From Marchantia polymorpha subsp. ruderalis (lineage: Eukaryota; Streptophyta; Marchantiopsida; Marchantiales; Marchantiaceae): a stretch of 64,000 bases of DNA. This document shows, in pieces, positions 1 to 64,000 of this stretch. Under the pieces are notes generated by a model, which saw nothing but the letters and a program-made list of their open reading frames with translations, ran no database searches and was not told the origin of the DNA. The stretch is taken from contig AP031352.1 in NCBI GenBank assembly GCA_037833965.1, positions 12,628,501 to 12,692,500 on the forward strand, written 5' to 3'. Every line of letters starts with the position of its first letter. Within the stretch, counting starts at the first letter, position 1. The position numbers and the translations under genes were made by a program.

Positions 1-389
1 GATCATTCCTGCAACTGGCTTGCAAATTGGTTTTCCTGTGCATTAGGATGAATTGATTTGCTAGGCACATACTCGTTGCACTTTTTTTCTCTTTTTCACT
101 TTTCTATTTTCACCAAACTGCTAGTCAATTTGCTCCTAAACATGTTAGTCTTCTGTAGCTTTTCATAATTCCATCTGATCTCCTCCTTGTTGTCCGAATC
201 TTGGAGACTGTCACAAGCAGGATCAGACTTCAGCAAAGCGGTCGTTGTCAACATCCCAACCATGGTTCAACAATAGAGGGAAATAAATCGCCAATAACCT
301 AACTCTCAGTAGTGAGGTTGTTGGCCGGGATAACCTAGCTTTCGTTACTCAGGTTGTTGGCTTGGATTTGAAAAATGAACAGTAGTTCA
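1..389. other. No gene; weak short duplication
   Basis: I see no coding region here. Around 290-360 a motif of roughly 40 bases containing ATAACCTA and AGGTTGTTGGC occurs twice with several differences. Its origin is unknown; it could be the edge of the hAT relic that follows. Confidence 0.4.
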
Positions 390-2240
390 TTCCTAGCAAT
401 AACGAGATTGTAATTTTATTGAATGAAGATGATTTGATATACATTTCGAAGTCAATAAATGTAGAACCCTCTCAATCTTCAATAAAGAAATATGTAACAA
501 AACCATTGGTTGTAATCAATCATGTAGACCATGATGACAAGATGTTGCTATACTGTAAATATTACACAAAATTGTGATGTTTTTTTGAGTATTTCAACAA
601 GACTGAATCAAGCACATCAAATCAGATGAAGTATGTGAGAAGTCATCATAAAAATCAATATTCTAGAAATAACAAAACATTGGTAGGACCAATGGACTTC
701 TATCTCCAGAATTTCTCAACTCTGGAGAAAAAAAAAATAATCTTAGATATTTCCGACTATTTTATTCGTGAAGTAATTAAGAATTTTGTGTAGTATGTGG
801 CTCAAGCATTCACCATTATTGAATCAAAATTATTCTTAACGTTCAAAATATAACTCAAATGCAAATGTGCCAATGTGATCATTTCGAAAGGTAATGTCTT
901 TTGGAATGATATATTGAAAAGAGTCAAAAATATTAAAGTCAAGCTTAAAAAATAACCGTCAAGAAGTAATTTTGCCATACATATGTCATTGGATATGTGA
1001 ACATCTCCAAATAAATTCTTTCTTAGTTGGCTATAATAATCCATTTTGTTGATCTAGACTAAACTTTTCACGAAAAGCTTATAAATTTTACGTACACAAT
1101 TGATCATAATGGAGTTGAAATGGCACAAATTGTCCATCAAACATTGGAAAAATTAGAAATTGTAAAACGTGTTGAATGTTTGACCATGGACAATGCATCA
1201 AGCAACAACGTTTTAATTTCAGCTCTAGAATACTCTGTTGACGATTATTGCATTCGTGAAAGAATATCAAAGTCTTGGAATACAAATTATTCAAGTATCA
1301 AATGTTTGCTACACATTATTAATTTTTCAATGAAAACGTTTTTGAAATATTTGGGGAAAATAGACAATAATCCAATCGACAACAAAATTTCAACCAATAA
1401 CGCTTTTAATCTTATCCAAAGGTTGTGTTTTATAGTGAGAAATTGCATTCCTGTTTTCAGCAAAGAAAGCAATACGTGGATAAAGAATCTTGCAAATTGT
1501 GAAAATTTAATAGTTATCTTGGATTTTTCAATTCGTTGGAACTCCACATATTAAATAATTGAAGGCAATTAAAGTTCAAAATGATATCAAGAATTGACTC
1601 TGTATCGATATTCAAATCGAAAGTATCAAGCTGGATCAATTGCAATTTAGTGATGATGAATGATCAAGGTTGCAAAGCTTCTGTGATCATCTAAAAAGGT
1701 TTGAAAAGGCCTTGAGATTAATGTCAGGGAATAAGTATCTAACGCTCTCCTTTGTAATGTTTGTGTTTGTTGAACTTTTCTTGTATATTGAAGAACAGTT
1801 TATTATTCTTGACGATCTGAATCCAATGAAAAACGATATGTATGTTGCATATCAAATCCTTTTCAAGTATATTCGGTCACGAATGATTTTTATTTCTATA
1901 TGATGTTTGTAATTTTGGAACTGAAGTTCATAAAAATTTACATTGAGCAAAAAAAGTTCAAGTCGTTTCATCCAAGATTGATCACTGTTATTGTTATGCT
2001 CTTGAAAATGTTGATCAATGAAATAAAAATGTTTTGTGGTGTCCATGAGATCAATTTAATTTTTTCACATGAACTTAACAATCAATTGTATTTTTGAACA
2101 TGTTTGCTCATTGCAATGAGTATAATGAAACAAAAGATGAGATCGACAGAAACTTGTACTTACGATGTGAAGATCCTATAGTTGATCTGCTTGAATACTA
2201 GAAACTTCATGAAAAACAGTTTGCTCTTATCAGTGCGTTA
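390..2240 (+). mobile_element. Decayed hAT-superfamily transposase relic
   Basis: A degraded hAT DNA transposon on the plus strand. The best part is the open stretch 1120-1554, which reads TMDNASSN near its start, a conserved cysteine/histidine patch (KCLLHII) in the middle and IRWNSTY at the end; these match the DDE-core landmarks of ZBED/RICESLEEPER-type hAT transposases (DNASSN, CxxH, RWNSTY). Near 2130-2240 the translation resembles the C-terminal dimerisation region (DEID, then LHEKQFALIS). Upstream, about 470-800, there are hints of the BED-type N-terminal part. The reading frame is broken by many stops and shifts, so no protein is made. I found no terminal inverted repeats or target duplication, so the limits are only those of recognisable coding homology. 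The base composition is strongly AT-rich, as expected of an old relic. Confidence 0.75.
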
Positions 2241-4043
2241 TAAAGAACGTTCTTTTTGTACCGGTTTCATCCTTGGCCGTTGAGCATATGTGGAATTGCA
2301 GATGAGATGTGATTGATATGTGATGGCACTCTCTTGCTCCCACGATTTTGATTGCTATGATGTTTGGAAAAAATGTTTTGAAATGATTTATAATTAATAA
2401 AGAGTACAATTCATTTTTGTCCACGATTTTTTTCAAGATCTATCGGAATGTATCCAAATCCAATCCGGTTTTACGAGTCCAATTTGGGTTGAAGATCAAA
2501 CCCGACTCGATTGGAACCCTATATTCAAATTACAGAATTGAACCAACTATTAAAAAATAATCAAATTAAAATTTGATAAAAATTCATTATTCTTAGAAGA
2601 TTGAAATATCTCTATGTGACATAGTTATGTATGATGTACACAATCACTATCAGATAAAAAATAAACGAGTTAAAGGCTAGCTGAAAATTATAAATTTGAA
2701 CATGATGTTTAGGTTTTAATCATTCATTTTCAACTATGATAAGAAAAAATATTGTTAAAAAAAATTGCAAGAATCGTAATAATACATATATAATCTTCAA
2801 TTTTGAATTTAGTAAATGAATGTGAAGATTTTAGTTTGATTATCAAGATTCTTGAGTGACATTTTTGTCGTGATTGATGAAATGATTATATGCCTAGTTG
2901 AAATTTATTTTAGTCTAGAATTCAAAAATATCATGTACTTTAAAATTCTTGGAGAAAGTATTTTTTTATATGATACAAATTAGAAGATGTATGTCAGATC
3001 CAAGATATGTTCTCTAACAAGATGTGAAATGAATATTTTGTTATCTTAAATTTTTTTAATACTATGATATTTTATTCATTACATAATAATAAACTTTTCT
3101 ATCTTAGGTTGATGGTAATTGTTAACGATACATTGGAAATAAAACTTTACAGCTTAATATTTGATGTTTAGAATTGATGATGAATTGATTAGTTATTAAA
3201 TTTTCTTTCATAAATATAAAATTTAGAAAACATATAATAAAATAATGATAATAAAAATAAAAAAAATTTTAATTTGATTCAACATATTTATCACTACTAT
3301 TGGATTGAAACATGATATCAAATTTAATTGTGATAGTGAGATTGTGTTGAATCTTGACGTAGATGTTGAGGAACAGCAGATGCTTTGTGTCGTATTCCAA
3401 CTTGGTATAAATACTATTTGCGCTGTTGATGTACATCGGACACAGCTTGTCGCTCCATGCATCTTGTCATCATGGAAGCAAATTGCACTCTGTTTCCCAA
3501 CGGGTAATCTACAGCACGTGATCACTGTTTGTGCTTGTATTGAGGCTCAAATATTGTCCAGGCTAGATTCGGAGACACCCCGAGTTCTTGCATTTCAGGT
3601 CAAGCTGAGCTGACTCTTTCACGGCTGGCACGAGCTGGGTAGGCGAGGTCAAACATGTTTACAGTCACCATTCTTTGTCTGGTTATACTGGGATCTCGAC
3701 AGTCTCAAGCATTACGGTACATGTCCTATCCATTTGCAGTGTAGCGGGACATGCACATCACAGGCGACATCTAGTTCGCTGCGAAGAAACCTTTTCTGTG
3801 CTATGAATATTCCAAAATCTATGTACTTCAAAGCGATCTGACGCACAAAGTAATATCAGAACCGACACTCTCCATACTTTAAAATGATGTACCTTGTTAC
3901 AAGATGAGGTGGTTTGGCAGATTTAGGGAACACTGTACGTATGCGTATCTAGCAAAACAATGTAAGGAAGGATCATCATAAAGGTCCCGTTTGTGTCCGG
4001 ATGCATCTATCTGTATGACGTCGATGAAGCTTGAACCCATGTT
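2241..4043. other. AT-rich intergenic DNA, no supported gene
   Basis: The stretch 2450-3290 is very AT-rich with no coding signal. An open stretch of 102 codons at 3305-3613 (+) has no motif I recognise and I do not support it as a gene. The region just before the U6-like copy lacks the plant snRNA upstream element (RTCCCACATCG-type) and an obvious TATA box at the usual distance. Confidence 0.4.
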
Positions 4044-4155
4044 GTTGACACGGTCTTCCCCGTCAACATTTTATATTATTGTAACGATACATAGAAGATT
4101 AGCATGGCCACTGCGCAAGGATGACACGCACAAATCCAAAATTGGTCCAAAATTT
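4044..4155 (+). ncRNA. U6: U6 snRNA-like copy, probably a pseudogene
   Basis: The core from about 4081 to 4130 closely matches U6 spliceosomal RNA: AACGATACATAGAAG, the invariant TTAGCATGGCC, then CTGCGCAAGGATGACACGC and AAATC, followed by a GGTCCAAAATTT 3' end as in plant U6. Upstream, 4044-4067 can fold into a 5' stem (GTTGAC with GTCAAC) although its sequence differs from the canonical 5' stem-loop. The ACAGAGA box that contacts the 5' splice site reads ACATAGA, one change at a position that is essentially fixed in functional U6. No upstream sequence element, no clear TATA box and only a three-T run after the end argue against RNA polymerase III expression. It is most likely a dead or divergent copy; U6 identity itself is secure, function is doubtful. 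Confidence 0.8.
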
Positions 4156-6744
4156 ATAATCATATGAAGCTGGTTAATGCATACATTCATGAAGTAAGAA
4201 GACTGCCACACATACATGCCAATACGAGAGGAGAAATTGGCTTTAGCCGAGACCTTAGAGAGAGACGCTACGTGCTCGGGAAGAGTCAAAAATCTTTTTT
4301 TTGAAACTCGACCAACGGAAACTTCGTCGAAACGGCTGAGAAAGAAGCACTACGTGTGCATGTAACCTACGAGGAATAACTCAAGTTGTGTTCAGCTCAA
4401 GATGCACATTTCTAAGCTAGAATCTTGTTGGCACCTGGAGGAGTTGTGAATCTCCCGTTAAATCAATTGGTCATTCTGGAGCAACTGTTGAATTTCTTGA
4501 TCATGTGATGTGCCGCAATCTCGAACTCTAGGAAATTGGTTCAGTATCGAATGGAGAATTACTATTGCTCTTGGACACTTACTGGTTTGGACTTCTGAAA
4601 TGTGTTCGGTAATCGAGTCCACACAGTAAATGAAGCCCGTCAACTCTCAGGACACGCCTCCTTATTTTGCGGATTAAATCATGCTATCTTTGGTTGTCTC
4701 GAAAAGGAAGGTTGTTGTCCTACTTCTCAGTAAAACTATAACGACGATGCAATGTATGCGAGAAAGATTCAGCAGCTAAATTGATTTATCCTCCGGATAA
4801 TTCGATTTAGCTGCTGAAAAAAGCAATAAATCAATCTTTCATTTTGGGTTCGATGATCGTCAAAGGACGCGTATGTATATGGTGTGTATGAATCAATTTA
4901 ACATTCCAACCGAGTAAACGAAGATCTCAGCAGGTGATGTGCGATGAACGCAATGGATGCCCGGGATAGGATTACTTTCTCTCTTCACTGATTGTGACTT
5001 TGTGACATGTGTAGGCCACCATGACATTTATTATGGCGAAAGGTTTCGCTGAGAGAGTACACTCATCCCACCACATGAAACTATCACGAAGAAACTATTG
5101 GTGACATTGTTGAATCACGAAGCTGATCATTATCAGCTTAACGGGTAAAGAACGCAGTTCAGGAGATGTATTGAGATAGGAAACCATCAAAGAAAAAAAG
5201 CCCAGTTTATCAACAATAAAATTGAAAAAGAACCAATCTCAACTGAAAACCACGTAGAGTAATTAGGGGGTTCGAGAATAATCCTGGTGACAGTGTATGT
5301 CAGCAAGGAAGCAATGTTCTTGATGCTTATATAGTATATATAAATTAATGTATTTGTATAGTCCACACACGGACATGATGAGTACTGACTGCCAGTGAAC
5401 CTCTTACGATTTATTCGTTCGGTTGTGAACCTGCGGTAATACGCAGTGTGAAAGCTCTTATAATAATGAATAATCATACCAAAATTTAGTTCCAATGAAT
5501 GCTGCAAATAAGACTCTCTTCCTAAAGACACGGCATTTAGATATTTGTTGTCCATCAGATACTGCATCTCGTTGGAGAATGCCGTCGAAAGAGGTCGGGA
5601 AAGTCGGAACCCCATGATGGTCACCTTGAGTGGAGGACGATGCGGCATGACAAACAAGAGGGTCAACGGCCGCCAGTACTTGAAAGCTAGGCAAAGCTGA
5701 GCAGCAACGCAGTGCTCATATTACAAAAGAGCCTGCTCTCATGGGCTTCGATCATGTGAAACGGCTCAAGCCCCAGCTTGTCAGTGGAGGTGTCGTCGCA
5801 GGTTCACCGTTGATGTCATTGCTTGAAGCAAAGCGGTGTCATGTGGGTACTACTATGAATGGAATTTCACAATTTTTCGTGAGATTCTCCATTCCTGCCA
5901 CACATCGATCTCAAGACAAGCTGGCGGTCTTGTGCTCAAAATGGACGGGTAAGAGGAACTTACCAATTCTTTGCAATTCATTTTTTAGTCAGTCATCTGC
6001 TCTGCGGTTTGCTGGTCATCTTGAGTCAATCATTCCTGCATGAAGATTTTTGAAGCTTGAGCAGTTGTGTTAATGAACGTCCCAATCTTCTTGTGACCTT
6101 GATTCGTTCTCAACTGGGCACGGATTAAGCTCACATGAAGATCACTAACAATCAAAAAAACGAGTGAAGATTCTTTTCCGAAGGAAATCTTGCTTCTGAT
6201 TAAGACACTGACATAGCCCCACAGACGTAAATTCCAAAGTTGAACAAAAAGCTCTATTATCCTTTTGACTTAGCCATGAATTGCTGCCCCCTTTCCTTCA
6301 GTTCTTTCAGAAGAAGATCTCCTCTGTGCATTTTTCGCTGTAACTAGGAGACTGTTGCATCACATTCGAGGATTAGGAATTTAATAAGCCAGAACAATAG
6401 CGTGGCAGCTCACGTCAATGTCTATATCGCATACGCTAGATAATCTCTCGCGTTTGCTTCATCTCCAAACGGTGTCCCCATTTTGATCTGCACGATAAGT
6501 GAGAGGTTGTCGGCATTTTTCTATAGATTTGCCTCTGCTCCTTACGTCGGGTATCTGATGAATTATTGGCCTCAGATTTGAATGACAACTCTTTCAAGTG
6601 ACACATGTTCTGAAGCATCACCTTCTGTTTCTACGTGCAAAAGCTCATGCATTCGCAAGTGAAGCGTGAATTAGCTTGAACGGTCGTCGAAGCGGGTAAG
6701 ATGCATCTCGGCAGTCGGTTGATGAGAACGGCCGAGATTATTAA
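4156..6744. other. Intergenic DNA without a recognised gene
   Basis: Mixed-composition sequence with many short open stretches on both strands. The longest, 159 codons at 5187-5666 on the minus strand and 100 codons at 5741-6043 on the plus strand, show no domain I recognise. It contains the interleaved inverted repeat listed separately at 4762-4840. The last few hundred bases should hold the promoter and perhaps a 5' exon of the downstream ARM-repeat gene, but I cannot place them. Confidence 0.35.
4762..4840. repeat. Interleaved pair of inverted repeats
   Basis: One pair of arms is 4768-4781 with 4805-4818 (TTCAGCAGCTAAAT and its exact complement, 14 bp). A second pair is 4762-4769 plus 4783-4789 on the left against the unbroken 15-mer 4826-4840 on the right, so the left arm of the second repeat is split by a 13-base segment that carries the left arm of the first. 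The two hairpins cannot both form in the simple nested way. This suggests that one arm was copied into a pre-existing palindrome. Confidence 0.8.
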
Positions 6745-9591
6745 CATGTTCGGTCCGAGCGGACGTGCAGAATTGGTTCGATCTCGGGGCCGGCCATCGC
6801 CGAGACACCGAAGAAAAGTGAAATTTTTCCAGAAGCGGGCGAAGCGTCGGCAGCCGAAAGCTTTATAGATATCGGAGGCGGATACGGCTCGGAGGACGAA
6901 CCCCCGCGACGGAACTCCCGACGGAACAATCCGCAGTTCACCAACGCTCATATTCGCGTCTACGAATATGAGCTGCGCGGCGGCTCGTACCAGAAGAGCA
7001 TCAAGTACCCGCGGCACAACGACTACCCGGGCAAGGGTGCGCCCGAGAAGAAGGCGCCCGAGGAGCTGGCCCCGGAGCAGCGGATCAACATCTTCGCCCT
7101 GCGACTGGCGTTCCTCGAGAAGCTGGCCAGCTCGCTGGGCGCGCTGGCGTTCCTGTGGGCCACAGGGGTGCTCCTCGGAGGCTTCGCGACGTCCTTGAAC
7201 GAGACGGACTTCAGCGTCTTGACGGTGATCATCCTGGCCGAGAGCTCCAGGATCTTCAGCCGCAGTCACGAGCTCGAGTTGTACCAGTTCTCCGTCAAGA
7301 AGGCCGAGAGCAAGACCCTGATGGACCTCGTCCGCGCCGCGTCGACGTCGACCGTCGTGACGGCCGTCCTCACGCGCCTCCGCGACCTTCTCCCGCCCGC
7401 AGCTGGAGTTGGCCACGCGCTCTATCGGATCGACCACGTGACCAGACACCGGAACCGAAGTACCCCCTCCGTCGTGGTCGCCACCACCGTCCTCCTGTTC
7501 ACGGGCAGAATCAAAGACCGCGCGTTCACGGGCAAAATCAAAGACCGTGCGAGGACGGTGGATCCAACATCCGTGCAGATCGTGCCGTGGACGCATCACA
7601 CGAAGCTGATCAGTCGCCTGCTGTACGTGGTGCAGCTGATCTCTGCGATCGGGGCCATCGGGATGGCGAGCTGGCGGCTGCGAATCCACCATTACTTTTA
7701 CAACCCCGGCAATTCGCAGCCCATGCCTCCGAACCTCACCTTGTCCATGACCATGTTCTACGTGCTTGCCGTGGCGCAAGCGAGCCTGTTTCTGGTGGAG
7801 AGGTTCTTGTGGGAGTATCAGATGCGAGTGGCGAAAATTCTGAATAATGTGAACTCCGAGGCCGGACTGGGCGATGAGAATCTCCAGACGGTGAAGATGT
7901 TTTTCTACCAAGTGTACTCGAGGTGCCTCAAGGGAAGTGTTTTCGATGGCCTGCATATGGATTTGGTTTCCTTCAGCTTCGGGTGGCTCCAGGAGGAAGA
8001 CTACCAGCAGCAGCTGGCCGCCGCTCGGCTTCTGAAACTGATCGTGAACGTGGATCCTTTGGCTGCCGACCCTCGGGCTGCCGACTGCCTGCGCCGGATG
8101 GGCAACACGCCTGGAGTCATCGAGCGCCTGGTCGAAATGCTCTCCTGGAATACCAAGAACGAGTCCGCTCTGCTCTGTGAGGTGGCTGTCATCGTGTCTC
8201 GCTTGGCGAAATTCAGCCGAAACTGCTGCAGAATTGCGGTCATTCCCGGCGCGATCGACGCGATAGTCTCCCTTCTCATCCCCCACGGCGGTTCGAGTAC
8301 TGATGAGGCTCAGCTTAGCCTTCGCCTCTACGGACTACAAATTCTCAAGCTGCTGTGCCGGTTGTCCCAGGACAACCGGATCGCCGTCGGCGAGTCTCGA
8401 CATCTTCTGGCCATTCTGGTGCTGTTCTTAGAAATCCGGCAGGGAAAGACGCCCTCTGAGAAAGGAACAAATCCGGAAGAGAAAGACGACCTTAAGGCCG
8501 TCTTTCAAAACCTTACAAAAGTTCACTTCAAATATTACAAAAAGTCATTGCAGATTCTGGAATCGTTGGCCTCTGCCACCGACGTTCCGGGCAGTAGTCT
8601 CCGAGTGAAGATATCGCGTGTCGTTTCGGGCTTGAAAAACTTGAGGGACATCATCCACTACGGTGATGGCCAACCAGTGCTGCAGCACCTCAGCATGAGA
8701 ATTCTCTACCATCTGGCTTTGGAAGAGAAAGTGCGCGTGATCATGGGTGCTACCGGTGGCATCATGAGCCAACTGTTTGGTCTGTTCTCTGGCGATATTG
8801 AATCCCTGGAGACCGACGACCTCGAGAATAACGTCAAATTGCGACAAGAGGCATCGATCATGGCAGGCAGAGCCATCAACCGGATCATTCTTCAGAACAA
8901 GAAAAACAGCCTGAAATTGACTACCCTGCTCGGAGCGAACGGTGACAGTTTTTTCACCTGCACTATCAGATTCATTTCAAAGTCTGTGGAGTCTACAAAA
9001 ATGGACTCGCATATACGAGAGATGGCGACCTGCAGTGCTCGAATTCTACGCACTGTTCTGGAATTCGTTGACGACTCTGTGAGGACAAACGTGGCCGAAA
9101 AGTGTGCTCGCAATGTGATGCAGCACATTATTCGGAAGCCATACGAGAGCAGATCCGAATTATACGAATCATATCTAGGCTTGGCTTCGCTCCTGCTCCG
9201 AGGTCTTCAACAGGACACGTACGATCCAGTTGTAAGGAGACTGCTGCACGAGACCAAGTTTATGGAGCAAGCACTTCACAATCTGAAGCATATTCCCGAC
9301 AGAAAAGAGTTCTCGAGAATTCGGAGGTACACCCTCGAGCTACTGATTGCTATACTCGATAAGGACACACCTCATTTATCGTTCTACGGTGTTTTGGTGG
9401 AAAAGAGAATCTCTGGATCGCGTCTCGAAGATTTGCTTCAACACGCCCTCGCCTCCTTTCCCGAAGTAGAAAACTTTTGCTTGTTCTCCGGCTTGTGCGG
9501 CTATGCTCGAGACAACGTAGAGATGGAAGACCTTGTTACTCAAGCGATCCAGAAATTGAAGACCTACGAAGCCTCCAGGCGTGGATCTTAG
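6745..9591 (+). CDS. Membrane-anchored ARM-repeat protein (plant-specific, BLE2-like)
   Basis: A single long exon, open from 6745 to the TAG at 9589-9591 (up to 948 codons). It begins with a plant-family signature around 6949-7030 (RVYEYELRGGSYQKSIKYPR, then HNDYPGKG), followed by hydrophobic segments near residues 126-150, 288-311 and 335-355 that look like membrane spans. From about residue 410 on it is an array of leucine-rich alpha-helical repeats of armadillo/HEAT type. I recall this architecture from plant ARM-superfamily proteins such as rice BLE2; that name is from memory and tentative. Molecular function is unknown; a membrane scaffold is the likely role. The start is not settled: there is no in-frame ATG between 6745 and 7321, and the conserved N-terminus lies upstream of 7321. 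A short upstream exon probably supplies the start, perhaps joined at the CAG ending at 6832. A nine-residue tandem duplication (FTGRIKDRA/FTGKIKDRA) lies at 7498-7551. The coding region is GC-rich compared with its surroundings. Confidence 0.85.
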   Translation, partial: HVRSERTCRIGSISGPAIAETPKKSEIFPEAGEASAAESFIDIGGGYGSEDEPPRRNSRRNNPQFTNAHIRVYEYELRGGSYQKSIKYPRHNDYPGKGAPEKKAPEELAPEQRINIFALRLAFLEKLASSLGALAFLWATGVLLGGFATSLNETDFSVLTVIILAESSRIFSRSHELELYQFSVKKAESKTLMDLVRAASTSTVVTAVLTRLRDLLPPAAGVGHALYRIDHVTRHRNRSTPSVVVATTVLLFTGRIKDRAFTGKIKDRARTVDPTSVQIVPWTHHTKLISRLLYVVQLISAIGAIGMASWRLRIHHYFYNPGNSQPMPPNLTLSMTMFYVLAVAQASLFLVERFLWEYQMRVAKILNNVNSEAGLGDENLQTVKMFFYQVYSRCLKGSVFDGLHMDLVSFSFGWLQEEDYQQQLAAARLLKLIVNVDPLAADPRAADCLRRMGNTPGVIERLVEMLSWNTKNESALLCEVAVIVSRLAKFSRNCCRIAVIPGAIDAIVSLLIPHGGSSTDEAQLSLRLYGLQILKLLCRLSQDNRIAVGESRHLLAILVLFLEIRQGKTPSEKGTNPEEKDDLKAVFQNLTKVHFKYYKKSLQILESLASATDVPGSSLRVKISRVVSGLKNLRDIIHYGDGQPVLQHLSMRILYHLALEEKVRVIMGATGGIMSQLFGLFSGDIESLETDDLENNVKLRQEASIMAGRAINRIILQNKKNSLKLTTLLGANGDSFFTCTIRFISKSVESTKMDSHIREMATCSARILRTVLEFVDDSVRTNVAEKCARNVMQHIIRKPYESRSELYESYLGLASLLLRGLQQDTYDPVVRRLLHETKFMEQALHNLKHIPDRKEFSRIRRYTLELLIAILDKDTPHLSFYGVLVEKRISGSRLEDLLQHALASFPEVENFCLFSGLCGYARDNVEMEDLVTQAIQKLKTYEASRRGS

Positions 9592-10520
9592 TACACGAAG
9601 ACCACCATGTGATAATACTTGACTCTCGCTTTGATAAACAGTGCCAAGAATGCTCACTCCATCCTCTGTTTACTCTTTAGCACTGGACTGAAGATAGTAC
9701 ATGCTAAAGCTTCAGCAGACGGCCTTGACTAGTACTGATAGCCCTCGAGTCATGATCACACACGCATGAACGCATATTTGAAATACACAGTGGAGAATGA
9801 TTGATCCAACATTCACAACTGGTGCGGGCAAGTCTGGCAACTCAGTTCAGAATCTCGGCTTTAAACCAGATTCGTGATCGATATCATCTGTATAGGGAGC
9901 ACCCATAGTTCCCACTGTGTCAAGTTCAGGCACTAGGGAGGCTTGAGAGAAATTGTAACACTTGAAGTATTTGTTGAAGACTCTTCTAAATTCAGGAGGA
10001 TAGGCAAGGCTGCATCTGTTGGAGAGTTAAGTTGTACATGTAATGTACAGGTGAAAAGTGAGACCCATGGAATAAAAACTATCAAAAGAAACAAAAGACG
10101 ACGAAGGCGAGAACTACAAGCCAATTCTCTAACTGCAACTAAGTCTCTCCCCTTCATGCAAATCGTGAGGACAATTTCGTGTGCCGCAGTAGTAGAGGAT
10201 CAGGAGCCTGTTTGTGTTGTCGTTGAAGTCGACCCTAATACGTCTCACGCATTCTCTCCTGTACTAAGAAGAAAACCATACATTGCAGCTTCCTTGTAAT
10301 ATCAAGGGTTTGAAATTAAACCTTCTTGAACTGGAATGACATGTCGTGGACATGTAAGACTCAACGCCCTTAAAGGATAAGCTATGATCCACACCTAAAT
10401 GGTGGTGAGTTGTCATAGCTCTACTGTAGCTCGAACACACAAGCTTGAATGCTTGTCTCTAACACAGATCAATTGAAAATCGAGGTCATTACTTGATGGG
10501 ACGAGTGAAACTTAACCGTA
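9592..10520. other. 3' flank of the ARM gene; no supported gene
   Basis: This presumably contains the 3' UTR of the upstream gene. An open stretch of 118 codons at 9943-10299 (+) has a basic middle and no motif I recognise. I do not call it a gene. Confidence 0.35.
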
Positions 10521-11103
10521 TTGATGGGACCCAATGGTTTCATTTTAACTCGCGGGACTCCACTCTATGGCCATGAAGCCCACCGTAAGTCTCATTCCAA
10601 TAAAAATTCTTATAACCAATGACAGGTCATGAATAGGGGCAATCTTCCAACCTGTGTTCCTTTGTTTATTCGCCTGTCACTTATAGCACCTTAGACTGAC
10701 ACCTTTGCATCTCGCTTAGACACGAGATGCAAAAGAAGAATTGTCCAGAGAGACTTCCATTCGTTTGTTCTTAGGTCCTATCAATGTGTCTGTGTCCTTA
10801 CTTGAAAGTCTTTATCACCGAGGACTGGCTGCCAGATGTCTGGCTTTCTAAGATGCACTCCGTTTCCAAAATCTGATTGAATCAGAAAGTGGAACCCGGG
10901 CTCCGATCAATTAACTCGAAAGCAACGGGCACCGGCACCATGAGTTCGTAACCATATCTGAGAAAGTGACGGGCACCACGAGTCTTAAGTACTCCCAGTA
11001 CTTCATCTTTCTACTCGAATCCTATTGGAACATCACCAATGGTGGGCTGGAAGCTTTCGACGGGATCCCATCGGCTAAAATGAAAACGGTTGGATCCCAT
11101 CAA
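10521..11103. mobile_element. Candidate non-autonomous inverted-repeat element
   Basis: The left end (10521 on: TTGATGGGACCCAATGG, then TTTCATTTTAA) and the reverse complement of the right end (from 11103 back: TTGATGGGATCCAACCG, then TTTTCATTTTAG) match over about 30-40 bases at roughly 80%, with one gap. The 583-bp interior has no coding capacity. An extra partial copy of the TTGATGGGAC motif lies 27 bases upstream at about 10494. I found no target-site duplication, so the boundaries and the element status are uncertain; two diverged copies of a repeat in opposite orientation would look similar. Confidence 0.35.
10704..10733. repeat. Perfect short-loop inverted repeat (11-bp arms)
   Basis: TTTGCATCTCG at 10704-10714 and its exact complement at 10723-10733 are separated by an 8-base loop. 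It is one of the set of perfect hairpins discussed in the findings. Confidence 0.85.
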
Positions 11104-11735
11104 GTGTTTTGAGTTTGTCATTGGATCAAATCAAGCAATTTTCCCTACAAATCTGGAGTTGTCGGTTGCCAAAATTAATCTGGTCAAAATTCCATATATT
11201 ATTAAATTTATATATTATACATCACCCATGCAGACAAGGGTAACGCGGGGAAGAGTAAGTTACTGTATGAATGTCTGCTCCCAAGACATCCGTGAGTGCT
11301 TGAATTTGTTGGTGATCGAGAATCTCAGTGTGCTTCTAGAACAAATTTGCGAATAGCTGTATAAACTTTTTGTGCTGCGAACTAAAACGGTGGAGAGCAA
11401 GTTGATCACGAAAGAAATAGAAAAATAGAAAAAATTACAAGTCGTGTACATTTCATATTTATTTACATTTTCTTATTTCTCATATAATTTCTTTAGGCAT
11501 GTTTGTTTTGATCAATGTGAATTTTTTGTTGGTTGTAATAATATATTTGTTCTTATCATTGTGAGTACTTTCTTGGGTAGATTAGAAAGGTTCAAGTACA
11601 TTTTGATCTTGATTTTTTTTGTTGAAATATAAATGATTAGGTAACTTTATTATCTTTCATTCATTTTGTTTCTTTTATATCATTTGTATAACATGTTTAT
11701 TTTGATCATTGTGAATTTTAGTATTTTCATATAAG

Positions 11736-11828
11736 ATTTCGGTTGAAAGCGGCTTCTCCATCATCAAAGGAAAAAAGATTATTTGTGTACAACCTGAACA
11801 GACTTTTATCGTTGAATATTATGTATGA
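11736..11828 (+). pseudogene. Possible hAT transposase C-terminal scrap
   Basis: A 30-codon stretch reads SVESGFSIIKGKK and then EQTFIVEYYV. This resembles the hAT dimerisation-domain consensus (SSERvFSi..., followed by a leucine-rich helix). The surrounding AT-rich DNA gives no further homology and no ends. It could belong to a second hAT relic or to a displaced part of the one at 0.4-2.2 kb. Confidence 0.35.
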
Positions 11829-13717
11829 GAAACGATTAAAATGACTATCGCTAATCCATCATACCAAAATATGTGTGAAATAATGAAATCACAGTGTTAA
11901 TACCAAAAATGCCAGAATGAAGGAGAAAAATTTGCTTGAACTTGGCATTTGCAAGATTTTAGAAGGGCTGCTCTAACAACGTCTACACACTGATAGGTTA
12001 TGGATCAGCAGACCGCAGGTTAATGTGCACTCAAGATCCAAATTGAGATCGAGTGTAAGCCTAAGGCTGCGAATACTGGCTACGCCGTCCCGTGGCTATC
12101 ATTTATCAAACATCCCTCACCGCGCGCGGAAAAGCAGACAGTAACGACGAGCTGTTTGCCCAGGAGCTAACTCAAGTTGTCCACACTTTGAATACGCCTC
12201 AACGGCATTCCTTGCATTCGATCGTTGGATCGATGAAGGGCGTCCTGGACGAAAAACCAAGAAGGATGGCGAGAATGATCGTTTTTCAAAGACGGAGCGA
12301 GGGATTGTCTCACCAGCTCGCACATGAAGACGGCAAAAGCATCGACTGATGAACTGGAAACCTGATGCACGGGTCAAGAATTTGATTTGATCAAAATCGA
12401 TCGTAGGTGGCATCTCTTCTGATCAGCTGGCGCTTAGTGGAAGTGCTACAATCTCCACACATGTGGATAGTTATGATCCTGTTTCTGTGTCTCTTGTCGC
12501 AGGTACTCCCGTTCTCATCAGATGCCGAAGCATTCGTCTGGTTTTTGATAGATGACGAATTCGAAGTGGATGATTATACCTCAGAAGTGGACGAGTTAGG
12601 AACATGGACCAGGTCCGTAATCCTCCCTGAGACCAGCATGCGGAAGAAGATGAAAAGCCCTTCGGAGACAATGGTTGCAAGTATCATCGAGAATGACATC
12701 GATGAAGCACGATGACGTCGATGTCAGCTGAAAGAATGGTATACATGAGCTCTTTTCCTGACGACGACTATAAGCGAATCAGATCTACTACAAAAGAGAG
12801 AACAAATGGAAATCTTCATCAAAAGAGTAGTAAGGACGCGATGCCGCTGGAATACTTTACCTGTTGGCGTATCGAGCTGTGAGTGAAAGGATACGATTGT
12901 TCACCGCACCTGCAGGCCCTCCGATAGCATGTCCGCTGTTGCGCATCCTTATAAAGCTACACCTTGTGAAACGACATGCATTCAAATATACATTAGCTTG
13001 AAAAACCAGTTCGGAGTCAATGACTCGTTTAGCATCTGATCTGGTAATCGTGTTCAGTTCAAAGATGTACGAATAAAATGGAGTCGAAGCTTTCTGCAAT
13101 AGTAGTATTACACCTTCTTCTTCTTCTATTTTTCTTGAACTTGAGTGAATGAGCAAATTACGTGGTCTCGTGGGATCCATTTATTTGAGGTCTTGCAACG
13201 TAGCGCAGACTTTGGGCATGGACTGCGATTTCTTGAAGGATGTGTTGTAACCCGTCAGTCTCGTGCATTTGGATTTTGAACATCTGCAAATACATAGAGT
13301 TACGCAGCTACTCATGAATCAATAGGATTCAAAACATCGGTACTATGTGCGTATCATATCCTGACGACCTGGAAGAGAATCTGTACCTGGAAAACACGGA
13401 AGGACACAAACGAGAAGGTGGTATGTCTTGTAGTGGGGATACCAAACACGGTAGATTGATTCCCAATGTTCCAGGTTGCTGTCGATTGGAAGAAACTCTT
13501 GTCATGACTACTGTCAGTGTCTCATGCACTTTCTCCATGTACACCAGTCACTGGAATTCAACATGGTACTCACATGATGTTATCTATAAACTCCCTAGGG
13601 CAGTTATTATCGCCTTGCAATTTCCTGCACCTCGCTTGACCAAGGTCACTACTATGTGTTAAAGTTCCGTTTCCTGGTTCCATAGAGCATGAAAAATAGT
13701 TCGGGAGAGCAGATGCT
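11829..13717. other. Unresolved region with short open stretches
   Basis: Less AT-rich than its surroundings from about 12,050. Open stretches of 85-107 codons occur on both strands (12092-12349, 12407-12715 and 13345-13662 plus; 12857-13180 minus). The stretch at 12407-12715 has a hydrophobic N-terminal segment and an acidic centre (EFEVDDYTSEVDE). None contains a recognisable domain, and I could not chain them into a spliced gene with consistent phases. Confidence 0.3.
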
Positions 13718-15100
13718 ATGGTGGCTTTCCATGTGACTGTCTTCTTCATCTGGGTGTTGCAATTTCTTCAGCTATCTCAACAGCAGTCGAGTCAGACTGT
13801 GATCTTACATCAACTTATTTGGAAGGTAAGTAGAACTGCCTTCCAATAGTAGACTTATGCTTCGATGCCAATCATGGCAACCTGGTTTTCACCTATTAGA
13901 TCATTAGATACTGTGAAATGTATTTTCGCAAGACGAGGGGAAACCACGAAGTCCAGACGAACAGAGAAAATCACTTCACTGATGTCTAACCAATGCTTCA
14001 AAATGAAAGCTTTGAATGGGACCTGGGTATCACAAGAGGCCTTGAGAAACCTTTGATACCCCTCCATTTCATAATCTTCAATAGGTTACGTACTGTTAAG
14101 ATTATAATTTTCCAATCAAATGAAGGCGGATTGCTGGGGCCTCTTTCCTCTAGTATGACGTTCGTGGAATGAACGAATTCTAATAGGAAGCTGATATCCT
14201 GTCAGAATTAGATGGATTATGACGGAGTGATGTTGAAAAGAAGACCTCAAAGTACTTGGAATACGTAAGTATATGACTTGTAAGAGTTGTTAACAAATTC
14301 CAAAGCCACCATGTTCAATGTTCGATTTAGGTCTGAGGTTTGATGCATTCTGCTCTGTACCTGAATCTCTTCAGGCAGTGATAATAGCATGGTGATATAC
14401 ATAGTCTGTAAGTTACATTTTCTTCAGGTACATGGTCACCATATTGGCCATCAGTCTTGTGCATGTGGCTTCTGCCGACCTACTAGGACTTCCGAAAGAA
14501 GTCAAGTTAGAACCATTCCAGCACCTTCGAATGGGAGCTCTTATGAACTTGCCAAATGTGACTTCGTTTTCTTTCAGAAGGTTTGCAAGTTGCAAGTTCG
14601 CATATTTCCTGTATGAACATTTCGTTTGATCCCATTCACGACAGACGACACCTACAGACACACATTCTTCAATGGTTTGCGCATTTGCTTACTGTGTCCA
14701 CCTTTAACGTACTTCTCAACGGCATCCGATCGGATGATTTTCACTATCAATGTGAGCTGCGATTCGGAAGACCTTAGAACGTGGGCATCAAGGAACGACC
14801 TTCCGCGTGCAATAACAGAATTCGGTTCCACGTCCATAATGAGAAGCTGAGTTGAAAAAGAGACTTTTTCGACCAGCTCGCACATCATTCTATCAGGATA
14901 TCAGTGCAAGTGCTCTGATAAACTGGACCCTTGAACTGGGTGATTCAGCAAGTCATGCGATCAGCGCACCGGAAAGGCTACAACGTCACCAGTTTGTGAT
15001 TGAAGTTAATGAGGGTGGTAAGGCAAGTCTGTGGAGATCACTGCCACGAGAAGTGGCTCGAAATATCTGGGTTGTGAACACTGGAAAGATGAACGAATAA
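13718..15100 (+). other. Gene-like region, possible spliced secreted protein, unresolved
   Basis: An ATG at 13718 opens 36 codons with a signal-peptide-like core (MVAFHVTVFFIWVLQFLQL) and ends at 13825 on a consensus donor (AAG then GTAAGT). A CAG at about 14417 precedes another hydrophobic stretch (TILAISLVHVASADLLGL), and a further donor-like GTAAGT lies near 14265. I could not connect these with phase-consistent introns; the middle pieces have stops in all plus frames. It may be a decayed gene, a gene with small exons I cannot place, or chance. Confidence 0.2.
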
Positions 15101-16770
15101 GTCGTAAGCTATCGGACAATCCGACACCCGAGAAATGATCAGGATCGTCAGGGAAATGTGGAGTCCATTCTGTCCACCTCGAGGTTGATGCAGACACCGG
15201 ATGAACTGCAATCGCATGCAGGCGGCGAAACCGGGAGGAAATGTCAAGAGCAGCTCTCTGTGAGCTTTCAATCTCGAGCCACTGGAACTTGGGTTTGTGA
15301 TTCTGCGTGTGCGACTGGACAAGCAGAAGGAGCTTGGAAGGTCCTGAACACGAGATTGTGGACTCAAACTTGACAGTGACTCCATGTGCCAGAAGCAATC
15401 AGAACTATTTTTCTTCAGAATTTGAACTGTACGGAGAGCTCTGGCTGCATGCCTCTGTATAATCTTCCTCGGCATTCGCCTTTGGCTGCATGCAGATCTG
15501 AATTAAAAGTTCGAATATTTAGCCGTGCTTAGAGCTCTAGCCTGCATGAAGTGGTGTACTGGATAAATCTATAGAACGTGTCCTTTGATAAGAGTACCGT
15601 AAAAGCTCGACGCTCAGCACTATATCATGTGCAAAGCGTTCATGCTAACTGCGTTTCTTTGTCAAGATCTCTTGTGAAGTTTCTTGCTCGTGTTATTTTG
15701 TGTTCGGCAGCATGAATTCAAGTTCTGGCGCTAAGTGCTGCTTAGTTTCTTGATGTCATTTTATTGCGAGTCACTTTGAGATATTTAGTACTCAATGTTC
15801 TTTTCATACGTCAGTAGGTATTGTGATTGTAGTCAAGATTTTAATTTCTCCAGTGCTAGAATATTTTCATTCATAGTTATGGACGGAGACCTACTGACAA
15901 TGGTACACGTAAAGGGTTTCTTCGACAGTGTAAGTAGAAGTTCTTGGCCATGGTTGTCAACAGGCGTTCAGCTTATTGAAGATCATATTAATATTTCCAA
16001 AAAAAACTAAATTGTTCATCGAATGTTATGTTTTTTTACATTTTTGTATTGAATATACATATTTTTATAATATTTTTTCTTTCAATGTGATTCTTCAAAA
16101 ATTGAACATTTTTGAACGTGTTGTTATAATTTGTATTATTTGATTATAGTATACATTATAGATGAAAAAAATTTATTATAATAAAAATAAGAAGATGAAA
16201 TCTTGATGCATTATAGAATATATTTTTAAAAAATATATTTTTGGTATATATGTTTTAGAAATTAGAATCTTAAATCTAACGTTTGTCACTTCTTAAACTC
16301 AACTAAAATTTTAGTAAACTCTCCTATCTTGCACTTTGGTATTGATAGTTCTATTTAAATTCAATTACGCAAGATGAAAAGTACATCTTATAGCTTAATT
16401 TATTTTAGAAACATAGGAAGTGTTTTCAAAATCAGTGTTGCCACACTTTTAAAGTCAGAATGTGTGAGTCCATTTCAAAGATGATAGAGAAAACTGTGAT
16501 TATTGCTTTCCAGTAAGGAAACTAAAAGTTAGTTTAGTACTAATCATCCGCTTGCGTAATTCTCTCATTGTCGCATCAATTAGAATTGAGAGTTGACTTA
16601 GCATTTTAGCTAATTCTGAAACGATTTGATTTCAGATTATGCCAATGCTAGCTACAATTTTCTATTCTGAATCTATTTGTGGTATTTTACTTGAAGAGAA
16701 AATTAAAAAATGATTTTGCAATAATATATTTTTAAATTTCTAACTTACCTACAATTGTACAAACATTAAA

Positions 16771-16802
<32 letters not shown>

Positions 16803-18003
16803 TAAACCTTGAGTGATGTTCAAATAATATATCCAGCATTTTCTCTGAAAGTAACTAACCGGATGCATCTAAAGCTTTCAGCCACGACGTTGACGAAACT
16901 ATTTTCCGACCGAGTTGTGGTATATATAGTAGGATTGTTGACCAATCCTTCACCACTCATCAGGTTCAGCAAACCGTGTATCTAAAGTGAGAATCGATAT
17001 GAAACATAGAAGCATTTTGTTACAAAGGTTTGAGAAAATCTTACAGCATGATCTGAAGCATCAACTCTACAGCGAATCTGCCGTTCCTGCTCAGCCAAGA
17101 TTCATTTCAATCGATAATGAATTGCACTAGAAACAAACTTCTTGGGCTGGAAGTTATGTATTTGACCGTAAAATCTTGTGGCGATCTGGTAACATCCTCT
17201 TTCATTCCATGAATTGAGTCAATGGAGTTGAACATGGAAATTGCATTGTAAATGATGAAAATGTCGAGTTGAATGATATACATTGTACAAGAATACTGTA
17301 TGCAATCCTTGGTGTTCCTACACATGCATGATAGCATGAAGGTTAGCTCCACCACCCTTTAATTTCAAATCAAGTCTCTCTTGTTGCCTCTTCTACTCTC
17401 TGTATTGTCATTGGTAACTGATTAGTATATGACGACGATATTGCATATTATTACCAACATCAGACAAGTATTTGTTTGATAATTACATTCGGTTTGGATT
17501 GATTAGTACAAGATTCCAGAACAAAAGATATGTGGAGCACCGCAAGAATTTGATGCTAACTCAAGGACTGTGAAACCTGGCCTTAACAGAACACAATTGA
17601 TTGTAGTTTATACCTGCAAAGCTTGTGTAACTTGAAGGAAAAATAAATAGCAAATCCAACCTCACCATCGACGTTATACACTCTTGAACAACTTCATCAT
17701 ACTAACATGTTCAACTATAATAATAGAGTGAGAAAATGATGTTGTATTTTTCACACGTAGGTGAAGCGTAGATATTCCAAATTAAATGGGTGGACCAGTC
17801 AGTTTATGGAACGACGGAGATGTACAATTGCAATGAAAAGTAATCATACTCGAGTTTGGAGTAGTATTCTTCACCAGCAATTTCCTCATTGATTAGCAAC
17901 TTGATATGGCGAGGATGAATGATATGTTGGGGATTTATTTGCGGGTTTGAACCGTAAAGTCCTGTTATAGTGTGGTTCTCCATATTTCATATACTTTTAT
18001 GCA
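15101..18003. other. AT-rich intergenic DNA, no gene seen
   Basis: From about 15,990 to 16,850 the sequence is extremely AT-rich and includes an alternating AT run near 16,770-16,802. From 16,850 to 18,003 it returns to moderate composition with only short open stretches. Confidence 0.4.
16768..16802. repeat. (AT)n microsatellite
   Basis: Alternating AT/TA dinucleotides interrupted once near the left end. Confidence 0.85.
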
Positions 18004-21000
18004 TCAGCGAGTAAAGTTTTGTATACTTCGAGTATAGAGTTCTTTTCGTTTATGCAAATCAGTGCTTACAGGCTCTGAAGGAAAGGTTTCTGAGGCTTGT
18101 GTTAAACGTCTGGAACAGACCTTCTCCAGATTCCTCATGCTTGAGACATTGGCTTCTGATGGACATTGACATTGTCTTGTGAGCTGTGATTCTAAACCTT
18201 GGTTTACAAAGTTTCTCGTGGCCATTGTCACCGAGGGTAAATGATCGTCTACATGAGTAGTAGTCGCTGGTACATGCAAGCACCGATCGACAAACTCATG
18301 AAAATGTCTACTTCTAATCAGATCATTCACTTCCTGATATATCAACACAGAATGGTCAACGACCAATTCACTGACAGCCCCGTGAGTGATCCCTTCGGAG
18401 TAGTCACTACATTGTGATGTTATTTGAAAGTGATTCTAGCGTGCTGATCAACATTCTCAATGAGAGAAAGTCGTATCTCAATAGAGACAAACAGGTTTGT
18501 GACTTAGTTCGCCCACTCAGCCAAATACAAGTCAATAGAGCTGAGAAAAACGCTTGGTCTCAGGTCCGTGATATCCACATGGCGATGGAACGATCGTGGC
18601 AGTCGTTAATCTTAACTTAAGACTTGGCAAATACGATTAGCATGGAGTAGATCTTAGCACCCAACGATTTGACACTAGATCTATTTTGGAGTCTTGCAGC
18701 GTGATACCCCGAGTAAGTTATCAGAAGAAAATGATGCACTCCTTGTTCGATTACCTATCAGCGCTACTTGTAGATGTCTTCATGATCTGATCTGATCCCA
18801 TTATAGTTTCTTGACTTATAGTGTAAATAAGGGATCATTGATCCTACCTCCAGAGAGCAACTACAATCAAGAATTCGTTTGAGAAGTATAAGTAGATTTC
18901 ATGTGGATTAGTGTCTGCGAGACTATGACATTTTGACTAAATTTATACGTATATAACATTAACAATGATTTCATTGTGATTTTTGATTTGGCTTTTCATC
19001 TATGTTAACTAGACAGTACTTGATTTTTTATAATCTCTCACTATATATATATATAATATTATGAAAATTTCTCATTTAACCTTGAAAAATCTGGAGATTG
19101 TTTGAACTTCGAAGGATAATAATATTAGAAGTCAAAGAATACTTCAGTACAGAAAAATGTAATCATTTGACAAATTTGTCAAATTCCCAGCGTCCTCTTC
19201 TTTTGGGATATGATGAGTTTGTCCCATACATAAATCACTTACAGGCTAACACATACGCTTTGCTGTATCATATTAAAGACCTACTTACCCTTTGTGAAGT
19301 TTACACATGAGATGAAGTTTTCAGCTCATTCTCCACCAGTTCATCTCACATTCTTTATTTATCGATTCTTTCTTCCATGATTATTGTGTATTATGTACTA
19401 TGCACATTAATTAAATCAGATGCCCATTAATTTCTTTTGTATTAAAACAGATTTAAATCGACATTCATGCCAGTTGCAAGATAGTTTGCGTGTCGGGAGC
19501 TTTACGCTTTCGAACAAAGCTAAGAATCATTGCTCGGATTCCCGTACTTAGATCATGAGAATCAGTCTGAAGCATGTTCTTCTAGTCAGCTAGATTACAC
19601 ACCTACCCAAATTTTTAAATCTAGTTGAACACAAGTTTGCCATTATTCTGTTCAGCGCTTCAGTCATCTGTAGGCTGTAATCTGGATTCTCAGGGCCAAA
19701 AGTTTTGAACATCATAATCAGAAGACATGGGAGAATCAGGTTTGATGTGTGATCACTTGAGGGCCCACACAGGTTAATGTATAAACTGCACCGAGCTCAG
19801 TGTCTTATATCGTTCGATACGGATTTCATAATCTCAAAGTTTTCCAAGAAGATCCAATGTTTGAGTACTGGTACACTTAAACCGATGTACACTGGAGAAA
19901 CAACTTGTATTCTCGTTCGCAATTTTGGAATGTGAAGTACCTGGAGAGGAACTCTTAGTGCGTGAATTAACCAAATTTCATATAGATTTGAATCCTTCTG
20001 ACGAAGTTTAGTCATGCAACTGTAATTCTGAATTGGAATTCAAGGTCAAACCACTGAAACAGTTGGACTTCAACATAGGGTTCTCGATATCCAAGTAAAA
20101 TTAATGATCGATTTTTTGAGTCTAAGAATTCATTGGGAAACTGCTGTATGTTAAGCACTGGACTGTTCCTTATACCATTACTAAGAAATTCGCCGACCAT
20201 GACTTTATCCTCGTAGTTTAAGTCCGAAAGTTGCGTGAAGAGACTTGAAAGATCCTTTTCTGGATCAAGCAGTTGCTCACAAGAACTTACCAGACTGCTG
20301 ATCGCGATGTAGAAGCTGATTACAGGAAAGAAGAAATGAAATCCAAGATGCTCCTCTGTACAAGGGACATATTTGGAAGCGGCGGACCATTTTGTATCAG
20401 TCAATCTCTCTCTCTCTCTCTCAAAGAGCAAGTTATAAATCACGGATTTGTACAAGTGTGTGACCAGTCTGCTGCAGTACATTCAGACCTGTCAGCCCGA
20501 AGCTGGGCAAACCTCGCAATGCCAGAGTCATCCCCAGGATCCCCAGGAATCAGCGCTCACTCATTCAGCCTCCGAGTAAACAACGCTGCTTGTCCAGAGA
20601 GAGCAACTCTCTCGCGTATCCGAGACGTACGTGCTTCACGCGAATTCGAAGCTGCTGCCAAAAGACTGCGACGAACGGTGTGGATGCATAACACAGTCTC
20701 CGATCCTTGCCTTGTCGCTGGCGACTCGGCATTAAGAAGGTTGTCGACTGGTATGCGACGATGACGAGGATGAGAATGGACAAGAACTCGGCGTTGTTCC
20801 GAACACAGGCATCCTCCTGACCTGGGTTCAGTGCGAGCCTTGCCCAGTGAATGATCCAACTTTTAGATCGAACATTTTCTCCCAGATGTTGGTTCCATGA
20901 GATGCATTTCGCTCATATTTCTCCAGATCTGACCAGGACCTCATTTCTATTCGCTCGCCTAAGAGCTGGTTAGTTGCTCACCGTGAAATATCCAACAATG

Positions 21001-21553
21001 GTATGTTTACTAGATTGTTGAACATGCTATATGATCCCATCTTGTTCCACGTATATATATGTATGAACTTGTTTGTCATACATACAGCATCGAAAACATT
21101 CTTGATACATCCGAACAAACCAACACATGTAAAGTAATACCCATCTTGATTTCTAAAATAATATGACAAGATAGCAGAATTAGAAATAACTTTGTTGTTT
21201 CATTCAACTTTGATATAAAATAGCCATTTCAATCTTGATGCATCACTTCCTACGTCAGCTAATTTCGTCGAATAGATGATATATTTGGTGAATGACATCA
21301 TTTAAGATGTACTTGGACGTAATATTTAATATGCATTATTTGATTCATTGAAAAACCCTAAAATTCCATTCTATTAAAAGATTTTACCATTTATCCTACA
21401 TCAATGCACTTTGTAACCTCTTAAAAGATGCATGACATTATTGATAGTAACTCCATTATGTAATTTTGACAAAATGTTAAGTTTCACTACTACGAGATGT
21501 TGATAGCTTTCTCTAGTTTGCGTCGAGAACTATATTGCATTGACATTATTTTG
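18004..21553. other. Intergenic DNA, no supported gene
   Basis: This includes an open stretch of 120 codons on the minus strand (18004-18366), one of 156 codons on the minus strand (20012-20482) and one of 163 codons on the plus strand (20273-20764) that overlaps the previous one. The overlap, the lack of domains and the low-complexity (CT)n tract at 20403-20422 make all three unconvincing. The interval 18,900-19,450 is AT-rich. Confidence 0.35.
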
Positions 21554-21791
21554 GGGAGCCGCTAATCACCACTCACTCCCAAAAAGCGCATCCAAAACAA
21601 CACTTACATCACCATGGATCGTTACGAAGAACTTACCAGAGCAACCTATTCTAGTCTAAAGGTTGTCCGCACGGCTCTAAATTCACACCTTGCCGATGAA
21701 GGCTAGTGCTTTCCATCCAACCCAATCAGAGTGCGAGAAAAGTGCGCAGGGGTTTTTTAAAATTGGGAGTAGGTGGTGACTAGCGGCTCCC
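21554..21791. mobile_element. 238-bp MITE with 8-bp target duplication
   Basis: Terminal inverted repeats of about 29 bp: the left end reads GGGAGCCGCTAATCACCAC and the reverse complement of the right end reads GGGAGCCGCTAGTCACCAC, both continuing into ACTCCCAA. The element is flanked on both sides by TTATTTTG (21546-21553 and 21792-21799), a perfect 8-bp target-site duplication. An 8-bp duplication fits hAT- or Merlin-type transposition; the GGGAG ends are not the usual CAGGG of hAT, so the superfamily is open. An ATG at 21614 opens 30 codons (MDRYEELTRATYSS at the start) ending at 21706, which may be the remnant N-terminus of a parent transposase. The perfect duplication points to a fairly young insertion. 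Confidence 0.9.
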
Positions 21792-21799
21792 TTATTTTG

Positions 21800-22819
21800 C
21801 TTTGAAAGCACCTAAACGTCCAGGTATAGAGTTCTTTGTGTGAATATTTTCTCTGAAATTTGTGTACTAGTCATCCCCTATTTGGCAGTTTTGCATCACT
21901 CTATGCTACAAAGCAAAGTTTGAGACATCTAATAACCGAATCATTCATTTCCATCAAACTTTACATAAATTTGTACTTTGTACTTACAATATTTTTTGAA
22001 TAACTTTTGACAATGTTCGTACACCAATGTACCATGAAAAAAAAAAGTTCCAAGATGTTTAATGTATCACATAAATAATTGCTGCATCGGTTATCTATTT
22101 ATCACACATTTTTTTCCAGTTTATCTCAAAATTCATTAATATAACTTCCAATTCTTGAATTATTTTCAAAAATTTTAATTCACAGAATTTTTTTTAAAAA
22201 GGTCAAATTATCAATCAAAGTTGTTACATTTATTGCAATCTTACAACTCTGATGTCATTTGTATGTCTATGTATATATATCTATTGCAATAGAAAATTAT
22301 TCATTTGATTTCTCAATGCATGTTTCTTAAGAATAATAATAATTTTTCAACAAATCTATCATAGCAATATACAGGCAGAATATCAGTGATATAAAACATT
22401 ATCTTACATAAGCATAAAAATCAAGAGCTCTCAATTGCATTTACTGGATTAAAAATATTCATACAAAGGTTTTTTTTTGCAATCAATTATGTATGTTTTT
22501 AGGATAAGTTTAGTTTTTACAGATATATATATAAATTTAAAAAATAAAAGCGTAGACAAAAAAATTAAAAATTATGTTTTTAAAATTAAGATCAATAAGA
22601 TATAAAATTATTGCAAAAATTATCCATTGATAAATCAATCATTTATGCAAGATTTAACTGAAGTTTCATTTGAAATTTTGAATTCTCTCAAATTCCTGTT
22701 GCAGCTTGTAATATATTAACAAATGTCGACCTTGCGGTGCAAGTTTAGTGAATTTACGACTTCAATCCAGTTTATATAGAAGTTTCAATTAAAAAATTTT
22801 CATATGATTTTTCTTTAAA

Positions 22820-22858
<39 letters not shown>

Positions 22859-24399
22859 TAAAGCACTTAATTGAGAAAATCTACGTTTTCAAATATAAAT
22901 CTAATCACATTCAAATTTGTATAGTCAAATCGAAATAGATTATGAGCCATAAAACATTTAAAAATATATTTTCCCCAGAAAAAGATTCAGTTTAATTCAA
23001 CAATAAAGATAAATTCTGAGCCTTAAACTAGTTTGGGCAATATATGAGAAAATATATGTGAGATATTCAGATTTTCATTTGAAGATATATTTAAATCTTG
23101 AATATGAACCAAAAGTTCTTTAAATTCATAATTAAATACTATGAAAATCTTATTATTACCAAGAAATAATCTTCACATATTTGATACTATAAAATTTTAA
23201 TGCCATAGTGCTAATCTGAATACCATTTAAAATTTGGGGTATTGTAGAATATATTAAATTATATCTTCGAAAAGACTGTATACATAAATGTGAACTTAAG
23301 AGAAAATTTTATATTATATATATGAAATATAAATATGTATTTTTAAAATATATACGTTTATTTCATGTTGTATTTTGAAGCATATATGGTTTTTATCATA
23401 CAAAAATTACATTATTGTCATTAAAAAGACATGGTCAGTATGTTGTTACATGATTGAACTCAAGATTGTTATCAATTTTCTTCCAACACGATAGAGATTA
23501 AAACATCATTGATAGAGGGGCTTACATAACGAAGTAGAGTATGTAGAAGACTATACAAGGAAGCAATCTATCCGATAGTGCGTAACATTTGAAAACTGTG
23601 TCTTACAAACCTTGCTTTTTGGCACTTAACCCGGGCTTAACATACATTTGAAGCTCAGCTTATGATTGAACATCAGCTATCTCATGACTGGAATCTTTGG
23701 CGTTTTCAGACAGTTTCGCTCAATGCTAAGGTCATGACCAGAGTAAAAGTATGACACGTTGATAGTTGAAAAGACCTGTTGTGATATAGCTGTGTGGGTT
23801 TATAACATGCATGTTGCATACGTTTAGACAGTGACATCGTCCTCAATGTGTGACATTGTCATTAGAGAGGCATGAGCACAATATAGGCGTCCAACATCAT
23901 AATACAAGTCCAACAATATCCTTAGAACCAGCAGAAAATAACTGAGGCTGAGATTATTGGAGCTTTCTCCGCGTCGTTCCACGGGGCGGCTGCGGATTGG
24001 AAAAGGACGGGAACTGATCCGGCATCATGTGTTCTTTTGGAAAATAGCTTCCAAATGTTTCCTAGTCATCACTATCCGGTAAAAGCGTAGATAAAAAAGA
24101 TCAAAAAGAGCTATTATCACTCTTCAGTCGAAACTCCAAAAGATTGAGGAGACACTTTATATGTAGATATACATAATATACAATATAACCTTGCATTTAC
24201 ATTTACATTTACGTACATAGTTTTTTTTTGAAATAATTTTTTTCGAGCTGATTGAACTCCTAGTTGATAAATGGAGACGAAGAACAAGAAGAACCTAAGT
24301 CGAAGTTCTGAAAACACACCGAACAATCTGAACAGAATCTGTATATTCACGTACACCACGGAACAAGGAGGGCCCGAATAAAACAAATGGTTGTTTGAG
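21800..24399. other. Long AT-rich intergenic DNA, no gene seen
   Basis: Very AT-rich from 21,900 to 23,420, with a TA dinucleotide run at about 22,827-22,856. The stretch 23,450-24,100 is more balanced but shows no open stretch with a recognisable domain. No element ends were found. Confidence 0.4.
22827..22856. repeat. (TA)n microsatellite
   Basis: Uninterrupted alternating TA tract inside AT-rich intergenic DNA. Confidence 0.85.
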
Positions 24400-25404
24400 C
24401 CGAGGAAGAAGTGTGAGCGAGTGAATCTGATGGAGAGAGAGGATATAAGTGCTTAATGTTTGACGCCCACGAAACATGTGCGAAGAGCAGACAGGTCAGG
24501 GTCACGGCGTGTGTACAAGAAGACGACGCGCCCAGCGACAGGCATCGGTCGTAGTAGGAGGAGAGAAAGGCGCAGAGGGAGGCGGCAACAATCGAGCTGC
24601 AAGAGAAAGGGTAGAGGACGACAATGTCCGCTGCGGCGCCACGTTTCTTGAACTGAGACGACGAGGTTCCGGTGGAATTTCCCGGGGTCCAATCAAAATT
24701 TTGACCTGGCTTAAAAGGGTAAAATGAAGAGTTGAATCAAAGTCCGAGTGAGCGTCGGACCGAGCGAGGGGTTTGGTTTGCAGATTCCCGCCCCGATGAT
24801 AGACAGAAGGAAAAAGACGGCCCAAAAACATATAGTCGAGAATTGTTGAGGCTATCGGCGGTGGGTCAGGTCACTCTCTGAATGGCACCATCCTTTGTTT
24901 CGGCAATGTGGAGGAAATGCCCGTTCTAGAGTGCAAACTGGTGATTGTATATTTTAGAGTGGAACGGTGTAATTACTGAAGTGATTCTGAGTGCGGCGGT
25001 GAATTCTGATTTCACATCTCCTCTTGCGAAAATTTGTGATTTCAATCCAGTGCAGGCACACTATTTAGGTCATTATCGAAACCGATTACTTGTGAATTCT
25101 CTTCACAGGATTTTGTTATTACTGTGAAGAAAAATTGTGAAAACGTCCGTGAGTGGCATGCGTGTGTTTGCCGATAATGGGAGGAACATCAGGTATTACA
25201 TGATCACGAAGTCGCTGTTTGAAACTTGCAATGTCAATGTTGAGTTGTAGATATGAATGATGGACCTTGTTCAGTTTTTTTCGCTCTCAATTGCTCATAT
25301 CGACTTCATAGTGATGGAATATTCTTGGAACTTCCGGTGCAGTTGAAGCCCCGTCGCCGGGTGTCAATAATTCGTATCCAGCAGTAGTTCTCGAAAGGTT
25401 GAAC
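24400..25404 (+). promoter_or_regulatory. Presumed promoter and 5' leader of the AAA+ gene
   Basis: The composition changes from AT-rich to GC-rich between about 24,450 and 24,830 and then becomes balanced up to the start codon at 25405. Several overlapping open stretches on both strands at 24,453-24,831 look like by-products of the GC-rich, purine-biased sequence rather than genes. I see no definite TATA box or initiator, so this is an inference from position and composition. Confidence 0.35.
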
Positions 25405-28400
25405 ATGTCGGCTGTTCCTGTAAACCCTTCACCCCCCGACCCTGAGCGGATCCGGTCCGACTTGATGTTACTTCTGCGGGAGTTCTCGACGGAGTTAGCT
25501 GCTGCCAATAGTCCGGTAAGAAATCAAGTTATGCACGAGCGTGAGCTAACTTGAAGCTCATGATCCCCTCCCACATGATTTTTTCTCGTCATAAAGGATT
25601 GTTCGCCTGAGAATCTGTTTGCAACTACCTCAGTGTATCACAATCTTCTTCCGACGTATTGAAAGGATTTTGTTTATCATATCTTAGTATCATTTTTGCC
25701 AGTGCTGAGTGGCCTTAACAGGAGGGATCTTTCTGCATTATGTTATCAGAAATATCCAGTAGATAATAGTTGCAGGTTCGGATAACCTGAGTCGAGACTC
25801 TCTCCTCTACAGTAGATTTTCTGCTCAGAAATCGGTTCTTTCGGAGCTTCCAGCTGTCAGCAGGAAACTGTGTATTAGCCTATCCAGTAGTAAGCTTTGT
25901 TGGCTGCAAAGTTTTTGATTCAGAAGAGCAGCAGCTTTGGGCCGTGAATTCAGGCTTAGGAAATGGTCTGTGGCTCTTAGCGTTGATGCGTTATGATGTT
26001 GCTCTGATATTGTCAAAGACACCGCATGCAACCTGATTGTGGACAGTGGTTCTGTACTTTCACCACACCGGGTGCAACTAGCGGGAGTGTTCCCTATCTT
26101 GCTAATCTTGTGGTTAAGAGAGATGACGTCCATCCGGTACCTCAACTTGAACTCACGCATCCGGCCTAGTTACGAAATCCCTGATAGATTGTCGGAAGAG
26201 TATGGGTTCAGGAAAATGTGGAGGGCAAGGAGAGGTCATAGTTTTTATTCTCTTCGTACCTGGCCTGTTTTTCTCAGAGCCGAACTATAGTGTCGGAAAC
26301 TAAAGGTATTAAGGCCCCGTCTTGTAGTCCCACAGATATGGCCAGGACGGTTGTTTCGAGGCCCTCTCTATACCCTCCTCTAGACTCAGTTAAGGTTTTG
26401 CAAGTTTCTTTTACCATTAGGTGAGTCTATATAGCATCCAAAAAACCTTGAACGCTTTGTAAGCAAGAAAAGGTCTAACTTTCTGTAATTTCTCATTATA
26501 AGTCCCTCGCCGGTTCTGATCCTCACCTTCTGTCACATGGTTAATCTGCTTCTATATCCTAAAGCCACGATATTAGGGGTTGACTCACCCCTTACAGCAT
26601 CTCCATGGGGTATTATAACTGAAATTGTAAAGACGTGACCCAAAAATTAGTAGGTTCTCATTAGCCGGTTGTTTCATGCAGACATCCGTTGTCAATGGTG
26701 CTGAAGCGTCAGATGAAGCATCAAATAGTAAGCAGCCATCGGCAGCTTATACAGAGGCCGAGTGGTTGTCCCATCTAGAATTGAAATTTTTGTTGCGAGC
26801 ACACAGAATGGAGCTTTTACGAGCTCTTGGACGTTACATTGGTGGAGGCTCTTCAGAGGGCAGCAACGCTAACCAGATATTTGTTGCGTATGTTTTCTTC
26901 CTTCTCTCCAAAGTAGGTTGAGTGAAACTTGCGTTGCATCGGTGGATTGACATTTCGTAGATGGCAAGTTGTTGCTCTCATTCATGATGTGTGTTCTCTC
27001 TGCCTTCGCATTTATATCACTCGCATCTGTCTACTACGACATACTCTCTACTTCGTTGTTTTTAAAATCTTTGCTTTATACCTGTTTGCTCTTCTACTTA
27101 GTCTATGATATTTACTAAGCAGCAGAGGTGTCAAAGCAACGTCCAACTTGAGGATTTCCGACGCAGGCTTGCGTTTCCTGTTTTCTCAATATCTTGTCTT
27201 AAGCTTTTCACATGAAAAAATCGACGCCCTCTTGTGGCTTGACTTTGCTCATTTCTTGGTGAAACATGACAGGAAAGAGGCGTTGACTGTGGTCGACGAG
27301 CTTCTTGAGAAGACAGAAGCATATGCCGAATTTCGTTTGAAAGGAACTGATGCAAGTTTGCATCCAATGGTACTTAGACTTGCCAGTCGTTATGGATTAT
27401 CCACCGGAGAATCTGATCTGTTCCAGTTACTTTTCATGCGGGGTGCCTCCAAGGCTGCTGCAGTTCGAGCCATTCTAGGTGTGTCATCTATAAGCTGTTG
27501 GAATTATGTTTCCATTACCCATCACTTAAAGGTAGTCAGTTTTTTCATCCGTCTAAGCTCTTGTCTATGAGATGGCTTTTTCAGGAGTAAGGCAAGAAGA
27601 CAAGGAGCTGGCTATGGAACTTTGTGGAATGAGTTTACTAGAGGTAGAAGATTTTCTAGATGACAAGCGGACACATATGACAGAAGGAATAATTATTGGG
27701 CAGGTAGCAGTCCCTCGTCCCGACTCTTGTAATATTGCTTACGCATACACCTTGATCAGCTCTGGCTTGGTTTAAGGATACATACTTTGGGCATTAATTG
27801 AAATATTTGGCTGAATTCGAATACTATTTTTCAACGTAAGGAGCTTTATCTAGCCTTAATGAGGTTTTTGTCTAACGGTGTTTCTTACCTTGGATTGCCT
27901 CAGGATGATTATGACGGGAAAACAATTCGTATGACAAATGAAGCAGTCTCAGTCCTTCTTCTAAGGCCATTGAAAACAGAACAGCGACTCAAATTCAGCA
28001 AAACCGAGCTGTTGAGTGTCATGGAATCATCAAAGGTAGATTTTAGGCTGCCACGTAAGCTTGGACTAAATATGTTTAGTATGTCTGAGTTTTTGAAGAA
28101 TTTCTTTCAGTCGTGAATCCCATTTAAGACCTGTGTAGAGAGTTTTAGCAAGCACCAAGTTTATTTTAATCCAGCAGCGATGCCTATGTGTGTGACCTAG
28201 ATGTTCTCACGTAACTGTTTGTGGTTGTTGTGTATGTGCTAGGCAGAGGGGTACAATGACGGGGTATTAATGGACACAGAAGATGGACCTGATACAGCTG
28301 TCGAGGACAAATTAAAGGAGAACTCTTCTGAGCAGAGCTTTCTGATGATCTTTGACTCCAACAAAGGAGTTCAAGGTCAAAAGCGAAAGTTTGGCGTTGT

Positions 28401-31400
28401 TGACGAGGAGGGCTTAGATGATGTCGCAGCTCAAGTAGCACAGCTCGATGACTTGGTAAAGGTAGCTATGGAGCCTCAGAGAAAGCGGGCTGCATTGTTA
28501 GGCGATACCGGCATTTCAGAAACTGATGTGAGCAACGGGGTGGATCCTGGTTTAAATGGAGGAGCATCTACTCCAGCAATGCCTCAGGAGGATGATCTAA
28601 GAAGAGGAGAACTTTCTGCCTATAAATCGAGCTTGGAATATTTGGACGATGCTTTTCAAGTCCTGGCTTTGATGCTTCGCATTGCCAAAGCTCGTCACAA
28701 AGAGGACATGAAGGAAGCATTCAATGACGAACGTCCTTGGTATGATGTATATCGCACAACTAAGGTACATATATAGAATAGTAGGAGACTTTGTCTGACG
28801 CAGATTGTTACGAATAATGTGTATATCATTGTGATAGTATACCTCTTGTGTGTTTGGTGAAAATCTTATTTGCTGCCCATTCGCGCATCGGTTTGACATT
28901 CAAGCACCTAAGATCCCGGTGTCCACGCGTCTTCAGGTTTCAAGTATTCGAGAGTTACGGGCAAAGCTACGGTTTGTGCAAAATCGTCTGCAGGAGAGAA
29001 TGAAGCTTACAGAGGAATCTCTCAAAGAAGGCTCGACTGAGTTTCCTCGTCTTGAAGTACTCCAGCGCCAACCCATGAACTAGATTCTCGCTGATTGGTG
29101 TGGTTGCTGAGATTCGTATTATGTGAAGAATTTAAAGGTCGTAAAGATTACCATCTCTCGAGTCTGTGTAACACGAGCTTGTACATGAGCTGGTGATTGT
29201 GCTGCATTGTTGTCTGACATTTTTCTCATCAAGGTGCTGTATGTTCCTTTCAGGCACTTGCTCGGAAGCTGGGGTTGGACGAGTTTGAGAAGGGCGTAGT
29301 GGTTATGCTAACTGGTACTTGCTTTTGTCTGTTTGCATAAGAATGTGACAGCAATTCTCTTCAAAGACATTCGTTGGGTTTATTGCTGTTGCCACCAAGG
29401 GAGATGAATGAACAGATAGTTGTCGCATCACAACCACAACTAATATAGTTGTTGTTGTAGAGTTGTTTTATGCCAACGTAACTCATTTTGCAGTGGTATG
29501 TACGATGAATTATTTGTACCAGGTGTGTCCATATCGCCAGTGGTGAAAAGCATTTTTGAAGCAGACAGTGGTGACGGTAGCTACCGTCATAGTAGTGAAG
29601 CTATACAAGTATGTGTCCGTAACAATATGTTGGTATCGTAATTTGCGTGATCCTGATTACCACCTAGTTCTGAAAGATTCGCGATTACAGTTCATGTTAT
29701 CGAGATAAGTTTATTGAAGATGAATCCAATTACAGTATCTTTTTCTCCCGGTGCGCAACATTTCGGTCTCTCTTATAGTGGTCGTTGGGTGGCTCTCTGC
29801 CACAGGTGAAGGACATTTTGACGGTGTACTTCGACTCTTTCAAACAACAGGTATGTTCCTCTGCTTGTTACTTCTTTTTCTTCGAGAGCAGTACTTTGCA
29901 GGCGGTGTTCCTATGTCTTCGTATCGTATTGATCAGACGTCTTGTGTTTACAAAAGACAAACTACTGATACATAGGAAAAGTTGTTATGCAGTCCCCATA
30001 TGAGTATGTTTGTCTTTGCAAAGTTTTTCAAATCCTGTTTCGCACTGTCAAACAAATGTACTTGGAAATGACAGGTTCTTGCACGAACATATTTTTACAA
30101 GTCCAGCAAGCTGGTATCTAGGGGCTTAATCAAGTTGCGGGCAACACCATACGCACGCGGTGGAAGAGGTGATTTAATGGATCAACAAGTGGAGCTAGAT
30201 CGCCGGATGTTAGATTGGATCGTCGGCCTTGACACAGAAATGAACGAACTTGTGGAAGGAAGTCATCTTTACACACCAAAGGTGTGTAGTTTAAGCCAAG
30301 TATTCTTACGATCAAGCAGGAAACTTTTTTATGAAGATTTGCAACATGGGACGCTTTGCTTGTGCTAGCCGTTCGAAGCTTGGATTCACAGTCACGAAAG
30401 AATACTCTACCACACAAGGTTGAGCTCAACTCTGTGCTGGTAGGAACTTTGTAGAAATATTTTCATGTATTTTCATGCGGATCTGACTCTGATTTTGTAC
30501 AGATAGCAATGGAGCAAGTGGTACTACCCGATGAACAAAAGGACATGCTGCTGAAAACGGTAGAGAATTTTGCCAAATTCAGGCAATACAGGAAGCGTGC
30601 GGGCCTGGAAGATGTGATGAGTTACGGAGCCGGACTTGTTATTCTTTTGTGTGGTGCATCTGGAACGGGCAAAACAATGACGGTGAATGCTGTTGCACAT
30701 CACCTTGGTATGTATCGAATTGTCCGTTCACTTGTATCATTTGCTTTGTTGCAGTGCATTGATAGGTAGAGAACACTCGATAAGTTTGCCTTCTGAGGCT
30801 TGAGTATCGGTATCTCACCCTCAGGTAAGCGAGTTTTAATGGTGGATTTCCACTCGTTACATTCCGCGTCTGCTGGAGGTAGCCGTGATGATCATTCAGC
30901 GGATCTTAGAGGCCTCTTTCGAGACGCAGACATGAACGATGCGATCATATTCTTTGATGAATGTGAGGCAATCTTCGCACAGGTATTTGATTTTTGGTGC
31001 TCAATAAAAAATCACCTCCTTTGTTCTCGTCCTTTAGTTTTTTTAGCCTGCCTACCAAGCTGTGCAAACACTGGAGAAGTTAACATTCTATCTTTCATGA
31101 TATTCAGTGTGTATCTCTACCCAATTACTTAGCTTAGTGAGTGATACTCTGAAGCAGAGTGATCTCCACTTTTGCAACCTTTGGTCATTCAAATTTTCAC
31201 ATAAGTTTTTGGAAGCTGGAGCTCAGCATCGTGTGACAAGTTTGTTGGCTCCTGTAACAGAGAGAACGTGGAGGAGACAGAATGCTCAATTCCTTGCTGA
31301 CTGAGATGGAGAGGCATGAAGGAATCATAATGCTTGCCACGAATAGGCCTTTAGACCTTGACGAAGCAATGCACAGACGAATCACGTACGCCTTCCACTT

Positions 31401-34400
31401 CCAATACATATAAAGTCTAAAGTTTCGGATGCGTATGTGATGTAAGTCTTCATCTCCTGACTTCGAAGCTTGACGTCTGAATCTTATCCAAACTCTCATC
31501 ATTTCGATATACAGATGTGTGAGCGAATTCCATCCGCCAGACCACACTCAACGGCGTGCGATATGGAAGCTTGCATCTGAGCGTCTCCCCGTTCATGATA
31601 GCATCGACTGGGATAGAATTTCACTCAGGTAATTTTTTATCTTGCTATGCATTGGCCTTTTCGTTGCTTTCGGGGTGGAATTGTAGATATTTTTATATCT
31701 TCTTTACTTGTGAGTTCTAGTGGAATGGTTAGGTCAACCTGAAACCTTGAAGCTTGTTTCATTTTCTTTGTGCCTCATCTCGTACATTTCTATACTACTA
31801 GCTTAGCAGTGGTGCGTATGAGTACATTGATCTAGTTGATGTATGCAGGTATGAGCTCACAGGAGGATATATAAAGAATGCGTTAGTGAGTGCACTGCTC
31901 ATGGCAATATCGCGAGACAGCATGAATCCATCAATGTCAGAAGAGGACATTGTGAACGGTTGCCGTCTACAAATGCGGGGAAGTTTGCAGGTAGAATTTG
32001 ACCAGAAATTAATTGCTCTGAATATTATTTTGGGAGGGGCTAGTTATCCCTCACTTAGGGCTAATTAGCCTAAGTGAGGGATAACTAGCCGTGCCCATTT
32101 TTTTTTAGCGTAACCTATGTTACGCTAAAAAAATGTCGTGTAGGTAACCTATGTTACCTACACGACATTTTGTTTATCACCTTCTGTTCTTGGAATGTTG
32201 CATATTTATTATTTTATCTAACTGGCGAATGAACTTGCCCATGAATTGTACAAAGTGCGAGGCTTGAAAACCACAGCTAAGTTTTCATCTATCAACCAGA
32301 AAGAAGTTCATCTGACTGAGAATCTTGCACTTGTTTTGTCAGATGAAGACTTTCACCCATAGAGTTGTACCGAAGACAGGTATGGATGATCTCATACTTA
32401 GTTCCGGAATGCGCGAGAAGATGGATGCAATTGTCACATTCGAGAAGGCAAGGGCTGTACTCTTAGGACAGTGGGGCTTCCAACAGGAGAGACTTGGCAC
32501 AGCCTGTTTATTTTGGGGTCCTCATGGAACAGGGAAATCATCTGCTGCTGAGGTGAGGGCAACTATCTTTAATTTTTTGAATTTCTTTGAACTTTTCCAT
32601 TAGTACGCTATCTCATGCGAACATTTCACTTGATGACACTCCCGTGTGACGATTGTGATGCAGTCCATTGGGTTTGAATTGGGTCGTCCTTTGAAGGTAT
32701 ACTTCGCATAGCCACTAACAGAAGCATCCTTCTGTATAGGACCCCAAATCTTGACCATGACCTCCACATTTCATATGCTTAGTTGCTGAAGTTAGTACTT
32801 GAAGCTTATGTATCAAGGTCTTGCCTTTAGTGCTCTTTGAAAGGCCTTTTTTTGAATTGTAGTGTCAAGTTTATTCCAGAATTAAAAATTGAGTATTGAA
32901 GTCTTGATTGATGACCGCTCTCATGCCGTTTGTAACCCTCCCATCTTTGCCAGCAAGTTACGCCCTCTGCTGATCTGTTGGCATGTTTTCCTGAAGGTGA
33001 TAAACTGTGCCCAACTTATATCCAGAGAAAGCAGCACCAAGACTGGGTCAAATATTAGTACCGCTTTCAAAGACTCGAGACTCATGGATGCAGTGCTTGT
33101 ACTCGAGGACTTCCAGGTTCTCATCTTTCATTCTTTTCAATTCCATTTAGTCAGAACTATCCTTGTCTATATGTAGACTTTCGGTATTTTGAATGTTCTT
33201 CGATGGCTTTCGTCCTATCTGCTTGGGCCAGTTGTACTCTTCAGATAAGGGTGGGAACGGCATACATTATATTGTCATGCCCTTGATTGAGTCCATATGG
33301 TTATACCTTCCTAGTCTGTGCTCTTCCAGTTTCGTCGAGTATCAAGCCCTTAATACCCGACGAGATTATCTCAAAATATTATTGTATTGTCGTTTTCTGT
33401 GCTTCTGATCCCATCACCACAGGACACTCAATTGGTCAAACGGTTGACTCTTGCTAAAGTATACAGTCGCATGTGTTTTACAGATTTTCAGGGCAGACGA
33501 CGAAGCCGGTGGGGGTGGCGTAGGAAGTGTATCGCCGTGGTCACATGTGGCAATCGGTTTGTTATTGCATGAACTGGGTCGGTTTCCTGGAATCTGCATT
33601 CTTATCGCTAATAACGTTCAGGTACGAGACGGAATGTGTTTGTTAAATAAGTAAAATATGCATACATTTAAGTTCTATGTTATGTAGTAATTAGGTTTCT
33701 TCTGCGTATTTGAGCCAAAAGACAGCAGAGATAGAACATATCGTGCTTTGCTTGCATGTTCTGAACTTTGTATTTTGTATTTACCTCAGGGAAGCGTAAT
33801 ACACCGATTGGACCCAGAGCTCACAAGGAGACTTAAGTTTTTGGTAGAGTTTAGAATGCCAGATTCTTCTGTACGATCTCGAATGTGGAAAAAGTTGATT
33901 CCAGTTAAAGTAAGTTCAGCTTTGAAAATTGTTGGATTATATTTTTTTTTAACCTCGTATTGGCTATTCTAATGTGCTGCGCGGAGGATAATTAACAAAG
34001 CTTGATTGTATTTTTGCAAATGATAAAGGCAAAACTAGAAGGGCATTCGATAGTTTCTATGTCAAGTTATTCGGATTTATGACGGCAGCTTTGAATCCTC
34101 TTCTACAATTTTGTGCTATGTTTCCACAGTTTAACACCTGTCTCTGTTTTTTTTGCAGTGTCCTTTGGCTCCAAACATCAAGTTTGAAGAGCTTGGGCGT
34201 CGCTTCGATTTTGCCAGTGGCACCATTAGCAGTGCAATTGTAAGAGCTGCTGCTAAGGTACGGAATACATCTGAGAAAAAACGTCCTTTCAATATAGTCG
34301 CTGAAAACGTCAAATCGTGCTCAATAGTAGGGAAAAGTCAGGCCGCTTGATTTTGCGCTTGCTACCTGAGAGCTATTGCATAGTTTTTGGAACTAGAAAG

Positions 34401-34562
34401 TGTTTAAATGCTAAGCACCTTAATCCCTTTGATTTTTAGGCATCCCTGCGAACTGGAGAGGAATGTATTGTAACGTATAAAGATCTTGTTGAAGCCGCGG
34501 AAGCAGAGAAGGCTCATCTCAGGGACGAACTCTCGGAAGTCATGCTACAAGCGTTTATATAG
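25405..34562 (+). CDS. Double-AAA+ ATPase, 23 exons, 1,182 residues
   Basis: A P-loop ATPase with two AAA+ modules. Exons I assign, all joined in phase on GT..AG: 25405-25515, 26682-26887, 27126-27478, 27585-27703, 27904-28035, 28243-28764, 28937-29056, 29254-29314, 29523-29608, 29806-29850, 30075-30281, 30503-30707, 30825-30982, 31261-31385, 31515-31628, 31849-31990, 32343-32552, 32664-32696, 32997-33116, 33484-33621, 33790-33909, 34159-34257, 34440-34562. They sum to 3,549 bases. The exon 3 acceptor could be 3 or 6 bases earlier. Module 1 has Walker A GASGTGKT (residues 705-712), Walker B IIFFDECE (about 763-770), a sensor-1 LATN and an RR motif (HRRIT). Module 2 has Walker A GPHGTGKS (961-968) and a Walker B-like VLVLEDF (about 1016-1022) in which the usual DE is ED, then IANN and TRRL. 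The N-terminal 600 residues carry no domain I know; a stretch near 455-480 is acidic. It probably acts as an ATP-driven remodelling protein; substrate and cell location are unknown. Confidence 0.85.
32038..32171. repeat. Three consecutive perfect palindromes in an intron
   Basis: Within intron 16 of the AAA+ gene. Palindrome 1: arms 32038-32059 and 32069-32090 (22 bp, 9-base loop GCTAATTAG). Palindrome 2: arms 32100-32114 and 32119-32133 (15 bp, loop CTAT). Palindrome 3: arms 32130-32148 and 32153-32171 (19 bp, loop CTAT), overlapping the end of palindrome 2. Palindromes 2 and 3 share the identical centre GTAACCTATGTTAC but have different outer arms. All arms are exact complements. Confidence 0.95.
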
Positions 34563-36639
34563 TTTTCGGTTCTAAAACGCTGTATTGCGTTTAATTTTTG
34601 ATTGCACATCAGTCTTATCTGGCAATTTCTTGTAAGAGCCCTCCACCTTGATTGGAACATATTGGTTCGCCTCACCCGTATATCTTTGAAGTTTATAATA
34701 TATATAGGATTAATCTTGTAACAACTATGAAGGATGAGCTAGAAGAGGGTGGTTCTAATGTCTTGTCGAATCATTAATATGAAAATAGCAGGTTTTTGAG
34801 CTAGAAGAGGGTGGTTCTAATGTCTTGTCAAATCATTCATAGAAAAAAGCCTCATGTTCATGCTGCTATAATTCGTCGCTTCTAACAAATTGGTTGTACT
34901 TTTCAGGCCGCCAAAAGCAAAGGTCACATGCCTTGACAACATGAGTGATTGATTGAAGAAACGCCTCGCCGACAAGCTATGAGTGATCACTTTAGTCAAG
35001 TGACAACCTTCTCGTTCTGTCTAGTCTGCTGTCATGCCATTTCTGCAATCTGGCTGCAAGCTGAACATAGACGAAATGAGGCCGTTGCTTTGACTGTTTG
35101 CGTCTATGACAAGTGCATTCTATTAGTGTCAAGATAAGTGAGCGCCATGCCCATTCTTTTGCTCAAGTACGCAAGCTTTTTCTTGAGTTCTCTCGTCTTT
35201 TGTCCCTTGCATCTTCCCTGTTGTAAAACTAAAACCCCGACCTGACCTGGTGAACTTCGAGTACTGTAAGGAAGTCATTTTAATCACTTCTACAGCTGGA
35301 GGAACGATTTACAGATTAGTGAGGCCTTGATGCTAATGAAATGTCCGATGTCAAATTCTCTCTATAAATCGATTATTTTGCGAGTAAATCCACATCGTGT
35401 TCCACTGGAGCTCTGAGTGTATTTTTGTTTTGTAAGTTCTGTGGCTGACTAAGCGGATACTAAACCTAAAATCTATACCCACGACCTAATCTTACCTCGT
35501 TTGCGGTGAAGTCGTTCTCTTAACTATCAAGCGAGCATCAGCATTCGTAGGGATTTACTTTCTCGAAAATTCCTCACTCTTCACTTGAAAGTTGAAATTG
35601 CAGATGGGATAATTATCATGGCTAAACACGAAAAATAGGAGTTCTTCTTCACAGAGGCCTACTGGTGGTGCACGTGGGATGGCTTTTAAGTAAATGATTT
35701 ATTACAAAGTTTTTCACAATTTGGACTATCCGTGACATGCCCACATCATATGTACACTTTTTACAGCGAGTAGTTAATAATGAATATTTTACATCCGTCT
35801 TCAATCTTGAATCAGCTCAGCTTAGTGATAAACACCGTGGTCTCGAAGATCTGTACACCACGCCGACCCAGGTCTAACAAATTAGTATGTTGTAATCTAT
35901 GTATGTAAGTATGGAAATGGACGTATATGTATTTTTGTAGACTGAAGATTACTTGATGACATCGGGTAATATCAACCTTCAGAGTTGGCACACCAAGTAC
36001 ATAGAACAAGTCAGTGTTGACACTCAGGCAAACTTAACCTATCGTTCCATAGTAACCAAACTGTTGGGTCGTTTGGGTTAATTTGTGTTTTCGAACAATT
36101 ACTGAGTATTTTAAAGCTATAAGTTATCGAAGTCACAGATTTTGTATGAGGGCTTTGATTCAATAAACACAAATTATGTAAGTTACAAATTTAATGTGAA
36201 GGCCTTGACTCGTCCACAACTTGTCCAGAGTCCGGGTCAAAGATGATGGATACTAGTGGTAGGATGTCAAAAGTGGATTGCAGATGGAGACTTATATTGT
36301 TGGGCGATTTTATATACTTGCATGAATAGTGGGATAGAATATTAGGCCACATCATCATTCACAATTCTTTCCCCTACACTCCATCAATGAGCTCTTCGGT
36401 TTTTATGGTTGAAGCAAAGATACATTGTAGTATACTTCGCGACAATAGTCTAGTATCTGCACTGGTTTGGAGATCTAGACTTGTTATGAATAGGAAAGAG
36501 CTAGTTACAACATTTCTCTATGCATCTGTAAAGTAGGAAATGTACATGAAATAACCAATTGATTTTGAAATGAAATGTTAAGAGAAATTGGTTTGTAGAT
36601 TTTTGACAGAGTTCAAAAAATTACAAAATTTTCACTAAA
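34563..36639. other. 3' flank of AAA+ gene and intergenic DNA
   Basis: Presumed 3' UTR, then DNA with no supported gene. A direct repeat of about 40 bases (GAGCTAGAAGAGGGTGGTTC onward) occurs at 34736 and 34798, separated by 62 bases start to start, with a single difference (G/A). Between 35,140 and 36,600 I see no coding homology. Confidence 0.4.
34736..34840. repeat. Direct duplication, about 40 bp, 62-bp spacing
   Basis: Two near-identical copies of a GAGCTAGAAGAGGG...AATCATT segment lie in the 3' flank of the AAA+ gene. It looks like a small local duplication. Confidence 0.8.
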
Positions 36640-38060
36640 TGTGTATAATGTAGATACATTCAAGAAAAAAAAGAATAATGAGATTTTCTATCTTATTAAT
36701 CTAGTATTTTGAGTACATGGAATGCTCATTTTGGCAAAAAATGAATCCGACGTCTATAGAGGCAAAAAACCAATTGAAGTTTGCATTCAATATGAATAAT
36801 TTGGATGAATCCAAGAAGACATTAAGGATAGAGATTCATAGCTACTTGGAGAAGGAAATATTATGGTTAAGCCAATGCAAGTTCATTCAACGAATACTTC
36901 ATAGATTCAACATAGGAGACTCTAAACAATTATGAATTTCTTTGGCATCACATTTCAATTTTTGTTAGTTCAATGTCAAATGGATAGCATTGAGAAAATA
37001 AAAATTGTCATGTGTTCTCTATTACCAAGCTATGGGCAACTTTATGTATTTGATGATGTGCACAATATTTGATATTGCTCTAGCAATCATCAAATACATG
37101 CTGAATCCTAAAGAATTCATTATTTCTCAATGAACTTAATTCTAAGATATTTGAAGAGTTTTAAAGAAAATGATTTATTGTTTGATGGTTTATTAGACCA
37201 TGATAAATTCTTGTTTGGTACATTGATGTTGACCATAGCCTAAGATTCATATTAGAGAAAATCTAAAATTGGTTATGTATTCATACTTGTTCATGTGGAA
37301 TTCTTAGTTGGAGATCTTTTTGCAAAAATGCGTAGCTCAGTCTATATTGAATATTCATTATGTAGCAATAGTAGAAAGTACAAAGAAAACTATTTGATTA
37401 AATAGGTTTTTCATTGAGATGAGATTCAGTCTTCATAATGATAGCTACAATGTTTTATATCTTCTTACAAATGAAGTGATGGATATCAGAATGAAACACA
37501 TTGATTTCGAATGTAATATTTGATAAAAGTATTGACCTAGTCAAGATTGATGGTAAATACAATCTCATTGATGTGTTGATCAAAGTTATTTGCTTTGGAG
37601 AATTTCATACTATGTATTCTCCTCATCCAAAACCTGCATTGTGCTACTATGCAGGTTTTGCATAAGGAATATGCGTAAAAGTTATTAATACTTCACTCAT
37701 CTCTTTATATTAATACTCTCTCATGTTTTGGCTATGACTTGATTCTGTTACATTTTAGTTTAATAAGGAAATTTTTGTTAGGTTTACTTCTAGAATTTTT
37801 CTCACTTAATTAGGTAGTTTACAATGATTATGGTTCGTCAACATGGATTAAGTAGTAGATTGTTAGCTTTAACTTGTATTTTGTTCTAATTCGGATAAAT
37901 TAATGGTTGATTTAGTTTATCCGTAAGATTTTGTCGTCAGTATCAATATATATAGTTGCCCTTGCAAATTTCATTTTGTTTTTGAATCTTGAAACTTCAT
38001 TATCAACATGAGTTTACTGTTGTTTGATTGTTCACTTTCATCATATGAAATTATTTACTT
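36640..38060 (+). mobile_element. Ty1/Copia LTR retrotransposon relic (fossil)
   Basis: Plus-strand homology to the 3' half of a Copia polyprotein. The end of the reverse transcriptase lies at 36717-36935 (LRIEIHSYLEKEILWLSQ region, cognate of the plant Copia LGMEIHRDR...LWLSQ block). Copia RNase H-like pieces follow to about 37,600. From about 37,777 the sequence starts TGTTAGG and carries a TATA-like box and A/T-rich features expected of a right-hand LTR; its end is uncertain (about 38,060) and no left LTR was found. The copy is old, truncated and heavily broken. Confidence 0.6.
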
Positions 38061-40269
38061 TTTACAATAGAACCTATCTAAGTTAATATTGCCAAGACTG
38101 TGGCATCTCTATTAATTTAGACAGGATATTAATAACAAGAGTATCGAGAAATAATTCTCCATTTGATCCATTTGTAACATTTGCGAGCCCTGACGTTCAC
38201 TTGGAATAGCAGCAACCCACAATCACAACTGCAGTTACAACCAGAACCACAACACAATGGCTTCAAAGAGATTCACCGAAACAAACATGATTAACGAGGT
38301 TCGGATAGCTCTTTCTGAGCCAAGGAAAATATCTATGCAGTAACTCTCCACCAATACTGTGCCGGAATATGAAGTGGAGGCTGACGATATTCAAGAATTC
38401 ATTTTCGTAAAGGCAATTGAATAACTGTAGTGTGCAGGTTTGTTGCGGTAGTTTTGGATGCAGCAAGACATCGTTGAGCATGGGATGTTTGTTGCCATCA
38501 AGACAGCCAACTATAGTATGAGCATTATGAGGTCTAGCAAGCTCGTTCAAAAACCAATATCGGAGTATTTCTTCAAAGTTTAGCTGCCCAAATGTAGAAA
38601 ATTTATGTGAAATCTATGTATACCATAGTGGTTATTTATATTAAAAATATTCAATAACATCTGTGGAGTATCAGTTATTAACTTTTGAAGGGTTTTTAAT
38701 AAATTTAAGGGTCACTACTTGGGACTAGATCGCACATATTAATTATCACAAGTTATTAATTTAGTCAGTATTAATTTAGACATTTTCTACTATATTACCT
38801 CAGTGATTCTTGATTTTAACTTTAATAACGAGGTGTTCAAGAACAAGATTATGTTTCTTGAGCACAAAACAATATCTTTTTTCACTTTAAGAAATGTTTA
38901 AAACCATCTGATGTGACTATCAAGATGCTTAAGTACAAAATTTTACTTTTTTTAGACAAGATCTTACATAATTTTGAAACCATCAAATTTAGCTTTTCTT
39001 CAAACATTTGTTGCGTAGAACGAACCAATAATTATTTAAAATGCGTCTCAAAAGAGTAAGAAAAGAGTTGCGGAGAACTTAACCGCCTCTATTTTGTGTA
39101 GGTGAAAAAACATTTTCATGAAATTTGAAAATCATGATCTATGTATTACTTAAATGCATTATGAACATTTAGGAAGATTTATAACATTGCAAAACATCAT
39201 CAAAATCTGTAGAGTCAATTCGATGCATAGTCAATTGGAATGATTGTGGTGTGAAGGAATGAAAAATCACAATGATACTTGAAATTAGCGCTTTAGGTGA
39301 AATATATATCATGCTAATTATTGCAAATAGCATTCATCTAGATATTTTGAAAAATATCTAGATGTTCAAAATCATCTAGCTAAACTCTAACAAGATTTAT
39401 CATCTTATATGCGCACTCTGCATAACTACAACTACAACAAAATTAACAAGAATCGCTACTTCATCTTTTATATACTTCAAGACAACTATTCATCTTATGT
39501 ATGTAGTATCTAAATCTTGTATCCATCCTGATCTCCAAAAAAATTTTCTACTATCAAAAGCTATGTATCATTTTTTTACATCAAATGATACTAGCGAATG
39601 TCAAATTTTTTATTAAATAGTCATTGCATCTTTCAAAACTTGTTTTTGAAATTTTCAATTGAACCATTTGATGTCTAAATATCAAGATTTTGCTAATAAG
39701 TGAAAGTCTAAATGATTTTTAATTTACCTTATTAGAGATTATACACATATGCGCAACGTGCTTGATTGGATCAAATTAACATCGAGAAGAATACTATTTG
39801 AGGCTACTTCGTCACAACCAATTGTTTTCCTTTCATTTTTGAAGTTATTTTTAATCAAGAAATCTAAATCAATTCAGCTGTTCACAATTCAAGTCAAGCG
39901 GTAGAGAATTTAGTGGAAATTTTGAGAAATTCAACTAGATAATTATTTCTTGATAACCTGGATCTTGATGATGCAAATATGAAACAAATTGTCAAAATCT
40001 TATTGAAATGTGTGCTTTCAATGCTACTGTAGACAACAATGTTGATGATGTTAGCATTTTCAAGTCTTTATTCAAATAACACAACTTTTTGCAAACTGCC
40101 ATCAATTCAAATGACGATGATAATTTTGAAATCTCATATTTGACGACCGTCGAACAAGCGAATCGAGCAATTACTAGTTTGTTCAACTTTCTTTCTATTA
40201 AGTTAACTTTATCAACCTAACCTCAAAGTAAACTATTCTTCAATTTCCAAAAAGCTTGTCATTCATTGA
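38061..40269. other. AT-rich intergenic DNA, no supported gene
   Basis: An open stretch of 95 codons on the minus strand (38263-38550) has no domain I can name. The remainder is AT-rich with many stops. A perfect palindrome at 39335-39364 is listed separately. Confidence 0.35.
39335..39364. repeat. Perfect palindrome, 14-bp arms, 2-base loop
   Basis: CATCTAGATATTTT at 39335-39348 and its exact complement at 39351-39364. Confidence 0.9.
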
Positions 40270-40538
40270 TGTCATGTAACTCGGTATTTGCTAAAAATAG
40301 CGTTGAGCTAGGGTTTCAAGTCGCGTATGGTATAGGGTCTTAGGATACTCGAAGAACGTCAGTTCTTCGAGTCGAGCCTAGTGCATTGGGAGTAGTGCGA
40401 GTAGAGCGACCCGTTAGCGTTGACATGGAATCTCTACGGAGTGGGAGTGGCTTGGGCTTGACTTTGTATGTGAAGGTTGTTGCCACTGGGATAATCATAC
40501 CAACGGGAATTCCAATGGGGAAGATCCCGTATATTTCA
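40270..40538 (+). repeat. 5' LTR of the Ty3/Gypsy element
   Basis: 269 bp, TG..CA ends, about 91-92% identical to the 3' LTR. It contains an internal inverted repeat around CTCGAAGAA/TTCTTCGAG. I found no standard tRNA-Met primer-binding site directly after it. Confidence 0.9.
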
Positions 40539-43500
40539 CTCGAAGAACTGACGTTTTCTGAAATTGTTACAATTTACGGTTTTAGTTTCGGTGCTTTTCT
40601 GGTATTATTCGGGTGATTTTCTCAATTGAAGTTGAAGATTTCTCGTGTTTGTCATGAGACTGTCACGCTTAGTTTGAATTTCAGGATTTCAAACGAAGGT
40701 ACTTCGATTTCTCCTATTCGTGCTTGAGGGTTTCAAAGTGATTTTAGGCAGTGGTTTTGTGATAACTTCAAGATTTGGAGAAAGAGTGCGAGTTTGTATT
40801 TAAAAAATCGATGGTTCAAAGATTGCACTCGGCAGATTTTTTGTGTTTGTGACAGCGTTGACGGAAAATATGCGCATCGTCGGCATTGGCATGGTGGTTG
40901 CTGGTGTCCGGTGTAGGAAGTTGGAGCAATCCATTGTTGTTAAGTTGGACAAGTTGTCAAACAGAATTGCCTAGGGTTTAGGAGGGCGGATGAGCGATTT
41001 TCTGAACCTGTTTAGATTTGTGGTGTCATCGGAAACTGGATCGCATGCTACTGAAGGCGAGAGGTTACGAGTGCAGAGTCTTCGGTTTGGAACAAAGATT
41101 TTCTCCAAGACACTAGTTCGGGTAAATTTGTCTATCAAGCTTTTCAAGTTGTTTACAGATATGAAGGAGGTTGAAGTAGATACCGTGATTAATGCAACGC
41201 AGGAAGTTACGAGATGGGCTTATGGGTGCCTCGTTGTTTGAATGAGATATTGAAGTATAGAGTTCAGAACTTAGTTCACGATTTGGAGCTCATCGTTTTT
41301 TTAAGTAACACTGTGCTTCTTCATCGGCGAGTAGATTGAATTGGATGTGGCATGAAGCTTTTGCCGGCCGGGAGGCAAAATCGTAGGTTCACACTATGAG
41401 TCATTCTCCTTCAGATAGGCTAATTGGGAGCTGAGCAAAGCGCAGACCTGTGCTGTATCAAGCAGAGGTCTCAACGGGTAATTGCAGCATTTACAACGGA
41501 TTAGGGTATTGTGACCGGGCCAGAGGTTTAGATACTCGTTCATTTGAAGCAGGTGGAGACGAGTTGTGATAGAAATACTGTACGAGTCAAGGTCTAGTAT
41601 GTCTTCATTCTGAAAGTCTAATCCAATATCAAGAGAGGAATTTGACAGAGAGCTGGCAAAGTCTAGTTTACTCTGATCAGATTCTTCCCCTTTTCTCCTA
41701 GACATGTAAACATTGAACGGATTCGCAGGCGGTGTACTAGTTTACTCTGACCAGATTCTTCCCCTTTTTTCCTAGACATGTAAACATCGAACGGATTCGC
41801 AGGCGGTGTAGGAGATGTCAGAGGTAAAAAAGTTCTCTAGAACGTGGCTTTATGGGGACGCATATTGTCATGGTTTGCACAAGAAGCAGTTTTGTCCACA
41901 TTGCAATGCAAGGGTAGGCAACTGATACAATCCTGGAGTACAGGCCCTTGACAAACTCCATGCAGCCTATCAAGACGGGCATCGATTTCGAGAGAGAAAT
42001 ATTGTTTTTAGCATCCAACAGTCGTTCTGAAGAGTCTGACTATCACCTTTCAAAACAGTCGTGTGAGTTAAAAACATTGTCCGTGCAGCCCTGGTAGAAA
42101 AACCTGAATTTCAATCCATTTCGACCAGTGATTGGAGGTTTGGGGTGCGGTCTTGTGGATTCATGATATTATTCTGCATCAAACTATCTGGAGAACCTCC
42201 TGAACACAAGTCCATAGTCTCCTGTGAACTGTATGAATTTGCTTGGTTGCTAGGCGACCATCTCTTCTGATTTATCACATTCACTTCAGTTCCTCCACCT
42301 ATTGGATTTGCCTCGACCTCAATTGCAGTGACTCTCCAGCGGGAAAACTGGCTAGCAGCGCCATTTTGGAGCAGAAGTAGAGGGAAGGAAAGAGCTAAGG
42401 CAGAATTTGGGCCACCAATTAGAACTCCCTAGGCATATATAGTAGTATAGAACATATAAAGGCTTCAGAACCTTATTGTACACCATCATGTCATACTTGC
42501 CTGTCATTGAATCTTTCAGATTCTCCATCACCCTTCGTATAACCATCTCCGGGCAGGCGTTCCCCCCAGGCTGTGTTCGAATATCGGGAAATGATAACTT
42601 CTGACCCTACTAGCAACAGCACCCGTTCCGGTCAAATTATCAGTGACGTCAGGAAACAGAAGGGTATCAAGGAGTAGATCACCGCCCTTGCTGAGTACGA
42701 GGACTGAGTAGGTTTTGATAGTTCCTTCTCTTTATTTTACTGTCATGCAAAGACGGTGGACGGTGTTCACGTAGACTCTACCTAGTGAATGGGAGCCGGA
42801 ACGGATAATAAAGTCCATATGTCATTCTGGTTTATTTGAATTTTGCAATGTTTCTTAGACCAAGAACCTTTTACAACATGTACTAAGGATTATCCTCTCA
42901 ATACTGTAGATTGCAATATATTGCATTGCAATCTGTTTGTCTATGAGATGTACATGAAAACCTAGAAGGGTTCAGATGTCAATGCTAGTTTTGTCATTAT
43001 CCACCAACCTTCCGATTGAGGTGAAGATACACTTAAAGAATCCATTCTGAGAAATACTTGCAATAGCAAAATGTGGATTTCTGGACTTGCGGTTAGCTAG
43101 TTAGGTGAGTTGCTTTGGTAGATTCAACTACGATTTATGCAGGTTAGGTTTATCACTATGATGTTATAGTGATAAACAGTAGTAGAAGGTTTAGTTACCC
43201 AGAGTAGTCTTCTCTGCAAACGGAAAAGTACAATTGGAGTTTGCAGCCTTTTGAGAGGTGGACTTGATACATGCCTTACAACTGCTTTCAGTTTTACAGT
43301 ATATTTAACTGGGGTAAATATATGACAGTGGTAATTTACAGTAAAAATGTTCATGATTGATGCTCCTATAAAACTTTGTGATAGTTTTATAGTTAAACTG
43401 TAATTAGTTTTCACTTTAGTGATCTTGTTTTTAGATACCTTGTAAACAACACTAGTACCCAGTGAATTTTTTAGTTGGAAGAAAATGCCGTTTGGAGAGA

Positions 43501-44179
43501 AAGTGGGAGACAGTGAAGTACCAAAAATTCAGACGGTGGAGGTCGTCAACAGCGAGGAACGTGATCAGGAGCAGGAGTTGACAAGGCAGCCTCAAGTAGA
43601 AGAGAATCAGGTGAACACTGTTGCTGTAGGAGAGAAAAATTCTGGATTTGATTGGGACGAGGAACTAGCAATAGAAAAACTTCTAGAGGAATCCGGTATA
43701 GAGTACAGAATATGTGAAGATGAGTTACTAGACCTTCTTAAAGATATCACTGATCATTTGAGAGATGTTCAGTATGTGCAAGATTGTTTGTTAGAAGAAA
43801 TTCTTGTACTTGAAAAGATTCTTGATAGACTTAGCAAGGATTGATAGCTAATACCTGTAGGATCGACCTCTTGGATCTTCATCTGCGATCTTGGCATCCG
43901 TTGCGGGTTTTAGCGGAGTGCTTACCTGGCCTCATGACTTGTTGGAGTGGAACATGTTTGCCAACGATACCTCAGTCTACGAGGATGTGGAGGAGGTTGT
44001 GAGCTTTGCAGCGAAGGTGTCTTCACCCTTAGATGTTCCACTTTGGAGTTCTTGTCACACACTATAGTTGGAGGCTGATAGGTTGGTGAAGAAGGCTTGA
44101 AGTGAAGCCTCTTTACCAGCAGAGAGAGGCAGGTAGAGAGGGCTTCAGGTGATCGGCTAGTTGATGGTTCTAGCGCATA

Positions 44180-45985
44180 ATCCCCATTGGTTACTACACC
44201 GATTGCATGGGAGTATTCTCCACATGGTGTTTGTGTGTTGGATCTTTTTGTTGGGATCAGCATAGCTTTGACTGCAGTGTTGCAATTAGGTATCCCCGTG
44301 CGCATATACTTGTATGTGGAGAAGTATGAGACTGGACGTCGAGTTTCTTCACAACATTTTGCATAGTTGATGCAGCGTTTCCTAAATTGTTGCCACAATC
44401 AGCTGTTCGAGGATACCAGAAGGCGTTGCTTTCAGACTTTCATTTCTGGGGGCGCCGGACCTTGACTAAGTCGGCCATATTGATATGGTGATTGCGGGAT
44501 GGCCATGTCAGGAACACACGCACGTTGGACATGGGACAAGGTTGTATGACCCAAGATCTCGGATGTTTTGGGAGATGATGCAAGTGTTACGTCATCTCCA
44601 TGTGCATAAGACACGTTCTCCAGCATACATTCTAGAGAACGTACCATTGTTGAGTGACACTCGAGCCCAGTTGATGGCGAGTGTCCACCAGGTCTGCAAC
44701 CTCCAGGCTGACTCTCACTCAGGTTTACCTTAGATGGCTTTTTGATAGCTCATCATGGTTCTAAAAGACCGGGATTCCTCCTCATACTTATAGCCCAAAC
44801 ACCCTCTCACACATTCCACTCAAGGTATCACTCCAACTCACTCACACATCGACACTCCAAGGTATTGAAAATTTGTCACTCTTTCTTATATGAAACAAGT
44901 CTCTACATATGAACTCTTCAAACTTGCTTGGGAGGCTCTTCTCTACTTCTCTATATATATTACTTGAGAATTTACCATGGTAACAAATGATAATTTCTAT
45001 CTCACTTACTTTTACAAAGATAAACCATAGTAAGGTTGACTAGTTATCAATATGTGGCAACATGCCATTGACCTCTTAAATCTTCTAGATGTTTCCTTCT
45101 AGATGTTTACTAATCCTTAGATTGAGGTGGCGACATGCCATTTGTGCCTTTCCAACTTCTAGAACTTCCACTTTTCACTAAATTGACATTAGACTTACTC
45201 TAATCAATGAAGTACTCTTTATTTTAATCAAACCAATCAAAACTAAACATGAAGTCAAAAAGTCTTTTCTCTTGGAATCTAGACTTTTGTACAAGACAAA
45301 ATAGAAGCGCTCACTCAAATCTTTTAAAATTTTTCTAATTATTCCGCCAAGTATAGACATTATAGCTAAACTAGCTAGATTTAGTCATAACTAATCTAAC
45401 CATAATTAAATCCTTAGTTAATTCTAGTTCTAGTTCACACATACAACATCAGATCTTACAGGTCCGAGCATGGATTGGATCAGCAGTATTGTTGGATGCT
45501 GCGAGGGTTGGATCACGTGCTCATCGTGCACGTTTATGGTGAACCAACCTTTAGCCACGAGTGATATTGCGTCATGCCTATGATTCTGTGCAGTGTGATC
45601 CTACACTCACCGTTGACAGTATCATGGATGTTTTCCGACGTTCTCAGGTAATGAGAGTTGCTAACAGGTCACCTGTGGCGTTGGTATACCGCATAGGTTA
45701 GCCTCGGATGGCTTTACTCACGTTGGTTAGTTATCCAACATCACATGCATATTGTGATGGTGGACTTGAGCTACTTTGGAATTCTGCAGTACATTAGTTG
45801 GTGGAGCCAAACGCTGACAAGAGACATCGTGCGATGGGATTTATGACTAGTGTGACCGCAACATCTTCAGTTTCTAAGGCTTCGCGTCGTCAGGTTTTGG
45901 GTCACGCTATGGACCTTAACTGCTTGACGTGGATTGTGAGCTTGAGTTTGGCCGAGCAATGCCGTTTGTGCGTTGATTAGGTGGT
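44180..45985 (+). other. C5 cytosine DNA methyltransferase-like region of the Ty3 element (fossil)
   Basis: The translated plus strand shows landmarks of a cytosine-5 methyltransferase in order. A motif I-like SAM-binding block is near 44,240. The catalytic PCQ block lies within AGWPCQ at about 44,500. A DPRSRMFWE block follows, then motif VI ENVP at about 44,635. After an AT-rich interruption come a DAARVGSRAHR-type block near 45,500 and the C-terminal RRQVLGHAMDLNCLTWIV block near 45,890-45,940. The LGIP, DAA..GS.AHR and WTNL features recall the DRM/DNMT3 type more than MET1 or chromomethylases. About 720 AT-rich bases (roughly 44,735-45,455) split it; they begin and end like an intron (AG/GT..AG) but could be an insertion. 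Broken, with several breaks. Its position inside the LTR pair and directly before RT indicates that it belonged to the element. Confidence 0.8.
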
Positions 45986-46285
45986 TAGTACACCACTTGT
46001 TAGCTCATTGTCTACCGAGACGATAGTGGCAATGGCTGGGGTGACAGGCGAGATATTCGTCGTCCTTGGAGTTCATGGGACGTGACGAGAGTACTTGCTA
46101 GAGTTGCAGCCCATGCACTTGGAGAGGTTTTGCATGCGGAGGTTGCTCCGAAGGAGGGTACCGAGACCCTTACTTTGGAGGATGTGGCGTAGCAATCAGT
46201 GAGAGTATTACCTTCCTCTAGTGTGACTATAGAGGAATGGGAACCATTGATTGGTTCCTAGATCATAATAGGAGGGAGGCGACAG

Positions 46286-47272
46286 TTGACACAATTCTTA
46301 CAAAATCATAGGAATTATTTTGCTTTCAGTATGAAGAAGTTGGATGCTTTGATTGAACCCGGTATACGGATAGAATTGGCTAGTGATACGCCAATCTTCC
46401 GTCGCCCTTATCCATACAGTGAGATAGAGAGAGATTTGATTTGGAGTAGGACGTTGGACCTACTGGAGGCTGGATTAGTGGAGTTATTGCATGGTGAGTA
46501 TGCGTCAGCCACTGTCATGCCGATGAAGAAGGATGTACATGGCAACTACACGGATAGGCGCATGTGTGGAAACTACCGTCTTGTCAATCGGCAAACGAAG
46601 TCCGATAAGTATGCCATGCCTACACCTGAGGAGATCTTTGATGTGGTGAGACATGCAAGGATTTTTAGTACTTTATATCTTCGGGCAAGATACCATCAAT
46701 TGCCAATTCGGAAGGAGGACAAGGCCAAGACAACATTTTGGGGCATCAACTTCCACGGCAAGGATTGTTTGTATCAGTGGCGATTCTTATCCTTTGGGTT
46801 GAAGAATGCACCTGCCGAGTTTCAGAGGGTTATGGACAGAATCCTAACGGGGTGGATTTTGTCAGATGTTACATTCATGATATCTTGGTGTTTAGTGACA
46901 CTCTGGAGCAACACCAGATACATTTGCAGGTTGTTTTTGAGCGGTTGAAGTCTCATGGTTTGAGGTTACATCCTGGGAAGTGTAAGTTCTTCCAGGAGAA
47001 GGTTGAGTACTTGGGTCATGTGATATACCCAGGTGGTTTAGGAGTTTAGCAAGCAAAGGTGGAGGCTATTGCACGCATACCTCGTCCCACGAATGTGAGT
47101 AGAGTTCGTGCATTCATGGGTTTGGCGAACTACTACCTGAGGTAGTAGTTCAAAGAACCAATAGTTCAGGTGCAATTGTTGAAGTCAAATCAGGAGTGGC
47201 AATGGGGAGATGAGGAGTAGAGAGCTTGTGTTGAGCTCAAGGTCAGGTTGGTGACCGCTCTCATCTTGAGTA
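46286..47272 (+). other. Ty3/Gypsy reverse transcriptase region (fossil)
   Basis: A 220-codon open stretch (46286-46948) and the following part to about 47,160 match the Ty3/Gypsy reverse transcriptase: MPMKKD, MCGNYRLVNRQT, the LPIRKEDKAKTTFW block, the FLSFGLKNAPAEFQRVMD block, and the connection region (LHPGKCKF, VEYLGHV, FMGLANYY). The nested DNA transposon interrupts it just after the connection domain. Broken copy. Confidence 0.9.
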
Positions 47273-47513
47273 AGCCTCGGCAAGGTAAGGTAACCCTTTA
47301 GGGTTACCAGGTAAAACGATAAAAGGTAACTGTAGAGGTAATACATTTGGCGTTAGGGTAAGGTATAGGTAGGGTAAAGGTAGAGCCTCCCGGGTTACCG
47401 GGTAATTACCAGGTAACCCGTGAAAAAAAAAACCTGAAAATTCTGACGCACATTCTCTTGGAAGACCTCGAACCCCGCGAAAAGCCAAAATCACAAACGT
47501 GAACACTGACAAA

Positions 47514-47731
47514 ATTACGGTCTACTTGCCCCAAGATTTCACGAAGGAATTTCTCGGAGGCCAGGTGCTCGTTTTCAACCATTCCTATCATTTATTTTTC
47601 ATGCACATGTATTTCATTTGTGCACATATATCTGGATCTACATCCGTTCTTGCTCCAGACCGTATCATTATAGTTCAAAAATTTGAAGCTTATGTTGAGT
47701 TCACTAAAACGAATTTGCAAGCAAGAAAATC
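47514..47731. repeat. 218-bp direct repeat, copy 1
   Basis: About 95-96% identical to 49283-49500, 1,769 bases downstream inside the same transposon. The translation includes TVYLPQDFTKEFLGG, followed by a GT-starting, intron-like stretch that ends in CTCCAG, so the unit may hold two small exons. It does not have LTR-like TG..CA ends. Confidence 0.9.
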
Positions 47732-49282
47732 TGCTTGAACTTCTTACCCAGACTAATATGCTCTCGATCCTGACGCTTGATGTGCCTGTGCGAGTTCTAC
47801 CCTCTGTCTTAAGCTCCGTGCAACCTTGTCAGCCGTTCTGTTCTCGAGTCGTATGGTCTCTCGAGGAATACACAAATGTACCAGAGTATGACATCATGAC
47901 CGAAGAGCAAATCTTTGGCTACTCATTGAGTTATGTCGAATGTCCACACTTTGCATCATTCTTCATAGCACTTGTTAGAAACTGAAGACTCACGGGAGGA
48001 TATGTGAAACCTGCTCAAGTCTTAAATATGAAATTTTATTTGTAGAATCAAACACTGAGCTATTGGCGAGCCCCATGCTATACTACGGGTGAAGATTCTC
48101 TGAATTCTTCCTATTTGTTTTCATCGGCTTTTGTGCTCTTGCCACCTTAACATTCCTCGACATTTGTCATATTGTAACACCTCTACATTTGTTTGTTACG
48201 TCTTTAGACATGTTTTGTTATCTCTCTCCTGTCCATTTCTTCCATGTCGCATTCTCTTGGGTTTTCATTCTATGCCCCCGTTTTTCCACATCTTTGGTTT
48301 GTATTGACTTTATAAACTTTTCCTTCATGAATATACTTGTTATTACCGTTACTCTTCACGCTAGTTTCATTTGCAGAAATGATTTTTTTTCAAGTCTAGA
48401 CCTTGAATTTTGGAATCATTATGTAAATAGATGTTGTTTGGTATAATATAGATGTTGATTTTTTGTTTGCTAACAATGATGTAGAGAAGTTACAAGATCA
48501 AGCAAGAGCCTCCTTACCTTCTGCCGTTTATTGGATGCTAAAATGTTGCAAGAGTTCATGAAACTCATAATCGTCATAAAGGTTTGAGACCATATGTCAT
48601 GCTAACGCCATCCTGACTAGCTTGGAATCTAGAAACTTTTGAAAGATTAGTAAGGCTTGATTCTTACCAGGTTATTAACAAACGTCGGACTTGTAGAACT
48701 ATTCAAGTCTTTACCGTCCAATCTACGCAAATAAATTATCACTTGATTGACTTTGTTGATTGGACATTCTCTTTGTCTCGCAGGATTCTGTCGAAGCACA
48801 TAAAGGACTTGAGGAGGAAGAAAGAGAAAGGATGCAGGTACGAGACCAATCCATTGCGCCAACACGATGTGTTGATGAATTCTAAGAGGGAAGAATTCTG
48901 CCTGTATCCTGTTCTTGTCGTTAATGAACAAGTTGTCAAGATAGAGAATCTGAACAAACAAGCGTCTCATGTTTCCTTAGTACTGTTAGAAATCAGTTAG
49001 TATTGAGTTTTGATATCTAGATGTGAGCTAGATGAATCATTTCCAGGTGATATCTTTTCTATCACTGCAGGTACTGTGTACCACAGTATTCGCTTGCTAT
49101 AGTAGTGCCATCAACAACCATGTCTTCTTCCTCTTTCACTTCAACTTGTAGAGATATGTTTTACCACAAGGATCATCTATAGGGTTTTTTTTATGGATGC
49201 AACAGCTTAAGTTCTTTCACATATCAATACTTTTGGAGTTTGTTGAACAATACCAAGTTCACTCAACATTTTTTGGAACAGA

Positions 49283-49500
49283 ATTACGGTCTACTTGCCC
49301 CAAGATTTCACGAAGGAACTTCCCGGAGGCTAGGTGCTCGTTTTCAACCATTCCTATCATTTATTTTTCATGCACATGTATTTGATTTGTGCACATATAT
49401 CTGGATCTACATCCGTTCCTGCTCCAGACCGTATCATTATAGTTCAAAAAATTGAAGCTTATGTTGAGTTCACTCAAACGAATCTGCAAGCAAGAAAATC
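49283..49500. repeat. 218-bp direct repeat, copy 2
   Basis: Second copy of the 47514-47731 unit, in the same orientation. Sequence on either side is unrelated between the two copies. Confidence 0.9.
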
Positions 49501-50102
49501 ACATACATGTGTTCTTGTACAGTTTTATTTTCAGATCTTTGGGCCATGAGTTGCTATGAGATTCAAAGGCTATCTGGTTGATCACATGCTTTCTCATATG
49601 GTTTATACACAAACTTGCTGCTGATTACCTATCTAATCAAAGACGATTTACGTGAGGTACTATATCTTCACGGCGTGAGCTTTCTAATTGCGTTAAAGCT
49701 GGAGATAAGCTTGTTGTAAACACATTCAGAGAGCATCGTTAGATTCTTCTCTCTCCTTCGAGGTAAATATTAATGTTAAACGTCCCTGCGTCTCATCCTC
49801 ATCCGACCACGTGTTCAAGTATCTTCATGCTGCAACTTTTCTCACTTGTGTTTGTGCTAATGATGTTTGTTCGTGTCTTCTTGCAGAGCCTGGACAGATA
49901 ATTTGTCAGGACGAAACAAACAAAGAGTCAGGTAAGTACTGTACCGTACAAAGCAGTCTACATGCAGGACATATAGTATCTTTCTCATGACTTATTATAT
50001 CATTAACCCGTAGACATGCCACGCTTTACCTCGCGTTGATAAAGTGCTTGAATTAATGCAGAAAGAATCTCTTACATGCCATAAAACATCAAAGACAGGT
50101 AA

Positions 50103-50128
50103 ACTGTGTTCCTAGTGGAACACAGTTC
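50103..50128. repeat. Perfect hairpin, 11-bp arms, 4-base loop
   Basis: AACTGTGTTCC at 50103-50113 and its exact complement at 50118-50128, just upstream of the hAT transposase reading frame. Confidence 0.9.
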
Positions 50129-50202
50129 AAAGAGATCTAGCGGATTATGTACTCCTGTCAGCTGACAATCAACTACTCCGTAGTGCAAGACAGCCTCTGC
50201 AA

Positions 50203-52275
50203 TGACGAATCTCTTCCTACGAATGTGCCTTGCAGCAACGATGCTCAGCATGTTGTCAACTCAAAGCGAAAACGAGCACGACTATCCTTTTCTTAGGATA
50301 GTCGTGCAAGGCAGGCGACCCCATACTACAACGCCAGCAACGACAATGTACAATGTGCTGCAAGTGGTTTTCCCACAAGACCACTGCATCGGGATGGAAG
50401 GCGCACCTGCGTTTGCACGGCATCACGGATTATGACAACGACTCGTCCACATCATCAAGAAAGTTGTGGGTTCAAGCGACGTTGACCTGTGTTCGCAAGC
50501 CGAGGTTCTTGACACTCGTCCTTGAAGGGTTTGAGAACGCCGTCGTCGATTACGTCGTGCAAGGTGGAGTCACACTACGTGCAGCTGGTAGCGAGCGCTT
50601 CAAACAATTTGTTGTTGCACTGATGCACGGTTATGAGCCACCGTCAACTCGCACTATCCTCCGACGCATTGCTGAACTACATCGTGTACTCGAGCTAGCT
50701 CTAGCGGCATTTCTTTGCAATCTGACTGTAACCATCTCGTTAACTCTTGACGGCTGGTCTAATCAAAATCTGAAAGGCTTTCATGTTGTCACTGCTCATT
50801 GGATGTACGTCGTCACGATGAAGATCAAGACCACTTTGCTGACAATCTTGGATGTCAAGTGTGGAGCGGGTGTTGGTGTGCGTGTGGGGACAGACCTATT
50901 TGAATACTTGAAGCGCATGGGCCGAGATGTAGTCACGCGCATTTTGAACGTCACCAGCGATAATGGATTCGACGCAACAAATGCAGTTGTGCGACTCTTC
51001 AAGCTCGTGAACATCTTTGTGCGATACGAGCAACTGCGCAAGTGCAATCACGTCAGATGCGCCGACCACTCTGTCCAGCTTGCAGTGCTGCAGGCCTTGA
51101 AGCTCATTCGCCAACCCACCGAGCAGCTACGAGACGGCTTGGTGAAGATGCGTCGTAGCAAAGTCATTCAGCAACAGTATCGAATTGAGGCCTTGCGCTC
51201 TGGGTTGAGTAGCACAGAGCCGACGCATGTAGACTTACAGACGAGATGTAACTCGACACATCAAATGTGTGACGATGCTTTTCGCAAGCGCGTTGTCATA
51301 GACACAATCATGGATCAATACAAGGATGACATTGGCCATGATACTCTTAAAGATTCGGAGTGGCAGGTAATTGCCAGCGTGTCAAATTTTCTTTGTGCAC
51401 CACGCCGAGTCATGGAAAGTTTTGCGGGGAACAGCAAGCTAACACTCGACCTTGTGTCATTGTCCATTGCCATGTTGATCAAGCATTGCAATGACAACGA
51501 GCAAAACTTGCAAGAGATTCACGACGCTCTGACGGCGATTCCCATGAAGATGAAATTGCAATCTTATGAGCAGAAGCTGGTGCAAGAACTAGCCATCATC
51601 GTAGTGTATTTCAACCCGCATATCCCAAAGCCGACTGACACTTTAGAGCTGATGGTTGTCACTGAAATTGTACGCAACCTCATGCAGCGACGCTACTCTG
51701 CCGAGAGCACCAGGACCCAGAGCCGAGAACTACCATCGGAAGCGTCATGCAACACGCTGTTTTCTGCAATGTTCCAGCCGCAGGGAGTTGAAAGTGGAAT
51801 AGATGATGAGGTTGATCAGTACTTGTTGATCGGTGTTGTCCATGCTTCGGGCTTCATTGATGTCTTGTCGTGATGGTCGGCCCGGAAGTATGCACTACCA
51901 GGTCATTACCAGATGGCAATGGACTATTTGGGAACACCAGCAACGTCAACGCCATCAGAGCGCGTGAATAGCGCTGCCAGTCGTGAATTCACATGTATGC
52001 GGCAGTCCTTGTCATCGTCGGTCTTTATCATGGTCATGTGTTTACGGTCTTGGATGAATGCAGGTATACTTAAAGTGCCGGTGCATCGAGCGGTGGCGGC
52101 CACAGCTATCCTAGCTGAAGGAGAGGAAAAAATTTTGGAATCGATCGTCCAAAACCTTGAGGAGGAGCAAGGTGGCTGGAATGAGGAGATACTCGAAGAT
52201 GACGTCATTGCAATGCTCCATTCTCAATTCTCTGACCTTGTTTTTGACGCTGAACACGATTTTGGATTTGCCTAA
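50203..52275 (+). pseudogene. hAT transposase gene, nearly open, two in-frame stops
   Basis: One reading frame runs from about 50203 to the TAA at 52273-52275. Domains in order: a basic NLS-like SKRKRAR; a BED zinc finger (CTMCCKWFSHKTTASGWKA then HLRLHG); a region with LTLDGWSNQNLKGFHVV (DUF659-type); DDE-core landmarks TSDNG and CADHSVQ; and a C-terminal hAT dimerisation domain (ATSTPSERVNSAAS). In-frame stops are at 50299-50301, inside the right arm of a perfect hairpin, and at 51871-51873. Except for these the frame is intact for about 690 codons, so the copy is young compared with the hAT relic at 0.4-2.2 kb. It would cut and paste elements with matching ends, presumably the 47273-56910 element. 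Small exons upstream (for example 49887-49931, bounded by CAG and GTAAGT) may belong to the gene. Confidence 0.9.
50276..50307. repeat. Perfect hairpin, 12-bp arms, inside hAT gene start
   Basis: GCACGACTATCC at 50276-50287 and its exact complement at 50296-50307, with an 8-base loop. The right arm introduces one of the two stops in the transposase frame, between the NLS-like stretch and the BED finger. Confidence 0.9.
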
Positions 52276-52386
52276 AGGCATGGATTACATATTGTTGCAT
52301 CTGGTTGTAAAATTCTGCTCTTGATGATGGAAGCTTTTCGGTGATGGAGGCGATTTTCTTTTACTCTAGATAGATTTGGTGCCTTA

Positions 52387-54350
52387 CAGTAAAACCCCTG
52401 CTAAGTTATCCCACGCTAAGTTATAACCCCTTGTAAGTTATAAAAAATTTACGGAACAAACATACTTCTATGGAGACTAAGTTATAAAGCATAAGTTATG
52501 TCCTCAATGACCAAAATAACTTTTCAGAGGTTTCTTATTACTGCTTAAGCCAGCCATCGAGCATCGCTTGTTGGAGATTTTTGAATCAAATGGTGCTTTG
52601 GATTCTACGTAGCTGACAATGTACTTGGTGCTCCACAGGATCCGCTGGATTTAACATTGAAATCACCACCAATAACCATTTTAGCTTTTCAGCACGTGTA
52701 AGTTGTGCTAGTTACTCCTCCTCAGGGTTCCGATGGATGGGTCATTCTCCTGGCCAGTGACAAGGTTTGCGATCTCCTCGTCATTCAGAAACATATGCTC
52801 CACACCGCTTTCCTCGATCGGATTCAACAGCGATGCAATTGACATTGGATCCCACAAAGGTAACCTGTGTAGAGCATCCGTGAGCTCTTCCTCGACCTGC
52901 TCCTCTTCTAAAAATGCCTGACGGTCGTCTTCTACAGCCTCGAACAGTCCTGTGTGGCGAAAGCAGTCTCGATTGCCTGCTGCGATATCTCGTTCCATGA
53001 TGCGAGGCACCACCTCATTGCGGTATGTTGATCAACTTTGTAGAGGTTGACCTCATTCTTCTCATCACGATCCAATGCATTTTGCAAGTGGAAGCGTCGG
53101 TAATGTCTCTTGAAAGCAGCGATAATCCAGGCGTCCATGGGCTGAATCTTTGACGTCGTGTTTCGCGGCAGTGGGCATACTTCAACATTTGGAGTTGGGC
53201 ACTCATCAGTGATATGTGAAGGTGCATTGTCCATCAACAGCAGGATGTGGCGACGTGGGGCACGCATCTCTGCATCAAAGCGCTTTAACCACTCTTGGAA
53301 AAACATCCCAGTCATCCAGGCATTTTTATTTCATCCGTAATAAAATCCAAGCTGTTCGCCAGTTTTGCGATTGAAGCAACGAGGTTTCTAGGCGGGTCCA
53401 ATGAAAAATGGCGGCAGTTTGTGAGATCCATTGGAATTTGCAGTGAGTGCGAGAGTGATCCTGGTTTTGTCCTTTTTAGAACTAGCAATACGTTGTTGGG
53501 CAATTGTCGTATCTGGCACCATACTGTAAAAAAAGGCCCGTTTCGTTCATATTGTAGACATCTTCCGGATTGAAGGCAGCGATACGGGGCCCGTAATGCT
53601 GGCATTGCCGCTTCGATCGCATCATCATCGACTGATCCAACTTCACCATGGATTTTAAAGCTCTTTTGTCTGTTGCGGGACAGGAACTTATACAGCCATC
53701 CATTTGAAAATTCGATGTTGCCTTCAAGTATTTTGAGCATTTCTGCAAATCGTTGACCTTGCGCTTTGATGAGATCGTATGTAATGAAGACATTCCGGTG
53801 CTGGCACTGCAGGACCCAGAGTGAAAGTGCTTCTTCAAGATCGGAAAAATTCACGGTTCTCAGCCTTTTTGCGTGAAGCTTGTGTTCATCTATTAGCTCA
53901 TAATCATGCTTCTTCTTTAGAATCTTGCTAATGGTGACTTGCGATGGTGCCGCTGTAAGCCCAAATTTTCCCTTGGTCCATGCTGCAACTTCTGCCTGCG
54001 ACAACAAAGCGTTGGCTTCCTTATATTTACAGATTTGAAGGCGTTGCTCATTGGTGAAGCGTGGTGCCATGCTGCTGCCAATGAAAATAGTAGATGAGCA
54101 AGGAGTGCGAAGAAAAGCGGAGTGAAGGGGCGAAGAGGTGAGAACGAAGAAGTGGGAAGAGGGGTAGAAGGGCGGGGGAGTGCGAGGAGCGAGCTTCTAA
54201 TATTACACTGCCTAGATGACGTACATAGTCAAAATGCACTTTACTAGAGCTCCTGATTGGCTACGGTACATACCTCCCAAAAGTTATAACCTCCCGTAAG
54301 TTATCAAAATCCCCTTCCACCTAGGCTATAACTTATCGGGGGTTTTACTC
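52387..54350 (-). mobile_element. pogo/Tigger-type Tc1/mariner transposon
   Basis: A 1,964-bp element flanked by TA (52385-52386 and 54351-54352). Inverted ends: the left reads CAGTAAAACCCCTGCTAAGTTAT; the right, reversed, begins GAGTAAAACCCCCGATAAGT. Further AAGTTATAA motifs lie just inside both ends. It encodes a CENP-B-like DDE transposase on the minus strand. It lies inside the 9.6-kb hAT-bearing element, just downstream of the hAT gene. Confidence 0.92.
52725..54070 (-). pseudogene. pogo/Tigger (CENP-B-like, DDE_1) transposase, broken
   Basis: Starts at ATG 54070 with an N-terminal psq/CENP-B helix-turn-helix (MAPRFTNEQRLQICKYKEAN) and a second DNA-binding domain ending around LYKFLSRN. 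The DDE_1 catalytic region follows in other frames: VYNMNETGLF, then LLLMDNAPSH and KIQPMDAWIIAAFKRHYRR. The first catalytic block is normally NxDETGxF; here the aspartate is an asparagine. There are at least two frameshifts around 53,350-53,600, so the copy cannot make an active enzyme. The open stretches are 53312-54070, 53482-53838 and 52932-53315, with the tail to about 52,708. Confidence 0.9.
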
Positions 54351-54363
54351 TAGTTACAAATGA

Positions 54364-54418
54364 ACCGTATGCGCTTCTCTCAGTTAATGCTAAGAAAATT
54401 GAGAGAAGCGCATACGGT
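54364..54418. repeat. Perfect inverted repeat, 19-bp arms
   Basis: Arms 54364-54382 (ACCGTATGCGCTTCTCTCA) and 54400-54418 are exact complements with a 17-base loop. It lies 12 bases outside the right TA of the pogo element, within the hAT-bearing element. Confidence 0.95.
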
Positions 54419-56700
54419 ATTATCCCTGAGTGTCCAAGCATTCTGTCAAGTAGTATGTGATTGGAATATTCTCTTCATCTTGTTACCGTCTTTTACTTCA
54501 TTCAAGATAGAACTAATTTTTGTCTTTAAAGCTCCTGTATCAAGTAACAGCTGAAAGATAACTCCTCTGTCTTGAGACTGGAGTTAACTGATGATTGCCA
54601 CTTTTTCTCAGATCAATCTAGTCTGTTCCTGTGAAATGTATCTTTTTTTGTTCTAACCAAGACCAATATGTGGATTGGATCTTCATTAGGGAAGTATCCA
54701 TTTCCGTGGTGCTTCTTGTTGTTCTGCTCAATTACCACGATCGAGAACATTACTTTCATCATTTAGTATGTGAACTGGAAGTGTTGATTGCACACGTAGA
54801 GCTCACTGAAAAAGCAGTTATTCTGTATATTCTTTTCATGCCTTCTAGCTCAAATTGGAAAGTCTCAAAAAACACATGTAGGCTTTTCCTCTGAATCAAC
54901 CAAATGTTTGTTGAGAAGAAGTCTATTGACCATTTTTTGATTCCATTCCATTCGAACTATCGTCAAGAAGCAAATTTTTGTTTCCTTCTTCACCTCGTTT
55001 TCGAGTCATTCTTGGTTCAATGACTTTGGGCATTTTTGCTGTTGAGTCAAGTTTGCATCACTTACTTGTAACAAAGTCCCATATAGTTCTTCTATTGCCA
55101 TTTAGTTCATGTTACTATAGTCAAGTCAAAGATATTTATAGGCCACAAAGGTTATAAAGGAAACTTTCCGGCGGAATTGCTTTGCAAATATATGTGATGG
55201 AAGACGTAAGGAAGCATTCAGGGGTTAAATAAGCTGTTTTGAAATTTTCTTGTGCTGGATTAAGTCTTACGCATTAGCTGCTCTTGGGTCTCCAAATAGT
55301 ATAACAGTGGGCAATGTTGGTATGTCGTACGATGTTGTGTCTTCTGCTCTTCTACTTATTTGCGTTATCCTTTGTAAGTGTTAAGACTTAATTCTACTTA
55401 GTCGTTGGTTATGCGCACTCAGTTTTCAGTTTCCCATTGAACATGCTAGAATCTCTAAGTTGGGAGTGATTCCAGGATTTTGGTTTTGGTCACCAGATCC
55501 ACATAATGCACTGTGGATGGTTCATGAACACATTTCCTCAAGAGCATCTATCGCTAACCCAAGACTTTACTGATTGACATCTTTGTCTCACATCTTGGTC
55601 CAAATCTTTATGTAATGTCTCGAAATGTTTTCTACGATGTTGAACTGTAGTTGCACTCTAATTTCAGTGGTGATTTGCCAAAGATTTCATGAACGTTCAC
55701 TTTGCTTAGATTTGCCCGAGATGGTTGTAAAATGTTTATATGAGAACGGAAGGCTTTACACGTGATCGAGTAGTATGAGTGTTAACTAGACCTTTGCATC
55801 TGTCAAATTTCTTCAAGGCGAGGAGATTACAGATATGATCAGAGTATGAACAGCATGTACCTTTCTCATTGAGTTTCGCCAGATATGCTAACTTAGTAGG
55901 TATGACGTACATTCCAGCTGCGACAGCTTTCCTGATGGGCCAATTGTGATAAGGTGCAAAGACCTGATCGTAAGCCTTGGTTGCTGGCTCCTTCAGCGAG
56001 TTTCCTCTGCAAAGTCATTGTGACTTGCGTTAAATCTGAGGAAAAAACCACTCTTTTCGAGCAAATCTTATTTTCCATTTACGTTTCTGCGCTGTTTTAG
56101 ACGTTTTGTATAGTCCATAAAGCAGGACCACAACCCCTCTTTGCTGAGAATTCATGCTTGACAACTCGAATACAAATATTTCTTTCACTTCAGTAACCAT
56201 GTTTTGATTGGAATCTATAAGTCACCGTTTGAAAACTTCTGTATGAGATGTATTTGGATTCGCATACATTCTTCTGAAAATCTGCACACTTCAGTGACCA
56301 TGCAACAACATAGGTGGAAAGGTTCTAGCGACTCACTCAGTCGTCAGAACATGCTGGAAAAGAAGTCGGACCATGTCAATTACTCGTTTGACACAAAGCA
56401 GGTTACGCGTGTGACTGCCACCTTGTTTCACCTTGTCAGCCTGGATATCGGAATCTACCATTGCTGCTATATTGTCAAACTCCTTAGATGCATCCAACAA
56501 ATCTTTGACCTAGATACAGAGGAGAAGGCTTAAAGCATCAGATCAGAGTACGTACTCCCAAAATTCACATACAATAGTTGAGAAATCTATGTTCAGACAT
56601 TCTTGTTACTGCGTGTTTGTATATTTAGACGAAATTCAAGTAGCAGCTGCTTTGCATGAGGAAGTCATGAGTGTTAACTAGTCAAAATGTGGACACGCAC
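54419..56700. other. Right arm of the nested transposon, no recognised gene
   Basis: Moderately AT-rich DNA. Open stretches of 87 codons at 54631-54894 and 109 codons at 56204-56533 (+) have no motif I know. The GGTAA-rich terminal array begins at about 56,715. Confidence 0.4.
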
Positions 56701-56910
56701 ATGCAGCACCAATATAAGGTAAGGGTAACTTCTGAGGGTAATGGTAACTTTTTAACCTTTTAAATCTGTACCAGGTAACCAGGTAATGACCATGAGGTAG
56801 AGGTAAGGGGTAAAGATAGATCGTAGTGCTAAGTGTAAGGTGGAAGGTAGGGTAAAGGTAGAGAGCTTTACCTTACCCGTCTACCTTTTACCTTACCTTG
56901 CCGAGGGTTA

Positions 56911-58540
56911 ATCTTGAGTACACCTATCAGAGGTCGTCCATACCAATTGCACACTGACTGGAGTATGTTGGGACTTGGAACGGTGTTGACGCAGCGTGAT
57001 GATGAGGGCAAGGAGTTTGTGGTTGCGTACGCTAGTCGTTCAAACAATGCAGCGGAGTCGCGATATAGTTTGTACGAGGGAGAGTGCTTGGCAGCGGTGT
57101 GGGTTGTGGCACACTTTAGGTGTTACTTGTTTGATACGCAGTTCACCCTTATTACTGATCATCAGCCGCTCAAGTGGTTGATAGAGTCCGACAAGCTCAT
57201 AGGGAAGCTTGCACGGTGAGCTCTCATCTTACACGAGTACAACTTTCAGGTAGTGCATAGACCTGGAGTTGCGAACCTAGATGCCGATGATTTGAGTCGG
57301 AACCCATGCACTAGCCAGGAGGATGACATTGGAGCTAGATGGCATGGTGAGGTTGACGAGAAGATGGTGCATGGTTGGCATGCATCTACCTTCATGTGTT
57401 GGTTTCGTGGAAACTCCAACAGAGAGTATCATTTGACATCTTACTCTAGTAAGAGAGTGTATGATCAATCTTCAGCTCCTGAGGTTGAGTATGGTGGTGT
57501 GGATCAGCGTGATGTTCACGATGATGCATTGGGGTTGGAGTTCCTACGGACCAGCATGGTGTCAGGCACAGTAGGTGCCAAGGAGCAAGTTCGTGTTCTC
57601 CAACTGGCGAAGAGATACCTATTAGAGGGATCACATGTTCTCAGAGTGTGGAAGGACGGTACGGTACTAGTAGTACCACATCCAGCTTAGAGAGCACGCA
57701 TTGTGAGGTATGCTCATGAGAAGTTGGGACATTTGGAGTGAAGCGTACATACAGCTTACTCCTTGGTTAGTATTGGTGGCGTGGTATGCATACTCAGGTA
57801 TAGCAGTTGGTATCACGTTGCATAGTTTGTGATCGGGTGAGGGCATCGTTCAATGCCCAAACACCAGAGTTACATCCATTACCCATCATGGGGTTGGGTT
57901 ATTGTTGGAGTTTGGACTTTGGACTTTGCTGGACCACTACCTTTGACTGTACGACATCATCGGTATGTGTTGGTCATGGTAGAGCATTTCTCCAAGTGGA
58001 TTGAGTTGGTGGCATTAATTGACAAGGCAAGTGAGGGAGTAGCATATGCTTTCCTTGACAGGGTGCTTAGTCACTATGGTGCACCAACTGAGGTGTTGAC
58101 CGATCAGAGGACGGAGTTTCAGGGTGAGTTTAAGGTCTTGTGTGACAAGGCACTGATTGATCATTGGATCACGTCGCGAGATCATCTAGAGGCGGATGGT
58201 TTAGCTGAATGTGTTGTATATACATTGAAGAGGGTGTTGCGCAAGTATGGCCTCCAGAAAGGTCATCTTGAGGACTAGGATATCGAGTTACCATGGTTGG
58301 TCATGGGATATCGGTTCAGTCTTCATGCATCTTTGGCTTCCTTCTCATCATATTTTCTAATGTACGGCCGAGATCCAGACTTGCCAACATCGATTTGTCC
58401 TGAGTCTAGCGAGGTAGTGAATCTTGATAACCCGAACATGTGGGTGAGAGTATGTTTTCAACGTGTAGAGCTCTTTTGGAGAGTTATGCCTACAGCGTTT
58501 GAGAATCTTGTGATTGCTCAACATAGAGATACGTTGTGAT
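56911..58540 (+). other. Ty3/Gypsy RNase H and integrase region (fossil)
   Basis: Continuation of the pol region after the nested element. RNase H is at 56914-57219 (LHTDWSMLGLGTVLTQRD, VAYASRSNNAAESRYS, FTLITDHQPLKWL). The integrase zinc-binding region is at about 57,720-57,830 and the catalytic core at 57853-58278 (the block with LDFAGPLPLTV, VMVEHFSKWIELV, LSHYGAPTEVLTDQ). It shows the family order typical of Ty3/Gypsy. Broken copy. Confidence 0.9.
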
Positions 58541-58590
58541 ATGCAACCATTTGGGGAGGAGGTTATCGACCATCAATTCGTAGATTCCAT

Positions 58591-59013
58591 GTGGAAGACT
58601 ACGTTTATCTACAGCAGACTGCACCGACGACATTGGATGTGACGACCGGACGCACAATCTTGCGAGTGCGGGAGGTGTTGTCTTCTGGAGTTCTCCTGTT
58701 GGAGGGTCGTGACGGCGTTGTTTGGAAGGATCATGTGCGCAATTGTGCGCCATGCCACCTCCCAAACATAGATGGTACTTTGGATCCAAGCATAGCAATA
58801 GTATGTGTTGGCTTGAGGTGCATGCTGTGCGGATTAGCTGGTCAGGCGGTCCGTATGTTGGTGTGTGATAGGTGTTCTAGGGGGATGACACATGTCGTGT
58901 CTGACTCCACTTATCAATGTTATTCCGGTTGGACGATGGGTTTGTTCTCGATGTACTTCAGAGGTGTAGATGAGTTGATCTTCACATGTTCTGAATTGCA
59001 GATAGGCGATTAA
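58591..59013 (+). other. Integrase tail with PHD-finger-like cysteine cluster (fossil)
   Basis: A 140-codon open stretch. Its first half resembles the SH3-like C-terminal end of gypsy integrases (VREVLSSGVLLLEGRDG, VWKDHVRNCAPCH). The second half has CMLC, an 11-residue gap, then CDRCSRGMTH and a later cysteine, the spacing of the first half of a PHD finger (CxxC...MLVCDxCxxxxH). Many gypsy integrases carry a chromodomain here; none is visible. PHD identity rests on cysteine spacing and the LVCDRC motif only. Confidence 0.6.
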
Positions 59014-59142
59014 CAATGGGTCGACATAGCACCCGGCCTAATGGTTCACGCACTCACGAAGGTGTATAGCATGTAGTTGTAGATAGGGCTACCTGGGAGT
59101 GAGAGGGACCTGACCAGCAGCTAGGAGGGCGAGTTGTGGTAA

Positions 59143-59233
59143 ATTTGAGTGTGTACGCTCTCTCATCTAAGATGTGTGTATGTGTGCGTATGCGTATGTG
59201 AGTAGCATGTCAGCGATGTAGAATGTATGACGA
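59143..59233. repeat. About 90-bp repeat flanking the 3' LTR, copy 1
   Basis: ATTTGAGTGTGTACGCTCTC, followed by a GTGTGTATGTGTGCGTATGC block. A second copy, about 90% identical, lies just outside the 3' LTR at 59531-59622. Confidence 0.85.
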
Positions 59234-59252
59234 TATATATTCACACGACACC

Positions 59253-59520
59253 TGTCATGTAACTCAGTATTTGCTAAAATTAGTGTTGAACTAGGGTTTC
59301 AAGTCGCGTAGGGTATAGGGTCGTAGGAGACTCGAAGAACGTCAGTTCTTCAAGTCGAGCCTAGCGCGTTAGGAGTAATGCGAGTAGAGCGATCCGTTAG
59401 CGTCAACCTAGAATCTCTCCGGAGTGGGAGTGGGTTGGGCTTGACTTTGTATGTAACGGTTGTTGCCAATGGGGTAATCATACCAACGGGAATTCCAATG
59501 GGGAAGATCTGTATATTTCA
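59253..59520 (+). repeat. 3' LTR of the Ty3/Gypsy element
   Basis: 268 bp, TGTCATG..ATTTCA, the partner of 40270-40538. Confidence 0.9.
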
Positions 59521-59530
59521 ATTGTACTAC

Positions 59531-59622
59531 ATTTGAGTGTGTACGCTCTCACATCTTATATGTGTGTATGTGTGCGTATGCGTATGTGAGTAGCATGATA
59601 GCGATATAGAATGTATAACGAC
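59531..59622. repeat. About 90-bp repeat flanking the 3' LTR, copy 2
   Basis: Second copy of the 59143-59233 unit, located outside the element and ten bases after the 3' LTR. Confidence 0.85.
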
Positions 59623-61466
59623 ATTGATCCATCAACAAAAATTTGAAATAGTTGGATGGCTGAAACAATCAACGATACAATCTGTAGCAAAATATTTTAA
59701 CAAAGTCCAAAAAGAATGAAATGTTGATATTGGAGTTCAAATAAACGTATGACATATTTTTCTTTCTCACACCTCTTTATTGAATATCCAATATTGACAG
59801 TTACAAGTATCATGTCACTATTGCCAATGATGATCTAATGTTATCATTGTGCAGATTTATTGGTTACAAAACTAATGGTTCTAGAATTTGATGTTAATAA
59901 TGGGAGTATGTTACTCATACAAGGTGACACGATTGGGAGGTTATAATTTCTACTCTCTTCTCTTTATGCTCTCAAACTATTCTTCCATCCTTAGATTTCA
60001 CGATGTTTCATCTTTATACTTAGACTTCCACTATTCTCTTTAGTCATAAATGGTCAGATGTGAAGAGAACCACTTGCTCAACATATACATTACTTTTCTC
60101 GTAATGAATCTGATCTTGAAAATACTATTCACTTTTATCTTTTTGAGATTAAACCACTTGGACTTATAAAAAATTATACTAATGCTAAGTTGAGCATTCA
60201 ATGCCAAAACATCTTACTCTTTCACATTATTTCCTAATCAAATCCCACGAATATGGATATCCATTTCATTCGATAAAATTCGAAATCTTCTTGGCCGGAA
60301 ACTCTTCACACAACTCTAAACATATTTATTCTTATTGCCAAGTTTCTCAAGTTTCACAAGTAATCTACAGTCGAGTTTAGCTTTGGTATCATGATGGATA
60401 TGAATACAAAGAACTTATATGTCCAAGAGCTCGTGGTTATCATCTAACAACCATAAGTTTCATCAAGGTCATAAATATGCATGATAAGGGTGAATACTGA
60501 AGATGCTACCTTGATTGTATACTGCTTATTGAGAATGTGCATTCAGCTCATTTACTAGTATTACATTTTACGAGAAATGTCAAAGGCACTACACAGCAGT
60601 AGTCGCCGGCCCTGACCAAAGCTTGAGTTCACTCCCAGTTTTCCCTAATTAGAAATTCGTCTTCTGAAAGTACAATGGCAAATGTATCACCCATGAAACT
60701 TGATGGCAAAGGATTAACTATGAATCACCTTGTAGAATGATAAGGATTTTAAGTAGCTCGTCATCAACTCAGCTCAGCTCCACTTTATTGCTGATATGGA
60801 TGCTCAACATACGGTCTAATTAAATGGGACGTTACTGAAGGTTCTGTAGGCGTTTTGTTTATCAGACTGAAATGTTCAGCAAATAGTTGAACATTGTTGT
60901 TACTATGGAAAGGAGATGTTGAGAAATCAACAATGAGAGAAGGTTTTAGTCTTTGACAGTCAGGTTATAATCAAAGGTTTTTCTGTAATGATGAGTGTTC
61001 ATCGATCTGTTGAACATTCATGTATATCTTGGGCTTCGAGCAGTTGGCCCAATAACAAGAGGTTTGTATAGGAGTGCTCGATGATTGGCTGAATATGTCT
61101 GCAACGAGGATGTAATCGGTGCAGATAGACATACCAGATTTCTATGCAGCTTCAATGATCAGAGAGTTTTTGATCATCGAAAACTGTTCTGTCGACTGGT
61201 GAGTCATGCTCTGATCTCTTCGTTAGAGAGAAACAGAGAGGAAGCTGAATTGCTCGGAGTCAAACTACGCATTTCTGTGTTCAACAGAGCGAAGAACAGA
61301 AATGCCGCAATTGGCATGGCAACACATGGTTCCTGTGGTGCAGTTCTGCACGTATTTGGGATTGTTTAGGCTAGCTATGGTATTGGGTTCTCCCAATACC
61401 TGACGTGATTGATAATCTGAGTTGATGTCCTCGGTGTTCATCACTCCATCGTCACGGGTGTGAGTG
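59623..61466. other. Intergenic DNA and 3' flank of the TAR gene
   Basis: AT-rich to about 60,550, then balanced. A 94-codon open stretch at 61085-61369 (+) shows no domain and lies antisense to the likely 3' UTR of the TAR gene. Two perfect inverted repeats occur here: 61269-61278 with 61296-61305 (10 bp) and 61379-61387 with 61392-61400 (GGTATTGGG, 9 bp, loop TTCT). Confidence 0.4.
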
Positions 61467-63882
61467 CTATGCAGCCACCAGCTTAAGCAGATACTTCTCC
61501 ATTACCTCGTAATCGCTATCTCGCTTCAGCAGAGAAAATCGAACGTGTCGATCGGTGACCCCATAAGCTGATCCTCGGTATAAACTAATGCCCGCATTCA
61601 GGAACAAGTTGTAACAATCTTCGTCCTCTTTTCGGTTGCAGTAAACCCATGCATAAGCTGCAACACCGATGAAGCTTGAGTAATAAGGCGATGTAGTCGG
61701 CGTTTGACATTTTCTACAACAACACTCAGTCACGAACAACAGAAATCGATGTGCACTGGCAGAAAATTGTACCTGGTGAGGGTTCCAGTGTCTGCCCGAA
61801 GAAAGCGCAGTACTCGGGGTCGTGTTTCAGGAAGGAGAAGCGATCAGATGCTGCAAAAATTTGCTCGAGCCATTTGTAGCGCCTCTCGAGGACTGCTCGG
61901 CCGTAGTGGAAAATTCGCCCTTCTTTCGCATATTGAGCAGCTGGAAGTGCAAATGGTACAGGGCCATTGTCCTTGAGGTATGTGGAAGTGACTGCACGCA
62001 GAAGTTGAGTGGCTCGTGCTTGAGCATCATGAGATACACCCAACGAGTTTGTTACCAGCATCATCTGTACCAAGGCCGCAAGCGAGGGGTCCTTGAATAA
62101 GCCCCATCTGCACCACACCCACATCAGGAATTTAGAGAAGAGGCTCACTGTGCAACCCTAGGCCATTGAATCTCCCAGAAAAGCATAACGAGGACAGACT
62201 CTGCCCGTTTTGAGTCCATCGAGGGTGGTTTGGCTCGAAGAAAGATTACCCAATTCGAGTGCCCGCATGGCCGGTGACTTTCGAAAGGGTGAATGTCATG
62301 ATGTCTTCATCAAATTCGCGTGTTATAGCTGACATGTGAGGCCAGTAATAAGCAAAATCGTAAATTATGTGTGCGTGACTTCCGTTCAAAGTAGGTTGTC
62401 GAGTTCGAAAGTCTGGATTGTTCGGGTATGTGACAAATTCCATGGCATCTTTACCAGCGTTCCCTGGATCTTGGGCAAACAGTTTGGCATCTCCTCCCCA
62501 TGCAAACCTGTTGTCTCCAAAATAGTCCGTTTGCCTCCGGTACAGCTGAGCAATCCAAAGAATCCATATCCGTGAGACAAGGTTGGAATAGCTTTGAGCG
62601 GAAAAGCCAGGCGCAAGACTTAAAATCAACTGCCATTCAGGAGGCCGACACTTCACAAAATGAGTCATGTACCTCATAGAAGGGCGCAGCAGCGACTGCA
62701 CTGTATGATGCCTGCTTCTGGTATGATAGCGCTTGCATGATTGATAGTAGGAGGGGTGAAGAACCGCTGCTGACGAGCAGGATCTTTCCGTCTGCTGCAG
62801 CATTGCCGACCATCTTATGCAAAGTTCTAATTTGTTTTTCCAGGGCCAAAGTGCAACCTGTTCCCATATTCATTCCTTCCCTGTAACTCATGCGATACCA
62901 CGGCGGAGTCACCAGCGTTCCGGCTTCAGCGTTCTGTTTCCAATAGTACTCGTACATCACGGGGTCTCCGCTGGATCCACAAAGTTCCACAACAGTCACA
63001 ACATTGATCAGAAGGCGCCTTTCGTCTCTATTCTGACATCCAACTTCGTCCTCTCAAATTCGCTCAGAAAGTTTTGCAACATGTTTGAAGTTTGCACCCT
63101 CTTTTTTAGACTCTATGTTTCAATTGTGGTGAACTCAATTCTAGGCTCATACTTGGAACAATTTATGTGAATTTGCATCTAGGTTCCTAGATTTGATCTG
63201 GCGGGCTTACTTACACGCAGATAAATCTACCCTCCGTCAGATTATCCCATTCAGCGTGATTCAAAGACATGGCACATATCATGCGGATTGACTCGATCTC
63301 TGGCATCATACATGTTTAAGTCTCCACGCACCTGTCAATTTGCGCTAGGCAGTCAGGTACGGACTCGGCGCAGCTGGGACCTGTAAAGCACGCATGGCAT
63401 TCGCAGACGATCTCACCGTTTGTTGGCACCGTGTCGAGGAGAACACTACCATGACCAGAGCAGTCGTAAGCAGCAAATCCCTCAGCTGCCTCAGCTGCAG
63501 CATGCGCCCATCTGGGATTCGTCTCAGTCCCGCTTAATTGTCCCGCCGGCTGGAGAGAGGATTGCTTCACGCTATCAATCCATTGAAGGAAATTCCACAT
63601 TACAACAGAGAAGAGCATAACCCTCGTAATCCTTTCGCGAATTGTCACGTAATCTTCTGCGGCATATGAATCCTCCGCCTCTAAAAGATGTTGTATTTTT
63701 TCGTCCATTATCCTTCCATCAATCATATTTGAATCCTCCGCCTCTAAAAGATGTTGTTTTTTTTCGTCCATTATCCTTCCATCAATCATATTTGGACTCA
63801 TGCTTTCTGGATAATCAGCATAACTTTCTCGGGCCTGCCTGTCCAACCAGCCAACCAACCAACCCAGAAGTTTAGCATTCAT
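61467..63882 (-). CDS. TAR: TAR/alliinase-like PLP aminotransferase with EGF-like domain, 556 residues
   Basis: Exons on the minus strand: 63882-63332, 62970-62673, 62545-62250, 62107-61773, 61657-61467. They join in phase on GT..AG and sum to 1,671 bases. The family converts tryptophan to indole-3-pyruvate (TAA1/TAR, auxin synthesis) or cleaves S-alkyl-cysteine sulfoxides (alliinase). Order of parts: an N-terminal stretch with a 21-residue tandem duplication (SNMIDGRIMDEK...); a hydrophobic, anchor-like segment (RVMLFSVVMWNFLQWI); an alliinase EGF-like domain (YDCSGHGSVLLDTV, CECHACFTGPSCAE); then the PLP fold: SGDPVMYEYYWKQ, RMSYREG, LHKMVGNA, the FVTYPNNPD block, DFAYYWPHMS, and FTLSKVTGHAGTRIG, whose lysine near residue 371 should bind PLP. 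The SKxTGHAGxRxG, YPNNPD and AYYWPH motifs are all intact. The EGF domain places it with TAR3/TAR4 and alliinases rather than TAA1, so auxin synthesis is possible but not assured. The ATG at 63882 is the first in this frame; an upstream exon cannot be excluded. Confidence 0.93.
63668..63793. repeat. 63-bp tandem duplication in TAR exon 1
   Basis: Two adjacent copies, 63668-63730 and 63731-63793, differ at one of 63 bases. They encode a 21-residue repeat in frame; the one difference gives K versus I. Confidence 0.95.
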
Positions 63883-64000
63883 CTTATTTGATAAACTTCG
63901 CTGTCAAAGATAACGTGAAGTAGCATGCCTCGAAGGGCAACACAGCAAACTACCAATCATCCAGTATGCAGGCTAACGAATTCCCAGCGTGGTCACATGT
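63883..64000 (-). promoter_or_regulatory. Upstream flank of the TAR gene
   Basis: The first 118 bases upstream of the TAR start codon. No clear TATA box or start site is visible in this short piece. Confidence 0.2.

Follow-up and report, generated by a model that had tools for sequence, protein, structure and literature searches.

Positions 40270 to 59623 of the window (the whole 64,000-nucleotide stretch of Marchantia polymorpha DNA analysed here, G000:C3:12628501-12692500) hold, with a probability of about 0.8, a dead copy of a Ty3/Gypsy element whose family is abundant and recently active in this species and has a DNMT3-type methyltransferase as a regular part. The features of this fossil copy are listed in Table 1, and its family was searched for in the 241-Mb Marchantia assembly. 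Elsewhere in the window, the frame 6745-9588 corresponds to MPTK2_2g11750 (100% identity, 99% of length).

Table 1. Features of the fossil element and its borders (positions in the window)
Feature	Position	Strand	Evidence
Target-site duplication TTGA, left	40266..40269		identical to 59624-59627
Repeat A1, left end, TGTCATG...TTTCA	40270..40538	+	91% identity to A2
A1 segment complementary to the primer site	40355..40372	+	inverted match with 40538-40555, perfect over 18 nt
Putative self-primer binding site directly 3' of A1, core ACTCGAAGAACT	40538..40555	+	complementarity to A1
Leader, without gag or protease match	40556..43860	+	search with P0059
Methyltransferase region, first part: linker, motifs I-VI, three frames	43861..44694	+	tblastn; PF00145
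764-bp insert inside methyltransferase, CAGGTC at each edge	44695..45458		tblastn, repeat comparison
Methyltransferase second part (motifs VIII-X) and ORF1 tail, two frames	45459..46189	+	tblastn
Conserved UAG-CARYYA stop, TAGCAATCA	46190..46198	+	comparison with family copies
Reverse transcriptase (RT), frameshift near 46850	46235..47272 (to 47289 with Marchantia guide proteins)	+	PF00078; tblastn
9.6-kb insertion with hAT transposase domain and other nested elements	47273..56910		10-bp flanks ATCTTGAGTA, inverted ends
RNase H (PF17917 in frame 56851-57219) and connection region	56911..57690	+	Pfam; tblastn
Integrase (PF00665) and C-terminal part	57841..58539	+	Pfam
PHD finger, frameshifted into two frames	58813..58960	+	profile of relatives
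Purine-rich tract AGCTAGGAGGGCG; young-copy counterpart AGCTAGGGGGGCG	59119..59131	+	comparison with young copies
Repeat B1	59132..59250	+	repeat comparison
Repeat A2	59253..59520	+	repeat comparison
Repeat B2, right end, ...ACGACA	59521..59623	+	repeat comparison
Target-site duplication TTGA, right	59624..59627		identical to left copy

The initial annotation had proposed that a C5-methyltransferase precedes RT in a Gypsy element, and both domains are found in that order in the fossil. PF00145 (DNA_methylase) matches 44470-44730(+) with E 1.7e-8 (34.7 bits vs a cut-off of 22), and PF00078 follows in two frames (E 3.3e-9 and 6.1e-16). The methyltransferase motifs named in the annotation all lie within the two methyltransferase blocks of Table 1. 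With annotated Marchantia homologues as tblastn queries, the fossil enzyme is 68-85% identical in amino acids to P0059, over three frames, and is broken by frameshifts and the 764-bp insert. RNase H and integrase resume beyond the 9.6-kb insertion, which contains the hAT dimerisation domain PF05699 and has inverted ends and direct-repeat flanks. In a search of 999 residues with the profile of relatives, the PHD finger is matched in two frames (conditional E 2.5e-7 and 2.5e-8); it is intact in one young copy (PF00628, E 9.2e-11). Gag and protease (P0059 residues 1-730) have no match anywhere in the window at E 1e-3. The copy was described as a fossil from the outset, and this is supported. Between its two A repeats there are 15 transitions, 9 transversions and 1 gap, and the Kimura distance of 0.096 marks an old copy.

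The 764-bp insert is intron-like, with 34.6% GC, a CpG observed/expected ratio of 0.24, GT...AG edges and the repeated CAGGTC. Inside the hAT-containing insertion, two direct repeats (47509-47731 and 49278-49500; 223 bp, 96% identical, 1.77 kb apart) are perhaps those of a small non-autonomous LTR element, and a transposase nested at 52932-54196 (-) combines a Tc5-type DNA-binding domain (PF03221) with DDE_1 (PF03184). A 74-bp unit is present in two tandem copies, 96% identical, at 41663-41810.

A protein search with the fossil DNMT fragment gave 14 matches, all from Marchantia polymorpha. In the genome search with PF00145, 123 of 290 candidates were scored, and 119 of the 123 loci were judged by matched range to belong to this element family; 23 of them were read as sequence (20 fetched copies together with L162, L163 and L167). 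The PF00145 match lies in a frame of at least 1324 codons at 25 of the 123 loci, and the 20 copies were taken from these. Because the 20 copies were found via the enzyme and selected for open frames, they are not a random sample. Both long frames are open in 14 of them, and the motifs GWPCQ, ENVP, LFGGIS, DAA.VGS.AH and RRQVL are kept in all 20. Genome-wide, the DNMT motif occurs at 264 sites and the RT motif at 283 (≤2 mismatches, 0 control matches for each).

The initial annotation regarded the methyltransferase as a trait of the element and suggested a search for other copies with the enzyme at the same position. The trait is supported at the level of the element. Of 81 exact RT-motif sites on contigs C1-C4, picked independently of the enzyme, 54 are preceded at no more than 3 kb by one of the enzyme sites listed. 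The remaining 27, which include the window's own, enzyme-bearing copy, have no listed enzyme site at this distance. Similarly, 42 of 71 exact purine-tract/B1 joints on the same contigs have an enzyme site within 5.5 kb among the sites listed, and 29 are without one. Some family copies may lack the enzyme.

The order of PR, RT, RNase H and then a DDE integrase (rve PF00665 with H2C2) matches Ty3/Gypsy. The nearest solved structure for the second frame of one Marchantia copy is Ty3 Gag-Pol (E 9.9e-98), which is likewise nearest for P0114, a relative of class B (see below), with E 6.5e-65. No phage-integrase family, indicative of a tyrosine recombinase, was present among the Pfam matches of one copy's two frames. 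The median pairwise dN/dS values (pairs with dS >0.05, 16-20 copies per domain) are 0.090 for gag, 0.087 for protease, 0.163 for DNMT, 0.063 for RT, 0.037 for RNase H and 0.092 for integrase. DNMT is therefore less constrained than RT and RNase H. Observed/expected CpG stands at 0.71-0.72 across 18 young copies and at 0.67 in the fossil, against 1.1 in a host gene, a depletion to be expected from host methylation alone.

Judged from its intact relatives, the element enzyme is a DNMT3-type cytosine methyltransferase with the unrearranged motif order I-IV-VI-VIII-IX-X. By sequence and by fold, the nearest solved structures of these relatives are DNMT3A/B (P0077, profile of relatives). The fossil fragment alone is short and its best matches are weak (DNMT2-type, E 0.017; DNMT3A, 0.16). 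The structure model has a mean pLDDT of 63.7, with about 62-96 per 10-residue block across the enzyme. The catalytic Cys and Glu are kept in 20 of 20 Marchantia copies read. In the alignment of 76 relatives, every row with a residue at the position has the Cys (71 of 71; 5 gaps), and the same holds for the Glu of ENV (75 of 75; 1 gap), while the Pro preceding the catalytic Cys is replaced by Glu in 18.

In a tree with host DNMT3-like, DRM-type and 8 bacterial/phage enzymes, the 16 retrotransposon enzymes compared form one clade (100/99). In this tree they are not firmly placed as sisters of host DNMT3 alone, and in AU tests neither a grouping with Marchantia DNMT3-like (p 0.10) nor one with fish DNMT3 (p 0.25) is rejected. 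A bacterial or phage origin of the enzyme was rejected: 22 phage/bacterial enzymes fall outside the retrotransposon and DNMT3 enzymes (100/98). These 22 loci, which behaved as phage/bacterial methyltransferases in the trees, were drawn from 159 loci found in scans of viral and genome contigs, and 8 of them were put in the other tree. The Marchantia host gene L160 (G000:C6:12459417-12460289) was read as DNMT3-like; this reading conflicts with the list in PMC5784723 of five Marchantia DNMTs (MET, CMTa/b, DRMa/b), on which DNMT3 does not stand.

ORF1 (gag, protease, DNMT) closes with TAG. In 14 of 20 copies it is followed in the same frame, with no interruption, by ORF2 of 1042 codons, which in the copy tested encodes RT, RNase H, H2C2, rve and a PHD finger at 996-1040. 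The context TAG-CARYYA is present in 19 of 19 copies examined, the rearranged L182 not being counted, and in the fossil as well. The stop site occurs 213 times genome-wide (≤2 mismatches, no control match); 100 are among those listed, all exact, and variants with a first base other than T occur twice genome-wide. The stop at 46190 is thus conserved across the family, and is not a sign of decay. UAG-CARYYA is the tobamovirus type I readthrough signal (PMC5382211), and the stop of the element may likewise be read through.

The ends of the element consist of split direct repeats. A B-A-B right end is present in 14 of 20 copies. The 12 of these that were followed upstream read purine tract, B1, 2 bp, A2 and B2, with B1 and B2 97.7-100% identical. 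A1, of 291-293 bp, was found in 11 of the 12; in L181 it is not present in the fetched DNA. In the 11 copies A1 and A2 are 97.95-100% identical, which indicates recent activity. Of the 11 young copies, 10 are bounded by a perfect 4-bp duplication outside A1 and B2, as is the fossil; in L184, 3 of the 4 bases match. The same LTR at both ends, as in Ty3/Gypsy elements, was not encountered in these copies, in which the left end has A only and the right end B-A-B. Therefore, the matched LTR pair of the initial annotation is a true repeat (A1 and A2), but only part of the split direct repeats.

L168, L171 and L183 terminate at a single B. L168, followed upstream, reads A1...B1 with a perfect duplication, TCTT, outside A1 and B1, a form that can equally arise by B1-B2 recombination. 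In L177, A runs directly into the leader and first frame of another element; in the 10 kb fetched, L182 has A only and L187 has no repeat. L173 carries an additional near-identical B-A unit in tandem. The ends of L173 and L177 might have been left by a concatemeric intermediate or by recombination. In L180, a second element tail, 93.8% identical, then follows.

In 9 of 11 copies the primer-site core directly 3' of A1 has an exact complement within A1, and the A1/primer-site joint occurs 278 times genome-wide vs 4 control matches. The leader, from primer site to start codon, measures 2.8-4.5 kb. Its last ~600 nt are common to 11 of 11 copies, and the remainder is a mosaic, mostly unrelated between near-identical copies (L188-L199 with L169-L186). 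No host-gene source of the leader was apparent in two copies; its pieces match repeats and other copies.

The search with the DNMT region of P0063 gave at least 79 proteins (best 7996 candidates scored). The named relatives outside Marchantia are from Calypogeia fissa, Sphagnum fallax and the green algae Haematococcus lacustris and Monoraphidium neglectum; further ones are an EukProt entry, a fish DNMT3 and other, mostly metagenomic proteins, and a spirochaete MAG among the relatives is taken as contamination. Two domain orders are seen. In class A, to which P0066 of Marchantia belongs, the DNMT lies between protease and RT; in class B it lies between RNase H and integrase, often with a PHD finger after it. 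The PHD profile is matched in 35 of the 79 relatives. RT-RNaseH trees split class A (3 rows) from class B (24 rows) with 100/100 support. Among 27 elements, DNMT identity, which averages 0.40, correlates with RT identity (Mantel r 0.574, reached by 0 of 2000 permutations), with a Spearman coefficient over pairs of only 0.22.

In the integrase tree the window's copy groups with Sphagnum. The Sphagnum protein P0091 (below the length cut and left out of one tree of relatives) is 81% identical to the integrase at 57841-58275 and 74% identical in DNMT over 238 columns. Between moss and liverwort such values are high, and the element may have been transferred horizontally.

From these results the layout of the element is A1, primer site, leader, gag/protease/DNMT, UAG-CARYYA, RT/RNaseH/integrase/PHD, purine tract and B1-A2-B2, and a life cycle may be proposed. 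Most ribosomes would stop after DNMT and a minority would read through, so that the enzyme would be made with Gag and would outnumber RT. The transcript would prime itself, the A1 segment pairing with the primer site that follows A1. Under standard reverse transcription, with the purine tract ahead of B1 and the primer site after A1, the cDNA would have B-A at each end. The integrated order is a circular permutation of such a cDNA, which suggests a circular or tandem intermediate, and the DDE integrase probably cuts this at the B|A joint. DNMT co-packaged with Gag would methylate new element DNA before or at integration, and the PHD finger would help to choose H3K4-unmethylated chromatin, so that copies would be quiet from the start. 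From sequence, we infer readthrough, self-priming and circular integration, and likewise self-methylation of the element DNA by its enzyme.

A wider reading is offered only tentatively: an old, green-plant-wide Ty3 lineage may have captured a DNMT3 once, moved it between two pol sites and built its life cycle around the enzyme. A Gag-side methyltransferase would be packaged in excess by tobamovirus-type readthrough, the cDNA would be self-primed, a circle would be cut by the DDE integrase at the preformed B|A joint, and CG-methylated DNA would be inserted under PHD guidance. A two-unit circle would then give A...B-A-B, and a one-unit circle would give A...B as in L168, as would B1-B2 recombination.

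Other explanations concern the enzyme and the repeats. That the enzyme is a one-off insertion, or a host methyltransferase gene or pseudogene that was captured recently, has a negligible probability. LTR elements are well known to capture host genes, but the 264 enzyme-motif sites, the relatives in other bryophytes and algae and the single clade of 16 retrotransposon enzymes argue against it, as does the distant host DNMT3-like gene (28.6% identity to the retrotransposon enzyme over 185 residues). The one-off insertion was rejected on these grounds; near-identity to a host gene, named in the initial annotation as a sign of such an insertion, was not found. A DRM-like enzyme, as initially annotated, is very unlikely. 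The Marchantia DRM-type locus L161 does match P0063 (29% over 126 residues). However, L161, read as DRM from its motif order, is no closer to the retrotransposon enzymes; the long DRM branch has no supported placement in the tree with 16 such enzymes; and the profile of relatives matches DNMT3A with E 1.1e-15 vs 1.7e-6 for chain 4onj, which we take to be DRM-type. DRM is not among the 50 entries listed in the structure comparison, which is no evidence of its absence. The identity was rejected on the unrearranged motif order, in contrast to L161. It is scarcely credible, too, that this is an ordinary LTR element with accidental 3' B copies left by nesting or tandem duplication. A1 and A2 each start with TG and finish with CA, like ordinary LTRs, and 6 of 20 copies do not show B-A-B. 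Against this stand the 14 copies that do, the duplications flanking A1 and B2 (A1 and B1 in L168) and the same repeat order reported in KnitGypsy-Dnmt3 (PMC5890265). A plain LTR pair was rejected, considering the split repeats and the 4-bp duplications outside A1 and B2.

Two further alternatives bear on the history and role of the enzyme. It is unlikely that it is a neutral passenger, captured once and carried along with no role in the life cycle. The higher dN/dS of DNMT than of RT and RNase H, and the RT sites with no nearby enzyme site among those listed, are in favour of this, but the DNMT value is far below 1, and the catalytic Cys and Glu are invariant in the rows that have them despite the low mean DNMT identity among the 27 elements. 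Somewhat more room, though still doubtful, is left for at least two separate acquisitions of DNMT3 by Gypsy elements, giving the position ahead of RT in class A and that between RNase H and integrase in class B. The two enzyme positions largely track the RT and DNMT clades; in the integrase tree P0135, of class A order, has a class B row as its neighbour with weak support (88/32), and the DNMT tree does not place P0090, P0135 and P0115. In contrast, the enzymes of both classes form one clade vs fish DNMT3, the Marchantia DNMT3-like and DRM-type enzymes and 8 or 22 bacterial/phage enzymes. One capture followed by relocation is therefore simpler, although the comparison included few host DNMT3 rows.

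Retrotransposon-borne cytosine methyltransferases are known from one charophyte and from dinoflagellates (PMC5890265). The present family adds related stretches by the hundred, some of them with open frames, in a land plant amenable to genetics, so that the question of why a transposon would methylate DNA becomes directly testable. Gene counts of plant DNMT3 can be inflated by such transposons. The split repeats together with the 4-bp duplications raise a further testable question, how a DDE integrase would insert circularly permuted cDNA; if the wider reading is true, DIRS-like circle integration is joined here to a retroviral-type integrase.

The charophyte precedent mentioned in the initial annotation is KnitGypsy-Dnmt3 of Klebsormidium nitens, and an element of this kind is therefore already known. 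It is described as having Gypsy domains, an intronless, unrearranged DNMT3 in the coding region, A-coding-B-A-B repeats likened to DIRS, and purifying selection with Ka/Ks below 0.2; its enzyme gave no methylation in yeast, a result that the authors call inconclusive (PMC5890265). The main text of that paper contains no mention of Marchantia, liverworts or mosses, and 'bryophyte' once. No match named Klebsormidium was present among the 14 fossil-fragment matches and the at least 79 P0063 matches (best 7996 scored). No report of such elements in bryophytes was found in the open-access literature searched. Compared by description only, the two elements are alike in their Gypsy domains, an intronless, unrearranged DNMT3 in the coding region, repeat order and purifying selection. 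The Marchantia element differs in its land-plant host and in having the enzyme ahead of a UAG-CARYYA stop that separates it from RT. The account given here also covers 4-bp duplications, a primer site, a PHD finger and a variable leader, for which no counterpart was noted in PMC5890265.

The dinoflagellate elements SymbioDIRS-Dnmt3 and SymbioLINE-Dnmt also carry cytosine methyltransferases (PMC5890265). From that description, SymbioDIRS-Dnmt3 resembles the Marchantia element in its retrotransposon-borne DNMT3 and split repeats. The two dinoflagellate elements have a tyrosine recombinase or LINE machinery, whereas the Marchantia element has an RT/RNase H nearest to Ty3 and a DDE integrase. The order A1-coding-B1-A2-B2 is shared with DIRS/PAT elements. 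These integrate by a tyrosine recombinase and are not known to leave a target duplication, unlike the Marchantia element with its DDE integrase and 4-bp duplications. No description was found in the open-access literature searched of split repeats A1...B1-A2-B2 bounded by a 4-bp duplication, or of a tobamovirus-type stop between enzyme and RT. Ty3/Gypsy elements of the Tf1 type are self-primed, with a primer site by the left repeat that is complementary to part of that repeat. The Marchantia element likewise has a primer site complementary to a segment of its left repeat, and may prime itself in the same manner.
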